Shown here: positions 1 through 60,215 of the stretch, piece by piece
Layout of the letters: every line of letters begins with the position of its first letter
Numbering within the stretch: the first letter of the stretch is position 1
NCBI GenBank assembly: GCA_903847975.1
Contig: CAINFC010000192.1
Location: forward strand, 1-60,215
Direction: 5' to 3'
Length of the DNA stretch: 60,215 nucleotides
Source of the DNA: an uncultured Acidobacteriota bacterium
GTDB lineage: Bacteria; Acidobacteriota; UBA6911; CAINFC01
Program-made: the position numbers and the translations under genes
Notes under the pieces: generated by a model
The model's input: only the letters and a program-made list of their open reading frames with translations
Databases searched by the model: none
Told to the model about the DNA's origin: nothing

Positions 1-1668
1 GAAGTCCCCGTTGTACTTGTCGGTGATCTTCGGCGGAATGTCCCCCTTGGAAATCCGGTCCACGTACCCCGCGGCCACGTTCAGCGGCCCGATCACCGCA
101 TCCAGCGTCTCGTTCACTCCCTGCACGATCTTGCGGAAGTCCCCCTGGTGCTTGGCGGCATCGGCCCGCGTGGCCAGCCGCCCGTCCACCGCCGCCTTCG
201 ACAGCATGGCCGCGTCACCCACCAGTGCATTGACTGCATCCACGCAGGTGTTCAGGTTGTTCTTGATCTCGTTGAAATCCCCGTTGTACTTGTCGGTGAT
301 CTTCGGCGGGATGTCCCCCTTCGAAATCCGGTCCACGTACCCCGCGGCCACGTTCAACGGCCCGATCACCGCATCCAAAGTGTCGTTGACCCCCTGGACG
401 ATCTTCCGGAATTCTCCCTGGTGCTTGGTCGCGTCCGCGCGGGTTGCCAGGCGCCCATCCACGGCGGCCTTCGACAGCACATTGGCGTCGGCCACCAGGG
501 CGTTCACCGCATCCACGCACATGTTCAGATTGTTCTTGATCTCGTTGAAATCCCCGTTGTAGCTGTCGGTGATCTTGGCCGGAATGTCCCCCTTGGAGAT
601 CCGGTCCACGTAGTTGGCCGCCACGGTCAGCGGCCCGATCACCGCGTCCAGCGTGCGGTTGACGCCCTGGACGATGTCGGCATAGGCTCCCTGGTACTTG
701 CTGGCATCGGCGCGGGTCTGCAGCCGCCCTTCCACCGCCGCCTTGGAGAGGCGCTCGGCCTCCTCGCTCATGTTGCGGATGGCGCTGATGGCCTGCTGGA
801 AGTTCTTGCTGAGCAGGTCCTTTTCCGACTTGGGGGTCACCGCCACCTTCAGGTCCCCCTTGCTCAGGCCATCGGCGGCAACAGCCACTCCTTTCAGGTA
901 GTCGATCATGGAGCGGAAGGAGTTGGCCAGCACTCCCAGCTCGTCGCCGGAGCGCAGCTCGATATTCTGGTTGACGTCCCCGATGGCAATCTGGCCGGCA
1001 GCCTGCGCCATCTTGCTCAAGGGCGCGCTGATCATGCGGGAAAGCAGGAATCCGATCACCAGGCCCAGAACCGCACCCGCCAGTATAATTATGGTCATGG
1101 TGCTGATCACGCCGTTGGCTACAGCCGTATTTTCGTCGGAAAGCTTTTTGCCTTCTTCCGTCAATGTAGCATGCATTTTGTCGACGGCCGTCATATAGGC
1201 ATTGGACGTCCGGGCGGCATCGCCGCGAAGCAAAGCCAGCGCTTCCTTATCTTTATTCGACCGGATCAGGTTTATAAACTCGTCCAGGTCCCGGTTGTAA
1301 TCGGTGCGGGCAGACTTTACCGCTTCCCAGTCCCGCTTCCCGCTTTCCGGCAAAGAGATTTTATCCAGAGAATTCGCAGTTTCCGTATTCTCCGCTCTGT
1401 ATTGATCGATGCGGGAGCGATAATCGCTTTTTTCTCTTTCATCCGTGGCCAGCAGCAGATCCCGGGTATTGACCCGGATTCTCTGGAAATTGGTGCTGAT
1501 GTCTCCAATGAAGCCGATAGGCACAGCCCTTTCCTGGTACAGCATCGTGTCCCGGTCATCCAGGAACCTCAGGTTGCTGATGGTCATCCAGCCCACCACC
1601 CCCATGATGATGGCCACCACCACGAAACCGCCAATGATCTTTGCCCCGATTTTCAAATTACTTAGCAT
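1..1668 (-). CDS. Methyl-accepting chemotaxis protein, tandem HAMP-like repeats (partial, runs off left edge)
   Basis: This is a chemoreceptor that senses a ligand at the membrane and would control CheA. The frame is open for 556 codons from ATG at 1668 to the window edge, so the C-terminal signalling hairpin is not visible. Residues about 8-30 form a transmembrane helix (GAKIIGGFVVVAIIMGVVGW). A 4-helix-bundle sensor region follows, then a second membrane helix near residues 190-212 (STMTIIILAGAVLGLVIGFL) and a HAMP domain. After that come 91-residue repeats carrying GRLATRADATKHQG, VQGVNDTLDAVIGPLNVAA, YVDRISKGDIP and YNGDFNEIKNNLN, the poly-HAMP pattern of some chemoreceptors and group III hybrid kinases. 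A GGGAG ribosome site lies 9 nt before the start. CheW ends 56 nt upstream on the same strand, so the two probably share a transcript. The family call is firm; the ligand is unknown. Confidence 0.9.
   Translation of the reverse strand, partial: MLSNLKIGAKIIGGFVVVAIIMGVVGWMTISNLRFLDDRDTMLYQERAVPIGFIGDISTNFQRIRVNTRDLLLATDEREKSDYRSRIDQYRAENTETANSLDKISLPESGKRDWEAVKSARTDYNRDLDEFINLIRSNKDKEALALLRGDAARTSNAYMTAVDKMHATLTEEGKKLSDENTAVANGVISTMTIIILAGAVLGLVIGFLLSRMISAPLSKMAQAAGQIAIGDVNQNIELRSGDELGVLANSFRSMIDYLKGVAVAADGLSKGDLKVAVTPKSEKDLLSKNFQQAISAIRNMSEEAERLSKAAVEGRLQTRADASKYQGAYADIVQGVNRTLDAVIGPLTVAANYVDRISKGDIPAKITDSYNGDFNEIKNNLNMCVDAVNALVADANVLSKAAVDGRLATRADATKHQGEFRKIVQGVNDTLDAVIGPLNVAAGYVDRISKGDIPPKITDKYNGDFNEIKNNLNTCVDAVNALVGDAAMLSKAAVDGRLATRADAAKHQGDFRKIVQGVNETLDAVIGPLNVAAGYVDRISKGDIPPKITDKYNGDF
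8..826 (-). repeat. Tandem 273-bp coding repeat (91-residue HAMP-like units)
   Basis: Units start at about 8, 281 and 554, with a period of 273 bp (91 codons). The first two units are nearly identical at DNA level and the third has diverged more. The array lies inside the chemoreceptor gene and continues past the left edge, so the copy number cannot be read. In-frame periodicity and coding content show that it is a protein repeat and not a CRISPR or satellite array. Confidence 0.85.
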
Positions 1669-1724
1669 GCTCTGTTCTCCCTTTCGAAAATAGTATTTCC
1701 GTTTTACAGACTCAGGTCTTCCCC

Positions 1725-2231
1725 CTAGGAAATTCCCTGCAGCGATATCGTCTCGGAGGTCGAAAGCACCTTGTCGATATCCAGCAGGATCCGGACCCGT
1801 CCCTGGGATTTTCCTATTCCCAGGATGTAATCCGTCTGGACGTCGGCGCCGAACGAGGGCGTATCCTCGATATCGTTGCCGGCAATATCCAGAACCTCGG
1901 AGACCTTGTCGACAATCACCCCCATGTCGATGCCGCTGGCTTTCACCACAATGATGCAGCTCTCTTCGGTCTGCGGCACGGTCTCCATCGAAAATTTCAA
2001 ACGCAGGTCAACCACCGGAATGACTTTTCCCCGCAAATTGATCACTCCGCGTGTGAAAGAAGGCGTCCGGGGCACTTTGGTGATCGGCATCACGCCGATG
2101 ATCTCGCGGACTTTCAGGATCTCCAGTCCGTATTCCTCCCCCGCCAGGAAGAAGGTGAGATACTTGCCGCCTTTATCGCCTTTCAAAGGTGGGGAGACGG
2201 CAGCCGTGGACGCAGATGTTTCCAAATTCAT
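1725..2231 (-). CDS. cheW: Chemotaxis adaptor protein CheW
   Basis: CheW is the cytoplasmic scaffold linking chemoreceptors to the kinase CheA. The 168-residue product has a short N-terminal tail and then a complete CheW domain from about residue 24: KYLTFFLAGEEYGLEILKV, REIIG, ITKVPRTPSFTRGVINLRG and KVIPVVDLRLKF are typical. The later VVKASGIDMGVIVDKVSEVL and ILGIGKSQGRVRILLDIDKVL segments also match. Length is normal for the family. A GGGAGG ribosome site lies a few bases before ATG at 2231. It precedes the chemoreceptor gene on the same strand with a 56-nt gap, consistent with a receptor/CheW pair. No CheA or CheY of the same system is in the window. Confidence 0.95.
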   Translation of the reverse strand: MNLETSASTAAVSPPLKGDKGGKYLTFFLAGEEYGLEILKVREIIGVMPITKVPRTPSFTRGVINLRGKVIPVVDLRLKFSMETVPQTEESCIIVVKASGIDMGVIVDKVSEVLDIAGNDIEDTPSFGADVQTDYILGIGKSQGRVRILLDIDKVLSTSETISLQGIS

Positions 2232-2255
2232 GGTTTACCTCCCAACAAGAGTTAA

Positions 2256-2406
2256 GGTCTATTGCCCAGCTGAGGGTTAAAATTAATTTTAGGGGCCCAC
2301 GCGAGCAGATCATTTATCATTGTAACAAAATTACCGATAAAAAAAGAAAAAACTATATGACGGCTGGAAGAAAAGCGATTTCTTGTGATAGCTGTCACAC
2401 GGCGCC
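2256..2406. other. AT-rich intergenic spacer
   Basis: This 151-base gap between the 5' end of cheW and the 3' end of the GH51 gene is clearly richer in A+T than its surroundings, with A-runs around 2338-2352. It should hold the cheW promoter reading leftwards. A TACAAT-like hexamer can be read on the minus strand at 2324-2319, but I see no good matching -35 box, so no promoter is called. Confidence 0.3.
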
Positions 2407-3954
2407 CTACCTGAATTCCAGCAGAACTACCGATTTCGGCGGAAGCCTTGTCAGGAAGCCTCCCGCGGCGATCTTAACATCACGAAAATCGTCCGGTTTT
2501 ACACGGTCCGGCTGGTCAAATGTGTTGTGTGCGGTCATGGAATCCGCGGTCAATACTCTTCCGGATACCTGCCGCGGGCTCATGCCCCGAAGTTCGCCCT
2601 GCACCTCGGCGGCCTGGGCGGGATGCAGATTGCACAAGGTCACGTGTACCACTCCGGAGGCATCCCGGGAGGCGGAAACGTTCAGGCCGGGCACCTTCTC
2701 ATTCTCGAAGACATAGTCCGCGGCGGAGAGGGCGGTCGGCAGCAGGACCGCGTCCTGGTGCCCCTTGTACATCTCGAAGACATGATAGGTGGGAGTGACG
2801 ATCATTTTCTCCTTATCCGTCAGAATGACGGCCTGCAGGACGTTGACGGTCTGGGCGATGTTGGCCATGCGCACCCGGTCGCAGTGCTGGTTCAGAATAT
2901 TCAGGCTGACTCCGGCCACCAGGGCATCGCGCAGGCTGTTCTGCTGGTAAAGAAACCCCGGGTTGGTTCCCGGCTCCACAGCGTGCCAGGTACCCCATTC
3001 GTCGACGATCAGGTCCACGCGCTTTTCCGGATCGTATTTGTCCATCAGCGTCTTGTGCCTGCTGACCAGCTCGTCCATAAATAATGCATTCCGCAGCTGG
3101 AAAAACCAGTCTCCTTCATCGAAGGAGGTCGCCGAACGGCTCTTGCGGCCCGTACCGCAATAATGGTGCAGCGACAGCCCGTTCATCCGCCGGGCGGCTT
3201 CGCGCATCAGCACCTCCGTCCAGTTGTAGTCGGCCTTGTTGGCCCCGCAGGCGATCTTGAAAAGGATATTCCCGCTGAAACTGCGCAAATAGGTCTGAAA
3301 GCGCTTGTACTCGTTGGCATAGTAATCCGGAGTCATGCTGCCGCCGCAGCCCCAGTTTTCGTTGCCCACACCGAAGTACTTCACGCGCCAGGGCTTCTCG
3401 CGTCCGTTCCTGCGGCGCAGATCGGCCATAGGGCTGACCCCGTCGAAAGTCATGTACTCGATCCACTGCTGCATCTCCTGAACCGTTCCGCTGCCCACAT
3501 TGCCGCAGATGTACGGCTCGGTGCCCAGCTGCTCGCACAGATCCAGGAACTCGTGGGTGCCAAAGTGGTTGTTTTCGGTAACTTTTCCCCAATGGGTATT
3601 GACCATGGTCGGCCGCTTTTCGCGCGGGCCAATCCCGTCCATCCAATGGTATTCGTCGGCAAAACAGCCGCCCGGCCAGCGCAGCACAGGCACCTGGATT
3701 TTTTTCAGCGCTTCGACCACATCCTTCCGGATACCCCTCACGTTGGGGATCGGGCTGTCCTCACCCACCCAGTAGCCCTCGTACACGCAGCGGCCCAGGT
3801 GCTCGGAAAAGTGGCCGTAGATGTTGCGGTTGATTTTTTCCTTTCCCAGGTCCGCGTTGATGATCAGGCGATTTTGGGCATCGGCTGCCTCCGCCGCGCA
3901 GACAACGAGGGAAACGCTTAAAAGTGAAAACAGAATCCACTTCAAATACGTCAT
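2407..3954 (-). CDS. Secreted alpha-L-arabinofuranosidase, GH51
   Basis: This enzyme removes terminal alpha-L-arabinofuranosyl groups from arabinoxylan, arabinan or related glycans. The 515-residue product begins with a signal peptide ([20 protein letters not shown], cleavage near AEAADA), so it is exported. GH51 landmarks follow: [34 protein letters not shown], the acid/base Glu in [11 protein letters not shown] near residue 198, and the nucleophile Glu in [10 protein letters not shown] near residue 317. The C-terminal part is the usual beta-sandwich, ending [17 protein letters not shown] lies 5 nt before ATG at 3954. It is divergent from the ABC-F gene and stands alone on its strand. Most bacterial GH51 enzymes are cytoplasmic, so the signal peptide points to action outside the cytoplasm. 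Confidence 0.92.
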
Positions 3955-4046
3955 ATGGCTCCTTACAAAAACAGGTTGGTTGGAAATGAATCGAAAAATA
4001 GAATGCCCCTATTGTACTATTAAACCGGTTGATTCCTAATAAAAAA

Positions 4047-5828
4047 ATGGCACTACTGTTAAACTGCTGCGCACTATCCCGTCAGTTCGGAGCGGAACCG
4101 CTGTTCCGCAATCTGAGCTTCACGCTCGCGGACGGAGAACGCCACGGGCTGATCGGGCCGAACGGATCCGGGAAGAGCACTTTGCTCGAAATTCTGGTCG
4201 GGCGGCAGCCTGCCGAGGAAGGCGAAATCGTATGCCGTAAATCGGCCCGGCTGGCCCTGGTGGCCCAGGAGCCCGATTTCCCTCCGGGCCAGACAGTGCG
4301 CGAGATCCTGGCGGCCGCGGCCCGTGAATCAAGCCAAATCGACCCCTTGCTGGGGCAAGCCGGTTTCCGCGACTTTGGCCAGAGGGCGGATACTCTGTCC
4401 GGAGGCTGGCGAAAGCGGCTGGCTATCGCCGAGGCGCTGGCCCGGCAGCCGGACCTCCTTCTGCTCGATGAACCGACCAATCACCTGGACCTCGCCGGCA
4501 TCGAGTGGCTGGAAACCCTGCTGCAGAGCGCCCGCTTCGCCAGTCTGACGGTCAGCCACGATCGTTATTTCCTGGAGAATATCGCCACCCACATGATGGA
4601 AATCAATCCGGCATATCCCGATGGTCTTTTCCGGGTATGCGGACGATACAGCGAGTTCCTGGAACGCCGCGAGGAGTACCTCGCGGCGCAGTCCAGGGAG
4701 CGTGAGGCCCTGGCTACGGTAGTGCGAAGGGAAGTCGAATGGCTGCGGCGCGGCGCCAAGGCACGCACCTCCAAGTCCAAAGCCAGGATCGATGCCGCCC
4801 AGCAGAAGATCTCTGCCCTGGAGGAAATGGACAGCCGCCAGGCCGTCGGATCGGCGGCCATCGATTTTTCGGCCACGGAGCGGAAGACCCGGCGATTGCT
4901 GGTCGCCGAAAACCTTTCCCGTACCCTCGGCGGGCGGACCCTGTTCCAGGGATTGGATCTGGTTCTTACGCCGGGAATGAGAATCGGTTTGGCCGGGGCC
5001 AACGGCACAGGGAAAACCACCCTGCTGCGCCTGCTGTCGGGAGAGGACCTGCCGGACCGGGGAAACATCGTGCGGGCCGAGGGGCTTCAGGTGGTGACCT
5101 TCGACCAGCACCGGGAACAGCTCGAACCGGACTGGTCGCTGCAGCGGGCCCTGGCGCCCGACGGAGACACGGTGCTTTATCGCGGCCGCCCCATTCACGT
5201 AAAGAGCTGGGCCCGGCGCTTTCTGTTCCGCAATGAACAGCTCCCCCAGCCGGTGGCCCGCCTGTCGGGCGGCGAGAGAGCCCGCGTGCTGATTGCCCGG
5301 CTGATGCTGCGTCCGGCCGATGTGCTGCTGCTGGATGAGCCCACCAATGACCTGGACATCCCGACGCTGGAGGTTCTGGAGGAAAGCCTCCTGGACTTCG
5401 CCGGAGCGCTGGTCCTGGTAACGCACGACCGCTACCTTCTCGACCGGGTGGCAACGGTCGTTCTGGGCCTGGACGGTGAAGGATCCGCCGTGCGCTGCGC
5501 CGACCGGCTTCAATTTGAATCGGTCCTGGCGGAAAGAGCGGCTGCGAGGAAAGCGCCGCCGAAGAAGACCTCCGCAACCGCGGATGAAGTGCGACCTGCC
5601 GTGCGCCGGAAGCTCTCCTATCTGGACCAGCGGGAGTGGGACGAGATGGAAGTCAGGATCCACACGGCAGAAGAGGAGCTGCAGAGCCTCCGGGCGGAAA
5701 TGCTGCTCCCGGAAGTGGCCTGCAACGCGGAAAAGCTCGAAAGAGCGTACCGTGCCTTGAAGGAGGCGGAATCCGAAGTGTCCCGGCTCTATGACCGTTG
5801 GGCGGAACTCGAGGAGAAAATTCAATAA
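4047..5828 (+). CDS. ABC-F family ATPase (Uup-like)
   Basis: This is a soluble ABC-F protein with two ATPase domains on one chain and no membrane segment; the family acts on ribosomes or, for Uup, on DNA and translation. The first half has GPNGSGKST, the signature LSGGWRKRLAIAEAL and Walker B LLLLDEPTNHLDL. A charged linker (residues about 200-260) resembles the P-site tRNA interaction motif. The second half has GANGTGKTTL, LSGGERARVLIARL and LLLDEPTNDLDIPTLEVLEE. The C-terminus (about 515-593) is a predicted coiled coil starting at RRKLSYLDQREWDEME, typical of Uup. ATG at 4047 gives 593 residues; an in-frame TTG at 4029 would add six. Neither start has a clear ribosome site. Paralogue assignment within ABC-F is tentative. 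Confidence 0.9.
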   Translation: MALLLNCCALSRQFGAEPLFRNLSFTLADGERHGLIGPNGSGKSTLLEILVGRQPAEEGEIVCRKSARLALVAQEPDFPPGQTVREILAAAARESSQIDPLLGQAGFRDFGQRADTLSGGWRKRLAIAEALARQPDLLLLDEPTNHLDLAGIEWLETLLQSARFASLTVSHDRYFLENIATHMMEINPAYPDGLFRVCGRYSEFLERREEYLAAQSREREALATVVRREVEWLRRGAKARTSKSKARIDAAQQKISALEEMDSRQAVGSAAIDFSATERKTRRLLVAENLSRTLGGRTLFQGLDLVLTPGMRIGLAGANGTGKTTLLRLLSGEDLPDRGNIVRAEGLQVVTFDQHREQLEPDWSLQRALAPDGDTVLYRGRPIHVKSWARRFLFRNEQLPQPVARLSGGERARVLIARLMLRPADVLLLDEPTNDLDIPTLEVLEESLLDFAGALVLVTHDRYLLDRVATVVLGLDGEGSAVRCADRLQFESVLAERAAARKAPPKKTSATADEVRPAVRRKLSYLDQREWDEMEVRIHTAEEELQSLRAEMLLPEVACNAEKLERAYRALKEAESEVSRLYDRWAELEEKIQ

Positions 5829-5834
5829 ATAGTT

Positions 5835-6806
5835 ATGACCGATCCGGATGTGTATCAAGCCGTCGTATCCCTGCAACGGGAGAAAATTCTCCCCGCCCCA
5901 ACGGCCGCATTTCTGATGCGCCTGACCCGCGGAGACCTGATCTCGGTTCATCTCGAGTTGCGTCTGGCCTTTTACTTCGGGGTGATGCTGCTTACCGCCG
6001 GGATCGGGCTGCTGTTTCAGGCACATTACGAGCGGATCGGGCCGCTGGGGATCGCCGCGGCTGTGGCGCTGCTGGCCGTGACCTGCGCCGCCTGGGTCGT
6101 GCGCCAGGCCCCTCCGTTTGCCTGGGGACCCTCTTCGGCGGAGCACCCCGCCTTCGACTTTATTCTCCTGCTGGCCGCCATTTCCACTTCGGCAGATCTG
6201 GCCTATATCGAAGTGATCTTCTCTCCGCTCGGCACCCGGTGGCAATGGCATATGTTCTGGGTGGCCCTGGCGGCAGGAGCGGCCTCCCTCCGCTACGATT
6301 CGCGCCTGCTCTTTTCGTTCGCCCTCTCCAGCTTCTGCGCCTGGTGCGGATTCAGCCTTGCCCGGCCCCAGGACCTGATCGGTCTGGGACACCGGTTTAC
6401 CGACCTGCTGCGCAGGAACATGTTTTGCTGCGGGTTCCTTTTTCTGATGATCGGTCTGCTGCTTCACCGCACGAACCGCAAGGCGCATTTCGAGCCCTCG
6501 GCCAGCTACTTCGGGTGGGTGCTGATTCTGGCGACCCTTCTTTCCGGGATCGGCGCGGATACGGATCAGGAGCTGCTCTTCACGCTTCTGCTCCTGGGAG
6601 TCGGCGCCGGCCTTTGCCTGGCGCTTTACTTCCGCCGCTTTCCCCTTTTCGCCATGGGGTGCCTGTCGATCTATGTTGCCCTTACCGCTCTTTTCTATCG
6701 CTGGAACCCGGGCTACACCGCACTTCTGGCCTGGTACACCCTGGCGTCCATACTGCTGCTTTATTTTCTGCTGCGGATTCACCGCCGTTTCCGGGAAGAA
6801 CCGTGA
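5835..6806 (+). CDS. Polytopic membrane protein, DUF2157-like
   Basis: The 323-residue product starts with a soluble segment of about 40 residues (MTDPDVYQAVVSLQREKILP) followed by eight to ten hydrophobic helices, for example FYFGVMLLTAGIGLLFQ and GIAAAVALLAVTCAAWVV. A short N-terminal helical segment ahead of many membrane helices is the DUF2157 layout, but I recognise no catalytic motif and function is unknown. The start codon lies 6 nt after the ABC-F stop, so the two are probably co-transcribed. The next gene encodes a protein of the same general design, which suggests a functional pair. An incomplete LPS/peptidoglycan or membrane-sensing role would be guesswork. Confidence 0.65.
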   Translation: MTDPDVYQAVVSLQREKILPAPTAAFLMRLTRGDLISVHLELRLAFYFGVMLLTAGIGLLFQAHYERIGPLGIAAAVALLAVTCAAWVVRQAPPFAWGPSSAEHPAFDFILLLAAISTSADLAYIEVIFSPLGTRWQWHMFWVALAAGAASLRYDSRLLFSFALSSFCAWCGFSLARPQDLIGLGHRFTDLLRRNMFCCGFLFLMIGLLLHRTNRKAHFEPSASYFGWVLILATLLSGIGADTDQELLFTLLLLGVGAGLCLALYFRRFPLFAMGCLSIYVALTALFYRWNPGYTALLAWYTLASILLLYFLLRIHRRFREEP

Positions 6807-6825
6807 ATGAGGGAGGTACATATAA

Positions 6826-6897
6826 TATTGTTATGTTCTGCCGTTCCGATGGGACTTGGGTGTGCGCCGCGCGGGGCAAAATAAATGAAACATCGAC
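6826..6897 (+). repeat. Dispersed intergenic palindromic repeat, partial copy
   Basis: The stretch beginning ATTGTTATGTTCTGCCGT and continuing through GGGACTTGGGTGTG to a GGGGCAAAATAAATGAAA tail closely matches 55659-55693 and the tail at 55755-55785. Part of the tail (GGGATAAATGAAA) also occurs at 21009-21021. It fills most of the gap between the two DUF2157-like genes and lacks the CCGGCA palindrome found in the fuller copies. Confidence 0.65.
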
Positions 6898-6915
6898 CTA
6901 ATTGCGGGGTGAACG

Positions 6916-8079
6916 ATGCATAGCGAGTGCCGACAGGCGGAGCGGAATTTTGCGGTCCGGAAGGCCGCCGGGCAGTGGCAAAAAGCCGGACTGATTTCCC
7001 CGGAAATCCTGGACGCCATCCGCTCCTCCTATACCGACGACCGTCGCCGATTAGGATTTGTCTTCCGGACGCTGGCCTTTCTGTGCGCGTTTCTGGCCTC
7101 CCTTGCTCTGGTTCTGCTCCTCTGGAGACTGGGAGGAGGGGACCTGGAACTCCTTTCTCTTCTCGGTGGAATCTCCCTTTTGCTTTTCACCCGGTATTTA
7201 AAGGAAAAGCGGAGACTGGCAGATTTTGGAATCGAGTCGGCAACAGCCATCCTCGGATGCGCCCTACTGTCTATCGGCATCGCCCTGCTGATCGATTTTT
7301 CAAGATCCTTCCATATAATACTGAACCTTTGCCTGGGCTCCTTCATTTTTCTCGTTCCGGCTGTGCTCTGGGGTTCCATTTTCTGCACGGTGGTCAGCCT
7401 GCTCCTTTTCGGTTTTGCCATGCTTTCCCTGCCCATGCCAAGGCTTGTATGGGCCCTGATATCGTTGACCCTCCTCGTCCTGGCCCTTCGCCGCCATCAG
7501 TCTCCCGGGTTGGCCCCGAGCCACCGCCGCTGCTGGACGGCCGCCCTTCTGCTGGCGCTGCTGGGCCTATATGTCGTTACCAACCTTCTGTCCTGGGACC
7601 ATCTCTTCCTGGAGCATTCTGCTTTTTTTCGTACCTCCCCTGCCGGGGATTCATGGATAAAAGAAATGCGGTGGATTCCCATCCTGAGCACAGCCGCCAT
7701 GCCGCTGCTGCTGATTGCCTGGGGGATCCTTGCCCGCCGAAAGCTGCTCCTGCAGTCGGGGTTGCTTCTGCTGGTCGCCTCCTTGGTCACCCTTCGGTTC
7801 TACGTGCACGTGGCCCCGCTGTGGGTCGTCCTGACGGCATCCGGTGCCCTCCTGATTCTGACGGGACTGGGATTGAAGCGCTTTCTGGACTCCGGCCCCG
7901 ACCAGGAACGGGGAGGATTCACGGCCAGGCCGATCCTGGCGGAGGGCCGCAAAGAGGAAGCCATGCAGGCGCTGGCCGGAATTTTTTCGGGCTCGCCTCC
8001 CGCCGAGGCGCACCACGGAGAACGCTTCACCGGAGGAGGAGGCCACTCCGGAGGGGCGGGCGCCTCCGGGCAGTTCTGA
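6916..8079 (+). CDS. Polytopic membrane protein, DUF2157-like, glycine-rich tail
   Basis: The 387-residue product has the same plan as its upstream neighbour: a soluble N-terminal segment with AGLISPEILDAI, the position where DUF2157 proteins carry a conserved helix, and then about ten membrane helices (FLCAFLASLALVLLLWRL, ILGCALLSIGIALLI, LLLALLGLYVVTNLL). The last 30 residues are hydrophilic and rich in Gly, Ser and His, ending in GGGGHSGGAGASGQF. This low-complexity tail recalls those of some TPM-domain and membrane-stress proteins. No enzymatic motif is visible. A GGGGTG sequence lies just before ATG at 6916. The next gene starts 21 nt after its stop. Function is unknown. Confidence 0.65.
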   Translation: MHSECRQAERNFAVRKAAGQWQKAGLISPEILDAIRSSYTDDRRRLGFVFRTLAFLCAFLASLALVLLLWRLGGGDLELLSLLGGISLLLFTRYLKEKRRLADFGIESATAILGCALLSIGIALLIDFSRSFHIILNLCLGSFIFLVPAVLWGSIFCTVVSLLLFGFAMLSLPMPRLVWALISLTLLVLALRRHQSPGLAPSHRRCWTAALLLALLGLYVVTNLLSWDHLFLEHSAFFRTSPAGDSWIKEMRWIPILSTAAMPLLLIAWGILARRKLLLQSGLLLLVASLVTLRFYVHVAPLWVVLTASGALLILTGLGLKRFLDSGPDQERGGFTARPILAEGRKEEAMQALAGIFSGSPPAEAHHGERFTGGGGHSGGAGASGQF

Positions 8080-8100
8080 GCCGCGGGGAACCGGCAAACG

Positions 8101-9186
8101 ATGGAGGCGAAGATCAGCAAACATGAGGCTTTCCTGCGGCGGGAGCCCGCAGAGCGCCCGCTGCTCGGATTTTGGCGGGGAGGCTATTATCCTGCCGAAC
8201 AGTTCCCCTCCGGAACCGCCGCCTGGCCTGAGGGGCAGATCCTGCAGCCGGACGATGTGCGTTTTGCCCATTTCGCCGCCGATTATGAAGCTCTTTACCG
8301 CCTTCACGGCGAAGCGGAGGACGACTACTTCTTTTTCGCTTCGGCTTACTGGGGAATTCCGTGGATGGAGGCCATCCTGGGCTGCACGGTCGTCGCTTCC
8401 AGGACCCATTGCCGGGCAGAAAATCCGGATGTGCCGTGGGGAGATTTTCCGCCCGCGCCGGTAGAAGATAATCCCTGGTTTCCGGCGCTGCTCCGGTTTA
8501 CCGTGGACCTGCTCCGTTTCGCCGACGGCCGCTTCCCGGTCTGCCCTCCCCTGCTTCGCGGGCCGGGGGACTGCGCCGCAGCGCTGCTTGGCGGCATGCG
8601 CTTCGTCCTGGGCTGCCTGGATGAACCGGAGAGAATGTCGCTATTACTGGGCCGCTGTGCCGATGCCCGAAGCCATGTAGTTCGGGGATTGCAGTCTGTT
8701 CTCGCCGACTGGCATGGAACCTACATCGCCGGAGGGTATCCGAGCCGGGTCTGGAGCCGGATCCCGATCGCCTATCACCAGGAGGATTCCGCCTCTCTTC
8801 TGAATCCGGAGCTTTTCCGCCGCCTGCTCCTGCCGCTTCACCGGCGGCAGTGCCTCGACCTGCCGAGAAATTTTTTCCATCTTCATTCCAGCTGCCTCTA
8901 CCCGGCGGAAATCTTCCTCGAGCACCGGTGCTTTGATGCCCTGCAGATCAATGTCGACCACCCCGGCAGCCGCACCCCTTCCCTCCCCGAGCTGATACCC
9001 GCCCTGAAGAATATCCAGGAGGCCGGAATGCCTCTGCTGCTTTGGGGAGAGCTCACCGCCGAACATTGCCGCCTGCTGCGGCAGGAGCTTTCGCCGGTCG
9101 GTTTGAGCCTGCAGCCGATCGCAACCGCCCCCCGGCAGATGGCGGAAATCCGGCAGGCGCTTTACGGCTCCCCGGATCCCGATTGA
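8101..9186 (+). CDS. Uroporphyrinogen decarboxylase-like superfamily protein (function unknown)
   Basis: The 361-residue soluble product has features seen in distant URO-D/MtaA-like proteins: an N-terminal RPLLGFWRGGYYP segment, a central FPVCPPLLRGPGDCAAALLG stretch, and a C-terminal half with FFHLHSSCLYPAEIFLEH, FDALQINVDHPG, PALKNIQEAGMPLLLWGE and a terminal helix. True URO-D active-site motifs are not convincingly present, so haem synthesis is unlikely. Similar proteins in carbohydrate- or methyl-metabolism regions are usually uncharacterised. There is no signal peptide. It starts 21 nt after the preceding membrane-protein gene and is followed by a 122-nt gap before the sensor kinase. Confidence 0.55.
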   Translation: MEAKISKHEAFLRREPAERPLLGFWRGGYYPAEQFPSGTAAWPEGQILQPDDVRFAHFAADYEALYRLHGEAEDDYFFFASAYWGIPWMEAILGCTVVASRTHCRAENPDVPWGDFPPAPVEDNPWFPALLRFTVDLLRFADGRFPVCPPLLRGPGDCAAALLGGMRFVLGCLDEPERMSLLLGRCADARSHVVRGLQSVLADWHGTYIAGGYPSRVWSRIPIAYHQEDSASLLNPELFRRLLLPLHRRQCLDLPRNFFHLHSSCLYPAEIFLEHRCFDALQINVDHPGSRTPSLPELIPALKNIQEAGMPLLLWGELTAEHCRLLRQELSPVGLSLQPIATAPRQMAEIRQALYGSPDPD

Positions 9187-9308
9187 ATCTTCCTTCCCTT
9201 TGGGGCCTGCGCCGCTTTTCTTCTTCCTTGCAAAACCATTTGTATTCCGCCGATCGTTCCTCTTATTATTAAGGAAAAGAATAAATCCGGTATTACCGAG
9301 AAACAGAA

Positions 9309-10946
9309 ATGAAAGAAGAACGATTATCCTCCAGCCATTCTCCCATTTTTTCCGTGCACCCGGACGACCTGGGACTTGCGATCCGGAACTTTCTGGACGA
9401 TCCCCGGCCGGAAGGATTTTCCCTTTGCGTTGGCGAGGACGGTACGATCCTCGAAGGCGAATTTGCGCCTGGCCCGAATCCCGACGAGGGACACCCTTCC
9501 GCCGCTTCCTGTCTCGGGCCTCGCCTGGCGGAAGAATGCCTTCCTGTCCTGCTCTCGGCAGCTCGGCAGGGTATATCGATAAGCAGGGATATCGCAATCC
9601 CGTTCGAGAACGACACCCGTCAGCTGACCTTGCGCTCCTACCCTCTGCCCGGCCGCCGCTCGATGCTGCTCACCGTACACGACACCACCCCCCTGCTGGA
9701 GCTGGCCCAGGAGCGCGACGCCACGGTGGAAATGCTGCGGGCCATGCGGCTGCCTTCGGAGCTTCACGACCTGATGAGGGAAATGGTCCGGCTCATCCGC
9801 CACCTGACCGGCTGCGAGGCGGTCGGTATCCGGCTGGAGGATGGGGAAGATTTTCCCTACTTCGAGACGGCAGGCTTTTCGGAGGATTTTATCCTCAAGG
9901 AAACTCAATTGTGCAGCAAGGACGGCAACGGGGAAATCCGCCGCGACGCTTCCGGCCGGCCGGTCCTGGAGTGCATGTGCGGCAATATCATCCGGAACCG
10001 GACGGACGCGTCGCTTCCTTTTTTTACCGAGCACGGATCCTTCTGGACCAATTCCACAACCCGTCTGCTGGCCTCCACCAGCTCCGAGGAGAGGCAGGCC
10101 GAAACGCGAAACCGCTGCAACGGGGTCGGGTACGAATCGGTGGCCCTCTTTCCCTTGCGCACCGCCGGGGAAACCTTCGGCCTGCTGCAGGTCAACGACC
10201 GCCGCCCGAACCGCTTCTCCCCGCAGTCTCTTCAGCTGCTGGAACGGCTGGCGGACAATTTGGCAATCGGGCTGCAGCAGAGGCGCACCGACCAGCGCCT
10301 GCAGAATTCCCTGCGGGAAAAGGAAGTGTTGCTGCGTGAAATTCACCACCGGGTAAAAAACAACCTGCAGTCCCTCTGCAGCCTTCTCCGGCTGCAGAAG
10401 CGGAAAATTGAAAACCCGCAGGCGCTGGATATTTTGCAAAGCTACCAGCTGCGCATCCAGGCCATCGCCGATGTGCACGAGCTGCTCTATCAGTCGGATA
10501 GCCTGTCCCGGTTGGACCTGAAGGAGTATCTGGCCAAGCTCACCGGATTTCTCCAGGTATTGCACGAGGACCAGTCCTCCCAGGTACAAATCCTTGCTCA
10601 TTTCGACGCTGTGGAAGCCGGCATCGACGAGACGATTTCCATCGGCCTGATTTTGTGCGAGCTGATAACCAACGCCTACCGCCACGCCTTCCCTCCGCCG
10701 CGAAAAGGGAATATCCGCCTGGACCTGCGCCTCGAAACAGACGGCAGCGCAACCCTGGAGGTGGCCGATGACGGCATCGGGCTGCCGCCCGGAACCGAAA
10801 AAGGCAGCGGGCCGGCCTTCGGGCTGGAGCTGGTGTCGCTTCTCGCCCGCCAGCTGCACGGCCGGCTGACGTTCGAAGGACGGGAGGGGACCAGCTTCCG
10901 GCTGCACATCCCCGATATCGGCCGGAAAACAGGGCCCACCTCATGA
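9309..10946 (+). CDS. Sensor histidine kinase with GAF and HisKA_2 domains
   Basis: This is a cytoplasmic signal-transducing kinase of 545 residues; no membrane helix is seen. Residues about 15-130 look PAS-like. A GAF-like domain spans about 145-320 (IRHLTGCEAVGIRLEDG through VALFPLRTAGETFGLLQVND), and its interior contains Cys residues (ECMCGN, NRCNGVG). The HisKA_2 phospho-acceptor box LLREIHHRVKNNLQSLCSLL lies near residue 345. The HATPase_c domain follows from about 430, with LILCELITNAYRHAF (N box) and VADDGIGLPPG (G1 box). The response regulator starts within its stop codon (ATGA overlap at 10943-10946), so the two are a cognate pair. The signal sensed is unknown; the adjacent amino-acid transporter is a candidate partner. 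Confidence 0.9.
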   Translation: MKEERLSSSHSPIFSVHPDDLGLAIRNFLDDPRPEGFSLCVGEDGTILEGEFAPGPNPDEGHPSAASCLGPRLAEECLPVLLSAARQGISISRDIAIPFENDTRQLTLRSYPLPGRRSMLLTVHDTTPLLELAQERDATVEMLRAMRLPSELHDLMREMVRLIRHLTGCEAVGIRLEDGEDFPYFETAGFSEDFILKETQLCSKDGNGEIRRDASGRPVLECMCGNIIRNRTDASLPFFTEHGSFWTNSTTRLLASTSSEERQAETRNRCNGVGYESVALFPLRTAGETFGLLQVNDRRPNRFSPQSLQLLERLADNLAIGLQQRRTDQRLQNSLREKEVLLREIHHRVKNNLQSLCSLLRLQKRKIENPQALDILQSYQLRIQAIADVHELLYQSDSLSRLDLKEYLAKLTGFLQVLHEDQSSQVQILAHFDAVEAGIDETISIGLILCELITNAYRHAFPPPRKGNIRLDLRLETDGSATLEVADDGIGLPPGTEKGSGPAFGLELVSLLARQLHGRLTFEGREGTSFRLHIPDIGRKTGPTS

Positions 10947-11863
10947 GCGGCAAGCCGCGTATCCTGGTCGTGGAGGACGGCGTCCTGGCAGCCGAAGATC
11001 TGCGGGCCATGATCGAAAAGCTCGGTTTCGAAGCCCTGCCTGCCGCATCGAGCGCCGCCGAAGCCCTGGAGCGGGCAGCCCGGAGCCTGCCGGACCTGGT
11101 GCTGATGGATATCCGGCTGGAAGGACAGGAGGACGGCATCAGCGCCGCCGGCCGGCTGCGGAAACAGATGCAGATCCCGGTCATCTACATCACCGCCCAT
11201 GCCGATCCCCAGACCCTGGCCCGCGCCGTGGAGACCTCTCCGCTGGGCTACCTCACCAAGCCTTTCACCGAAAGGAGCGTTGCCGCCGCCATCCTGACGG
11301 CCCTGCAGCAACAGAGCGACTGGCATCGGGCCAGAGGCCAGATCCGGATGGCCTTCGCTGTCATGGACCAGGTCCCGGAGGGTGTTGTTGCCGTGGACGG
11401 GGACGGAAAAATCCTTTTTCACAACCGGGCCGCACTGTCCTTTCTGGCCGAACCGGAAAGCGATGCCGCGCTTTCCTGCATCCACTCCCGAATCCGCACG
11501 AGTCCGGCAATCTCCGAAGTTCTGGATTCTATCCGCAACGGTTCCCGGGAGGCGTTCTGCGAGTACTCCCGCCCCGGATCCCCTGGAGTAAAAGCCGGAC
11601 GCCTGCTGGCCATCCCGATTCTCGACAGCCGGAACCGTATGCACGGGGTAGTCCTGCAGACCATTCGCCCGGCGCAGAAAGACCTGACCTCCCCGATCGC
11701 CACCCTCTGCAGCCGATGCAAAAAGGTGCGGCGCAGCGACGGCCTATGGGAGCCGATCGAAGATTTCCTGGCGCGGTCCTTCCATTATTTTTTCAGCCAC
11801 GGGCTATGCACCGACTGCTTCGATCATTTCTATGACGAATCCGCCCCCAGCGGTGTTTTCTGA
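10943..11863 (+). CDS. Response regulator with PAS-like middle and C-terminal Cys-rich motif
   Basis: The partner of the upstream kinase has 306 residues. The receiver domain (1-125) carries the acidic pair VVEDG, the phospho-acceptor Asp in LVLMDIRLEG near residue 55 and the conserved Lys in YLTKPF near residue 106. A PAS-like segment (about 135-240) starts AFAVMDQVPEGVVAVDGDGKILFHN. The C-terminus has LCSRCKKVRRSDGLWEPIEDF and FSHGLCTDCFDHFYDE, a Cys-x2-Cys ... Cys-x2-Cys motif common at the end of receiver/PAS proteins and probably metal-binding. No DNA-binding or enzymatic output domain is present, so signalling is likely by protein contact. It overlaps the kinase gene by 4 nt. Confidence 0.88.
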   Translation: MSGKPRILVVEDGVLAAEDLRAMIEKLGFEALPAASSAAEALERAARSLPDLVLMDIRLEGQEDGISAAGRLRKQMQIPVIYITAHADPQTLARAVETSPLGYLTKPFTERSVAAAILTALQQQSDWHRARGQIRMAFAVMDQVPEGVVAVDGDGKILFHNRAALSFLAEPESDAALSCIHSRIRTSPAISEVLDSIRNGSREAFCEYSRPGSPGVKAGRLLAIPILDSRNRMHGVVLQTIRPAQKDLTSPIATLCSRCKKVRRSDGLWEPIEDFLARSFHYFFSHGLCTDCFDHFYDESAPSGVF

Positions 11864-11901
11864 GGATACCTTCAACCCCCCAACTTCTCTGTGAAAGCAA
11901 C

Positions 11902-14193
11902 ATGAAACGTACCCTTTGCCTGCTCTTCCTTGCATCCGCTCTTTTCGGGCCGGGATGCAGACGGACGCAGACGGATATCGCCCACCTGGCCGACCTGGAC
12001 GGCGGCAAGACTTTTGCCGTGGTCACCGGGACGGTGGTGGATCAGTTCGTCCTGCGCCGCTTCCCGGATGCCAAGCTGAACTATTACAACAGTGCCCTGG
12101 ATTGCGCCCTGGCAGTCAAGGACGGCAAGGCCGATGCCGGGTCCTATGACCTGCCGGTCCTGAAGAATATTGCCGCCAAGAACGAAGGCCTCATCGTCCT
12201 TCCGGAGCTGATTGAAGAAGACCGCTACGGATTTGCGATGCAAAAGCAGGACGTCACCCTGAAAAAAACGGTGGATGGGGTCCTGGAGGAGCTGAAGTCC
12301 GGCGGAACCTACCGGGAAATGATGAAGCGCTGGTTTCCCGACAAGGGCAGCCCGGCCCCCATGCCGGCCATCGATTTTGGCGGTGCCACCGAGGTTTTCC
12401 GATTCGGCACCGCCGCGGTCACCGAACCCATGGCTTATTATGATGCGCAGCACCGCGTGGTCGGCTTCGATATCGAATTCGCCGCCTATGTGGCCCGCAA
12501 GCTAGGCAAGCGCCTGGAGATCGTCGACATGGAATTCGGGGCCATGCTGCCGGCCTTGATCGCCGGCAAGGTGGACATGGTCGGCGCCGGCCTGTCCATT
12601 ACCGAGGAGCGCGCCAAAAAGATTCTCTATTCGGAGAGTTACTACCCCAGCGGAATCGCCGTGGTGGTCCGCAGCAGCGTTGGTGCGGCCGCTGCCGTTG
12701 CCGCGGTCCCGAAAATGAAGACCCCGGAGGACATACGCGACAAGCGGATCGGGGTGCTCATCGGATCGGTTTACGACGGCTATTCGACCAAAAACTACCC
12801 CCAGGCACGGGTGCTGCAATACCAGAATGTGTCCGACCTGCTGATCGCCCTGCTTACGGATAAGGTCGATATCCTGTTCTTCGACCAGGCCTCCGTTCCG
12901 GACGTTCTTTCCAAGAATCCGGAGCTGGGGATTCTGGCCAAAGATGTTTTCTCGGTGCCCATCGGCGCCGGCTTCCACTCGGACGCCGATCCGCTGCGGG
13001 AGAAGTTCAACGCCTTTCTGAAAGAGATCCGCGCCAACGGCATCTATGCCGACATGGTCCGGCGCTGGATGGAAAAAGGGGTCATGGAGATGCCCGCTCT
13101 GCCCGCCCAACCAGCCGGAGGCGTGCTTCGGGCCGGGGTGGTCAACGACCTGGGCATGCCGTTCGGGTTGGTGCATGAAGGCCAGCTGATCGGCTTCGAC
13201 ATCGAACTCTCCTACCGCTTTGCCGCCCATCTCGGCCGGGCTTACGAGCCCGTTCCCATGCCGTTCGGCAGCCTCATCGCTTCGCTTTCCACCGGGAAGA
13301 TCGACATGATCACCGCCTCGATGTTCGTCACCGAGGAGCGGGAAAAGCAGATCGATTTTTCGGATCCCTACTGCGAGTCCGGCGTGAGCATCATTGCCCG
13401 GCTGGACCATATTGAAGCGGCCGGACAGCCCTCCGCCGCCGCCGGCTCCCCGGCGGCTACCCCGGCCGCGGCCGTTCGGAAAACCGTTCTGCAAAGGCTG
13501 GCCGACAGCTTTCACAGCAACATCATCCTGGAAAGCCGCTACCTGCTGATCCTGGACGGACTGAAGCTGACCATCCTGATCTCGATCTTCTCCGCCCTCC
13601 TCGGAACGGGCATCGGCGCGCTGGTATGCTACATGAGGATGTCCGGAAACCGCCTGCTCTACGCGGCGGCCGGGGTGTACATCTCGCTGCTGCGCGGCAT
13701 GCCGGTGCTGGTGCTGCTGATGATTATCTATTATATTGTTTTTGCCTCCGTCAACATCAGCCCCTCGCTGGTGGCGGTGATCGCCTTCGGCATGAACTTC
13801 GGCGCCTATGTTTCCGAAATGTTCCGCACCTCCATCCAGAGCATCGACAAGGGGCAGACCGAGGCGGGCATTGCCGGCGGGTTCACCTCCGTGCAGACCT
13901 TCCTGTTCATCATCGCTCCGCAGGCCCTGCGCCACCTGCTGCCGGTCTACAAAGGAGAGTTCATCTCCCTGGTGAAGATGACCTCCATCGTCGGCTACAT
14001 CGCCGTCCAGGACCTGACCAAGGCCAGTGATATCATTCGCAGCCGCACTTTCGACGCCTTTTTCCCGCTGATCATGGCGGCGGTGCTGTACATGCTGATC
14101 GCCTGGCTGCTGACCCGGGCCCTCAGCACCCTGGAAATTTCCGTCGACCCGAAACGAAGAACCATCCCAAAGCAACCGGAGGCCACCCAATGA
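11902..14193 (+). CDS. Amino-acid ABC transporter: fused substrate-binding lobes plus permease
   Basis: The 763-residue protein joins solute capture and membrane passage. An N-terminal lipoprotein-like signal ([19 protein letters not shown]) is followed by a piece resembling only the second half of an SBP_bac_3 domain (about 30-150, starting [13 protein letters not shown]). Next is a complete SBP_bac_3 domain (about 160-395, [18 protein letters not shown] to MVRRWMEKG), then a first-half piece (about 405-505, [15 protein letters not shown] to [12 protein letters not shown]). A proline/alanine linker leads to a His/Glu/Gln-type permease domain (about 530-740) with [13 protein letters not shown] and the EAA loop [22 protein letters not shown]. 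The stop overlaps the ATPase start (ATGA). Substrate is probably a polar amino acid, by family. Confidence 0.88.
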
Positions 14194-15272
14194 TCCAGGT
14201 CCAGAACCTTTCCAAGCACTTCGGCAGTCTGGTCGTCCTGAAAGACATCAACGCCGACATCCGCAAGGGGGAAGTCATTTCCGTAATCGGCCCGTCCGGC
14301 ACGGGAAAGAGCACCTTCCTGCGGTGCCTCAACCTGCTGGAGATGCCCACCGGCGGAAGCATCCTGATCGACGGCATTCCGCTGCTCGACCGGCACACCA
14401 ACGTCCCCAGGCTGCGCCGGAAAATGGGCATGGTGTTTCAGTCCTTCAATCTTTACAACCATCTGACGGTCATCGAAAACCTGTCCATCGGCCCGAGGAA
14501 GCTGCTCGGCAAAACCAGGGAGGAAGCGCACCGGAAGGGGATGGAACTGCTCAAGCTGGTGGGGCTGGGCGAGAAAGCCTATGCCTTTCCCGATGAGCTT
14601 TCCGGGGGCCAGAAACAGCGCGTAGCCATCGCCCGGTGCATGGCCATGGAGCCGGAGATCCTTCTTTTTGACGAACCCACTTCCGCCCTGGATCCCACCA
14701 TGGTCAGCGAGGTGCTCGCGGTCATCCGCCGCCTGGCCCGCGAGGGAATGACGATGGTAATCGTTACCCACGAGATGGAGTTTGCACGGAACATTTCCAC
14801 CCGCGTTTTTTATATGGACGAAGGGTTGATTTACGAGGAGGGATCCTCGGAGCAGATTTTCGACCAGCCGCGGAAGGAAAAGACCCGGGCCTTCCTGCAC
14901 CGGATCCGCAGCCTGGAGCGGAAAATAAGCAGCCCCGACTACGACCTTTATGCCCTGCAGGCCGAAATGGAGGCCTTCTGCGACAAGCACATGGTCACCA
15001 AGCGGGTCGCCGGGTACGCGGTGCACATGACGGAGGAGGTGCTCTGCCTGCAGAAGGATTTTTCCGACGTGCGGATTTCCCTCTCCTATTCGGAGAAGGA
15101 CGGCAGCCTCGAACTGGAATGCAGCAGCGCGGGGCCAGGGCGGAATCCGCTCGAGGAACCGGGCGAGGAGGAAGAGATCCCCATCCGGCTGATCCGCGCC
15201 CGGTGCTCGCAGGTTGATTACCGCTACGAGGGCGGGAAAAACATCCTGACTCTCCTCCTGAAAAAAGAATAA
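14190..15272 (+). CDS. Amino-acid ABC transporter ATP-binding protein with C-terminal extension
   Basis: This ATPase powers the upstream binding-protein/permease fusion. Residues 1-235 form a GlnQ-type ATPase: Walker [11 protein letters not shown]-loop [12 protein letters not shown], signature [15 protein letters not shown], Walker [14 protein letters not shown] and switch His in IVTHEMEFA. GlnQ-type ATPases usually end near residue 245; this one has 360. The extra part contains a helical segment ([20 protein letters not shown]), then [13 protein letters not shown], a beta-rich stretch and a terminal [17 protein letters not shown]. That order resembles a degenerate anti-sigma/HATPase_c-like domain, but no intact N or G box is visible, so this is only a suggestion. 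It starts inside the stop of the transporter gene. Confidence 0.88.
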
Positions 15273-15382
15273 CCGCCGGAGGCTTTCGCGGTACAATGAA
15301 TTACAGAGTGCTTGGAGGCATACATCGCGTAAACAGGAGGCTGTAAATTCCTGCCCGACACCTTTACTCACAGGAGGATGCC

Positions 15383-15463
15383 ATGTGGTGCCCGAATTGC
15401 CGATCCGAATATGTCCCGGGGATTCAGGAATGCAGAGAATGCCAGGTGCCTTTAATTGAGTAA
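15383..15463 (+). CDS. Short zinc-ribbon ORF (probable 5' part of a split DUF2007 gene)
   Basis: A 26-codon frame starts at ATG 15383 behind an excellent AGGAGG site (15372-15377). It encodes a CPNC ... CREC zinc ribbon (MWCPNCRSEYVPGIQECREC) and ends at TAA 15461-15463. The same frame continues without a shift into the DUF2007-like gene that begins at GTG 15470. Proteins of this family usually carry this ribbon and the DUF2007 domain on one chain. The simplest reading is a single gene interrupted by one stop codon, by mutation, sequencing error or readthrough. Confidence 0.6.
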   Translation: MWCPNCRSEYVPGIQECRECQVPLIE

Positions 15464-15469
15464 GCGCCT

Positions 15470-15826
15470 GTGCCGGAGGAAGAGCAGCTGGAATACGTCC
15501 CCGGCGAATGGACCGAACTGGAAGAGTTTGGCAACGAAGCGATGGCCCGGATGGCCGAGGGGCTGCTGCGGGAAAACGGCATCGAATGCCGCCTGGAAGA
15601 TGTCTCTTTTCACGCCGGACCGGTCCCCCTGGTTCCCAACCTGACCCGCTTCAAGCTGTGGGTGCCGCCGGATATGCTGGAGGCGGCCGACCGGGTACTG
15701 GCCGAAGTGGAAGACAACCCGGGCGTCTGTCCGGTTTGTGGCGCGGAGGTGCCCGACCCGGAAGCCGGCTGCCCGTCTTGCAGCGAGGAACCCCCGGAGG
15801 ATTCGGAAGAAGCCCCCGGCGCCTGA
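15470..15826 (+). CDS. DUF2007-like protein with C-terminal zinc ribbon (3' part of split gene)
   Basis: From GTG 15470 this encodes 118 residues. The DUF2007-like core is about residues 14-72 (WTELEEFGNEAMARMAEGLL, NGIECRLED, FKLWVPPDMLEAADRVLAE), a small ferredoxin-like fold often annotated as a putative signal-transducing protein. A second zinc ribbon follows (GVCPVCGAEVPDPEAGCPSC), and the tail is acidic. GTG is a weak start with no good ribosome site, whereas the in-frame ATG at 15383 has a strong one, so translation may depend on reinitiation or on readthrough of the TAA at 15461. Function of the family is unknown. Confidence 0.65.
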   Translation: MPEEEQLEYVPGEWTELEEFGNEAMARMAEGLLRENGIECRLEDVSFHAGPVPLVPNLTRFKLWVPPDMLEAADRVLAEVEDNPGVCPVCGAEVPDPEAGCPSCSEEPPEDSEEAPGA

Positions 15827-15851
15827 AGCGTCAAAAGGCCCCTTTTATTCA

Positions 15852-16264
15852 GTCGCTATCGCTATCGAAAAATAGCGCGTTGCAGTCAGCGAATTACGCC
15901 ATACCATTACAATTGTGGCTCGTTTCGTTATGACGGCCCGGTAAAAAGTCTGGAACCCCGAAAGGGGTTCCGAATCACAGCCCGGGGTTGCGCCGCATAG
16001 GCGCTACCCCGGGTAGGCGGATTTGTTTAAAACCCAGCCCGGAAAGGGCTGCGCAAACACCTGGCATGGCTGGATTGTGCGCAACCCTTTCAGGGTTTTT
16101 GCTTATGGGTATCCCTACCCGGGGTAGGCGTGAAGCGCGCCAACCCCGGGCTGCGTTACGAAGCCCTAAAAGGGCTTCCCCCAACGGAAATTCGAAGAGG
16201 TAGGACTTTTTACGAGATTATCGGTTATTGTTTCGGGCTCTTTTTTTCCGATTGCGATAGCGAC
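15852..16264. mobile_element. MITE-like nested palindromic element, 413 bp, no coding capacity
   Basis: GTCGCTATCGC at 15852-15862 is exactly inverted at 16254-16264, and the match extends inwards imperfectly over about 20 bp. Inside it a perfect 10-bp inverted pair, GTAAAAAGTC (15941-15950) and GACTTTTTAC (16204-16213), bounds a core full of hairpins: GGAACCCC/GGGGTTCC, AGCCC/GGGCT, AACCCT/AGGGTT and AGCCCT/AGGGCT. CAGCCCGGGGTTGCGC near the left end is mirrored by GCGCCAACCCCGGGCTG near the right. No open frame of interest and no obvious target duplication is present. It fills the gap between the DUF2007-like gene and the end of the GH106-like gene. Confidence 0.65.
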
Positions 16265-16278
16265 CCGGTGGCACCTGG

Positions 16279-19200
16279 TTATCGTGCGGCCTCCAGCAGT
16301 CGGGCCGGACCGATCCATCCCGACTTCAGCAGCTCCGAATCCGGCTGGTAGAACCGGGCGGTCGTGAAAGTGAACCGTCCGGAGGTGCGGGACTCGCCCC
16401 GCAGCAGCCAGTCGGGCCACCGCCCGTTTTTAATCCCGTCGTCAGGCCGCCTCTCATCCCCGATCAGCCGGTTGGGCCACAGGTTGGCCACTTCGATTTC
16501 CAGCCTGTTTTTTCCGGGAAGCACCGCCTCCGTGATTTTCACACGGTAGGGGGCACTCCAGACCACACCGAGATCCCTGCCGTTCAGCCGAACCCGTGCC
16601 AGGCAGTTTACCTCCCCCAGGTCGAGATAGAGTTCCCGGTTTTTCGCCTTAATGTCCTCCGACAGGTCCAGCTCCCGGCGGTAGCGGGCGATGCCGGAAT
16701 AGTAGCGAATTCCCTCGTCCCGGCTCCGGGTCCAGTCTTCCAGCCGCGGAAAAACCACTTCCCCGGGGCCTCCTTGGCGGGGATCAAAAGACACTTCCCA
16801 GGGCCCGGCAATCCCGGCAAGCTCCGTCAGCGCCGGAAAATTGGACTTCCCCGGACCGGCCTTGACTCGCGTTTCTTTTCCCTGAAAAACAACAAAATAG
16901 CTCTGGAAGGCTTCGAAGGAAAGCGGTATCTGCGTGATTTCCTTTTTTCGCCGGTAATCGGCCAGCGGCCGGATTTCGCCGGTCATCGGATCCCACAGCT
17001 CCGGCTCACCGCGGCTGGCGCGAAAGGCGCAGACGGAGCTGACCGGAGAGCCGGTGGCGTTGGAAACGAAGAACAGATCCCCGAAGGAGTGAGAGTGATG
17101 GGCGTAGCGGAGGGAATCCCCGGCTTGAAAAGCCTCTGCCATACCCAGGCTGCGCAGCAGCGAGGCAGTCATCTCGTAATCCGGGTAAAGCTCGGTGCCG
17201 GCAATTCCGGAAAGAGCTTCCCCCCAGAACACTTTACCCTGGCCGAAGGAGCGGGCAGCCAGACCGGAAGGCACAGCGGAGCCACCCCAGATGTCCTTCA
17301 CCATGGCCGCCAGTTTCAGGTCGCCTTCCGGGCCATCGGCCAGACTGGGGGATTTCCCGGGAGGATTGCCCAGGATGGAGGCGCCGGCGCGGACCAGCAT
17401 TCCGATTTTTTCCAGCAGTCCGGGAGTCATTGTCTGGCTGGCCGGCAGCACCAGCAGGCGGTAGGATGCCCCGGACGGGAAAACGATTTTCCCGGCGCGG
17501 ACCGTGGCGGCGCGCAGCTGGGAAGGAGCGCACCCGTCGAAATTAAATCCCCGCCGGTCCGGCAGCGCCTCCTCTCCACGCAGCGCCGAGGCCGGGGCGC
17601 GAAAAACCTGCGGGGCCCCTTCGGGAGTGAGGTAGAGCAGGTCGGCCACCGGCCGGCCCTGCTGAAGAAGGAACTGGCAACGGGAGATATAACGGTGGTA
17701 GCCGTCGGCCATGGGCCACCAGGTCTGGCTGCGGTCGTGATGCACGCCGTAAGGCCCCATGGTCATACCCGGCTTGAGGCTCTCTGGAAGAAACTGATGC
17801 TGGAAGGTGTGATAAACCAACCGGTTGATGCCGGCTGCGAAAGCCCAGTCTCCCTGGTTTTTCATCGATCCGGGATATTGCCGCCAGGCGTCCTTGTGGG
17901 CGGTAAAGGCTTCCGCCGCTACTACTTTTTTTCCTTCGATATGGGCGATGGAAGCGGCCTGCAGGCAGCTCCAGGCGCTATTGAAGCCATATCCCTTGCT
18001 CCAGAACTCGGCCATGGGCACATCCGCCAGAGCCCCCAGCTCCATGTCGGCCGTCGGATTCATATCATAAGGCTCGATGGAAAGCCCGAGATTGTATTTC
18101 TGCCCGTAGGCCTTGAGCTGCCCGGCATGATTTTCGATAACCAGCTCCTGGGCGGTCTGCCGCAGATCCCAGAGAAACCGCTCGCTCTTTTCCAGGCTCT
18201 CCACGGCATATCCCGCGTAAACCGGGTAATACGGAAGGGGATCGTATCCGCGGCGCTTCCGGAACTCCTCGCGGAAATGGCGGCTCCAGTTCTGCGCTCC
18301 CATTTCCCAGCTGTCCATGTGCAGCATTTTCAAGCCGCCGGGAAGCTCTTTCCGCGGCAGGCCGGTTTTGCGCAGCAGCCGGCCGGTAAAGCTTTCGAGG
18401 TGGGACATCAGGGCTTCTCTGTCGAATTTATCCGCCTCAAATCCCAGTCCCGGCGCCGGGGCGGGACGGGTGACCGCCCCGTTGTTGCGGCTCCCCAGCC
18501 GCAGGATGGTCCAGGAGCCACCCGGAACCTCCCACTCCAGCGTGCCGTCATCTTTCAGGCTGCGGGTCAGGTCGACCAGCCGGTCGCTGGGAATGATGGC
18601 ATCTTTCGGCGGCTCGTCATAACCGGCCAGGGATGGCAGAAACGGCTTGACGCCGGCCACCGAAGTGTAAGGCGCCCGGTAGTAGAGCGCCTTTTCGTCC
18701 ACGTCCTGAATCCGGAAGCCGCCGGCGGGGGTCGGGAAGGCCAGCACCGCCACGTCTTCATAGTAATCGAGCCACTGCTTTTTCAGCTCGGGAGTCAGCG
18801 TTCTCTCCCCGAAATAGGGCTTCCTGGGCGCCGGCTTCGGGAGAGCGATCACCTGGCGGCTGCCGCCGTTAACCGAAACGCCGGAAGCAACCAGGTGCTT
18901 CATCGATTGTGCGCCCGATACCCAGGGCCCTCCGCTTCCTGTCCAGCCGGGCCCCACGCCCAGAGTGATGGCGATGCCCAGCCTCTCCGCTTCACGAACC
19001 GCATGGACAAAATGTTCCTGCCACTCCTCGCTCAGAAAATCAACCTTGCCCCGAGGAATGCCGACATTGACCTCCAGAAAGACCAGGTTTCCGATTCCCG
19101 CTTCCTTCATCGATTCCAGGTCGGCGGTCATAGCCGCTTTGGAAAGGTTGCCGTCCATGAAATACCAGTAGACTCCCGGTCGGGAGGATTCGGGAGGACT

Positions 19201-19323
19201 TGCGAATCCCTGCCGGAGACGATTCAAATCCGTATCCGCGCCCTCCGGGAAGGCAGCAATCCCAGTCGGGCCGGCCAGGGCCAGCCCCAGAAATAACAGC
19301 ATCCGATTCCACTGCTCTCTCAC
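16279..19323 (-). CDS. Secreted glycoside hydrolase, GH106-like (alpha-L-rhamnosidase type)
   Basis: The 1014-residue product has a signal peptide (RMLLFLGLALAGPTGIAAF) and then the hallmark N-terminus of GH106-like proteins: FASPPESSRPGVYWYFMDGN, LSKAAMTADLESMKEAGIGN, VDFLSEEWQEHFVHAVREAE, LGIAITLGVGPGWTGSGGPW. The middle has HMDSWEMGAQNWSRHFREEF and AEAFTAHKDAWRQYP, and the C-terminus has a galactose-binding-like beta domain (ELYLDLGEVNCLARVRLNGR, DLGVVWSAPYRV). GH106 cleaves alpha-L-rhamnose from pectic and similar glycans. GTG at 19323 is preferred because AGGAG lies 9 nt before it; ATG at 19302 is an alternative. The frame stays open further upstream, but that part lies opposite the divergent M64 gene and is not protein-like. 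Confidence 0.82.
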   Translation of the reverse strand: MREQWNRMLLFLGLALAGPTGIAAFPEGADTDLNRLRQGFASPPESSRPGVYWYFMDGNLSKAAMTADLESMKEAGIGNLVFLEVNVGIPRGKVDFLSEEWQEHFVHAVREAERLGIAITLGVGPGWTGSGGPWVSGAQSMKHLVASGVSVNGGSRQVIALPKPAPRKPYFGERTLTPELKKQWLDYYEDVAVLAFPTPAGGFRIQDVDEKALYYRAPYTSVAGVKPFLPSLAGYDEPPKDAIIPSDRLVDLTRSLKDDGTLEWEVPGGSWTILRLGSRNNGAVTRPAPAPGLGFEADKFDREALMSHLESFTGRLLRKTGLPRKELPGGLKMLHMDSWEMGAQNWSRHFREEFRKRRGYDPLPYYPVYAGYAVESLEKSERFLWDLRQTAQELVIENHAGQLKAYGQKYNLGLSIEPYDMNPTADMELGALADVPMAEFWSKGYGFNSAWSCLQAASIAHIEGKKVVAAEAFTAHKDAWRQYPGSMKNQGDWAFAAGINRLVYHTFQHQFLPESLKPGMTMGPYGVHHDRSQTWWPMADGYHRYISRCQFLLQQGRPVADLLYLTPEGAPQVFRAPASALRGEEALPDRRGFNFDGCAPSQLRAATVRAGKIVFPSGASYRLLVLPASQTMTPGLLEKIGMLVRAGASILGNPPGKSPSLADGPEGDLKLAAMVKDIWGGSAVPSGLAARSFGQGKVFWGEALSGIAGTELYPDYEMTASLLRSLGMAEAFQAGDSLRYAHHSHSFGDLFFVSNATGSPVSSVCAFRASRGEPELWDPMTGEIRPLADYRRKKEITQIPLSFEAFQSYFVVFQGKETRVKAGPGKSNFPALTELAGIAGPWEVSFDPRQGGPGEVVFPRLEDWTRSRDEGIRYYSGIARYRRELDLSEDIKAKNRELYLDLGEVNCLARVRLNGRDLGVVWSAPYRVKITEAVLPGKNRLEIEVANLWPNRLIGDERRPDDGIKNGRWPDWLLRGESRTSGRFTFTTARFYQPDSELLKSGWIGPARLLEAAR

Positions 19324-19419
19324 GTCGTCTCTCTCCTTGTTTCTTCCTGCCGTTGGCCCCTGATTTCTATGCACATTGTAATCGATCTTTCGTGCGGAGC
19401 ATACCGCGGCTGCCAAAGG

Positions 19420-19425
19420 TATAAT
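19420..19425 (+). promoter_or_regulatory. Possible -10 box (TATAAT) before the M64 peptidase gene
   Basis: A perfect TATAAT lies 75 nt before the start codon at 19501 in the divergent spacer. No convincing -35 hexamer is seen 16-18 nt upstream, so the call rests on the -10 match and position only. Confidence 0.3.
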
Positions 19426-19500
19426 CCTGGCGGCGATTATTATCGGGACAAGCGGATCCATCATCCCGGCGCAAGCCGGAATTCCAGGGAGGAATCGAAA

Positions 19501-20895
19501 ATGAAACATACACTGGCCTGGGCCGCCGCGCTTTTTACCATGGTCGCCGGCCTGCCGGCTGCGGCCACCATGCGCCTGGACTACTTCCACACCGGGAACG
19601 CCGCCCATGAAATCTTCAGTCTGGACGGCATTTCCGTAGAGCCGCTGCCCTGGCCGGGCCGCGCCGCACGGAACGTGGACGATTCCAACCTGGGCAAGTA
19701 TCTCTTCGAGGTGCTCGACCGCCGGACGAACCGGGTGATCTATTCCCGGGGATTTGCCTCGATTTTCGGGGAATGGGAAACAACCGACGAAGCCAAAGCC
19801 GTGCATCGCACCTTCCATGAGTCGCTGCGCTTTCCCGAGCCGGAAGGCGAGGTCCAGGTGGTGCTCAAGAAGCGCGGCGAGTCGAACGCCTTCCGTGAGA
19901 TCTGGTCCGTGCTCGTCGACCCGGCAGACATGTTCGTGGACCGTTCCCGCGGCACACCCCCGGCGACCCTCCTGCCCCTGGAGAAGAACGGCCCTCCGGC
20001 CGAAAAGGTTGACCTGCTGATCCTCGGCGACGGATTTACCGCTGCGGAGAGCGGCAAATTCGAAAAGGACGCCCGGCGCCTTGTGGAGCTGCTGTTTGCC
20101 GTCTCCCCTTTCCGGGAGCGCCGCCACGATTTCAACGTCTGGGGCCTGTGTCCGTCTTCGGCCGAATCGGGAATTTCCCGCCCCTCTACCGGCATCTACC
20201 GACAGTCGCCCGCCGGTGCCACGTATGACGCCTTCGGCTCGGAGCGTTATGTCCTGACGTTTGACAACCGCTCCTTCCGCCGGATCGCCTCGTTCGCCCC
20301 CTACGAATTTGTGGAGATCCTGGTCAACAGCCGCACCTATGGCGGCGGCGGCATCTTCGGTCTTTACGCCACCGTGGCTGCCGACAGCCACTGGTCCCCC
20401 TACATTTTCATCCATGAATTCGGTCACCACTTTGCCGGCCTGGCCGACGAGTACTACACCTCCGATGTTGCTTATGTTGCGCCGCTCCGACTGCAGGAAC
20501 CCTGGGAACCGAACGTGACCGCCGAGCCGCAGCGCGATCGGCTGAAATGGAAAGAGCTTCTCACGGCGGATATTCCGCTGCCGACGCCCTGGGGAAAGGA
20601 AGCGTTCGAAATCTATTCCCGCGAGATCCAGCAAAAGCGCCGCGAGCTCCGGGCCATGCGCCGTCCGGAGGAGGAGATGGACGCTCTTTTCCGCCGGGAG
20701 CAGGAGCACGAAAGCCGCCTGCTCGGATCGGAAAAATACGCAGGCCGGACCGGGGCCTTTGAGGGGGCCATGTATCAAGCCAAGGGGTACTTCCGCTCCG
20801 AGGCCGACTGCATCATGTTCACCCGCGACCCGGTTCCCTTCTGTCGCGTCTGCCGCAAGGCGATCGACCGGGTGATCGACCTGTACACCCGTTGA
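19501..20895 (+). CDS. Secreted M64 (IgA-peptidase-type) zinc metallopeptidase
   Basis: The 464-residue product has a signal peptide (MKHTLAWAAALFTMVAGLPAAA) and an N-terminal beta domain of about 120 residues, as in M64 proteins. The peptidase domain begins near residue 160 with KVDLLILGDGFTAAESGKF, continues with FNVWGLCPSSAESGISRPS, and has the zinc site HEFGHHFAGLADEYY near residue 305. The C-terminal CIMFTRDPVPFCRVCRKAID is also typical. Although the family is named for IgA peptidase, members are widespread in free-living bacteria and the substrate here is unknown. AGGGAGG lies 8 nt before ATG 19501. It diverges from the GH106-like gene. Confidence 0.9.
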   Translation: MKHTLAWAAALFTMVAGLPAAATMRLDYFHTGNAAHEIFSLDGISVEPLPWPGRAARNVDDSNLGKYLFEVLDRRTNRVIYSRGFASIFGEWETTDEAKAVHRTFHESLRFPEPEGEVQVVLKKRGESNAFREIWSVLVDPADMFVDRSRGTPPATLLPLEKNGPPAEKVDLLILGDGFTAAESGKFEKDARRLVELLFAVSPFRERRHDFNVWGLCPSSAESGISRPSTGIYRQSPAGATYDAFGSERYVLTFDNRSFRRIASFAPYEFVEILVNSRTYGGGGIFGLYATVAADSHWSPYIFIHEFGHHFAGLADEYYTSDVAYVAPLRLQEPWEPNVTAEPQRDRLKWKELLTADIPLPTPWGKEAFEIYSREIQQKRRELRAMRRPEEEMDALFRREQEHESRLLGSEKYAGRTGAFEGAMYQAKGYFRSEADCIMFTRDPVPFCRVCRKAIDRVIDLYTR

Positions 20896-20903
20896 TTTCC
20901 TTT

Positions 20904-21021
20904 GACTTTTTACCGATTTGGCAGGGAAGAAGAAGGTTTAAATGAATACCCGACCCGGCAATTAATTGCCGGGCTGCAATCTTGCCGTCCCTTACGGGAC
21001 TTTGCCTCGGGATAAATGAAA
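20904..21021 (+). repeat. Dispersed palindromic repeat, full copy
   Basis: It starts with GACTTTTTAC (20904-20913), contains the 20-nt perfect palindrome centred on CCGGCAATTAATTGCCGG (20954-20973) and the hairpin GTCCC-ttac-GGGAC (20987-21000), and ends with a GGGATAAATGAAA tail. The two palindromes lie 13 nt apart. The same pair with similar spacing occurs at 55708-55753. It follows directly on the M64 stop and reaches close to the end of the convergent dehydrogenase gene, so it may also act as a terminator-like structure. Confidence 0.7.
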
Positions 21022-21085
21022 TTTCAACTTATTGCGAGATTATCCGGGAAGAGGGAGCTCCCTTCCAGGTAGACAGGCAGGCTGG

Positions 21086-22195
21086 CTATCCCTCGAATCC
21101 CCGATGGGCACGCGAACGCGACTTGCCGAAGCTATCCGCCATGAGCATGGCGTCGAGAACCTTTTCCGGAGTGATCCGACCGGCTTCGTGGTGGATGCCC
21201 TCCGCCGGAGCACAGGCTTTTTCCGCAGCCATCCTGATGTGGCTGCGGTCCGGATTCGGCAATCCGATCTGAGCCAAGGTGGTCGGCAATCCGACCCGCT
21301 CGCAAAAACCGTACACTTCTTCGATCTGCCGCGGCGCGGCGTCGGTCAGGAAAAGGCCGGTCAGGGTTCCAAAGGCCACTTTCTCCCCGTGATAACAGGA
21401 GTGCGTTTCTTCCAGTGCGGTGAGCCCGTTGTGAACCGAATGGGCCGCGGCCAGGCCGGAACTTTCGAATCCGATGCCGCTCAGCAGAATGTTGGCCTCG
21501 ATGATGTGATCCAGAGCCGCTGTGACCAGGTGGTTTTCACAGGCGATCCGGGCGGAGTGGCCATAAGTCATCAGGGTATCATAACAGAGCCGGGCCAGGG
21601 CCAGTCCGGTCAGAGTGCTGATTCCGGCACATTCGTTGGAAGACTGAGTCCGCCGGCAGGATTCCGCCTCGAACCAGGTGGCCAGGGCGTCCCCCATTCC
21701 GGCTACCAGGAAGCGGCTGGGAGCATCGGCGATGATCCGGCTGTCGACCAGCACCACCTGGGGATTCATTTTCTGATAGGCCACCGCCTCAAAGACCCCG
21801 CTTTCGGAATAGATGACCGCACAACCGCTGCAGGGGGCATCCGTGGAAGCGATCGTCGGAACGATAATCACCTGGATGCCGGTGCGGTCTGCGGCAATTT
21901 TTGCGGTATCGATGACCTTTCCGCCGCCCATGCCGATGACGATGTCCGCCTCTTCCTGGCGGATCCGCTCCACCAGCCGGCCCAATTCCGCTTCGCAGCA
22001 TTCTCCGCGGAAAAGCTCCACGGGCAGGGCCGCCTCTTTCCACCGGTCGGCATAAGCCGGGAGGATTTTCTCCCGCCCGGTCGGCGAGGTGAGGATCAGT
22101 CCTTTTTTCCCCAGCAGGCGCACCAGCTGAGGCAGTTCGCCGAGCGCTCCTTCTCCTTGAATATATTTCCCCGGAAAAACGGCCTTCAAAAACAT
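21086..22195 (-). CDS. gldA: GldA-type glycerol dehydrogenase (iron-type alcohol dehydrogenase superfamily)
   Basis: The 369-residue product is full length for GldA, which oxidises glycerol to dihydroxyacetone with NAD and a bound metal ion. Visible motifs are FPGKYIQGEGALGELP at the N-terminus, IGMGGGKVIDTAKIAAD (NAD-binding), VPTIASTDAPCSGCAVIYSE, and the metal ligands in GMGDALATWFEAE (Asp near 170), AAHSVHNGLT (His near 253) and CYHGEKVAFG (His near 270). A clear promoter lies just upstream at 22230-22258 and AAGGAG lies ahead of ATG 22195. No glycerol uptake or dihydroxyacetone kinase gene is nearby, so the physiological alcohol could differ. Confidence 0.92.
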   Translation of the reverse strand: MFLKAVFPGKYIQGEGALGELPQLVRLLGKKGLILTSPTGREKILPAYADRWKEAALPVELFRGECCEAELGRLVERIRQEEADIVIGMGGGKVIDTAKIAADRTGIQVIIVPTIASTDAPCSGCAVIYSESGVFEAVAYQKMNPQVVLVDSRIIADAPSRFLVAGMGDALATWFEAESCRRTQSSNECAGISTLTGLALARLCYDTLMTYGHSARIACENHLVTAALDHIIEANILLSGIGFESSGLAAAHSVHNGLTALEETHSCYHGEKVAFGTLTGLFLTDAAPRQIEEVYGFCERVGLPTTLAQIGLPNPDRSHIRMAAEKACAPAEGIHHEAGRITPEKVLDAMLMADSFGKSRSRAHRGFEG

Positions 22196-22229
22196 AGCTC
22201 CGCTCCTTTTCTTTTAAATTCTGTCGGAA

Positions 22230-22258
22230 ATTCTATCGGCTCTGCCACCGGCTGTCAA
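22230..22258 (-). promoter_or_regulatory. Sigma-70-type promoter of the gldA-like gene
   Basis: On the minus strand TTGACA (22258-22253) and TAGAAT (22235-22230) are separated by 17 nt, placing a transcription start about 25-30 nt before ATG 22195. It lies between the end of the upstream gene and this one, so the dehydrogenase can be transcribed on its own. Confidence 0.7.
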
Positions 22259-22270
22259 AGAACCGAAGTG

Positions 22271-24976
22271 CTACAGGCCCAGCAGGAAATCCGGCAGGAT
22301 GGTTTTTACCATGCGGTAGATGCTGACGGGCACCGAAAAGGTGACCGGCTTGGTACGCTTCAGATCCGCATATTCCGTGGGGTTCCGATAAATGAGGTAC
22401 TTCCGGGGGTGCGCGGTCAGCCGGTCCTCCCCGAGCAGGCTAAAGGCGCTGTGGTCCGCAATCCACAGGTCGGCTGCGCCCAGCTGCAGATCGCTGACCA
22501 CCGGCAGGAAGGGGCACAAATCCCGGAACTGATCCTCCAGGAAATACTGCAGGGGCTTGTCCTCCAGCACAATATTGACCCGCGGTAGCGCCCCCGACCG
22601 CAGCCCCGCGGACCCGCCGCCCTCCTTTTCCGCCTTCATCACCGCCAGCAGGCCTTCCAGTGCCGGGAATTTTTTCAGCAAGGTGGCCAGGGCCTCCTGC
22701 CCCCCCTCTTCCTCGCGGGAATAAACGGGCCAGAGCCTTTTCAGCACCGCGGTGCAGCGCAGAAGGAAAGCCAGCGGCTGGTCCCGCAGGAGATCTTCCA
22801 GGACCGTAAAATTGAGCGGGGATATTTTCAGACAGACGTCGATATCCCGGTAAACATTCTCCATCTGCCGCACTTCCTCCTGCAGAAGGTTGGCTGCGTC
22901 CCGCGCCGATTTCAGGACCGCATGCTCCTGCGGGGACATCGACTGCTGCCGACGCTCCTGCAGCAGGTTCAACCCCTCCTGGATCGAGCGGACCGACGTC
23001 TGGTGCAGGGCTTTCAGGCTTTTCAGAATTTTCAGGCAGTGGGTCAGGCCTTCCGACTGTCCGGGTTCCAGCATCAGCTCTACGAACCGGATCATGTTTT
23101 CGCGGGATCGCAGGGAAAGCACGGGCTCCATGGCCGCCAGTCCGGCCAGTGCCGCGCCCTGCCGCTCCTCGTGCGCCGCCAGGCTCTCCAGGAAGCACTC
23201 TTTCTGCAGGCAGGAAGTGAGGGCGGCGAAGGGAAACAGCTGCATCAGAACGTGGAAGTAGGCCCCTCCCTGCCGGAAATGAGACCCCACCTGCTCCGGA
23301 TCAAAGAGAATCGGTTCCGCCTCCCGGTCCCGGAAGGCGCACACCAGGTCCATGGCTTTGGATTTCAGAGGAGCGTCGGCCGATTGCAGAAAACGAAACA
23401 GGAGATCCCGAAACCGGGGATAACTGCCGGCGGTTATATTGTTCAGAATGAGGATCTGCTGCTCCTGGGTCTGCTCCTCGAGGTGCACGGCCATGAAGGA
23501 AACGCCGAATTCGTTTTTCATGAGAGCCGCCAGGGCCTTTTCCGTCATTTCGCCGCCCTGCCGGTATTCGCTGAGGAGAAATTCACCGGCGGCCGACACC
23601 GGGGCCAGCTTTTCCAGAAGCCCCTCGCGCAGCTCGGGCTTTTGCCGGTAGGCATCCAGCACCAGGGGCAGAAACCGGTTATCCGGAGCGGCCAGAAGGA
23701 ACCCAAGACATTTTTCCTGCAGCAACCGGCTCCCGATCCCGGAAAACCGGTGATACAGATCTTCCCCAACTTCGGCCGCCAGAAAAGGAAACCGCTGCAG
23801 ATAACGCCGGTAGGCTTCGGCCAGAACAACTTTTCTCTGCATCTCCTCCGGCTCTTCGGGAGAAACGGCCGGGGATGTCAGCTGGTTCATCAGGAAAGGA
23901 AACAGCATAGGGTTGGCATTTTTATCGTCCATGTCGCATAGAATCTCGAAGGCTCCCTCCCGCAGGCTGGGAAGCGGGTGAGCCAGGTACCGCCGGAAGA
24001 CGGGCACCTGCTCGGCCTTGAGGTGCTTGTGCAGCAGCGGTAGCACCGCCTGAACCGCGGAACGGTCCTCTCCGCAGGACAGAAACCTTTCTATGAGCAC
24101 CAGGCCGGGATGCTTCTGCCGGATCCGGTTCACCTCCGAGCCCACCAGGTCTTTCAGAATGGAATTGGTTTGCAGATCCTTCAGCTTGAGAAGCTCCTGC
24201 AAGGCATCGATGTTCTCGTACTTGGAGAGAAGCAGGAGGGTTTCCTTTTTATCCTTGACATTGGAAAGCAGGCCTGCCAGCCGGCTCAGAACCGGAACCA
24301 GATCCAGCCTGGGGTAGCCCTGCAGCCACCGCATCAGGTGGACCTTATCGTAATCGTCCAGCTCCGCAGAAAGTACCAGGTCGCTGATTTCCGTCTGGCT
24401 TTCCGCCGTCGGATCGCTCAAACGCCGGTTGAGATTTTGAATGGTGGCCTGTCCGGCGTTCCGGACGTAGTCGATCAGCATCTGCCGCAAGGAGCCCATT
24501 GTCGCCGGCGGCTCGGAAGGCTTCGGAGAGGGGGATATCGGATGAGCGGCCTCTTCCTGGGATGCCCGGGGGGAACCAGACGCGCTTTTAGGCTCCGCAA
24601 GATTCAGCCCTTGCAGGAGCGAGAGCGTCTTTTCCCGATTCACCGGCCGCAGCAGGAGTCCGACACAGCGGTTCCGCACCGCTTTCAGAATTTCCTCCTG
24701 CCCGCCCTGCGCAGCGACGGCAATGGTCCGGGCCGGGGGCAAACCGCTATGCGTTTCCACCTGGCGCATCTGTCGCAGCAGATCATACCCTGCGATATCC
24801 TTCAATTCGAGGTCCAGCGTTACCAGCACGAACGGGTCGTTTTCCAGGACGGCCTGCCCGAATCGCTGCAAAGCCTCCTGTCCGGAGGAGACAGACTCGC
24901 ATGAACCGAAGGAGGAGAGGACCTCCGCCAGCTTTTTCCTGGTAAACAGGTCATGATCAACGATCAGTATGCGCAT
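22271..24976 (-). CDS. Receiver-domain protein with long helical (alpha-solenoid-like) region
   Basis: The 901-residue protein starts with a receiver-like domain (1-125): LIVDHDLFTRKKLAEVL, the acceptor-site region LVTLDLELKDIAGYDLLRQM, and LLLRPVNREKT. The usual Thr/Ser position reads Ala (TIAVAAQ) and the conserved Lys is Arg, so phosphorylation chemistry may be altered. After an Ala/Pro/Ser linker, residues about 170-790 are almost all amphipathic helix with Leu-rich repeats of 30-45 residues, HEAT-like in appearance (for example VFRRYLAHPLPSLREGAFEI). The end (about 805-901) has beta/alpha character (VNIVLEDKPLQYFLED, AADLWIADHSAFSLLG) and could be a second degenerate receiver. No known output domain is recognised. 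A receiver/PAS gene lies 24 nt upstream on the same strand. Confidence 0.75.
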   Translation of the reverse strand: MRILIVDHDLFTRKKLAEVLSSFGSCESVSSGQEALQRFGQAVLENDPFVLVTLDLELKDIAGYDLLRQMRQVETHSGLPPARTIAVAAQGGQEEILKAVRNRCVGLLLRPVNREKTLSLLQGLNLAEPKSASGSPRASQEEAAHPISPSPKPSEPPATMGSLRQMLIDYVRNAGQATIQNLNRRLSDPTAESQTEISDLVLSAELDDYDKVHLMRWLQGYPRLDLVPVLSRLAGLLSNVKDKKETLLLLSKYENIDALQELLKLKDLQTNSILKDLVGSEVNRIRQKHPGLVLIERFLSCGEDRSAVQAVLPLLHKHLKAEQVPVFRRYLAHPLPSLREGAFEILCDMDDKNANPMLFPFLMNQLTSPAVSPEEPEEMQRKVVLAEAYRRYLQRFPFLAAEVGEDLYHRFSGIGSRLLQEKCLGFLLAAPDNRFLPLVLDAYRQKPELREGLLEKLAPVSAAGEFLLSEYRQGGEMTEKALAALMKNEFGVSFMAVHLEEQTQEQQILILNNITAGSYPRFRDLLFRFLQSADAPLKSKAMDLVCAFRDREAEPILFDPEQVGSHFRQGGAYFHVLMQLFPFAALTSCLQKECFLESLAAHEERQGAALAGLAAMEPVLSLRSRENMIRFVELMLEPGQSEGLTHCLKILKSLKALHQTSVRSIQEGLNLLQERRQQSMSPQEHAVLKSARDAANLLQEEVRQMENVYRDIDVCLKISPLNFTVLEDLLRDQPLAFLLRCTAVLKRLWPVYSREEEGGQEALATLLKKFPALEGLLAVMKAEKEGGGSAGLRSGALPRVNIVLEDKPLQYFLEDQFRDLCPFLPVVSDLQLGAADLWIADHSAFSLLGEDRLTAHPRKYLIYRNPTEYADLKRTKPVTFSVPVSIYRMVKTILPDFLLGL

Positions 24977-25000
24977 GGTACCCCGTCTGTTCTTTCCCTT

Positions 25001-26326
25001 TCATTGCAAAACCGTCGTATCTGATGAAGGCCCAAAAAGTCCGAAAAACAGGAAGTCAGAATGCAGTAGCCGGAATCCAGAATAGAAAAAGACATTTTTC
25101 TGCAGGTTACCCCTATTCTTCACCTCCCGCTGGAATTCCCTGATGGCAGGCGTAGCAGGCACCAGCCGGTTCAGCTCTCCGGCCCGGTCGATGACGGCAA
25201 GATTGTGGAGAGGCAACAGCCTTTTTAACTCTTCCATGAGAGCTCCCCGCTTTTCGCGATCGGGCTCCCGGCCCGTTGTTTCCTCTGCCTGAGCCTCGGG
25301 CTCCGGCCCCTGGCCCGATTGCTTCCAAGGGACCGGAAGGGATTTTTTCATTTCCGCAAACTGAGCCCGGATCTTGCTCTCCGATTGCTTCTTCCCGGTA
25401 ATGTCGTCGTAAATCACGTAGACGCTGGAGCATGTCTCCTGCCAGGAATCCTTCAGCGGAATGGCCGTGATCTGCAGCCAACGGTGGCTGTCATGGATGG
25501 GATGATAGACCCCCATTATGGACGGACCGACATTCTCCCCGCTGCGCAAGGCGCCCATTGAAGGATGATCCTCATACGGCATCGGAGTACCGTCCTCGTA
25601 AATGCTCTTCCAGCAGGGATCCCCGGAAGTTTTCCCCAGCAGCTGGCTCAAGGGGTACCCGAGGATATTGCCGGCGGCCGGATTGGCCGATCGTATGGTG
25701 CCCTCCGCATCCTGGTAAACAACCCCCTGCACCATGGTCTCGAAAAGTCGTCGATGGTCTTCTTCCCTTTGCCGAACCTCGGAGCTCTGCTTATCCAGAA
25801 ATCCCTGCGCCAGCAGCAGGGTCTGCTCCCGCCGCAACCGGGAGCAGATTTCCAGCAGGTATTTCGGCTCGAAGGGTTTGCGCACGCAGGCCGCGGCTCC
25901 CTTCCGAACCCAATCAAGGGCCAGCTCCGGCTCGGAGTCGACGGTCATCATGGCATTGATCCACTCCAGGAATACCGTGCTGTCCAGGGGATAGGGAAAG
26001 AAGGCCTCGGCACCCAGATCCCGGGCCATGCGCCGGGTTTCATCCCAGGCAAAGGTGGCGAAAATTACCATGATAGGGACGCTGTTAAAGGCACGGTATT
26101 CGGCGGAGTGCAGGCATCGGCAGAATTGCCAGCCATCCATTCCGGGCATGCTGAGATCGGTGATCACCAGGGCCGGCGGACTGGCTGGATCCATGGCCTG
26201 CAGCGCTTCTTCCGCGGTGAGGAAGGGACGAGGATGAAGGCCGGCTTTGGAAACCAGGCGCTCCAGCAGGAAAAGCTGCCCAGGATCGTCATTCACCACG
26301 AAGGCATCGGCAGATCGGAAACCCAC
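25001..26326 (-). CDS. Receiver/PAS protein with truncated second receiver and repeat-derived tail
   Basis: The 441-residue product from GTG 26326 has a receiver (5-125; NDDPGQ, phospho-acceptor in LVITDLSMPGMDGW). It then has only the last third of a second receiver (about 130-170; ALDWVRKGAAACVRKPFEPKYL). A coiled linker leads to one PAS domain (about 195-320; LFETMVQGVVYQDAEGTIRS, NILGYPLSQLLGK). No histidine kinase or other effector follows. The last 35 or so residues (from GNLQKNVFFYSGFRLLHSDF) are read through DNA resembling the dispersed GACTTTTT repeat, so the gene is probably truncated. It precedes the 901-residue receiver protein by 24 nt, and the two may work together. Confidence 0.75.
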   Translation of the reverse strand: MGFRSADAFVVNDDPGQLFLLERLVSKAGLHPRPFLTAEEALQAMDPASPPALVITDLSMPGMDGWQFCRCLHSAEYRAFNSVPIMVIFATFAWDETRRMARDLGAEAFFPYPLDSTVFLEWINAMMTVDSEPELALDWVRKGAAACVRKPFEPKYLLEICSRLRREQTLLLAQGFLDKQSSEVRQREEDHRRLFETMVQGVVYQDAEGTIRSANPAAGNILGYPLSQLLGKTSGDPCWKSIYEDGTPMPYEDHPSMGALRSGENVGPSIMGVYHPIHDSHRWLQITAIPLKDSWQETCSSVYVIYDDITGKKQSESKIRAQFAEMKKSLPVPWKQSGQGPEPEAQAEETTGREPDREKRGALMEELKRLLPLHNLAVIDRAGELNRLVPATPAIREFQREVKNRGNLQKNVFFYSGFRLLHSDFLFFGLFGPSSDTTVLQ

Positions 26327-26662
26327 AATCTACTTCTCACTTTTCTGGAAAGATATTTTCTAACCTATGAGCGATGAACGCTTTTCTACTGATCAGCGGC
26401 TGGCTTGGATTGTAAGCGCTGTGTGGCCGGAGTGTCAAGATTATAAGCGGGAAAAGGCGGTGAGCAAATGCGGCAACCGCTCCCAGGTGGCAGATCGGCG
26501 GCACAGCCATACCCACCCTCGGCCTCCGGTTGTTCCGGCTTTACACTCCCGGATCGATATCGTACAATGGGCCCATGATTTCAGGTTGCCAGGAGCAGCA
26601 ATGAGCAGGCCATCATTCCCAAGCGGTTTCCTGACCGCATTCCGCCAGGATGTTTCCCATCT
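26327..26662. other. Intergenic region upstream of cobO
   Basis: The 336-base spacer separates the divergent receiver/PAS and cobO genes. It holds the promoter at 26540-26568. I looked for a cobalamin riboswitch because of the downstream gene, and saw no B12-box-like sequence. No RNA gene or coding frame is apparent. Confidence 0.5.
26540..26568 (+). promoter_or_regulatory. Sigma-70-type promoter of cobO
   Basis: TTTACA (26540-26545) and TACAAT (26563-26568) are separated by exactly 17 nt. Transcription would start near 26575, giving a leader of about 90 nt ahead of ATG 26663. Confidence 0.65.
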
Positions 26663-27232
26663 ATGACCTTCGAAAATTACCGGCAGAAAGAGACCGTCGC
26701 CCTCGTTTACACCGGGGAAGGCAAAGGAAAAACCAGCGCCAGCCTGGGTCTTATGGCCCGGGCCCTGGGGCACGGCTGGTCGGTGGCTTTCCTTCAGTTC
26801 ATCAAGCACTGGCAGGTCGGGGAGCACGATTTTATTCAGAAAATTCAGCCCCTGTTCGGAGCGCAGCTGCACTTTTACAAGGGAGGCAGGGGCTTCTATA
26901 ACGCCGGTGAAATCAGCGCCGCCAACATCCCCGAGCAGGAGCACCGCGACGCCGCGGAAAGAACCTACCTCGAAGCAATGGCATGCGCCCGGAGCGGAAA
27001 CTTCCAGCTGGTCATCTGCGATGAGATGAGCAACGCGGTGCACGACGGCCTGCTGAAGGAGGAAGCGCTGGAGGCGGTCCTCCGCGAACGTCATGAAAGA
27101 ACTTCGATCTGCATCACCGGCCGCTATTTTCCGGAGAGGCTGCTGCCCCTGGTCGATATCGCCACCCACATGTCCAAGATCAAGCACCATTTCGACGATC
27201 GGTTCCTGGCCAATCCCGGCATCGATTACTGA
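26663..27232 (+). CDS. cobO: Cob(I)yrinic acid a,c-diamide adenosyltransferase (CobO/BtuR)
   Basis: This enzyme transfers the adenosyl group of ATP to cob(I)alamin or its precursor, the last activation step towards coenzyme B12. The 189-residue protein is the normal length. The P-loop YTGEGKGKTSASLGLMARAL lies at about residues 16-35, followed by WSVAFLQFIKHW, the Walker-B-like LVICDEMSNAVHDGLL and a C-terminal VDIATHMSKIKHHFD that matches the family's conserved end. No other cobalamin genes are nearby, so it may serve salvage. It is transcribed alone from the promoter at 26540. Confidence 0.95.
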   Translation: MTFENYRQKETVALVYTGEGKGKTSASLGLMARALGHGWSVAFLQFIKHWQVGEHDFIQKIQPLFGAQLHFYKGGRGFYNAGEISAANIPEQEHRDAAERTYLEAMACARSGNFQLVICDEMSNAVHDGLLKEEALEAVLRERHERTSICITGRYFPERLLPLVDIATHMSKIKHHFDDRFLANPGIDY

Positions 27233-27278
27233 AAGACGATGGTCCGGCAATAAGTCCCTCTCCCCGTCCCGACTGTGC

Positions 27279-27385
27279 GGATCGCTTCTTTCCTCCTTCC
27301 TGATCTTCCTGTCTTCCTGTGAAATGAAGGGAGCTTACAGGAAGAAAGAAAGAGCGGGAAGAAAGCCAATATGGCTTGTCGTCAG
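27279..27385. repeat. Pyrimidine/purine-armed hairpin repeat, copy 1
   Basis: A pyrimidine-rich half (TTCTTTCCTCCTTCCTGATC) is followed by a purine-rich half (GGAAGAAAGAAAGAGCGGGA). CTTCCTGT (27313-27320) pairs perfectly with ACAGGAAG (27337-27344) over a 16-nt loop, and the outer arms can pair imperfectly. A clearly related sequence lies at 39565-39655. It sits in the convergent gap between cobO and the YheT-like gene. Confidence 0.6.
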
Positions 27386-27419
27386 CAGACGGGAACTTGT
27401 TACAGCCCCCTTGCAGGTC

Positions 27420-28394
27420 TCAGGAGCGCAAGAAAGCAAGGATTCTTTCTTCCAGCCAGTAGGACGGCTTCCAGGGAAGGCCCCCGGACACAAAGCCCAC
27501 ATGACCACCCCGGCGGCTCAGCTCCAGCACAATGCCCGGACCGAGCTCGTGTTCAAAAGGAACGCTCTCGGTAAACAGAAACGGGTCGTCCTCGGCGTGC
27601 AGGATCAGCGTACGAACCGCAATCTGCGGCAGGTACCCCCGGCAGCTGGCCCGGCTGTAATAGTCGTAGGCCCCGCGGAATCCGCACAGGGGTGCCGTAA
27701 CCTGATCGTCAAACCGGTTGAAATCGCCAATGGAACCGACATCCACGGCCAGCGGGCCGTTCGTGCCGGCATACTTGCCGAAATAGCTCCGCTTGAGCCG
27801 CCCCAGGAGGTAGGACCGGTAGCCGCGCGATAGCCCCATGTTCAGCCGGAGCATGGCGTCGCGAAGCACGAAGGGAACCGAAACCGCCACGGCGGCATTC
27901 AGCCGGGGGGCCTCCGGATCGGATGGCGGCCTATCCCCTCGCTCTCCCAGATATTTCAGCAGCATGTTGGCCCCCAGGGAAAATCCGACGGCGGCCATCG
28001 CAGCGCCCTGGGGATCCCGGGCCAGAAAGGAGAGCACCTCATGCAGATCCTCGCTGGCCCCGGAGTGGTAGCTGCGCGTGAGCCGGTTGGGCTCTCCGGA
28101 ACATCCCCGCAGGTGCATGAAAACGGGCGTATAGCCGGCAAGACTCAATGCCTCCAGCAAGGTTCCCGCATAATGGGATTTCAGGTTCCCTTCCAGCCCA
28201 TGAATCACCACCACCCGCGGCCCCTTTTCCGGCCCGACCGACAAGTCGATGAAATCGCCGTCGGCAAGTTCCACGCGCCGCCGGTGGAGGCGCAGTCGGG
28301 GGCGTCGCCGGAAAAGGCTGGGCCAGACCGTCTGCAAATGAGAGCCGGGAAGCCACCAGGCCGCCTGAAAGGAGCTGGAAACAATGCGGCCCAT
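27420..28394 (-). CDS. YheT-like alpha/beta-fold hydrolase
   Basis: The 324-residue cytoplasmic protein belongs to the YheT/EMB8 hydrolase family. The family N-terminus FQAAWWLPGSHLQTVWPSLF is present, followed by the oxyanion segment VVVIHGLEGNLKSHYAG, FMHLRGCSGEPN and YHSGASEDLHEVL. The triad can be placed at Ser in GFSLGANMLLKYLGE near residue 137, Asp in LILHAEDDPF near 270 and His in SRRGGHVGFVSG near 296. Length is normal. The natural substrate of this family is not known; esterase activity on short acyl esters has been suggested for relatives. It is convergent with cobO and stands alone. Confidence 0.9.
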   Translation of the reverse strand: MGRIVSSSFQAAWWLPGSHLQTVWPSLFRRRPRLRLHRRRVELADGDFIDLSVGPEKGPRVVVIHGLEGNLKSHYAGTLLEALSLAGYTPVFMHLRGCSGEPNRLTRSYHSGASEDLHEVLSFLARDPQGAAMAAVGFSLGANMLLKYLGERGDRPPSDPEAPRLNAAVAVSVPFVLRDAMLRLNMGLSRGYRSYLLGRLKRSYFGKYAGTNGPLAVDVGSIGDFNRFDDQVTAPLCGFRGAYDYYSRASCRGYLPQIAVRTLILHAEDDPFLFTESVPFEHELGPGIVLELSRRGGHVGFVSGGLPWKPSYWLEERILAFLRS

Positions 28395-28490
28395 GGCTTA
28401 TCGTTCCATCACCGGTTGGTGGTGCAATCGTTTCCCCCGATGGTTCGCGACCCGGGTTCGGGGCGTTCGCCGATGGACTTCCATTCCGTT

Positions 28491-30563
28491 CTATCGGGAG
28501 GGGCCCATGGCCGGCGGAGGGGTTTCCAGCCATTTCAGGTTGAAGCGGTAGTAGTTGATGCTGGAAATGAGGTGGATGCGCCCGTCGCGCGACTGGCAGA
28601 TGGCCATGTAGCCGCGCGGTTCGGCGTTTTCGCGGTTCAGGACGAACCGGGAGCGCGCATCCAGTGTATCCACTTCCCTTCCCGGACCGTCGTCGCTGAC
28701 CGGCCGCACCCGGGGCCAGGTCCGGCCTTCGTCAAAAGATACAGCGGCAAACAGCCCGCGAACCGGGCGCTGCCTGCCCCCCTGGTCCGTGACTGTCACC
28801 GGCTCGGTGGCAAAGCTCACCAGCAGAATCGGCCCCTCCTTCAGGCGGAGCAGTACCAGGCGCTGGCCGCCGCTGATGGGCGGCCAGGGAGAGGCCGAAT
28901 ACCGCCAGGTCCGCCCCAGGTCCGAAGACAGGCTCTGCGGCATCTTGCCGCCGATATTCTGATCCCGGCCGAAAGCCAGCAGGCTTCCGTCCTTGAGCTG
29001 GACGCATCCGGCATGAATGCCGGCAATGGTTCCGCCGGTTTCGCCCCACGTCTGCCCGTTATCCCGGCTGATCAGCAGCGCGGAGCCCGCGCTGCCCCCG
29101 GGGCCGGCATCCGCGGTCATCAGGATGGCGCCATCACGGGTCCGGATCACATTGGGAATCAGCTGCTGGCGGATGGAGTGCTCGGGAAGGATCAGCCGGG
29201 CCGGGGACCAGGTGGCTCCGCTGTCGGTGGAGGTACGCAGGATGACCGCCAGCGGTCCCCAGGTGGCCGCCGTGGAAAGGCTGTTGAAATGAAAGAGAGT
29301 CTTTTTCCCGTCAAACCATAGCGCCGGGGCGTGATCGTTGCGGTCCGGCGCGTCCCAGAAAGGAGAGGCCGGCTCCCATTGGTCCGATCCCCGGCGCAAA
29401 CGGCTGGCGGCCATGGCCAGCTCCCGCCCCCTCTCCGTAACGGTGGTGTACCAGATGGCCAGAATGTCGCCGTTAGGGCACTCGGCAATGCCCGCGTCAT
29501 GGTTGTGATTCGAGAAGAGCGGGCCTTCCGAGCCGGCAGGAATCTTCACATAGGGGACCGGGCCGAAAAACTGCGGTCTGTTTTTTTCCGCCCGCGCCGC
29601 GCCGCCATCCGATGCCTTCTGCGTCACGTTTCGCTGGTAGGCCGCAGGCTCCACTGCGGGCAGCGGGCGACCCGCCGGCGCTTCTCCCAGAGCCACCCGC
29701 AACCCGATCATCCAGTGCTTGTCCTCGGGCAGGGTGCCCATGCGGTTGGCCGACCGCATGTAGAAAGCGAAGGTCGAGTGACTGCCGCCGCGGGTCACTT
29801 TGAAATCGCCCGCGGCACGGCCAACCGGGTCGGTCTGTTCTCCGGCGGCATAAGGACCGTACCAGTCCTCGCACCACTCTTCCACATTCCCGTACATATC
29901 GAACAGCCCCCAGGGATTCGGAGGTTTGCGGCCGACATGGAGCAGAGCCACATTATCCCTTCCCTGACTTCGCCCCGGGGCCGGGTACCAGCTGTTGTCC
30001 GGCTTCTGGAGATACACCCCGGGCAAAGTATCTCCGGTAGAAAAGGCGGTGGGGGTGCCGGCGCGCGCCGCGTACTCCCATTCGGCCTCGGTCGGCAGGC
30101 GGTAGGGCAAACCTTCCTTCTGCGAGAGCCACTCGCAGAAGGCCTTTGCCTCCCGCCAGCTCACAAAGACCACCGCCTCGTCCGGATCGATGGAAAATCC
30201 GAACTTGCCGCGAAAGTTGACATGGCGGGGATCGAAGCGCTCATACTGCTCGTTTGTGACCTCGGAAACGCCCAGGTAATAAGGCCGTGTCAGGCGAACC
30301 GGGTGAACCGGCCGCTCGTCATAGTCGCCGGTGGCCGGCAGCCATACGGCCCGCTTGCCGTCTCCTTCGGTGACCTTGAGAACGGAATCCGCCAGGGCGC
30401 GATCGTTCCCCATGAGAAAGGTACCCGGCTCCAGGCGCACGAACTCCATTCCCACGCTGTTCGTAAAGCGCTTTTCCACGGGGAGATCCGCACCCGGCAG
30501 CGATGCCAGAAAGAGGGCAAGCATGGCCGCCCGTATGGTTGTCCGATTCATCGTCCTATTCAT
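28491..30563 (-). CDS. Secreted FGE-like (SUMF1-type) domain fused to sialidase-like beta-propeller
   Basis: The 690-residue product has a signal peptide (AAMLALFLASLPGADL). Residues about 30-280 form an FGE-sulfatase/SUMF1 domain: NSVGMEFVRLEPGTFLMGND, YYLGVSEVTNEQYERF, YRLPTEAEWEYAARAGTPTA, WGLFDMYGNVEEWCEDWYGP, RGGSHSTFAFYMRSANR. The two cysteines used by formylglycine-generating enzymes near the RGGS region are absent, so it should not make formylglycine. Residues about 310-680 are sialidase-like, with Asp-box repeats such as STDSGATWS, SRDNGQTWGE and SSDLGRTWRY. It may bind or modify a glycan. ATG 30563 is chosen because AAGGAG precedes it and the promoter at 30606-30634 lies between it and the more distal in-frame starts. 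Confidence 0.85.
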   Translation of the reverse strand: MNRTMNRTTIRAAMLALFLASLPGADLPVEKRFTNSVGMEFVRLEPGTFLMGNDRALADSVLKVTEGDGKRAVWLPATGDYDERPVHPVRLTRPYYLGVSEVTNEQYERFDPRHVNFRGKFGFSIDPDEAVVFVSWREAKAFCEWLSQKEGLPYRLPTEAEWEYAARAGTPTAFSTGDTLPGVYLQKPDNSWYPAPGRSQGRDNVALLHVGRKPPNPWGLFDMYGNVEEWCEDWYGPYAAGEQTDPVGRAAGDFKVTRGGSHSTFAFYMRSANRMGTLPEDKHWMIGLRVALGEAPAGRPLPAVEPAAYQRNVTQKASDGGAARAEKNRPQFFGPVPYVKIPAGSEGPLFSNHNHDAGIAECPNGDILAIWYTTVTERGRELAMAASRLRRGSDQWEPASPFWDAPDRNDHAPALWFDGKKTLFHFNSLSTAATWGPLAVILRTSTDSGATWSPARLILPEHSIRQQLIPNVIRTRDGAILMTADAGPGGSAGSALLISRDNGQTWGETGGTIAGIHAGCVQLKDGSLLAFGRDQNIGGKMPQSLSSDLGRTWRYSASPWPPISGGQRLVLLRLKEGPILLVSFATEPVTVTDQGGRQRPVRGLFAAVSFDEGRTWPRVRPVSDDGPGREVDTLDARSRFVLNRENAEPRGYMAICQSRDGRIHLISSINYYRFNLKWLETPPPAMGPSR

Positions 30564-30605
30564 CCGCGCTCCTTCCATGAATAATGGTTTTTCGGCATGA
30601 TCCCA

Positions 30606-30634
30606 ATTATAGGAATTTGACCGCTTCCTTGCAA
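30606..30634 (-). promoter_or_regulatory. Sigma-70-type promoter of the FGE/sialidase gene
   Basis: On the minus strand TTGCAA (30634-30629) and TATAAT (30611-30606) are 17 nt apart. The predicted start near 30600 lies upstream of ATG 30563 and excludes in-frame start codons further out. It is back to back with the promoter of the gamma-glutamyltransferase gene. Confidence 0.7.
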
Positions 30635-30643
30635 TCCGGACTC

Positions 30644-30670
30644 TTGCCGCCGTATTTTTCAAGATATAAT
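30644..30670 (+). promoter_or_regulatory. Promoter of the gamma-glutamyltransferase gene
   Basis: A perfect TATAAT (30665-30670) is preceded by TTGCCG (30644-30649) with a short 15-nt spacer. Because transcription would begin only about 15 nt before ATG 30690, the leader is very short; GAGGTG still fits between. The -10 box is convincing and the -35 box is weak. Confidence 0.5.
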
Positions 30671-30689
30671 CCTGCGAGGTGAAAAAATC

Positions 30690-32525
30690 ATGACTCTAAA
30701 AATGTCCTTCCCGACTGCCTTCTGCCGCCTGACGATCGCATTGCTGCTTTTTCTTTGTTGCTCTCCTTCCCTTCGGGCGCAGGAAGAGCGCGAGTCCCGC
30801 AACCCCATGCGGCCGGTCATCCGCGGCCGCCAGTACGCCGTATCCTCGATGAAGCCGGAAGCCACCCGGGCCGCCGTGCAGATCCTGGAAGCCGGGGGGA
30901 ACGGATTCGATGCGGTGGTCGCCGGGCAGGCGGTGCTGGGAATTGCGGACGCCGCCATGAACGGGGTTGGCAGCGACGCGGTGATCCTGGTGTATGACAG
31001 CAAGGCTCAAAAAGTGGTCTCCATCAATGCCGAAGGCACCGCCCCGCGACTGGCGACCATCGAATGGTACCGGAAGAACCAGGACGGGAAACTGCCGGAC
31101 AGCGACGGACTGCTGGCCGGCACGGTCCCCGGGGTGGTGGACGCCTGGTACCTTCTCCTGGACCGTTGGGGAACCATGACCTTCGCCCAGGTCCTGGAGC
31201 CGGCCATCGATATGGCCGAAAACGGATTCCCCATCGGGGACGCGCTGGCCCGGACCATCGCCGGGTCGCGGAAACTGCGCAAGTATCCGAGCAGCATGAA
31301 GGTGTATTACCCCGACGGTTCGGCTCCCAAAGCGGGAACCCTGTTCCGCAACCCGGACCTGGCCCGGCTGCTCCGCAAGCTGGTGGAAGCCGAAAGGCAG
31401 AATGCCTCCCGCGGGCGCCACGAAGCCCTGAAGGCCGCCCGCGACCGTTTCTACCAGGGGGACATCGCCCGTTCCCTGGCGGAGTTTTCCGAACAGAACG
31501 GAGGGCTGTTCCGCTACGAGGATTTCGCTTCCTACACCGCCAAGTTCGAAGAACCGGTCCACATCGATTACCGCGGCTACCGCGTATACAAAAACGCTTC
31601 CGCCACCCAGGGGCCGGCGGAGCTCTTCGCCCTGAACATTCTGGAAGGCTTCCCATTGCACACCATGGGCCATAACAGCCATCCTTACATCCATGCCAGC
31701 ATCGAGGCCATCAAGCTGGCCATGGCCGACCGGGAGAAATTCCTGGGAGACATGGACTTCATCCGCATCCCCTATGCCGGGCTTCTCTCCAAGGAGTACG
31801 CCGCCGAGCGCCGCCGGCTGATCGACCCGGAAAAGGCCAGCCTCGAGCTGCGGCCCGGCGATCCGTCCAAATTCAATCCGGGAGTCTCCTTTCTGGACCG
31901 CAAGGTCACCGCCCATACCGAAGGGAGCGCGGAGCATGCCGGCGACACCAGCTACATCGCCGTGGTCGACCGGGACCGCAACATGATCAGCTTCGAGCCC
32001 AGCCTGCACAGCGCCTTCGGAACCGGAGTGGTCATGGGGGACAACGGCTTTATCTTCAACTGCCGGGGCGACTATTTCACCCTCACCCCGGGCGAAGCCA
32101 ATTCCCTGGAACCGGGCAAGCGCCCGCGCAGCACGCTGCAGAGCACCCTGGTGATGAAGGACGGAAAGCCGCACATGATCATGGGCAGCCCCGGCGGGGA
32201 CGACCAGGTCATGCGCACCATGCAGACCCTGCTGAACATGATCGATTTCGGCATGGACGTCCAGAAGGCCATCGAGGCGCCGCGCTGGTCGACCACCAGC
32301 TTCCCGGCCTCCCCCTTTCCTCATACCATGTACCCCGGCCAGGCTTCCGTGGAATCCCGGATACCGGAAGCGGTGCGCAGCGCCCTGCTGGCCCGCGGCC
32401 ACAAGCTGAGCGTCTCTTCGCCCTGGTCGATGGGTTCCAACGCGGCCATCGTTGTCGATCTGCAGACCGGACTATTGAGCGCCGGAGCCGATCCGCGGGT
32501 CGAGGCCTACGCCTGGGCCCGCTAG
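30690..32525 (+). CDS. ggt: Gamma-glutamyltransferase
   Basis: This periplasmic enzyme hydrolyses or transfers the gamma-glutamyl group of glutathione and related compounds; the precursor cleaves itself. The 611-residue product has a signal peptide (TAFCRLTIALLLFLCCSPSL). Family motifs are YAVSSMKPEATRAAVQILEA, GGNGFDAVVAGQAVLGIADA, LLAGTVPGVVDAWYLLLDRW, the processing site HAGDTSYIAVVDRD with nucleophile Thr near residue 420, and FGTGVVMGDNGFIFN. The small-subunit motifs RPRSTLQSTLVMKDGKPHM and MGSPGGDDQVM also fit. The ybaK gene begins 8 nt after its stop, so the two are likely co-transcribed. Confidence 0.93.
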   Translation: MTLKMSFPTAFCRLTIALLLFLCCSPSLRAQEERESRNPMRPVIRGRQYAVSSMKPEATRAAVQILEAGGNGFDAVVAGQAVLGIADAAMNGVGSDAVILVYDSKAQKVVSINAEGTAPRLATIEWYRKNQDGKLPDSDGLLAGTVPGVVDAWYLLLDRWGTMTFAQVLEPAIDMAENGFPIGDALARTIAGSRKLRKYPSSMKVYYPDGSAPKAGTLFRNPDLARLLRKLVEAERQNASRGRHEALKAARDRFYQGDIARSLAEFSEQNGGLFRYEDFASYTAKFEEPVHIDYRGYRVYKNASATQGPAELFALNILEGFPLHTMGHNSHPYIHASIEAIKLAMADREKFLGDMDFIRIPYAGLLSKEYAAERRRLIDPEKASLELRPGDPSKFNPGVSFLDRKVTAHTEGSAEHAGDTSYIAVVDRDRNMISFEPSLHSAFGTGVVMGDNGFIFNCRGDYFTLTPGEANSLEPGKRPRSTLQSTLVMKDGKPHMIMGSPGGDDQVMRTMQTLLNMIDFGMDVQKAIEAPRWSTTSFPASPFPHTMYPGQASVESRIPEAVRSALLARGHKLSVSSPWSMGSNAAIVVDLQTGLLSAGADPRVEAYAWAR

Positions 32526-32533
32526 AGCCGGTT

Positions 32534-33019
32534 ATGTCCGCCAGGGCGAAAACCCCGTCCACCCAGGCGGTGCGCGTATTGCGCTCGGCGGGAGTGGATT
32601 TTTCCGATCACTTCTACGCCTATGAGGACCGCGGCGGCACCCGCGTCTCCTCCGAGCAGTTGGGAGTAAACGAGCACCAGGTGGTCAAGACGCTGGTCAT
32701 GGAAGACGAGCGGTCGCAGGCCTTTCTGGTGCTGATGCACGGCGACTGCGAGGTTTCTGTCAAGGAGCTGGCCCGGCTGCGCGGGGTGAAGACCGTGCGG
32801 CCCTGCACTCCGGAGACAGCCCAGCGGCACACCGGCTACCTGGTCGGAGGAACCTCTCCTTTCGGCACCCGGCAGCCCCTGCCGGTCTACATGGAGCGCT
32901 CCATCCTGAGCCTGCCCCGCATCCATATTAATGGCGGACGCCGCGGCTACCTGGTAGGAATCGACCCCCGGGAGGCCGTCCGGCTGCTGCAGCCGGTTCT
33001 GGTGGACGTGGCTGTCTAA
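32534..33019 (+). CDS. ybaK: YbaK/EbsC-family Cys-tRNA(Pro) deacylase
   Basis: This is a 161-residue trans-editing enzyme that hydrolyses cysteine wrongly attached to tRNA-Pro. The N-terminus (KTPSTQAVRVLRSAGVDFSD) and the core are typical: QLGVNEHQVVKTLVMEDE with the conserved Lys, LMHGDCEVSVKELARLRG and HTGYLVGGTSPFGTRQPLPV with the GGxSPFG loop. The LPRIHINGGRRGYLVGIDP end is also typical. Length is normal. It follows ggt by 8 nt, and its last 4 nt overlap the end of the convergent DUF2461 gene. Confidence 0.94.
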   Translation: MSARAKTPSTQAVRVLRSAGVDFSDHFYAYEDRGGTRVSSEQLGVNEHQVVKTLVMEDERSQAFLVLMHGDCEVSVKELARLRGVKTVRPCTPETAQRHTGYLVGGTSPFGTRQPLPVYMERSILSLPRIHINGGRRGYLVGIDPREAVRLLQPVLVDVAV

Positions 33020-33720
33020 AGCATAAAATTCTTGCGCTGCAGATCCAGCAGGGGTTCATTCAGGAATTCGACCACCCCGTGCAGCCGGCGGAAGCGGGAC
33101 AGCACTTCCTTCACGGCGGCTGCGCTGCGAGCCAGGCCGGGATCCAGTTCGCGCCAGAAGTACCATTGCTTGAAGCGCACCCATTCGGCAGCGGGATGAT
33201 CGGCCGGAAATCCGCCGGGCACCCGCCTGAGCTGGTTCCCCAGCAGCGGGCCCATGGCCTTGCGCAGTCCGGGATGGCCGACCAGCCCGGCAAAGCGCTC
33301 ATGGTGAACCATCAGGTATTTGCGTATGGCCCGCAGGTATTCCGGCGTGGGCATGTAGATACCCCCGGCCAGTCCCAGGTACTGCGGAGTCAGCTCCATG
33401 TAAAAAGCGGCCGCCGATTTATTTCCCAGGCCGGAATGAAAAAAGAGAGCGCCGATGTTGGTCTTGTAGGGAGTTTTGTCCTCGCTGAAGCGCGTGTCCC
33501 GGTAGATGCGGTAGATGGCCGATTTGGCCGGGGTCGCATAGGCAAAAGCGAATTCCTGCAGCCCTGCGGAAATATCCTCGACAAACAGTTCCATCGGCGC
33601 CCGGACCTTTTCCAGAAAAAGCGTCTTGTGCGCCTGAAACCAGGGCCGGTTGTTGTTTTCTTCCAGCTGCCGAAAGAATTCGAATGCCTCCTCCGGCATT
33701 CCCTGAAACGTTCCCGCCAT
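33016..33720 (-). CDS. DUF2461 family protein
   Basis: The 234-residue soluble protein has all hallmarks of DUF2461 (TIGR02453): FFRQLEENNNRPWFQAHKTL, SAIYRIYRDTRFSEDKTPYK, GALFFHSGLGNKSAAAFYME and YLGLAGGIYMPTPEYLRAIR. The later HPAAEWVRFKQWYFWRELDP segment also matches. Length is typical. No biochemical function is established for this family. It overlaps ybaK tail to tail by 4 nt (33016-33019), which is compact packing and not operon structure. Confidence 0.9.
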   Translation of the reverse strand: MAGTFQGMPEEAFEFFRQLEENNNRPWFQAHKTLFLEKVRAPMELFVEDISAGLQEFAFAYATPAKSAIYRIYRDTRFSEDKTPYKTNIGALFFHSGLGNKSAAAFYMELTPQYLGLAGGIYMPTPEYLRAIRKYLMVHHERFAGLVGHPGLRKAMGPLLGNQLRRVPGGFPADHPAAEWVRFKQWYFWRELDPGLARSAAAVKEVLSRFRRLHGVVEFLNEPLLDLQRKNFML

Positions 33721-33843
33721 ACTCTTTCCCTTCTCTGATTTTCCTGCCTGTCGCCCTTAAAAAGCACCCGCTCCATCATAGCCGAAATCCGCCGGAATTT
33801 CCGCACCCGCTGCGGAATCATCCGCAGGTTGCAGGAACGGCCA

Positions 33844-33873
33844 TTGACACGTTTCCGGGAGGTCCCATACAAT
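33844..33873 (+). promoter_or_regulatory. Sigma-70-type promoter of the mannonate-dehydratase-like gene
   Basis: TTGACA (33844-33849) and TACAAT (33868-33873) are separated by 18 nt. AGGAG at 33889-33893 and ATG at 33903 follow at the expected distances, giving a leader of only about 23 nt. Confidence 0.75.
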
Positions 33874-33902
33874 AGCCCTACCACTAACAGGAGATGCAAA
33901 CC

Positions 33903-35219
33903 ATGACCAATCGACGCCATTTTGCCAAGGCCATGCTGGCCGGTTCGGCGATCCCCGCCGCGGCCGCCCAGGAGGTATCCCGGCGCACGGCCGGACTTCC
34001 GCCGCTGACCATCAAGGACGTGCGGGTCATCGCCACCAGCGGCGGCGGCAACTATCGCTGGATCTTTCTGAAAATCATCACCTCGGAGCCGGGCCTTTAC
34101 GGCATCGGATCGGGGAGCAACCACTACCAGGCGCAGGCGGTGATCGCCGCCCTGGAAAACCACCTCAAACCCTGGCTGATCGGCAAGGACCCCAACCAGA
34201 TTGAAGACCTGTGGCAGAGCAGCCACCTGCGGACCTACTGGCGCAACGGGCCGGTGAACAACAACGTCCTGAGCGCCATGGATATGGCTCTCTGGGACAT
34301 TAAGGGGAAACGGGCCGGCATGCCGGTCTACGAGCTGCTCGGCGGCCGGGTGCGGGATGCGGTCCCTCTCTATGACCACGTGGGAGGAAAAGATGCCTCC
34401 TCGGCAGCCGAGGCGGTGCAGCGTTCCATGGCCGACGGCTGGCGCTTCATCCGCGTGCAGTTCGGGGCCTACGGCGGCGGCGGCTTCCTGCCCCCCGGCC
34501 AGGGAACGCGTCCGGAAGGGGGGAATGCCGGCAGCGCCTTTGACGAGGAAACCTATGTCGAGCAGGTGCCCCGGATGCTCGAGCAGGTGCGCGCCCGGGT
34601 GGGCATGGAGCCCAAGCTCTGCCACGATGTCCACTCCCACCTGCAGGGGATGAACGCCGCGGAGTTCTGCCGGCGCGTGCAGGCGCTGCAGATGTTCTTC
34701 GTGGAGGATGTGCTTGCCCCGGAGCAGATCCAGTGGTACCGGCACATCCGGCAATTGTGCACTACGCCGCAGGCGGTAGGCGAGGTGTTCACCCATCCCT
34801 TCGAATACCTGCCGCTGATCACCGAGCGGCTCATCGATTTCGTCCGCTGTCGGGTTTCGGGGATCGGGGGAATCACCCCGGCGAAAAAAATCGCCACGCT
34901 GTGCGAGGCGTTCGGCACCCGCACCGCCTTTCAGGAGGGCGGAGAAAACGACCCGGTGAACCAACTGGCCGCCTATCATGTGGACATCTCCAGCCCGGGC
35001 TTCGGCATCCAGGAGGAAAACCACTTCCCTCCGGTGGTGCGGGAGATCCTTCCCGGAACAGCGGAAATCCGCAAGGGCTATCTGTACGGCAGCGGCAAGC
35101 CCGGGCTGGGAATCGACATCGACGAAGCCGCCGCCGCACGTTTTCCGATCCGCATTCCCCATGACGGCGGGCCTTACCGGTTGGACCGCGGCGTGGACGG
35201 CAGCGTCGTCAAGCCCTGA
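33903..35219 (+). CDS. Tat-exported enolase-superfamily sugar-acid dehydratase (mannonate dehydratase/RspA-like)
   Basis: The 438-residue protein begins with a twin-arginine signal (MTNRRHFAKAMLAGSAIPAA), then the enolase-superfamily cap (LTIKDVRVIAT) and barrel. The ManD-like core is clear: NNVLSAMDMALWDIKGKRAG, MPVYELLGGRVRDAVPLYDH, LCHDVHSHLQG with the D-x-H pair, FFVEDVLAPEQIQWY and VGEVFTHPFEYLPLI carrying the other metal-ligand Glu residues, and SSPGFGIQEENHF. The His-Gly-Pro motif near the end of the barrel in mannonate dehydratase reads FQEGGENDP here, so reaction or specificity may differ. Export is unusual for this superfamily. A DUF4838 gene follows at once on the same strand. Confidence 0.85.
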   Translation: MTNRRHFAKAMLAGSAIPAAAAQEVSRRTAGLPPLTIKDVRVIATSGGGNYRWIFLKIITSEPGLYGIGSGSNHYQAQAVIAALENHLKPWLIGKDPNQIEDLWQSSHLRTYWRNGPVNNNVLSAMDMALWDIKGKRAGMPVYELLGGRVRDAVPLYDHVGGKDASSAAEAVQRSMADGWRFIRVQFGAYGGGGFLPPGQGTRPEGGNAGSAFDEETYVEQVPRMLEQVRARVGMEPKLCHDVHSHLQGMNAAEFCRRVQALQMFFVEDVLAPEQIQWYRHIRQLCTTPQAVGEVFTHPFEYLPLITERLIDFVRCRVSGIGGITPAKKIATLCEAFGTRTAFQEGGENDPVNQLAAYHVDISSPGFGIQEENHFPPVVREILPGTAEIRKGYLYGSGKPGLGIDIDEAAAARFPIRIPHDGGPYRLDRGVDGSVVKP

Positions 35220-35286
35220 GCCTCGCGCCGCCGGCCAGCCGGCCGGTGCTGCCTCCCGTCAGGCTGTTTTCGGAGGCTTTTCCTTT

Positions 35287-37338
35287 ATGGATTATTTTTT
35301 AACGGCGAGGATTATGAAAAAGCATATTGCACTGCACCTGCTGTTGGGCTGGAACTGGCTCGTTTTTCCTTTGGCCATAGAGGGGATGGCGAACCAGAAG
35401 AAAATGAGCGTGGTAAACCCCGGCCGGCAGCCGGCGGCCGTTATTGTCCTTCCTGACCAGCCGCAGCCCATTGCCGAATATGCCGCCGCCGAACTGGCCC
35501 ACCACGTGGAAATTGCCACCGGTGTGAGGATTCCCATCGCCTCCGAATCCGCCATTCCGAAATCGCCGAAGAATCGAATCTACGTCGGCAGCACCCGGGC
35601 GGCACGGCGGGCAGGAATTGCGCAGGAAAAGCTGCCGGGCGAAGCCTGCGTGCTGAAAAGCTCCGGGGGAAATCTCCTGATTGCCGCCAAGGACGGACCC
35701 GGAGATCCGCTGGATACAAACCATACGTTCAGCGGTTCCCTATGGGGCGTTTATGAGGTGTTGGAACGAGACCTCAACGCCCTCTGGCTTTGGCCGGGGG
35801 AGGTGGGAAGCTATGTGCCGAAAGTTCGGGAAGTTACGATGGGCCCCTACGATGAAACGGTCTTGCCGCGGTTTGTGCATCGCATGCTCCGCCCGGGCAT
35901 CCACCCGACGGGAACCCCCAACGGGGATTTGCGTCTGGCCTTTACCGCAGCGGAGCGGCAAAAGTACGCGCGGGATCAGGCCGTGTTCCTGCGGCGCCAT
36001 CGGATGGGCAATTCCGACGGCAATTACTTTTCCGAAAGGACGACCGGATCCGGTCATTCCTTCGAAGGCTGGTGGAAAAGGTTTGGCCGGGAACACCCGG
36101 ACTGGTTCCAAATGAACCCCGACGGCAGCCGGGGGCCTGCCGATCCCCGGCGTCCGGAAAAATATTCCATGTGCGTCTCGAATCCCGGCCTGCAGCGCAA
36201 GATCGTGGAACTTTGGAAGGAGGAGCGAGAAAAGCATCCCGGAGAACCTATGAACATCGGCATCGGAGAGAATGATACCGGCGGCACTTGCAGTTGCCCA
36301 CGCTGCCTGGAGTGGGACGGCCCCGTTCCCGACCGCCGCGGCCTGCCCCCCGGCCTGGAGCGCTCCTACCTGCCGACTCAGGCTTCGAATCGGTATGCCC
36401 GCTTTCTCCTGGAGGTCCAAAGGCTGGCCGCAGAGATCGAGCCGAACGTCAAGCTGCATTTTTTCGCTTTTGAAAATTACTTTTGGGCGCCGGCGGACAC
36501 GATTCGCCTGAACAAGAACATGGTCATCGGCTTCGTCCCCTGGTTCCGCTGGGCAGGCTGGTTTCCGCGCCCGGCGGAAATGCAGGAATGGCTGAAACAG
36601 CAATGGCTGGGCTGGCAGAAAAGCGGCGCTCCCGTGTACTATCGGCCCAACTGGTTTCTGGACGGGTGGAGCATGCCGCACGTCTATCCGCATCAGTTCG
36701 CGGACGCTTTTCAGTTTTATGCCCGCCACGGCATGGTGGGTACCGATTTCGATTCCTTGATGGGGCAATGGGCCGCGCAGGGCCCGCACCTCTACCTGTT
36801 GGCCCGCATTCATGTGCGGCCGGAGGAGCCGGTAGATAATCTTTTGAATGAATTCTGTTCCGCCTTCGGACCCGCGGCGGAGGCGGTCGGCGACTATTTC
36901 CGATATTGGGAAGACTACTCCCTCCGCAATCGGGAGCGGGCTGCCGACGCCATTCGATCCAGGAGCAACGGGCTGTTCCGGCGGTATGCGCTGTATGCCC
37001 GGGTGGCGGATGAGCTTTATCCGCCGGAAGCGTTCGCCCCGGCACAGCGGATTCTGGACCGCGCCCGGACGGCCGCAGCCGCGAAACCGGATTCCGAATA
37101 CGCGCGGAGAGTGGCTTTCCTGCAGGAGGGGTTGACCCACGCCCGGTTATGCGTGGAAACCGCCGAGGTTATGAATGATCCCCGGGCCGAGGCGGCGGCA
37201 AGATCTGCGGCGCTGGGTCGACTGATCGCCTATCGCCGGAAAGTCGCCTCTTCCGGCATGGCCAACCTGGACCGGCTCTCGGTAATTGAACAGGAGAGCT
37301 GGAAGGACGTTCCCGGCTTTCTTCCGCCCGACCGGTAA
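35287..37338 (+). CDS. DUF4838 domain protein, secreted (putative glycoside hydrolase)
   Basis: The 683-residue product has a signal peptide (KKHIALHLLLGWNWLVFPLA). Residues about 55-170 resemble the N-terminal beta-alpha domain found before GH67 and GH20 catalytic domains (QPIAEYAAAELAHHVEIATG, RIYVGSTRAARRAG, LWGVYEVLERDLNALWLWPG). The DUF4838 core follows with RRHRMGNSDGNYFSE, PDWFQMNPDGSRG, NIGIGENDTGGTCSCPRCLE and FVPWFRWAGWFPRPAEMQEW. Relatives are thought to act on uronic-acid or related glycans, but activity is not shown. ATG 35287 is chosen because GGAGG lies 10 nt before it; ATG 35314 is also possible and starts with MKK. It follows the dehydratase gene by 67 nt. Confidence 0.82.
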   Translation: MDYFLTARIMKKHIALHLLLGWNWLVFPLAIEGMANQKKMSVVNPGRQPAAVIVLPDQPQPIAEYAAAELAHHVEIATGVRIPIASESAIPKSPKNRIYVGSTRAARRAGIAQEKLPGEACVLKSSGGNLLIAAKDGPGDPLDTNHTFSGSLWGVYEVLERDLNALWLWPGEVGSYVPKVREVTMGPYDETVLPRFVHRMLRPGIHPTGTPNGDLRLAFTAAERQKYARDQAVFLRRHRMGNSDGNYFSERTTGSGHSFEGWWKRFGREHPDWFQMNPDGSRGPADPRRPEKYSMCVSNPGLQRKIVELWKEEREKHPGEPMNIGIGENDTGGTCSCPRCLEWDGPVPDRRGLPPGLERSYLPTQASNRYARFLLEVQRLAAEIEPNVKLHFFAFENYFWAPADTIRLNKNMVIGFVPWFRWAGWFPRPAEMQEWLKQQWLGWQKSGAPVYYRPNWFLDGWSMPHVYPHQFADAFQFYARHGMVGTDFDSLMGQWAAQGPHLYLLARIHVRPEEPVDNLLNEFCSAFGPAAEAVGDYFRYWEDYSLRNRERAADAIRSRSNGLFRRYALYARVADELYPPEAFAPAQRILDRARTAAAAKPDSEYARRVAFLQEGLTHARLCVETAEVMNDPRAEAAARSAALGRLIAYRRKVASSGMANLDRLSVIEQESWKDVPGFLPPDR

Positions 37339-37433
37339 ATGGCAAACGGCAGTCCGCTCGGGCCCCCGTCCGGCAAGCAGTCGGATCAAGGGGGGGGAAG
37401 CGCCGCGGCTCTCGACCGGGAATGCCTGCCGGG

Positions 37434-39491
37434 CTAGGCAGGATGGGTGAATACCGACTGGTGAATTCTTTCGGTCAATCGGATCATCCGGTTTGCCAGG
37501 CCATGCGCAAACGGATAGGTGATGTCCGTCCGGTGCCATTCCCCCCACAATTTTTCCAATTCCGCCGTCAGCTCCACATCCGGAATCCGGCGGAATTCAC
37601 GGACGAATCTTTTTCGGGCAGAGGGCTTGTGGTTCACGTAAATGCCCCGGGCTTCCAGAGAGAGCTTCACCAGCTCCATGGATTTCCAGATGACTTGAAA
37701 AGCCAGAGCATCCGCGGATGGAATAGGCTCCAGACCGACCGGAGTTTTGTGAAGGGATTCTGCATAGGCCGCGTCGCCCGACTGCAGATCGCGGCCCAGT
37801 TCTCCCACTTCCCGGTGGAATCGCGGCCATGCCTGCCGCGCCTCGCCTTTGAGCAGGTTCCTGTTCCCGTCCGGATGAGGGTATAAGCCCCGGGGGATTT
37901 TCCCCTTTCGACGGGCGTTTTGGACCAGTTTCAGGAGTTCGTCCACATGGACGGGCACAATCCTGCTGTCCGACAAACGGTCGAGCGCCTCCTGAATCCG
38001 GTCCTGAGGGACGGTGTGATTGACCAGGCAAAATATGAATAAAGGCCGGTTTGGATTGGCATCGATAAAATCACGCAGGGTACCGAGGACATCACTGTTG
38101 GCATGGATCCCTTCCCCGAAAAAGACGTATGGTTTGCAGCTGTCCAGATAATTCGCCTCGAACACCGACTCCCCCATCCCGCGTAAAAAGCCTTGACAAC
38201 GGGGCATGTGCCGGCAGAGAAGTGCGGGAAAGCCCGGAAGGTCGACTTCCTGCCACCAGTCCCGATCGTCCCAATTGGTGATATGCACGGCGGCCAGACC
38301 GCAGCGGCGCATGTACTCCTGGCTCAGGCGCAGAAAACGGGAGGGCTCCGGGTGCAGGTGCGGGTAGGTGTAGGTAGCCCCAGCCGGGCCCGCAACAAAG
38401 TAATCCGTCTCCAGCTGGTTTTTCAGGTAATAATCGACCACCCCGGGCATCAAATCATACGCCAGGGGCAGGAAACCCCAGTTGTATTTCAATTTTCCAT
38501 GAAGCGGATGCTTCCAATCCCTGACCGCCAGATCCAGCATAAACCAGCTGGCGTCTCCATCGGTGTCCATAAAAGCAATATAGACTTTCTCTTCCAGGGG
38601 GATATCCTTTTTTTCCGGCTGCCGGTATACCTGGCCGAAGGATGAACGAACGCTGGTATGCACCGTCAGGTTGGGTGTATGGAGGGAGCAGAGTCCAAAG
38701 TGCCCGTGCCGGGAGGACAGAGCGATGGCCTCATGTTCCTTGTCCCGGATGCAGTGCCATCCGAGGACGACCGTTTCCGGCGGATAGCTTTTGTAAATCT
38801 CCTCGACCAGCCGGTAATCTTCCTTGTCTCTTTCCGACGTAGACAAATCAAAGCAGAAAAGCTTGTGGGCGATCACGTAATCGCGGTTGGTCCAGGTGGA
38901 GGTGGGCCAGTGAGGTTCGTGGACGCAAAGCTGGGCCAGCAGGGTCGGGCAGCATTGGGGCCGCAGTTCGCTCAGTGCCCAGCGGTAGGCGCTGATTCTG
39001 TTTTCCGCAGGGCGGATGGCATCCAGACGGCTGGGGCGTAGAAAAGGTTTGACCAGGTGCTCCAGGTCCCGGCTGACAGGCAGAACACGGTGAATAGCCC
39101 CGAGCATGGTTGCCAGGTTCAGGGAGTGCGGTCGCTGCGGATCGTAAAGGACATACTCCTTCCATTCCGGGGCGGACATGGTCAGGAGCTCCGTCAGGCT
39201 TTTAACGACCAGGATCTGAAAGCCCGCTTCCTTCTGGTAAATGTCCAGCCAGAATTGATCCCGTTCCGACTCCAGCAGATAGATACGGGTATCCCGGCTG
39301 TTTACCAGTCCCTGCATGCAAGCCAGGAGCACTTTTTCATGAAAGCCGAAAGCATCGAGGCGGATTGCCCATATTTTTCCGGGGATGCCGCCATAAGGAA
39401 ATCGACTTTCCATGGTCGGTGACGGACCGCTCCGCGCGGGAAAGACTGCCGGGGAAAATCCGGCCGTTTTTAAAAAATCTCTGCGCTTCAT
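37434..39491 (-). CDS. GxGYxYP-domain protein with Tat signal
   Basis: The 685-residue product begins with a twin-arginine signal (MKRRDFLKTAGFSPAVFPA). The family N-terminal region is present (WAIRLDAFGFHEKVLLACMQ, GLVNSRDTRIYLLES). The GxGYxYP-type catalytic-like domain contains VYIAFMDTDGDASWFML, FLPLAYDLMPGVVDYYL and the motif PAGATYTYPHLHPEPSRFL, a variant of GxGYxYP. GxGYxYP proteins are regarded as putative glycoside hydrolases by context; no activity is established. The gene is convergent with the DUF4838 gene across a 95-nt spacer. Confidence 0.82.
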   Translation of the reverse strand: MKRRDFLKTAGFSPAVFPARSGPSPTMESRFPYGGIPGKIWAIRLDAFGFHEKVLLACMQGLVNSRDTRIYLLESERDQFWLDIYQKEAGFQILVVKSLTELLTMSAPEWKEYVLYDPQRPHSLNLATMLGAIHRVLPVSRDLEHLVKPFLRPSRLDAIRPAENRISAYRWALSELRPQCCPTLLAQLCVHEPHWPTSTWTNRDYVIAHKLFCFDLSTSERDKEDYRLVEEIYKSYPPETVVLGWHCIRDKEHEAIALSSRHGHFGLCSLHTPNLTVHTSVRSSFGQVYRQPEKKDIPLEEKVYIAFMDTDGDASWFMLDLAVRDWKHPLHGKLKYNWGFLPLAYDLMPGVVDYYLKNQLETDYFVAGPAGATYTYPHLHPEPSRFLRLSQEYMRRCGLAAVHITNWDDRDWWQEVDLPGFPALLCRHMPRCQGFLRGMGESVFEANYLDSCKPYVFFGEGIHANSDVLGTLRDFIDANPNRPLFIFCLVNHTVPQDRIQEALDRLSDSRIVPVHVDELLKLVQNARRKGKIPRGLYPHPDGNRNLLKGEARQAWPRFHREVGELGRDLQSGDAAYAESLHKTPVGLEPIPSADALAFQVIWKSMELVKLSLEARGIYVNHKPSARKRFVREFRRIPDVELTAELEKLWGEWHRTDITYPFAHGLANRMIRLTERIHQSVFTHPA

Positions 39492-39564
39492 AGAACTAAC
39501 CTTGACGATGGAATCATACGAAAAGGTATCACATCTCCATCCTTCCCGCCCTACAACATCACGG

Positions 39565-39655
39565 ACGTCTTCTTTCTTCCTTTCTGATCTTCCCGTCCTC
39601 CGGTGAGATGATTCAAATCACAGGAATGTAAGGAAGAGCGGGAAGAAAAGCGGAA
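39565..39655. repeat. Pyrimidine/purine-armed hairpin repeat, copy 2
   Basis: It matches 27279-27385 in order and composition: a CTTCTTTCTTCCTTTCTGAT arm, CTTCCCGTC, GTGAGATGA, CACAGGAA and an AGGAAGAGCGGGAAGAAAAG arm. TTCCCG near the centre can pair with CGGGAA on the purine side. Divergence from copy 1 shows that it is an old or degraded dispersed repeat. Confidence 0.6.
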
Positions 39656-39759
39656 GGGCCTGTCGAATGAAGAGGGTGACTTTTTACCGGTTTGTCTTTT
39701 CGGATGGACCCGCAAATGGTACGAGAAACACCCGAAAACAAACTTACAAAGAAAAGCCG

Positions 39760-39831
39760 TTTGGAGTACAGCCTTTAGGCTGCGCGCTGCGAGCGGAATT
39801 CCGCTTGTGGCATGCAAGCTTGAACTCCAAA
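39760..39831. repeat. Inverted-repeat-bounded palindromic element, 72 bp
   Basis: TTTGGAGT (39760-39767) is exactly inverted as ACTCCAAA (39824-39831). Between them lie smaller inverted pairs, AGCCT-tt-AGGCT and AGCGGAATTCCGCT. The structure resembles REP/BIME-type extragenic elements. It is just downstream (39864) of the DUF5916 stop on the minus strand and could affect 3' end formation. Confidence 0.6.
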
Positions 39832-39863
39832 TCCTTCCGTGAAGGAAAGGCTCTTGCCGATTC

Positions 39864-42068
39864 TCAGTTGAACCAGTAGCTGATCTTCATCACCAGCCCG
39901 CGGTTCTTGTTCCGGAAATCCCCGGGATAGGAGTTGTCGCTGTACACCAGGAACAGATCCGACACCGGGGCGAATCGCCACTGCAGCCGGACGCTCAGGT
40001 TCAGATTGTCGATCTGGTTGTTGTACTGCACGTAGGTGGTCAGAAAAAGCCTGTCCGTAAAGGTGAGATCCAGTCGCGGACCGATCAGAAAAAGGTCGGC
40101 ATCCTTGTAGGGTGCGGGCAGCAAAATCCGGTCGTAGGAGCCGGCAATGGCCAGGTTGGTGAACGGCTGGATGCGGTGGTAGAGCTTGCCGCTCAGGTTC
40201 CAGCGGGTGCCGCTGTAGTAGCCGCCGTAGCGTGTGCCGACTTCGTAGTTCAGCAGCTTGCGCGAATCGGAGGTGTAGGTTATGCCGGCGTCCCGGTTGT
40301 CGAACGTGGAACCGGACGGCAATTTACGCCCGCCGGTGTTGGTCGGGTCGAAGGGCGCCTGCAGACGGACATAGGTGTCGCGGGCCTCCAGCGAGAGCAT
40401 CTCCTTGCTCTGAAACTCGAACACGTAGCCAAGTTGTACCTGGCGGTCGCTCAGCCGCCCGTCCATATCGAGCAGGGACTGAACCTTGATGGTCGGGCCA
40501 TGACTGATCAGGCGGTCGGACTCCGGCAGGAACCGGTAGCCGAAGGATGGAGTCAGCTCCAGGTATCCCTTTCGGCGTATGTAGCCGACCTCGGCCAGGT
40601 AATCGGATCCCACGTAGGACTGGCTCATCCCGGCCGTCAGGGAGCGAGTGGCATAGTTCAGGGAGACGGCTTCCACGGCAGCCTCTTTCCCGCGCGATCC
40701 CGGGTAAAAAGACTGATGATAGAAGGCTTTCCCGGTCCAGCGGTTGTCGGCGCTGGACATGTTGTATTCCAGGCCGGCCACCTGGTTGCGACTGTTTCCC
40801 TGGAAATCCTCCCGGGGACCGGTCAACTCTTTGCTTACGGTGAAAAAGACGATGTTGGAGCGGGTGAACAGCTTCCGCTGCAGGGCGGCCACCGCAAAGT
40901 TGGAGGCCGGCACCCCGCCGCCGCTGTCCACCTGCATGTCCATCAGCCCGATGCGCCAGTTGCTGCTCAGGTTGCCGCTGAGCCGCGCACCGCCGATCAC
41001 GCGCTTGTCCAGCCCGATGCGCCGTGAGAAAAAGGGGCGCAGGTTTTCCGCGCCGAGATTGGCGAAGAGGTCGCTGTTTTCCAGGAAGAACCTTCTTTTT
41101 TCGGGGAAGAAGAGTTCGAAGCGGTCCAGGTTGGTCTGCTGGGTGTCGACATCCACCTGGGAATAGTCCGGATTCACCGTCAGGTCGAGATTCATGGAAG
41201 TCGACAGAATCATTTTGGCATCCATACCGCCGGTGAACCGGTAGGTGCTGTCTCCGGTCAGGCTGTTTTTGTAGGCTTTTCCGGAAAGATAGGGAATCAG
41301 CGAATAGCGCAGATGGGAGTCGCCGAGCGGCTGGTCCCAGAGCAGGGTGCCGGCATAGCCCAGATTGGCCGTCTGCAGGTGCCGGGGCATGGGCGCCCAG
41401 CTGGATTTTTCGTTGTTTTTCAGATCGAGGCGGCTGAAATTGATGCCCCATTCTTTCTCCCCGCCGCGGTACCGGATGCTGCGCAGGGGAATGGCAAACT
41501 CGGCATCCCAGTGCGTTTCATGGTTCTTCACCGCGGAGCGCCACTTGATGTCCCAGTCCAGGGAAACCAGCCCGCCATTGGCCTGCAGGCCGTCCCACTG
41601 CGCGCCCGCTGCGGAAACGCCGAAAGCGAAGCCGTTGGTCTGGTCGTTGTAGGTGTCGATGAAGACGATGAAGTTGTCGTTCTTCCCGAAGGAAAAATCC
41701 CGTCGAAGCGATTCGACCGGTCTTTTACCGGGAGTCGGGTCATGGCAGACGATGCCCAGATAGAGGTGGTCCTGGTCGTAGAGGATCCGCACTTCGGTGC
41801 GGGCCTTGGCAAAGCCGGTATCAGTGGGGGTCACCAGCCGGAAACGGTCCGCCACTTCCGAGGCGGCCCAGCTCTCTTCATCCAGAACTCCATCGATCAC
41901 CACCGGCTTTTCGATCCGGTGAATGTGGATCCGGTATTTTTCCCGGTTCACTCCTTTGGTCTGGGCCTCGGCGGCGGAACCGGACACGGCAAGCAGAAGC
42001 AGTCCGATGCGGAGCGCGGCTCCGCGGATCCTGCCGGGTAATTTCCAGGTGCCGCCCGGTTCCCTCAT
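39864..42068 (-). CDS. DUF5916 outer-membrane protein with CBM9-like N-terminal domain
   Basis: The 734-residue product has a signal peptide (RIGLLLLAVSGSAAEAQ). A CBM9-like domain covers about residues 40-230 (PVVIDGVLDEESWAASEVAD, LYDQDHLYLGIVCHDP, NDNFIVFIDTYNDQTNGFAF, HWDAEFAIPLRSIRYR). The rest is the DUF5916 barrel, with alternating aromatic strands and the family motifs NPDYSQVDVDTQQTNLDRFE, LFFPEKRRFFLENSDLF and FSRRIGLDKRVIGGARLSG. The terminal LVMKISYWFN is typical of outer-membrane barrels. Function of DUF5916 is unknown. AGGA lies 5 nt before ATG 42068; ATG 42113 would add 15 residues but weakens the signal peptide. Confidence 0.9.
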   Translation of the reverse strand: MREPGGTWKLPGRIRGAALRIGLLLLAVSGSAAEAQTKGVNREKYRIHIHRIEKPVVIDGVLDEESWAASEVADRFRLVTPTDTGFAKARTEVRILYDQDHLYLGIVCHDPTPGKRPVESLRRDFSFGKNDNFIVFIDTYNDQTNGFAFGVSAAGAQWDGLQANGGLVSLDWDIKWRSAVKNHETHWDAEFAIPLRSIRYRGGEKEWGINFSRLDLKNNEKSSWAPMPRHLQTANLGYAGTLLWDQPLGDSHLRYSLIPYLSGKAYKNSLTGDSTYRFTGGMDAKMILSTSMNLDLTVNPDYSQVDVDTQQTNLDRFELFFPEKRRFFLENSDLFANLGAENLRPFFSRRIGLDKRVIGGARLSGNLSSNWRIGLMDMQVDSGGGVPASNFAVAALQRKLFTRSNIVFFTVSKELTGPREDFQGNSRNQVAGLEYNMSSADNRWTGKAFYHQSFYPGSRGKEAAVEAVSLNYATRSLTAGMSQSYVGSDYLAEVGYIRRKGYLELTPSFGYRFLPESDRLISHGPTIKVQSLLDMDGRLSDRQVQLGYVFEFQSKEMLSLEARDTYVRLQAPFDPTNTGGRKLPSGSTFDNRDAGITYTSDSRKLLNYEVGTRYGGYYSGTRWNLSGKLYHRIQPFTNLAIAGSYDRILLPAPYKDADLFLIGPRLDLTFTDRLFLTTYVQYNNQIDNLNLSVRLQWRFAPVSDLFLVYSDNSYPGDFRNKNRGLVMKISYWFN

Positions 42069-42196
42069 GATTTCCTGTTTCTGCCCGCTGTGCGCATATC
42101 GTCGAGCAGGCATTATAACCTGAGGATGGCGGGGAATGGCGCCGTTGGCCAGCGCCTGGGAATGCGGGCCTTCTCGCCGCTAATACCATGAATAGC

Positions 42197-42229
42197 GCCG
42201 GCAAACGGAAGGGATTCCGTACTGCCGGC
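42197..42229 (-). terminator. Strong hairpin downstream of the efflux operon (terminator candidate)
   Basis: GCCGGCA and ACGGAA (42197-42210) pair with TTCCGT and TGCCGGC (42215-42229) across a 4-nt loop, a long nearly perfect stem. It begins 4 nt beyond the stop of the permease gene on the minus strand. No T-tract follows on that strand, so it may stabilise the 3' end and not be a classic intrinsic terminator. Confidence 0.45.
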
Positions 42230-42233
42230 CGGT

Positions 42234-43526
42234 TTACTCGAAGCGCAGGGCTTCCACCGGATCCAGCCGCGAGGCCCTCATCGCCGGAAGGATGCCGAAC
42301 GCCAGCCCCACCGCCGCGGAAACTCCGAAAGCCAGGGCGACCGAAGCCCCCGTCACCATGGTGCTCCACCCGGCATAGATGGCCACCACGCGGGAAACGC
42401 CGTATCCGAACAGGATGCCCATACATCCGCCGAGGAGGCTGATGATGACCGCTTCCAGGAGAAACTGCATCCCGACATCCCGCCGGCGCGCCCCCACGGC
42501 CCGCCGAACCCCGATCTCGCGGGTCCGCTCCAGCATGTTGGCCAGCATGATATTCATAATGCCGATGCCGCCGACCAGAAGGGATATGCCGGCAATACAG
42601 CCCATGACGATGTTGAAAATGCGCTGCGTCTGCTGGTTCTGCTCCAGGAGGGCGCGCGGAACCACAATGGAGAAATCCTCCGCCTTGCCATGGGTTGCCG
42701 CCAGCACCTGGCTGATCAGCACCGCGCCGGGCTTGAGGGTTGAGGCGTACTTCAGCCGGATGACCAGCTCGTCCAGTTCCGACTCCATCCGCTTGCGCTC
42801 GAATTTTTTCAAGGCCGTGGAAAGCGGAATATATATGTTGTCGCCGACATCCTGGATTTTGACCCCTTCGAATTCGCTCCTCGACAGGTTGGCGTCTTCC
42901 AGGACGCCGATCACCGTAAACCACAGCGTGTCAATTTTGACCTGCCCGCCGATCGGGGAATGGTAACCGAACAGTTTTTGCCTGGCCCGGGAGCCGAGGA
43001 TGCAAAACTGCTCGAAATCCCTTTGATCCACTTCGGAAAAATAGCTGCCTTCCGCCAGATCATAGCGCTCCAGCCGGAAATGGGAAGGACTGACGCCCAG
43101 GACGCTGGCCTCGTCGCATTTTCCCAGGAAAGAAAAAATCTGAAACGTTTTCACCCTTTTCCGGGCGGAGTAGGCTTCCATCTCCGGCAACACCGCCAGG
43201 ATCGCCTCCGCATCCCGCAGGGACAGCCCCAGAGATTCTTCCCTCACCTTTTTCAGATTTTCATCTTTGAACTCCCGGTCGGTGATGATGATGTTGCGCA
43301 GACCCATTCGGTCAATCAGGGCCAGGCTTTCCTTCTCTGCCCCGGCGCCGATGGAAAGCATGGCAATGACGGCTCCGACTCCGAAAATCATGCCGAGCAT
43401 GGTCAGCAGGGTCCGGAGAGTATGGACGCGCAGGCTGGCAAAAGCCAGATGCATCTCCGTGCCATACCGCACTGCCCGGACACGCGTCGAGGAGCGAAGG
43501 GTTTTTATAATTCCAGGAAGCTTCAT
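42234..43526 (-). CDS. MacB-type ABC transporter permease (FtsX family)
   Basis: The 430-residue permease belongs to the MacB/LolC/FtsX superfamily. It has a first membrane helix (LRTLLTMLGMIFGVGAVIAM), a large periplasmic MacB_PCD domain (about 65-290; LRNIIITDREF, ILGSRARQKLFGYHSPIGGQ, WFTVIGVLED), and three C-terminal helices with VMGCIAGISLLVGGIGIMNI, MLERTREIGVRRAVGARRRD and ILPAMRASRLDPVEALRFE. It is the last gene of a four-gene operon; its ATG overlaps the TGA of the adaptor before it (43523-43526). No ATPase subunit is encoded in the operon or fused to this protein, so one must come from elsewhere. Confidence 0.93.
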   Translation of the reverse strand: MKLPGIIKTLRSSTRVRAVRYGTEMHLAFASLRVHTLRTLLTMLGMIFGVGAVIAMLSIGAGAEKESLALIDRMGLRNIIITDREFKDENLKKVREESLGLSLRDAEAILAVLPEMEAYSARKRVKTFQIFSFLGKCDEASVLGVSPSHFRLERYDLAEGSYFSEVDQRDFEQFCILGSRARQKLFGYHSPIGGQVKIDTLWFTVIGVLEDANLSRSEFEGVKIQDVGDNIYIPLSTALKKFERKRMESELDELVIRLKYASTLKPGAVLISQVLAATHGKAEDFSIVVPRALLEQNQQTQRIFNIVMGCIAGISLLVGGIGIMNIMLANMLERTREIGVRRAVGARRRDVGMQFLLEAVIISLLGGCMGILFGYGVSRVVAIYAGWSTMVTGASVALAFGVSAAVGLAFGILPAMRASRLDPVEALRFE

Positions 43527-44833
43527 GGGGTTTTTTTCGAAGCGGATCCGGCAGCCGTCTCCCTGTGCAGATCCGGCGGATGGAGCGCCAGGATTTGACC
43601 GGCCTGCAGGCCGTTTGTCACTACCACCTGGACCAGGTCTCCCTGTCCCAGGCGAACCGGAACCGGCTCAAATTTTGCCGAAGTTTTGCGCACATAGGCA
43701 AAATGGCTGTAATCCCTGTTGACCAGGGCACTTCGGGGAACCACCAGAGCGGATTTGATCTCACCCGGCCGGATCTCCGCCTTCAGCTTGATCCCCGGCC
43801 TCATCCGCCTGGGATCCGTTTGATCCAGGGATATCACCGTCTGGAAATACTTGACCGGCGAATCCCGGTCGAGGGGCCGAGCCAGCTTGTCGATGGTCTT
43901 AACCCTGCCGCTGAAGGTCTGCCCGGGGAAAGGATCCAGTGCGATGACCGCAGGGGACCCGATGCGCAGTTCCCCGGCATCCTTCTCCAGGACAAAACAT
44001 TTGGCCTCCATGGTGTCCGGATTCACGAGGTTGAACAGGGTGGTGCCGACCCAGACCACACGGCCGGGCATGAAGGCAAAGCTTTCCGTAAACCAGCCGG
44101 GATCGTTGTGCACGATAATTCCGGGGGCCGGCGCCAGAAGCTTCAGGGATGCGAGCCCTTTCCCGGCCTGGGCTATTTTTTCGTCCGCCTGTTTTTTTTC
44201 AAGCAGCAGGATCGCCTCCTCCAGCGAGTATATTTTTCCTTTCAATTCCAGGCGCGCATCGGCAAAAACTATTTTCCGCTGGCTGTGGCTTCGGTCCAGC
44301 TCTCCCTCGATCATTTCCCGCCGGGAATAGATGGTTTCATCCCGGGGCATAAACTCCTTGATCTTCTGCAGCTCCAGCTCGGCGATGCGGCGGTCCCTGA
44401 GGATATCGGCTCTTTCCACCTGCCCGGCCGCTTCCCCCCGACTGATTTTCTGGCTGGCGATCTGCAGGCTGGACTCATGCTCCGCGCTCTGGGTCTGCAG
44501 CTCCGCGGGATCGAACTCCACCAGCACGTCTCCCTTCCGCACCCGCCGCCCGTCCGGCACGACGGACGCAATGCGCAGCTGGTTGACCGGCACGCTGGGC
44601 ACCGCAATGGTAGTGGTTTCCGCCGACTGCAACTCCCCGGAAGCCGGGATCCGCAACACGAAGTCTCGTGGTTCGAGCCGCACGGTCAGCGGCGCCGCCA
44701 GGTCCGCAGCCGCGAACCAGGCGGCGTACCCCGCATAGACGCCGAGAACCGCTGCGGCGATGAGGCCGGCCAGTAACAGATGGCCGGCCAGCGGCTTTTT
44801 ACGGATGCGAATCGGTGTTATTGTTTTTTCCAT
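43523..44833 (-). CDS. HlyD/RND-type periplasmic adaptor (membrane fusion protein) 3
   Basis: The 436-residue adaptor has one N-terminal membrane anchor (LAGHLLLAGLIAAAVLGVYA). A biotinyl-lipoyl-like and beta region around residues 55-105 includes FVLRIPASGELQSAETTTIA and VVPDGRRVRKGDVLVEFDPA. A helical hairpin covers about 105-215 (AEHESSLQIASQKISRGEAA). The beta-barrel and membrane-proximal domains follow (APAPGIIVHNDPGWFTESFA, QTDPRRMRPGIKLKAEIRPG, VVTNGLQAGQILAL). Adaptors bridge the inner-membrane pump and a TolC-like channel. ATG 44833 lies within the end of the preceding adaptor gene (16-nt overlap), and its TGA overlaps the permease ATG, so the genes are translationally coupled. Confidence 0.9.
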   Translation of the reverse strand: MEKTITPIRIRKKPLAGHLLLAGLIAAAVLGVYAGYAAWFAAADLAAPLTVRLEPRDFVLRIPASGELQSAETTTIAVPSVPVNQLRIASVVPDGRRVRKGDVLVEFDPAELQTQSAEHESSLQIASQKISRGEAAGQVERADILRDRRIAELELQKIKEFMPRDETIYSRREMIEGELDRSHSQRKIVFADARLELKGKIYSLEEAILLLEKKQADEKIAQAGKGLASLKLLAPAPGIIVHNDPGWFTESFAFMPGRVVWVGTTLFNLVNPDTMEAKCFVLEKDAGELRIGSPAVIALDPFPGQTFSGRVKTIDKLARPLDRDSPVKYFQTVISLDQTDPRRMRPGIKLKAEIRPGEIKSALVVPRSALVNRDYSHFAYVRKTSAKFEPVPVRLGQGDLVQVVVTNGLQAGQILALHPPDLHRETAAGSASKKTP

Positions 44834-46083
44834 GGCATGTAACGCCGGGCAATTCTTTCCTCGCCCCGCAGGCCCGAGCGGACCACCACTTCCGCGCCAT
44901 TGGCCTCCCCGAGCAGAACGGGGCGATCTGTCCACCCGGTTTCCCCCCAGACCTGGACCACCGTTGCCCCCGGTACCGTCCGGACCGACTCCAGGGGAAC
45001 GGCGACAATATCGCTTACCCTTTGGGTTTCTATCCGGGCTCTCACGCTCATCGCCGGCCTCATGATCGCCGTGTCCAGCTGATCCAGTGCGATCTGCACT
45101 TCCAGGATCCGCATTTTGCTGTCATAGGATTTCGGGCGCACCAGGGTGCCGATCCTGCGTACCACGCCGGAGTAGAGCCTTCCCGGGAAGGCATCCATGA
45201 CCACATCCGCTCTCTGCCCCACCCGGATGCGGCTCATATCGACTTCCGGAACGAAGGCATCGGCCACAATCGTCTTCAGATCGGGTATTTCCAGAATGGA
45301 CAGGCCGGACCAGCAGTTCTCCCCCACCCGGAACCGCTCTCCGTTCCATCTTTGCTTGTAGACCACAACGCCGACCCGATCGGAATTTACCTTAAATCCT
45401 TCCATACCCCGGAGAATTTCGTTGACTTTGTTCTCGGCGCGGGCCTTTTTGCTGGCAATAATGTTCAGCCCGGCTATCGCTGATTTCCGGTGCCATTCGA
45501 TCCGCTCTTTCAAGGCTTCCACTTCCCGAAGGGCCTGCTCCCGTGCCAGCCGGTCCAGCTCTCTATCCCGAACCGACAGGAGCTCCGCACTGACCCCTTC
45601 CTGCTTGAGCTTCAGCTTGGCATAGCGGTTTTCGGTCTCCGCAAGACGCGCCTTCCACTCCTGCTGTTCCAGCTCGATCTGTGCCTCGGTTTTCTCCATT
45701 TCCTTGACGGCCTGGTCCAGCTCGTTCCGATACCCCAGGAGATCATTCTGAATTTTCTGGGCATCGAAGCGGAGCAGCATATCTCCCGGCTTCACCTCTT
45801 TCCCCTCGGCCACCATGTCGACAATCTGAAACCTCCAGTATTCGCCAAACATCGGGGGAGCGGAAAAGTTCTGCACCGATGTAGCCCGCAGGACACCCGG
45901 TGCATCCACCCGGAAACTCATCGTCTTCCGGCCGGGGATGAGGGAATCCTCCAGACGATCCGCCCTTCCGCGCAGCAGCGAAAAGGAGGGGGACAGGAAA
46001 AGAGCCAGAAGCGCTCCCCCTCCGATCAGGATGGCAGTGCCGGCCACCAGACACAGCCTTTTCGTTTCCCGTGCAGGTACCAT
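44818..46083 (-). CDS. HlyD/RND-type periplasmic adaptor (membrane fusion protein) 2
   Basis: The 421-residue adaptor has an N-terminal anchor (LCLVAGTAILIGGGALLALF). Its lipoyl-like half-motifs are SFRVDAPGVLRATSVQNFSA and VAEGKEVKPGDMLLRFDAQK. A long coiled-coil hairpin (about 105-230) is rich in Glu, Lys and Leu, for example YRNELDQAVKEMEKTEAQIE and LKERIEWHRKSAIAGLNIIA. The barrel region has PEVDMSRIRVGQRADVVMDA and AIMRPAMSVRARIETQRVSD, and the C-terminus has VVVRSGLRGEERIARRYMPW. It is second in the operon, 60 nt after the first adaptor gene, and overlaps the third by 16 nt. Sequence differs well from the other two adaptors, so it is not a recent duplicate. Confidence 0.9.
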   Translation of the reverse strand: MVPARETKRLCLVAGTAILIGGGALLALFLSPSFSLLRGRADRLEDSLIPGRKTMSFRVDAPGVLRATSVQNFSAPPMFGEYWRFQIVDMVAEGKEVKPGDMLLRFDAQKIQNDLLGYRNELDQAVKEMEKTEAQIELEQQEWKARLAETENRYAKLKLKQEGVSAELLSVRDRELDRLAREQALREVEALKERIEWHRKSAIAGLNIIASKKARAENKVNEILRGMEGFKVNSDRVGVVVYKQRWNGERFRVGENCWSGLSILEIPDLKTIVADAFVPEVDMSRIRVGQRADVVMDAFPGRLYSGVVRRIGTLVRPKSYDSKMRILEVQIALDQLDTAIMRPAMSVRARIETQRVSDIVAVPLESVRTVPGATVVQVWGETGWTDRPVLLGEANGAEVVVRSGLRGEERIARRYMPWKKQ

Positions 46084-46143
46084 TTCGCTGTTCCTGATTT
46101 TGTCACTCCTGCCCCTGGGGCGGCGTTGAATAGGGCGAGCAGC

Positions 46144-47448
46144 CTATTCGAGCCGGCCTCCGGGGAGTCCATGCCCGTTCGCCAGGATCCGATCCCCCTC
46201 CCGCAGGGCCCCGTTGCCGGCGACGGCAAACCGCTTGGGATCGGAAAAAAGAACGGTAACAGCCACCGGGCGCAGTCTTCCTTCCCCCTCCAATCGGAGA
46301 ACCGAAGCGGTATCGCCTTCCCAGCGCACTGCGGAACGCGGTACGGTCAGCTCGCTTCCCGTTTCCTCGGCGACCAGCCCGACCTGGGCCGACATGCCCG
46401 GCTTCATGATTTCGGTCACGGTACGGTCCAGGGTAATGTACGCCTTGAAAATTTTGACCTTATCCATTCCGCCGGCCTTTACCGCTGTCTGGGATATTTC
46501 CCGGACCGATCCGGGTATTTCCACCTCGGGATAGGCGTCGAGTCGCACCGTCGCCTTCTGCCCGACGGCGATTCGGGGCCCCTCCGTTTCGCTGACTTCC
46601 GCCAGCACCTCCATTTCCCGCAGGTCGGGCAGCAGAACCAGAGGAATTCCTCCCCAGACGACATCCCCGACCTGGAGTTTTCTTCTTTCCTGCCAGTGGT
46701 CCCCGTAAATGACCATGCCCTCGAAGGGTGCGCGGATCGTCATGCTCTCCATGCTCTGGTTGGCCAACTGCAGCTGGACTTCCACTTTTTGCTTTTCCAT
46801 GGCCTTGACGTTCTGTTCGGAAGCGAATTCCTTTTTCTTTTTTGCAATTTTGTCCTGCTGGTTCTCGTATTCCGTTCGCGCCTTATCCAGGGCCAGCTGG
46901 TTGTCCTGGTACTCCCGCCTGGCGATCAGCTCCGCGGGGGCCCTGGCCTTGATCCTGGATTGCTCCAGGGTCAGCCACAGGCGGCTGAGCTCAATCTCCA
47001 TTTCACGCAGCGCAGCCTCCTGTGCGGATTTCGTTTTGACCATTTCGTTTTCTGCCGCCAGGATCTTTTCCCTGGCGTCCTTGATCCGGGTGAGCACGGC
47101 CCCGCTGTCCAGTTCCACCAGCTTCTCTCCGGGGCGAACCAGGCTTCCTTCCGGCGGGAGATAGGTGATTTTGGTTTCTTCCCAGGTGAAGCAGAAGAAA
47201 GAGCGAAAGCGGACCGCACGCAGCTCTCCGCCGAGCAGGAGAGTCTTATTCAGATTTTCCCTGCGCACCAGGAAGGTCGGCTCGTTTTCCCGGGCATTCG
47301 ACCCGGCGATGACCTCCGAAGCGCTCTGTACGGCCGGGACAGAGGAACCGGACCGGTACAGGACCCAAACGGCCAGGCTGCCACATCCGAGCACCAGGAC
47401 GGCAACCGCCAGACGGATCACTCCTTTTGGACAGCTCCCCTTGCGCAT
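46144..47448 (-). CDS. HlyD/RND-type periplasmic adaptor (membrane fusion protein) 1
   Basis: The 434-residue adaptor opens the operon. It has an N-terminal anchor (GVIRLAVAVLVLGCGSLAVW) and lipoyl-like segments (FFCFTWEETKITYLPPEGSL and VRPGEKLVELDSGAVLTRIK). A long coiled-coil hairpin spans about 105-235 (KARAPAELIARREYQDNQLA, YENQQDKIAKKKKEFASEQN). Barrel and membrane-proximal domains follow (APFEGMVIYGDHWQERRKLQ, RIAVGQKATVRLDAYPEVEI, EIMKPGMSAQVGLVAEETGS). A GGGAGG site lies upstream of ATG 47448 and a promoter with TATAAT at 47489-47484 lies in the divergent spacer with the TonB receptor gene. Confidence 0.9.
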   Translation of the reverse strand: MRKGSCPKGVIRLAVAVLVLGCGSLAVWVLYRSGSSVPAVQSASEVIAGSNARENEPTFLVRRENLNKTLLLGGELRAVRFRSFFCFTWEETKITYLPPEGSLVRPGEKLVELDSGAVLTRIKDAREKILAAENEMVKTKSAQEAALREMEIELSRLWLTLEQSRIKARAPAELIARREYQDNQLALDKARTEYENQQDKIAKKKKEFASEQNVKAMEKQKVEVQLQLANQSMESMTIRAPFEGMVIYGDHWQERRKLQVGDVVWGGIPLVLLPDLREMEVLAEVSETEGPRIAVGQKATVRLDAYPEVEIPGSVREISQTAVKAGGMDKVKIFKAYITLDRTVTEIMKPGMSAQVGLVAEETGSELTVPRSAVRWEGDTASVLRLEGEGRLRPVAVTVLFSDPKRFAVAGNGALREGDRILANGHGLPGGRLE

Positions 47449-47483
47449 TCCGGTCTTTTCCTCCCCTGCAAGGACTTTCCGTC

Positions 47484-47511
47484 ATTATACTTCCACCTCA
47501 CGCTTCAACAA
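47484..47511 (-). promoter_or_regulatory. Promoter of the three-adaptor efflux operon
   Basis: On the minus strand a perfect TATAAT (47489-47484) is preceded by TTGTTG (47511-47506) with a 16-nt spacer. The start would be about 28 nt before ATG 47448. The -35 box matches the consensus only at TTG. Confidence 0.5.
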
Positions 47512-47568
47512 AAGGATCGCCACGGAATTCCACAACAGTATGTTCCTATTGACTTTGACCCTAACTGA

Positions 47569-47583
47569 AGTTAATAGTTAACT
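47569..47583. promoter_or_regulatory. Possible operator (AGTTAA-TAG-TTAACT inverted repeat)
   Basis: AGTTAA and TTAACT form a perfect 6-bp inverted pair around a 3-bp centre, and a partly overlapping pair TAACT/AGTTA lies directly to the left (47562-47573). It is placed between the efflux operon and the TonB receptor gene, just downstream of TTGACT (47549-47554), where a regulator could act on the receptor promoter. No regulator gene is adjacent. Confidence 0.3.
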
Positions 47584-47642
47584 CATAAGTCGGATCCCTT
47601 TTCAGGGAACCTTTGTCAAGGTTTGCTTCGCCAGGAGGTTTT

Positions 47643-50600
47643 ATGACGACACCGTTTCGGCACCTTTGCCTTTTGCTAATGACCTTGCTGTTTCTTACCA
47701 CCTGCCTGTATTCCCAGTCTTTTACGGCCGCGCTGCGCGGCGTTGTGATGGATGCCTCCGGGGCCGTGGTTCCCGGAGCCAAGGTCACCATCACCGAGAC
47801 CGAGCGCAACATCCCGCATCCGGTCACCACGGATGAAGCCGGACGCTACAACGCCACGGCGCTCCCGCCGGGCCAGTACACCATCACGGTGGAGGCCCAG
47901 GGGTTTAAAAAACAGAGCCGGCCGCCTTTCCAGCTGCTGGTCCAGCAACAGGCGACCATTGACTTCCGCCTGGAAGTCGGCGACGTCAACACAACGGTTA
48001 CCGTTTCCGGTACCGCGGAACTGCTCAACACCACTATCGCCAATCTGGGACAGGTAGTGGAAAACAAGTACATCATTTCGCTGCCCAACATCGGCCGGAA
48101 CGCCATGGGGCTCACCTACCTGACCCCCGGCGTGGTCGGCTCCGGCGGTCGCGCCAACTCGGACAACAACACCAACTTCGTGGCCAACGGCTCGCGCAAC
48201 TCCACCTCGGACGTCCTCCTGGACGGGGTCACCGTGGTAACCGTGGAGCAGAATTCCGGGATCACCGACCTTAAGTTCAGCCCGTCGGTGGACGTAGTGC
48301 AGGAATTCAAGATGCAGACCAATTTCTTCAGCGCCGAATACGGCCAGACCGGCGGCGCGGTGGTCAACATGGTCACCAAGTCCGGGACCAATGATTTTCA
48401 CGGAACGGCCTATTACTTTCTGCGCCATTCCGACCTGAATTCCAACGCCTGGTTCTCCAACCGCTCCGGCCGTGTCCGTCCCTATTACCGCCGGGACCAG
48501 TTCGGCGGAGTGCTCGGGGGGCCGATCATCAAGGACCGGACTTTCTTTTTCGGCTCCTTCGAGCGAACCAAGGCCAAAAGCCCGTTCAGCCAGACCTATA
48601 CCTTCCCCACCCTGCTGCAGCGCGAGGGGGACTTCAGCAAGACCTTTAATTCCTCCGGTCAGCTGATGACCATCTACAATCCCTTCGACACCTTCGTCAA
48701 TTCCGCCGGCAACATCGAACGGCGGCCGTTTGCCGGCAACATCATTCCCAAAGCCATGATGGATCCCATTGCCCTGAAGGCTCTGGCCTATTTCCCGAAG
48801 CCCAACCAGGCCGGGGCCCCCTACACGGAAACCAACAACTGGTTCAATGAAGGGATCAACCGGAGCAGCAGCATGCAGACCACCATCAAGGGGGATCACA
48901 ACTTCAGCGAGCGCAGCCGGATCACCGGGCGATACAGCTACAACCGCGGGGTGGGAACGCCGGTCAACCTGTTCGGCGAAGGCGATCCGTCCTATACCTA
49001 CAACGACGGCCCGAACCAGAGCACGGCGCACGCCGCCGTCGCCGAGTTCACCCGGGTGCAGAACGCCACCTTTATCTGGTCGGTGCGCTACGGCCTGACC
49101 TATTCCACTTATTTCCGGAACCCGATGGTTTCCGGCTTCGACCTGACCACGCTCGGCTTCCCCAAATACATGAAGGACAACGCCACCATCCCGGTATTTC
49201 CCACCATCGCCCCGGAGGGCTATGCCGACATCGGCACCGAAGGCTGGCTGATCATGGACCGGCAGGAAGGGGTGCACCACATCTCCTCCTCGGCCAGCAA
49301 GTTCCTCGGGGCCCACAGCCTGAAGTTCGGCGGCGAGTATCGCAAGAATTTTCTGGACTATGCCCAGCCGGGCTATCCTTCCGGCCAGTTCGCCTTCGCC
49401 CGGGGCATCACCTGCAAGGACCGCTTTTCCTGTCCGGGCAACGAGGGCAACGGCCTGGCCACCATGCTGCTCGGGTGGTGGACCAGCAACCAGTTCCACA
49501 TCGATCCCAAGGCCTTCACCCGATCGGCCTACTGGGGCTTTTTCATTCAGGACGACTGGAAGGTCACCCGCAAGCTGACCGTCAACCTGGGCTTCCGCTA
49601 TGACTTCGATGTCCCCCGCTGGGAAACCGAGAACCGGCAGAGCTACTGGGATCTCGATGCCCAGTCTCCGGTAGTGGCTACCGGCTACAACACCAAGGGA
49701 GTTTTCCGCTTTGTCAACGATGATCGCCGCTCCCCGTTTAATAAGGACATGAACAACTGGCAGCCGCGGATCGGTTTCGCTTACGCGATCAACAGCAAGA
49801 CCTCCGTCCGCGCCGGATACGGTCTCTTCTTCCAACTGAGCCGCGCCACAGTGTTCGGGCACACCGGTGCCGGATTCAACGTCAATTCCACCTCCAACTC
49901 TTCGCTCGACTCCAACGCCACGCTGTATGCCAAGCTGGTTAACCCTTACCCCGACGGCATGCTGCTGCCCCCCGGAAAATCCCTGGGGGACAAGACCTTC
50001 ATTGGCCTGGGTGCCGGCACCATTCTGGGCGCCAACAACCGCAACCCGGAATACCACTCCTGGAACCTCTCGTTCCAGAGGGAAATCGGATGGAAATCCG
50101 TACTGGAAGTGAACTACACCGGCAGCCGCGGCACGCATCTTTTCCTGCCGGTGACCACCCTCTCTCCGCTCCACCCGCAGTACTGGCCCCTCGGACGAAC
50201 CAAGCTGACCTCGGCGGTGCCGAATCCTTTTTACGGCCAGATCACCGATCCCAAGGCAACCAACCTGAAAAACCCGACCATCCAGATGTACCGCCTGCTG
50301 CGGCCCATGCCGCACTTCGACGGTACCAGCGTCGGCACGGCAGAACCTCCGCGGGCGGATTCCAACTATCACGCCTTGCAGGTCAAGTGGGAAAAGCGCT
50401 TTTCCGATGGCCTGACCACCCTGGTTCACTACACCTGGGCCAAGATGATCGACGACGCTTCCTACGGGTCGGGCAACTACAGCTGGCTGGGCGGCGGATC
50501 CTCCCTGCAGAACATCTGGAACCTGCGCGAAGAGCGAGGGCTTTCCTCCCATGACATTTCCCATCGCGCCATCATCACCTTCTCCTACCAGCTCCCCTTC

Positions 50601-51098
50601 GGCCAGGGAAAACCGATCGGAACCAATGTCAGCCGGCTCAAAAACCTGCTGATAGGGGGGTGGGAACTGAGCGGCCTGACAACCTTCTCGGCCGGCATGC
50701 CGCTGCAGGTCACGCAGTCGGGCGGCAGCATCTGGGACGGTACGCAGCGCCCGGATCTGATCGGCGATCCCAAAACCACGGGAAAAATCCAGGACCGCCT
50801 GAACAACTGGTTCAATGCCGCCGCTTTCTCCAAGCCGGCCACCGACGTTCCGGGAACGGCGCCGCGCAACCTCACCTACCGCGGTCCGGGCATGAAGATG
50901 TTCGACGCCGCCCTGTTGAAAAACTTCCAGATTACCGAGATCAAGCGGATCGAGTTCCGCCTGGAAGCCCAGAATGCCCTGAACCACCCGGTTTTCAGCG
51001 ATCCGAGCGGCAGCTACGGCTCCACCAGCTTCGGGCAGATCACCGGCACCAAGGTGGGCAATCGCAACGTGCAGCTCGGCTTCAAGTTCTACTTCTGA
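47643..51098 (+). CDS. TonB-dependent receptor, Oar-like, with carboxypeptidase-regulatory-like domain
   Basis: The 1151-residue outer-membrane receptor has a signal peptide (LLLMTLLFLTTCLYSQSF). A carboxypeptidase-regulatory-like domain spans about 24-105 (AALRGVVMDASGAVVPGAKV, TDEAGRYNATALPPGQYTIT). The plug region contains VVENKYIISLPNIGRNAMGL and SVDVVQEFKMQTNFFSAEYG, then QTGGAVVNMVTKSGTNDFHG at the start of the barrel. The long barrel ends with VGNRNVQLGFKFYF, the terminal Phe of outer-membrane proteins. Such receptors are abundant in Acidobacteriota and take up large substrates with TonB energy. AGGAGG precedes ATG 47643. A strong intrinsic terminator follows at 51132, so it is probably transcribed alone. 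Adjacent GH9 and GH-A genes suggest a glycan substrate. Confidence 0.94.
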   Translation: MTTPFRHLCLLLMTLLFLTTCLYSQSFTAALRGVVMDASGAVVPGAKVTITETERNIPHPVTTDEAGRYNATALPPGQYTITVEAQGFKKQSRPPFQLLVQQQATIDFRLEVGDVNTTVTVSGTAELLNTTIANLGQVVENKYIISLPNIGRNAMGLTYLTPGVVGSGGRANSDNNTNFVANGSRNSTSDVLLDGVTVVTVEQNSGITDLKFSPSVDVVQEFKMQTNFFSAEYGQTGGAVVNMVTKSGTNDFHGTAYYFLRHSDLNSNAWFSNRSGRVRPYYRRDQFGGVLGGPIIKDRTFFFGSFERTKAKSPFSQTYTFPTLLQREGDFSKTFNSSGQLMTIYNPFDTFVNSAGNIERRPFAGNIIPKAMMDPIALKALAYFPKPNQAGAPYTETNNWFNEGINRSSSMQTTIKGDHNFSERSRITGRYSYNRGVGTPVNLFGEGDPSYTYNDGPNQSTAHAAVAEFTRVQNATFIWSVRYGLTYSTYFRNPMVSGFDLTTLGFPKYMKDNATIPVFPTIAPEGYADIGTEGWLIMDRQEGVHHISSSASKFLGAHSLKFGGEYRKNFLDYAQPGYPSGQFAFARGITCKDRFSCPGNEGNGLATMLLGWWTSNQFHIDPKAFTRSAYWGFFIQDDWKVTRKLTVNLGFRYDFDVPRWETENRQSYWDLDAQSPVVATGYNTKGVFRFVNDDRRSPFNKDMNNWQPRIGFAYAINSKTSVRAGYGLFFQLSRATVFGHTGAGFNVNSTSNSSLDSNATLYAKLVNPYPDGMLLPPGKSLGDKTFIGLGAGTILGANNRNPEYHSWNLSFQREIGWKSVLEVNYTGSRGTHLFLPVTTLSPLHPQYWPLGRTKLTSAVPNPFYGQITDPKATNLKNPTIQMYRLLRPMPHFDGTSVGTAEPPRADSNYHALQVKWEKRFSDGLTTLVHYTWAKMIDDASYGSGNYSWLGGGSSLQNIWNLREERGLSSHDISHRAIITFSYQLPFGQGKPIGTNVSRLKNLLIGGWELSGLTTFSAGMPLQVTQSGGSIWDGTQRPDLIGDPKTTGKIQDRLNNWFNAAAFSKPATDVPGTAPRNLTYRGPGMKMFDAALLKNFQITEIKRIEFRLEAQNALNHPVFSDPSGSYGSTSFGQITGTKVGNRNVQLGFKFYF

Positions 51099-51131
51099 AG
51101 ACCGGTAAGACCGGCTCAAGGTAGTCCGAGC

Positions 51132-51164
51132 GGGGGCGGGCCGCGGCCCGCCCCCAAGGTTTTT
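51132..51164 (+). terminator. Intrinsic terminator of the TonB receptor gene
   Basis: A 24-nt perfect GC palindrome (51132-51155, GGGGGCGGGCCG and its complement) is followed after 4 nt by TTTTT (51160-51164). It lies 34 nt beyond the receptor stop codon. Confidence 0.85.
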
Positions 51165-51221
51165 CTGCCAGCCAGAAAAGAAGTTTTTTTCTGTCACCCG
51201 CTTTTCGCCAGGAGGCGGATC

Positions 51222-53687
51222 ATGATTCTTGGTTTTATGTCTTTTGTAATTCGGACATTCCTTTCTTTTCTTGTCCCGGCTTTTTTATCCCTGCAGGCGG
51301 TATCCGCCCAGGCCCGTATCACCCTGAACCAGCAGGAGTATTTTGAAGCTCCCGGGTTTTCCTTTCACCCGTACCATAACGATTACCGGGCTGGTTCCAT
51401 GTCCGGTCTGCAGATGGTCCAGAACGGGGAGCGGCTGCTCGATTCCGGCGACCTCTACCTGGAGGGCAAGCCCGGGACCCCGGCTCCGTCCTGGTCGGCA
51501 ACCGGGCGGAAGGTGGATCCCGCCGCCGGCACGGTCACCGTAACGGGCCAGGTGGAAGGGATGGGCGAATACCGGCTGAACGTTCGCACCGACGGCCGGA
51601 AAATATTCGTCACCCTGGTGCTGCCGCCCGCTCTGGACTGGCAACGGCTCCAGGAGGCCGGGCTGCGGTTCGCCTTTTTCCCCGGCGCCTATTACGGAAA
51701 GTCCTTCCTGGGAGAATCGGGCAGCGGAATTTTCCCCCGGCAATATACCGGGCAAGGCCAATTGCTGTCGGGCTCCCGGCGGATTTCCGTGGCCCCGGAG
51801 GACCCGGCGGCAGCCGTCTCCTTTTACCGGGACAACGGAATGATCCGGCTGCAGGATAACCGCCGCTCCAGCCCCCAGCCCTGGTTCAGCCTGCAGGCTC
51901 CGGCCGAAAGCAGCCGGCAGACGGAAGTCCACCTGGAGATCACTCCGCGGTTGCAGGCCGATTATAAGCGACCTCCCGTACTGGGCGTTTCCCAGGTGGG
52001 ATATCATCCGAATCAGCCCAAGCGGGCCATCCTGGAACTGGATCCGCAGGAGCCCGCCGGCGGAGAAATGAGGATCTGCCGGCTGGGGCTGGACGGCGAA
52101 AAGAAGCCGGTGGCCTCCGGACCGGTAAAGCCCTGGGGCAACTTTCTGCGCCGTCCGTACGCGGTCTTCGATTTTTCTGCCATCCGCGAACCTGGCGTGT
52201 ATGTGGCTGAATACGCGGGGCAGAGCGTCGGGCCATTTCGCATCGCGGAGGATGTCTACGAGCGCGCCTGGCAGCCGGCCATCGCCTATTTCCTGCCGAT
52301 CCAGATGTGCCATGTCGCCGTGAAGGAGGGGGGGCGCACCTGGCACGGGGCGTGCCACCTGGACGACGCCCGTCAGGCTCCCGCCGGAAAGAAATACATC
52401 GACGGTTATGTGCAGGGCGAGCGGGAGACAAAATATGCGGACCATGAAAAAATCCCGGGCCTGGACTGGGGTGGCTGGCACGATGCCGGCGATCACGACC
52501 TCCCCTCGGGAAGCACGGCTTCCACGACTCTTCCCCTGATTTTTGCCGAAGAGGAATTCCAACCGGTCCTGGACGACTACACCATTAAAAAGGCAGAGCG
52601 CGAGGTGCTGCTGCATGTTCCGGACGGCAAATCGGATGTCCTGCAGCAGATTGAGTACGGTACTGAATCTCTGGTTCTTAATTTCCGCGTCGCCGGGCAC
52701 ATCCTGCCGGGAATTATCGAACCCACCGGCAGGCAGTACGGCCACCTGGGAGATCCGGTGAATGTAACCGACAACAAGCCGTGTGCCCGGCCTGGCGAGG
52801 AATGCGACGACCGCTGGGTCTTTACCAACCGGAACACCGGGCTGCAGTACCAGGTTGCCCAGACGCTTGCCGCCGCCGCGCGGGTGCTGGGGAAATTCAA
52901 TCCGGACCTGGCAGCGGAAGCTCTTTCGACCGCCCGGCAGCTCTTCCGATACGAGCAGGAGCATGCCCCGGTTTACGCTCCCAACTCTTATGTTCCCCGC
53001 GATTCCGGCTTCCGCACCCAGGAAATCGCCGCTGCCGCAGAACTTCTGATCACCACCGGCGGGAAAGAGTTTGCTTCGCGTCTTTCCGCCCTGCGCCCGC
53101 AGGTCGAGCAGATGACCCCGCAGGCTTTCGGCGGTGGGGCCGGCGTGGCCCTGGTGCGCGCCCTGAACAACCTGGAGGACCCGGCCCTGCGGTCTGCCGT
53201 GGAGGCCAAGGCAGCGGAATTTGCCGCCTGGCAGAAAAAAGCCCTCGCCGGAAATCCTTACGGGGTCCCCTATCCGGCGCAGGTGGGCACCTTTGACGGC
53301 ACCCACAGCACCATCGTCTGGGGCTCGGGATGGACGTTTCAGAGCGCCGCCGTACAGAACTACTTCTTCCACAAGCGCCTGCCGTCCCTGTTCGGCAAGG
53401 AGCTCAACTTTGCCGTGGCCGATTACGTTCTGGGGGTGCATCCGGCCAACAACCAGAGCCTGGTCTCGGGCGTGGGAGGCCAGTCGGCACTGGTGGCCTA
53501 CGGGACCAACCGCGCCGACTGGTCGCACATTCCCGGCGGCGTGATCTCCGGGCCATCCCTGATCCGCCCCGATTTCCTGGAGCTGAAGCATTTCCCGTTT
53601 CTCTGGTACCAGACCGAGTACGTCATCCACGGCGCGGCCACCTACGTCTTCGACCTGCTGGCCGCCCAGGCCCTTTCCCGCCCGTAA
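51222..53687 (+). CDS. Secreted glycoside hydrolase family 9 (endoglucanase type)
   Basis: The 821-residue enzyme has a signal peptide (FLVPAFLSLQAVSAQA). An extra N-terminal beta-sandwich (about 30-245) of unknown role precedes the CelD-type Ig-like domain (about 250-340; PPVLGVSQVGYHPNQPKRAI, EPGVYVAEYAG). The GH9 barrel (about 345-815) has DWGGWHDAGDHDLPSGSTAS, where the DAGD Asp pair (near 421) activates water. The C-terminal acid Glu lies in WYQTEYVIHGAATYVFDLLA near residue 799. VADYVLGVHPANNQSLVSGV is the family's second motif. GH9 enzymes cut beta-1,4-glucans or related glucans; exact substrate is not readable. A good AGGAGG site precedes ATG 51222, and the next gene follows after 39 nt. 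Confidence 0.9.
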   Translation: MILGFMSFVIRTFLSFLVPAFLSLQAVSAQARITLNQQEYFEAPGFSFHPYHNDYRAGSMSGLQMVQNGERLLDSGDLYLEGKPGTPAPSWSATGRKVDPAAGTVTVTGQVEGMGEYRLNVRTDGRKIFVTLVLPPALDWQRLQEAGLRFAFFPGAYYGKSFLGESGSGIFPRQYTGQGQLLSGSRRISVAPEDPAAAVSFYRDNGMIRLQDNRRSSPQPWFSLQAPAESSRQTEVHLEITPRLQADYKRPPVLGVSQVGYHPNQPKRAILELDPQEPAGGEMRICRLGLDGEKKPVASGPVKPWGNFLRRPYAVFDFSAIREPGVYVAEYAGQSVGPFRIAEDVYERAWQPAIAYFLPIQMCHVAVKEGGRTWHGACHLDDARQAPAGKKYIDGYVQGERETKYADHEKIPGLDWGGWHDAGDHDLPSGSTASTTLPLIFAEEEFQPVLDDYTIKKAEREVLLHVPDGKSDVLQQIEYGTESLVLNFRVAGHILPGIIEPTGRQYGHLGDPVNVTDNKPCARPGEECDDRWVFTNRNTGLQYQVAQTLAAAARVLGKFNPDLAAEALSTARQLFRYEQEHAPVYAPNSYVPRDSGFRTQEIAAAAELLITTGGKEFASRLSALRPQVEQMTPQAFGGGAGVALVRALNNLEDPALRSAVEAKAAEFAAWQKKALAGNPYGVPYPAQVGTFDGTHSTIVWGSGWTFQSAAVQNYFFHKRLPSLFGKELNFAVADYVLGVHPANNQSLVSGVGGQSALVAYGTNRADWSHIPGGVISGPSLIRPDFLELKHFPFLWYQTEYVIHGAATYVFDLLAAQALSRP

Positions 53688-53726
53688 TCGCCACCGTACG
53701 ACCCCGGAGCAAGAACGGGATTCCCT

Positions 53727-55559
53727 ATGGAGAACACAATGAAAATGGTTAAGGCTCTCGTGCACTCATGCATCGCCGGTGGGCTGCTGCTGGCCGGTTT
53801 CCCTCCGCTGCTGCTGGGGGCGCCCCCCGAGATACTCGCAGTGCGCCCCTCGCCACCGCCGGAAATCGTGCGCCAGATCCGCCTGGGCCTCTTCGTTCCG
53901 CCCCAGGAACCGCGTCCGGTGAAAGTCGGCTGTTTCGAAAAGCTGGAGCTGCAGATCGACCTGCGCGCCGGCTTCCAGAACCCCTACGATCCGGACGATC
54001 TGGATCTCTGGGCGGAGTTCCAGGCTCCTTCGGGGAAAACCTGGAAAATCTGGGGCTTCTACAACCCGTCGAGCTGGTCGGCCTTGTGGATGATCCGCTT
54101 CACCCCGGTGGAAAGCGGCGCGTGGCGCTATGTGGTCAAGGTGCGCGACCGGCAGGGAACCGCCGAATCCAAGCCGGCAGAATTTTCGGTTTCCGAAACT
54201 TCCCGGCGCGGTTTTCTGCGCATCGCCCCCAACCGGCGCTACCTGCAGTACCAGGACGGCAGCCCCTTTTACGGAGTCGGACTCTGGTACAACGACGGCT
54301 ACGAGCTTTTCCAGCGGGGAAGCATCGACGAAGAGGGCCTCGACCTGCTTGCGCAGCGTGGCGCCAACTTCATCAGCTTTTTTCCCTCGCCCCTGGAAAC
54401 CATGGGAACCGGCCTGGGCCGCTACGATGAGAATCGGGCCGGCCGGCTGGACCAGATTTTCGAGTGGTGCGAAAAGCGCGATCTGCACATCAGCTGGAAT
54501 CTGTGGTTCCACTCCTACATTTCCGAGGCGGTCTGGGGCGGGGGAAACGCCCGCTACCGCAACAACCCCTACCGGCTGCTGACCCCGGCCGAAGGATTTT
54601 TCGCCAGCGATGAAGCCTGGAAGTACGAGCAGAAGCTGCACCGCTTCATCGTGGCCCGCTGGGGGTACAGCCCCTCCCTGTTTCTCTGGTTTGTGATCGA
54701 CGAAATCAACGGCACGGAAGGGTGGCTCAAAGGGGGCACGGACCAGGCCGAGCGGTGGTGCCGGCAGGTGCACGACTGGTTTAAGGCCCACGACCCCTAC
54801 GGTCGCCCGACCACCGGTACGCGCAGCGGCGGAATCAAGGAATGGTGGCCGGAGGGCTATCGTATTTTCGATATCGCCGCCCGGGAAATTTACGAGGCCC
54901 AGGGGCACCCGATTCCGGAGAGCGGCAAGCCCGACCCGGTCGGAGCCCATCCGCTGCGTTTCAGCTATCTGAATTATGCCCGGCAGACCCAGGACCTCTG
55001 GAAAGGATTTTTCAAGCCGGCCATCATCGGGGAATGCGGCTGGGATCACACTTATTATGAACCGGGCATGCCGGGATACATGGCCATGTACCACAACGCC
55101 CTCTGGGTCGGCCTGGCCAACGGGTTGAGCATGACCCCGTTCTGGTGGGCCTATGGTCCCTATCTGAACGATTCCATCCTCACCCGCAGCATGCTCTACT
55201 TTTCCCGCTTTGTCCGGGAGATCGACTTCGGAAATGGAGAGTGGAAACCACTGGAGCTGCGGGTCAGCCACGGAGACGGCTGGGCCATGCAGAGTGCCGT
55301 CCGGACCTTCGGCTGGGTGGTCCACCCCCTGAACGGCGTAGCCAACGAGACCGTGACGGTCCCGGGGCTGGCGGACGGAAAGTACCAGGTACTGCTTTAC
55401 CGGACGACGCGAGGCGAATACCTGGCCCCCCTGCCGGCCGCGTCGGAGGGCGGCGAACTCCGGTTCACCATCCCGGAACTGAAGACCACCGGAGGCCGCG
55501 CGCAGCACATCGGTAACGATGTGGCATTCCACATCCTGCCGCTTTCCCGGCATCCCTGA
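53727..55559 (+). CDS. Secreted clan GH-A glycosidase with DUF5060 domain
   Basis: The 610-residue product has a signal peptide (VHSCIAGGLLLAGFPPLLL). A DUF5060 beta domain covers about 60-150 (FEKLELQIDLRAGFQNPYDP, SALWMIRFTPVESGAWRYVV). A TIM-barrel glycosidase follows (about 155-500): YLQYQDGSPFYGVGLWYNDG, LWFVIDEINGTEGWLKGG with the probable acid/base Glu near 327, and AIIGECGWDHTYYEPG with the probable nucleophile Glu near 436. The C-terminal 100 residues are a small beta domain (YQVLLYRTTRGEYLAPLP). Relatives are classed with GH5-like or DUF4038 enzymes; the sugar cleaved cannot be told. It starts 39 nt after the GH9 gene, so the two form an operon. Confidence 0.87.
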   Translation: MENTMKMVKALVHSCIAGGLLLAGFPPLLLGAPPEILAVRPSPPPEIVRQIRLGLFVPPQEPRPVKVGCFEKLELQIDLRAGFQNPYDPDDLDLWAEFQAPSGKTWKIWGFYNPSSWSALWMIRFTPVESGAWRYVVKVRDRQGTAESKPAEFSVSETSRRGFLRIAPNRRYLQYQDGSPFYGVGLWYNDGYELFQRGSIDEEGLDLLAQRGANFISFFPSPLETMGTGLGRYDENRAGRLDQIFEWCEKRDLHISWNLWFHSYISEAVWGGGNARYRNNPYRLLTPAEGFFASDEAWKYEQKLHRFIVARWGYSPSLFLWFVIDEINGTEGWLKGGTDQAERWCRQVHDWFKAHDPYGRPTTGTRSGGIKEWWPEGYRIFDIAAREIYEAQGHPIPESGKPDPVGAHPLRFSYLNYARQTQDLWKGFFKPAIIGECGWDHTYYEPGMPGYMAMYHNALWVGLANGLSMTPFWWAYGPYLNDSILTRSMLYFSRFVREIDFGNGEWKPLELRVSHGDGWAMQSAVRTFGWVVHPLNGVANETVTVPGLADGKYQVLLYRTTRGEYLAPLPAASEGGELRFTIPELKTTGGRAQHIGNDVAFHILPLSRHP

Positions 55560-55624
55560 CGATTTAGGATTACGGACCCAGCCCCTGCGATTTTCGTTGG
55601 GGTGTTGGATGCAAGTCCTCGCCG

Positions 55625-55911
55625 GGCTTTTTACGAAATCATCAAGGATAAAGTACGTATTGTTATGTTCTGCCGTCCCGATGGGACTTGGGAGACCTCC
55701 GACCCAACCCGGCACTTACGTGCCGGGCCACAATCTGCCGTCCCTAACGGGACTTGCGTGTGTTCCACACGGGGCGAAATAATGGATATCGTACCGTTGT
55801 GCTCTGCCATGGCCTCGGGAGGCCCCGCGCAAACCGGCAGAGGACTGTTATTCCAAGGCAAAGTCCCGTAAGGAATGACAGGATTTAAGCCCGGTAACTG
55901 CTTGCCGGTTG
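55625..55911. repeat. Composite of dispersed palindromic repeats
   Basis: It begins with GGCTTTTTACGAAATCATCA (55625), then a partial unit (55659-55693, near-identical to 6826-6858). A full unit follows, with the CCGGCA...TGCCGG palindrome (55708-55727) and the hairpin GTCCC-taac-GGGAC (55740-55753), as at 20954-21000. A diverged inverted unit ends the array (about 55858-55911; AAAGTCCCGTAAGG ... CCGGTAACTGCTTGCCGG). The several orientations suggest repeated insertion or rearrangement of one small element family. Confidence 0.65.
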
Positions 55912-56085
55912 GACTCCCACACGGTCTTTGTAACCGTAGCCAACGGCACCCATTTTCTCCAGTGGGAATATCAGCACGAGAGCCTCCTGGAAGCCTCCGC
56001 CGAATGGCTGCAGCGCGGCACCTATAACGGCTACGCCACAGGCGCATTTGTGGTCGACGCCGCCGGAAAAATCACAAAGGAGTAG
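55912..56085 (+). pseudogene. C-terminal remnant resembling an alpha/beta hydrolase
   Basis: A protein-like frame without a proper start runs to TAG at 56083-56085. It includes VFVTVANGTHFLQWEYQHES, LLEASAEWLQRGTYNGYATG and FVVDAAGKITKE. NGTHFLQWE looks like the catalytic-His segment near the end of alpha/beta hydrolases. The frame stops shortly upstream within repeat DNA, so the rest of the gene is missing. The start boundary is accurate to a base or two. Confidence 0.5.
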
Positions 56086-56191
56086 TAACCGTCTCCATTG
56101 CCAAAACGGATTCTTTGGGAATCCCGCCAGGGGGTGCCTCCGTCGCACCCCCTTTTTCTTTGCCTGGATCGGCGGAGCTGCCGGGCGCCTC

Positions 56192-56221
56192 TTGCAAAGG
56201 CCAGGTTATCGGCTTTATACT
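56192..56221 (+). promoter_or_regulatory. Sigma-70-type promoter of the sugar-permease gene
   Basis: TTGCAA (56192-56197) and TATACT (56216-56221) are separated by 18 nt. The leader to ATG 56325 would be about 97 nt. Confidence 0.6.
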
Positions 56222-56324
56222 ATCGCCATGTTTTTTCGCGCAGCAACGCATATGGGCTTCCCTTCGTCCGCTTTCCGGACGATCCCAACCCAATTTCCGA
56301 ACCGGCTAAAAAGGCAACTCACCT

Positions 56325-57956
56325 ATGAACACTGAAAAAAGAGGCATGTTCGTTACCGAGGACGGCAGGAACGTGATGTTCACCTTTATCCTGGTCAGCT
56401 CCCTGTTTCTTCTCTGGGGATTCTGCAACGGGATGATCGATGTCATGGACAAGCACTTCCAGGAAGAGCTGCACCTGACGCTGGCCCAGTCCGCCTGGGT
56501 GCAGTTTGCCCATTACCTGGGGTACTTCCTGATGTCCCTTCCGGCGGGTTGGCTGGCCACACGCCTGGGCTACAAGGGAGGCATCATCGCCGGTCTGCTG
56601 CTGGTGGCGCTCGGCGGATTCTGGTTTATTCCCGCCACGCGCATCGCCGCCTTCTGGGCTTTTCTGCTGGGAGTCTGCGTCATCGCCTCCGGGCTGACTT
56701 TTCTGGAAACGGTCGCCAATCCGTACACCACGGTGCTGGGACCGCAGCGCTATGCCGCCACGCGCATCAATCTGTCCCAGTCGTGCAACGGCATCGGCTG
56801 GATCCTCGGGCCGATCGCCGGGGGACTGTTTTTTTACGGCAAGGATGCCGCCGGGCAGAGCACGGGAAGCGAAACGCTATGGATCCCCTATGCCGGAGTC
56901 GCCGTCATCGTCATCGTCCTGGCGGTGGTCTTCTATTTCGCCGAGGTACCTGACATCCGTTCCGAAGACGATTATCACCTGGACGATACCGAAAAAAACA
57001 ACGGGAAAGCGGCGGGGCCCGACCGGGAAGTGAACCACCGGCTGGTCTATTCCCTCCTCCTGCTGAATACCGGGGTGCTGACCGGCATCTGCGCCATGAT
57101 TCTCTGGCTGATCCTGGATGCTTTGCATCTCGGCCCCTTATGCCTTGGGCTCGCCCGGTGGATTGCCCTGCCTTTCGGAATGACCGCCACCGAGGATAAC
57201 GCGCTGCTGTTCCTCGTCTGCCTGCTGGCCGTTCTGGCATTTGTCGCCGCCGCCGTCCTTCTGCGCCCGGTCACCCGCCGCATCACGCACCACAGCATCT
57301 GGGCTCACGAGCACTTTTCCGGGGCCACGCTGGCGCAGTTCTTCTACGTGGCCGCGCAGGCCGGCATTTTCAGCTTCCTGATCAACTACATGACCAGCGA
57401 AGTGCCGCCCATCCCCTCCTCCTGGCTGACTTCCTTTACCCGCAACTGGCTGGAAACGGGCAAAGACGGACTGCTGCACATCAGCAATCAGGGCGCTTCC
57501 AATCTGGCGTCCCTGGGCTTTTTCTGCTTCCTGACCGGCCGGGTTACCGGCGCGGCCCTGCTGCGCAAGTTCTCGGCCCACAAGGTGCTCGGACTATACG
57601 GGGTCTTGAACGTGGCGGTCACTTTCCTGGTGTTCCTGAAGCTGGGCTGGCTTTCGGTGGCCTGCGTCTTCCTGAGCTACTTCTTCATGTCCATCATGTT
57701 TCCGACCATTTTCGCCCTGGGGATTTTTGGCCTCGGCCTGCGCGCCAAGCGCGCCTCGGCTTATATCGTCATGGGCATTATGGGTGGCGCGATCCTGCCT
57801 AAGCTGATGGGGGCCGTCGCCGACCACTACGATATGTCCCGCGGCTTTATCGTTCCCATGGTCTGTTTCGTTCTCGTAGCCCTTTACGGCTATGCCTGGC
57901 CCAAGCTGAGCCGCGCCGATTCCCTGCACGGCGTGCAGGCTTCCGCCGGCCACTAG
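56325..57956 (+). CDS. FucP-type MFS sugar permease
   Basis: The 543-residue inner-membrane carrier has about 12 membrane helices. The N-terminal half matches the FucP/GluP family of proton-sugar symporters: FILVSSLFLLWGFCNGMIDV, MDKHFQEELHLTLAQSAWVQ, FAHYLGYFLMSLPAGWLATR, LGYKGGIIAGLLLVALGGFW, FLETVANPYTTVLGPQ and RINLSQSCNGIGWILGPIAG. It is longer than FucP (about 440) owing to a charged loop near residues 205-235 and an expanded region after helix 7. It probably imports fucose, glucose, galactose or another monosaccharide released by the neighbouring glycosidases. The ribosome site is weak. Confidence 0.9.
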   Translation: MNTEKRGMFVTEDGRNVMFTFILVSSLFLLWGFCNGMIDVMDKHFQEELHLTLAQSAWVQFAHYLGYFLMSLPAGWLATRLGYKGGIIAGLLLVALGGFWFIPATRIAAFWAFLLGVCVIASGLTFLETVANPYTTVLGPQRYAATRINLSQSCNGIGWILGPIAGGLFFYGKDAAGQSTGSETLWIPYAGVAVIVIVLAVVFYFAEVPDIRSEDDYHLDDTEKNNGKAAGPDREVNHRLVYSLLLLNTGVLTGICAMILWLILDALHLGPLCLGLARWIALPFGMTATEDNALLFLVCLLAVLAFVAAAVLLRPVTRRITHHSIWAHEHFSGATLAQFFYVAAQAGIFSFLINYMTSEVPPIPSSWLTSFTRNWLETGKDGLLHISNQGASNLASLGFFCFLTGRVTGAALLRKFSAHKVLGLYGVLNVAVTFLVFLKLGWLSVACVFLSYFFMSIMFPTIFALGIFGLGLRAKRASAYIVMGIMGGAILPKLMGAVADHYDMSRGFIVPMVCFVLVALYGYAWPKLSRADSLHGVQASAGH

Positions 57957-58083
57957 AACGTCGGATCGCTTCGGGAACATCTTCCCTATTTGCCCCTTTC
58001 CGTCTTCCGACCTTCCCGGGAGCAGGAAGGGCGGGTTGCCATTCATTTTGGGCGGGACCGGACGGAAACGGCTTCTGGATCGA

Positions 58084-59610
58084 CTATTTCCGCTCCGGCG
58101 GCTCGGAGAACCGGGCCAGCTGCTCTTCGGGCGGGAGATCTTTGGAAAGAGCGGAAGCTCGCGGGTCGGTCCGCCGGAAAAGGTCCAGGAGCCTCCCCTG
58201 AAGCTCTTCCCGAATCGCCCGGCAGGAGGGATCCGCGGCCCGATTCCGGAATTCCCGCGGATCCTCGCGCAGATCGTAAAGTCGATGGAAGGGTCCGCTG
58301 GGACCTTCTCCGGTGGCATAGCCCATCGCCAGGTCATGGCGTCCGCCGGTGAACGTGTACTTCCACTCCCGGGTGCGGGCCATCACCAGGTTGTCCGGCA
58401 GGAATTCGCTGAAAACGAAATCACGGGGCTGCCAGGCGCCCCCCCTCCATAGAGGAGCCAGGCTCCGGCCATGCTGTTCGGGCAGCGGCGGCTGACCCAG
58501 CAGATCCAGGATGGTCGGCACCACGTCCGCCAGCTCCACCGGTTCGGACACGACCTGGGCCCTTTTTTTCGCCATCGGGTCGCGGAGGATCAGAGGTACC
58601 CGTACCGCCTCCTCCCACATAGTGTGCTTTTCGAAACGGCCGTGGTGCCCCAGCTGGTAGCCGTTGTCCCCCAGGTATACCACCAGGGTGGAACGGTCCA
58701 GGCCCAGCCGGTGCAGTTCACCCAGGATTTCGCCCACGCAGAAATCGAGATAGGCGGAGGCGGTGTGGTAGGCGGCGGTGATCCCCCGGCGGTCCGCGTC
58801 CGTCAGGTCCCGGAATACGCGCGGAATCCAGCGGGCGTCCTCCGGGCCGACCTTCGGCAGAGGCATATCCTGAGGGCGGAAGCGGCCGGACCATTCCACC
58901 GGAAAGTCGAAGGGTGAGTGCGGCTGGTTAAAGCCGACCCACAGGCAGAACGGCTGTTCTTTTTGCGCGCGCAGGAAATCCCTGGCCTTTTCCACAAAAA
59001 ACCGGCCGTCCATATCCTGTTCGTAAAGGCCTCCGCAGCGCACCTCGGCATTGAGCCAGACGCGGGCCGGATCCTGGAAGGGCTTCCATGGCGGCCGGAC
59101 CGGCAGCCCGGCAGGAGGCCGGCGGGGGGGTCTGCGGCGCAGCTGCTCGCGGTAGTCCGGCAGGTCCAGGTGCTCCTCAAATCCATGACGCAGACGGCTG
59201 TTGAAATGCATCTTGCCGATGGCCGCCGTCCGGTATCCCCTGGCCGACAGGCGATCGGCCAGGGTAACCGTGGATTCCGCCAGAGCGGTCTCCAGCAGGG
59301 TGACTCCCACGCGATGCGGATACAGTCCGGTCAGCAGGGACTGCCGGGAAGGAGTGCACACCGGCGAATTGGCGAAGGCCCGGTCCATTCGTATCCCCTG
59401 CCTGGCAAGGCGGTCCAGGTTTGGCGTGCGAGCTATCGGATTGCCGTAGCAGCCCAGGGCATGAGCGGCATGGTCATCTCCAACGATCACCAGCACGTTC
59501 CGCAGGCGGTCCGGAATGGAGGATCCGCCATTACCCGGATCTTCCCTGCTCCGAGGCGAAGCCAGACAGGCCCCGGTGGCGGCCAGCCAGTCGCGTCGAT
59601 TGATTCCCAT
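58084..59610 (-). CDS. Type I sulfatase with Tat-type signal
   Basis: The 508-residue enzyme has a twin-arginine-like leader (NRRDWLAATGACLAS). The sulfatase fold follows with LVIVGDDHAAHALGCYGNPI (metal-binding Asp pair), ARTPNLDRLARQGIRMDRAF, the formylglycine site CTPSRQSLLTGLYPHRVGVT (Cys near residue 85), YRTAAIGKMHF and VVYLGDNGYQLGHHGRFEKH. The C-terminal LYDLREDPREFRNRAADPSC is also typical. Cys in CxPxR must be converted to formylglycine by a maturase; none is recognisable here, because the FGE-like protein at 28491-30563 lacks the needed Cys. It is convergent with the permease gene. Carbohydrate sulfate esters are the likely substrates. Confidence 0.93.
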   Translation of the reverse strand: MGINRRDWLAATGACLASPRSREDPGNGGSSIPDRLRNVLVIVGDDHAAHALGCYGNPIARTPNLDRLARQGIRMDRAFANSPVCTPSRQSLLTGLYPHRVGVTLLETALAESTVTLADRLSARGYRTAAIGKMHFNSRLRHGFEEHLDLPDYREQLRRRPPRRPPAGLPVRPPWKPFQDPARVWLNAEVRCGGLYEQDMDGRFFVEKARDFLRAQKEQPFCLWVGFNQPHSPFDFPVEWSGRFRPQDMPLPKVGPEDARWIPRVFRDLTDADRRGITAAYHTASAYLDFCVGEILGELHRLGLDRSTLVVYLGDNGYQLGHHGRFEKHTMWEEAVRVPLILRDPMAKKRAQVVSEPVELADVVPTILDLLGQPPLPEQHGRSLAPLWRGGAWQPRDFVFSEFLPDNLVMARTREWKYTFTGGRHDLAMGYATGEGPSGPFHRLYDLREDPREFRNRAADPSCRAIREELQGRLLDLFRRTDPRASALSKDLPPEEQLARFSEPPERK

Positions 59611-59705
59611 GGAAACCTCCCCCTTTTCCCAAGCGGCGTAGCCGCACGGCTATGTGTGAGCCGAAATATCAATAAGATAGCCACTCTGCAGCGTGTGGGA
59701 ATAGA

Positions 59706-60056
59706 ATGATACCTATTTGTTTGGCGATCAGGCAACCGTTTCCACTGGCACGGACCATCCTCGTCCTACTGACCCTGCATGCAGCGACCGCCCATGCCGC
59801 GGGTGTGCAGCACTTTTCGATCCTGGCCGAGTCAATGAAACCGCTGGATTCGAGCATTTTTTCAATAGGCAAATTTGTCCTTATACTGACCGTCAATACG
59901 GATATCGCAACCATGGATAACACTCTCTACAGCTATGGCGTTGTCGTCTTCCTGCCAAAAGCAACCGGGATTAATGTTTCGGTGCCCAATCTGGCGATTC
60001 TGCGCGTGGTGGTCGACTGGAGCTACCTGGCTTTTTTATCAACGCTTCAGAAATGA
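59706..60056 (+). CDS. Small hypothetical secreted protein
   Basis: A 116-codon frame starts at ATG 59706, divergent from the sulfatase gene. The first 32 residues look like a signal peptide (LARTILVLLTLHAATAHAAG). The remainder (SILAESMKPLDSSIFSIGKF, VLILTVNTDIATMDNTLYSY) matches nothing I recognise. There is no clear ribosome site, base composition is more A+T-rich than in the neighbours, and a repeat remnant follows directly. It may be a degraded or spurious frame. Confidence 0.35.
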   Translation: MIPICLAIRQPFPLARTILVLLTLHAATAHAAGVQHFSILAESMKPLDSSIFSIGKFVLILTVNTDIATMDNTLYSYGVVVFLPKATGINVSVPNLAILRVVVDWSYLAFLSTLQK

Positions 60057-60215
60057 TGGCTTCGCAAAAAGTCTCACATCTTAAATTTTGAGTCAAGAGG
60101 ACACACACTCTCTTATCCGAGTTTTTTTTCCGAACTTCCGGGCTAGCGAAAGACTCTAACGAAGGCGCTGACGCCACCGAATCGAGATTTTCGCTCCCGA
60201 CGGTTGTCCGACAAA
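60057..60215. other. Right-edge spacer with a GACTTTTT repeat terminus
   Basis: GCAAAAAGTC at 60064-60073 is the complement of GACTTTTTGCGAAGCCATCA, a variant of the dispersed repeat terminus. The rest of the window shows no gene that I can support. Confidence 0.4.

Follow-up and report, generated by a model that had tools for sequence, protein, structure and literature searches.

Four described systems come closest to the locus analysed here. The first is MacAB-TolC of E. coli and relatives, an assembly of composition MacA6MacB2TolC3 according to the accessible part of PMC5985334; PDB entries 5nik and 5nil together contain 12 MacA and 4 MacB chains. The permease of the locus is related to that of MacAB-TolC over its whole length, with MacB as its best PDB profile match, and its adaptors are likewise related, with best profile matches of MacA type and a structural model of the third adaptor that matches MacA. 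The locus differs in carrying three adaptor genes instead of one, in an ATPase that is not fused to the permease and usually not adjacent to it, and in adaptors whose RLS tip motif does not exceed chance. The second system, the RND pump TriABC-OpmH of P. aeruginosa, also has more than one non-identical adaptor per transporter. These adaptors are thought to share one ring, in a 3:(3+3):3 assembly (accessible parts of PMC13328181 and PMC4338810). However, TriABC-OpmH is built on an RND trimer with two adaptors, whereas the cassette described below encodes three adaptors and a permease of ABC type that would be expected to dimerise; the cassette is known from its genes, and a ring is proposed for it by analogy. 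PDB entry 6vej contains three copies of a 695-aa RND adaptor chain of two named parts, which we take to be TriA-TriB.

The third system, the ADOP duplicated permeases (TIGR03434), is acidobacterial, and we know of no ATPase encoded near these proteins. They share with the cassette permease a MacB-like character (match of 124.8 bits), but the latter lies far under the family cut-off of 622.3 bits and so outside the family, is not a duplicated permease of ~800 aa, and comes with three adaptors. In the fourth, Spr0693-0694-0695 of S. pneumoniae, the permease is on its own chain, as it is here, and the corresponding structure 5xu1 is among the profile matches. It differs in having a single adaptor gene and an ATPase in the same three-gene operon, the assignment of adaptor and ATPase to individual genes being in part our assumption. 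The available text of PMC5768738 describes it as a MacAB-like pump encoded by a three-gene operon.

The window, that is, the whole stretch of 60,215 nucleotides analysed here (contig CAINFC010000192.1 of an uncultured Acidobacteriota bacterium), carries on its minus strand an operon transcribed in the order A1-A2-A3-P: three HlyD/MacA-type adaptors followed by a MacB-type permease (Table 1). Both HlyD_D23 and HlyD_3 are found in every adaptor and both MacB_PCD and FtsX in P, all exceeding the curated Pfam cut-offs. The start of A3 was taken to be the ATG at 44833; the ORF list had the GTG at 44935. The original prediction of three HlyD-type adaptors and one MacB-type permease is confirmed for all four genes, and its description of the adaptors as clearly distinct is borne out by their pairwise identity of 25-29%. 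Its description of the genes as coupled by overlaps holds for A2/A3 (16 nt) and A3/P (4 nt, ATGA) and fails for A1/A2, which do not overlap and are separated by a 60 bp gap. The absence of an ATPase was also correctly reported for this operon: a PF00005 scan found none beside it, the nearest ABC gene detected in the window lying ~27 kb off on the opposite strand. Terminator-like sites number 8 against 7.2 in shuffles, and promoter-like sites 4 against 1.3, three of these four being located inside genes, and such sites were set aside. The surroundings of the operon (window 37434-55559) are carbohydrate-related, with a GxGYxYP protein, a CBM9/DUF5916 protein, and GH9 and DUF5060 proteins; a large outer-membrane beta-barrel receptor gene in this neighbourhood is divergent from A1.

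Table 1. Genes of the three-adaptor operon, in order of transcription
Gene	Product	Position in window	Strand	Basis
A1	HlyD/MacA-type periplasmic adaptor, 434 aa	46144..47448	-	ORF; Pfam HlyD_D23 4.9e-10, HlyD_3 2e-9; A1 lineage in trees
A2	HlyD/MacA-type periplasmic adaptor, 421 aa	44818..46083	-	ORF; Pfam HlyD_D23 1.1e-10; A2 lineage in trees
A3	HlyD/MacA-type periplasmic adaptor, 436 aa	43523..44833	-	Sequence; Pfam HlyD_3 4.2e-10 (on longer ORF); AlphaFold model
P	MacB-type permease without ATPase domain, 430 aa	42234..43526	-	Pfam MacB_PCD 3.6e-32, FtsX 2.6e-21

Two further A1-A2-A3-P copies are present in the same genome, on contigs C31 and C252. A genome-wide PF00005 scan detected no ABC domain on C31 and only one on C252, some 70 kb from the operon. 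All three junctions of the C31 copy are 4-nt overlaps. Between the three copies the permeases are 54-55% identical and the adaptors 28-35%, and the copies are placed in different branches of the trees, which indicates that they are old. Acquisition of the window copy by transfer is possible.

Conservation was assessed at the scale of the phylum, a query for 150 genomes of the window's order having returned the window's own genome only. A scan scoring no more than 7 candidates per genome detected permeases at E up to 1e-60 in at least 112 of 247 phylum genomes. Full-length matches fall mostly into two sets, one at ~43% identity or more and the other at 33-41%. When 60 loci of the first set were examined together with the window operon and its two paralogues, 61 of the 63 were found to have three upstream adaptors on the same strand, and the other two leave the contig. 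In a broader collection of 121 distinct loci, which includes the best 80 of 362 named matches (143 permease loci minus 22 with an identical matched permease sequence), three adaptors lie upstream of the permease in every one of the 112 uncut loci, the insert-split pieces of one ORF being scored as a single adaptor; in the nine loci with fewer than three, the contig stops at most 621 bp upstream. Seven later loci (L197, L216-L220 and a second pair in L296) were not included in the totals; of these, L197 and L216 show the full set of three adaptors, and the other five are cut by contig or fetched-sequence ends. The other MacB-like permeases of the examined loci (65 as a raw count, not de-duplicated and with contig ends unchecked) are accompanied by one adaptor in 56 cases, none in seven, two in one and three in one, this last case being unopened. 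The adaptor profiles were built by position from 61 loci, so that independent evidence comes from the trees and not from the A1-A3 labels of the profiles. For the first adaptor of Bryobacterales cassettes, the general adaptor profile is often the best match.

As none of the 112 uncut loci departs from three adaptors, the arrangement is well beyond chance. The three-adaptor cassette is a real, conserved and phylum-wide variant of MacAB-type export, defined by its three dedicated adaptors. The gene order seen in the window recurs in other genomes, and the original prediction's own counter-argument, that only one adaptor gene might prove to be conserved, does not apply. No description of a three-adaptor ABC system was found in the titles and abstract openings of the open-licence papers listed, a weak indication that this MacAB-type variant is undescribed.

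The titles of the cassette records include Blastocatellia, Thermoanaerobaculia, Vicinamibacteria, Holophagales and Bryobacterales. Nearly all of the best 80 of 362 named matches are titled Acidobacteria or a group therein; L250 is given as just 'bacterium' and L270 as 'Acidimicrobiia'. The L270 record (VFZE01000014.1) holds a Bryobacterales-like cassette, and its title or binning may be wrong. The window copy is nearest to the operons of L058 and L059, which belong to another class (permease identity 69-70%), and is nearer to these than to the two other copies of its own genome.

The best PDB matches of the permease family profile are the MacB entries 5lil, 5gko and 5nik; the alignment with 5lil covers positions 3-409 of 411 (E 4.5e-73). 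The domain order is that of MacB-type (type VII) permeases, with the MacB periplasmic core domain ahead of an FtsX domain at the C-terminus, and the fused or adjacent ATPase of type VII systems is absent at the window operon and its two paralogues. The single MacA-type adaptor of MacAB-TolC is likewise replaced by three in all uncut loci, a comparison of genes and not of oligomers. Two motifs do not vary among 26 permeases: LTMLGMIFGV and ERTxEIGxRRxxGA, the latter presumably corresponding to the helix through which MacB couples to its ATPase. This renders very improbable a permease that is degenerate or works without ATP hydrolysis, a possibility raised by the 107 loci (of 112) that lack a MacB-type ATPase next to the operon: some orthologous operons do include such an ATPase, and the permease is better conserved between the three copies of the window's genome than any adaptor.

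The trees show that A1, A2 and A3 are separate lineages. With adaptors from 24 loci and 12 outgroup adaptors, 20 loci give a single clade for each of A1, A2 and A3 (SH-aLRT 95, 98 and 100), and the remaining four have A1, A2 and A3 clades of their own, grouped together. A careful tree of 10 loci of the first kind and seven of the second, Bryobacterales included, agrees with this result. Here the second trio is one clade (99/95), each position within it being supported at 100/99, and the positions of the first trio are supported at 96/95, 88/96 and 100/99; the branch separating the first trio from everything else is weak (75/89), so that a first trio excluding the outgroup is weakly supported. 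Topologies that unite the two sets at A1, at A2 or at A3 are each rejected (AU p 0.003, 0.002 and 0.004), with p-values that concern same-position joins only and are optimistic because the positional clade tests were picked after the first tree. The permeases of both sets form one clade (98/91), located next to five permeases, four of them with one adaptor and no ATPase. Since the two adaptor sets stay apart at each position, yet both sets of permeases form one clade, the trio either originated on two occasions or was rebuilt within one branch. It would be telling if both had converged on exactly three adaptors, with long branches and the after-the-fact choice of test as caveats. Bryobacterales A3 proteins carry a glycine-rich insert of ~200-220 aa in the C-terminal half (L271, aa 333-533; L305, aa 332-548), and L291 has a similar break in A2 instead of A3.

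At 15 loci two neighbouring adaptors are encoded in one ORF: A1-A2 in 14 (of which two are truncated by the contig edge) and A2-A3 in one (L259). Where A1 is fused to A2, the second adaptor matches its profile only from beyond the N-terminal anchor, and at least four of the fused proteins have a shortened A1 half ahead of A2. AlphaFold predicts two sets of hairpin and beta domains for the 776-aa A1-A2 protein of L258 (mean pLDDT 86.7, with a low-confidence N-terminus); row placement in the folded alignment is unchecked, and two other alignments, one with single A1 rows on the wrong half and one shallow, were set aside. The model of the window A3 (mean pLDDT 85.3) comprises an N-terminal helix, hairpin helices at 110-160 and 171-228, and beta domains. 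For both models the best structural match is MacA in MacAB-TolC, at modest TM-scores of ~0.6 by target. Membrane anchor, alpha-hairpin and beta domains, the hallmarks of an adaptor, are all found when Pfam, these two models and the PDB matches are considered. The L258 fusion is predicted to have a MacA-like fold, which is informative on the single chain and not on ring geometry.

Other proteins are encoded in or near some cassettes. A 789-aa ORF without a Pfam match lies between the A1-A2 fusion and A3 at L063 (10601-12970, minus strand), and a gap of about this length occurs at the same place in L220 and L234. Directly upstream of A1 is a secreted-looking protein of ~400 aa with a conserved SPLPDWLDxG motif at L028 (11178-12458, minus strand), L060 (5716-6891) and L065 (13264-14457). 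Its relatives flank the cassette at 11 loci; the L028 member has no Pfam match.

A MacB/LolD-type ATPase is adjacent to the operon in five of the 112 loci (L063, L080, L099, L100 and L102) and also in L197 and L219, outside that count. The original prediction had stated that an ATPase adjacent in orthologous operons would speak against it; this is the case in a minority of loci and not in the majority. Because of this minority, the lack of an ATPase does not define the cassette: a missing adjacent ATPase is common but secondary. An ABC gene 119 bp from the operon at L072 is of another type, judging from its sequence, and was left uncounted.

In the window's genome the protein nearest to the L063 ATPase shares 63% identity with it, and those that follow share 48-49%. 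It is encoded on contig C168 (L146 9436-10137), behind a fourth adaptor and with no permease, and is an orphan LolD/MacB-type ATPase of the kind that the original prediction proposed to look for. The C168 pair (L146 7941-10137), an adaptor with a canonical RLS motif and a MacB/LolD-type ATPase without a permease, is recurrent in the phylum. A match at E up to 1e-72 is present in 55 of 56 cassette genomes searched, the one lacking it being 77% complete. The closest ATPase neighbours an adaptor without a permease in 20 of the 56 and another MacB-like permease in 22; it stands alone in nine, belongs to the cassette in four and is missing in one, many of the flanks in this tally being just 1.5 kb. 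Within the window's class it is found beside an adaptor without a permease in 14 of 15 cassette genomes. Outside this class it lies beside another MacB-like permease in 22 of 41, and the cassette would there depend on sharing it. In five genomes of the second cassette type (two of them assigned by permease identity only), the ATPase is alone within ~4 kb.

Where the ATPase belongs to the operon, it is the sole match at E up to 1e-72 in G050, G152, G046 and G003; G231 has three. On a tree of 84 ATPase rows, 79 of them different, two of the operon ATPases, those next to P in G050 and G024, nest in the clade of permease-less ATPases and the others are found elsewhere. The operon-linked ATPases do not form one clade and require five changes, so operon linkage changed more than once. 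A specific association of the adaptor-ATPase pair with cassette genomes is unsupported: 44 of 50 genomes without such a permease (20 without a permease match at E 1e-60 and 30 with a more distant kind only) also have a close relative of the ATPase, which counts against a specific ATPase link. Ten of these non-cassette loci were examined; six have an adaptor and ATPase without a permease in the flank, three have a permease too, and one is cut off. It is likely that an ATPase encoded elsewhere is shared with the cassette permease. This sharing, one of the meanings first suggested for the locus, is favoured for the class to which the window belongs and for cassettes of the second type and is ambiguous elsewhere.

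On balance, we consider it somewhat probable that the cassette encodes a MacAB-type system with a mixed ring, in which A1, A2 and A3 are each present twice on a dimer of P, together with an ATPase encoded elsewhere. A fixed mixed ring is proposed because MacAB-TolC has three adaptors per MacB protomer. Three dedicated adaptors that differ from one another, each in two copies, would take the place of the six identical MacA subunits, with one A1-A2-A3 set per permease protomer, giving (A1-A2-A3)2 on the P dimer. Two copies of a MacB/LolD-type ATPase from elsewhere in the genome, most likely the C168 protein in the window's genome, would bind the conserved coupling region of P and drive export, and transport would be outward by the MacB mechanism. 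We infer the composition of the ring by analogy with TriABC, and infer also the ATPase pairing and the direction of transport. Among the three meanings initially suggested, mixed adaptor rings gain most and are partly supported, since the three adaptors are retained as a set, adjacent ones are fused at some loci, and the number per permease is that of MacA6:MacB2. The 15 natural fusions provide indirect support for different adaptors in one ring; fused dimeric adaptors are cited in support of ring models in the accessible part of PMC4446572.

The TolC-docking motif is RxxxLxxxxxxS according to the available text of PMC3391258. Counted with T allowed, and in 110 of the 112 loci (two failed a length filter), it occurs in the A1, A2 and A3 hairpins in 3, 15 and 9 cases against 12.4, 15.6 and 15.8 in shuffles, which is not above chance; it is present in 21 of 32 adaptors beside an ATPase against 3.05 in shuffles. 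The RLS motif at the hairpin tip of MacAB-TolC adaptors is thus not enriched in A1, A2 and A3, and this weakens the notion that the system works like MacAB-TolC. The search for TolC genes that had been suggested for this genome yielded 13 TolC-family (OEP) genes (26 matches), none of them on contigs C192, C31, C252 or C168. Both observations would fit a periplasmic assembly with no TolC-docked conduit, perhaps with another outer-membrane partner, in which P and a shared ATPase move envelope material; LolCDE-type and Gram-positive MacAB-like systems work without TolC. However, long hairpins are kept in the A3 and fused A1-A2 models, the structures most similar to these models are those of MacA and AcrA in complexes with TolC, and TolC-binding adaptors without an identifiable RLS motif are reported in the accessible part of PMC4446572, so that its absence does not exclude TolC. 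An assembly without any TolC conduit seems to us rather unlikely; the three adaptors either dock TolC in another way or use another partner.

Alternatively, A1, A2 and A3 could each form their own homohexamer on the same permease, linking it to a different outer-membrane channel or substrate. The 13 OEP genes, encoded away from the three operons, would offer such partners, and the conserved residues differ among the A1, A2 and A3 families. Nevertheless, single losses would be expected of alternative adaptors and all three are kept in every uncut locus, neighbours share one ORF at 15 loci, and the A1, A2 and A3 clades branch much alike. As alternatives need neither such co-retention nor fusion, the suggestion of different partners for different channels, which was also part of the original prediction, is disfavoured, and we judge it improbable.

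The mixed ring may be part of a wider picture, which we put forward tentatively as possible: a C2-symmetric exporter with its own gene product for each adaptor position, a shared remote ATPase and an outer-membrane link other than RLS-TolC, whose trio came together, or was rebuilt, on at least two occasions. The MacAB-TolC permease has two-fold symmetry and its adaptor ring six members, which places three identical adaptors per protomer in different surroundings. If the mixed ring is correct, each adaptor position could be labelled, mutated or deleted separately. Moreover, the principle embodied by TriABC, in which the number of adaptor genes equals the number of adaptors per transporter protomer, would extend from RND to ABC transporters. 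The separate ATPase also raises the question of how permeases share one ATPase in a large and little-studied phylum.
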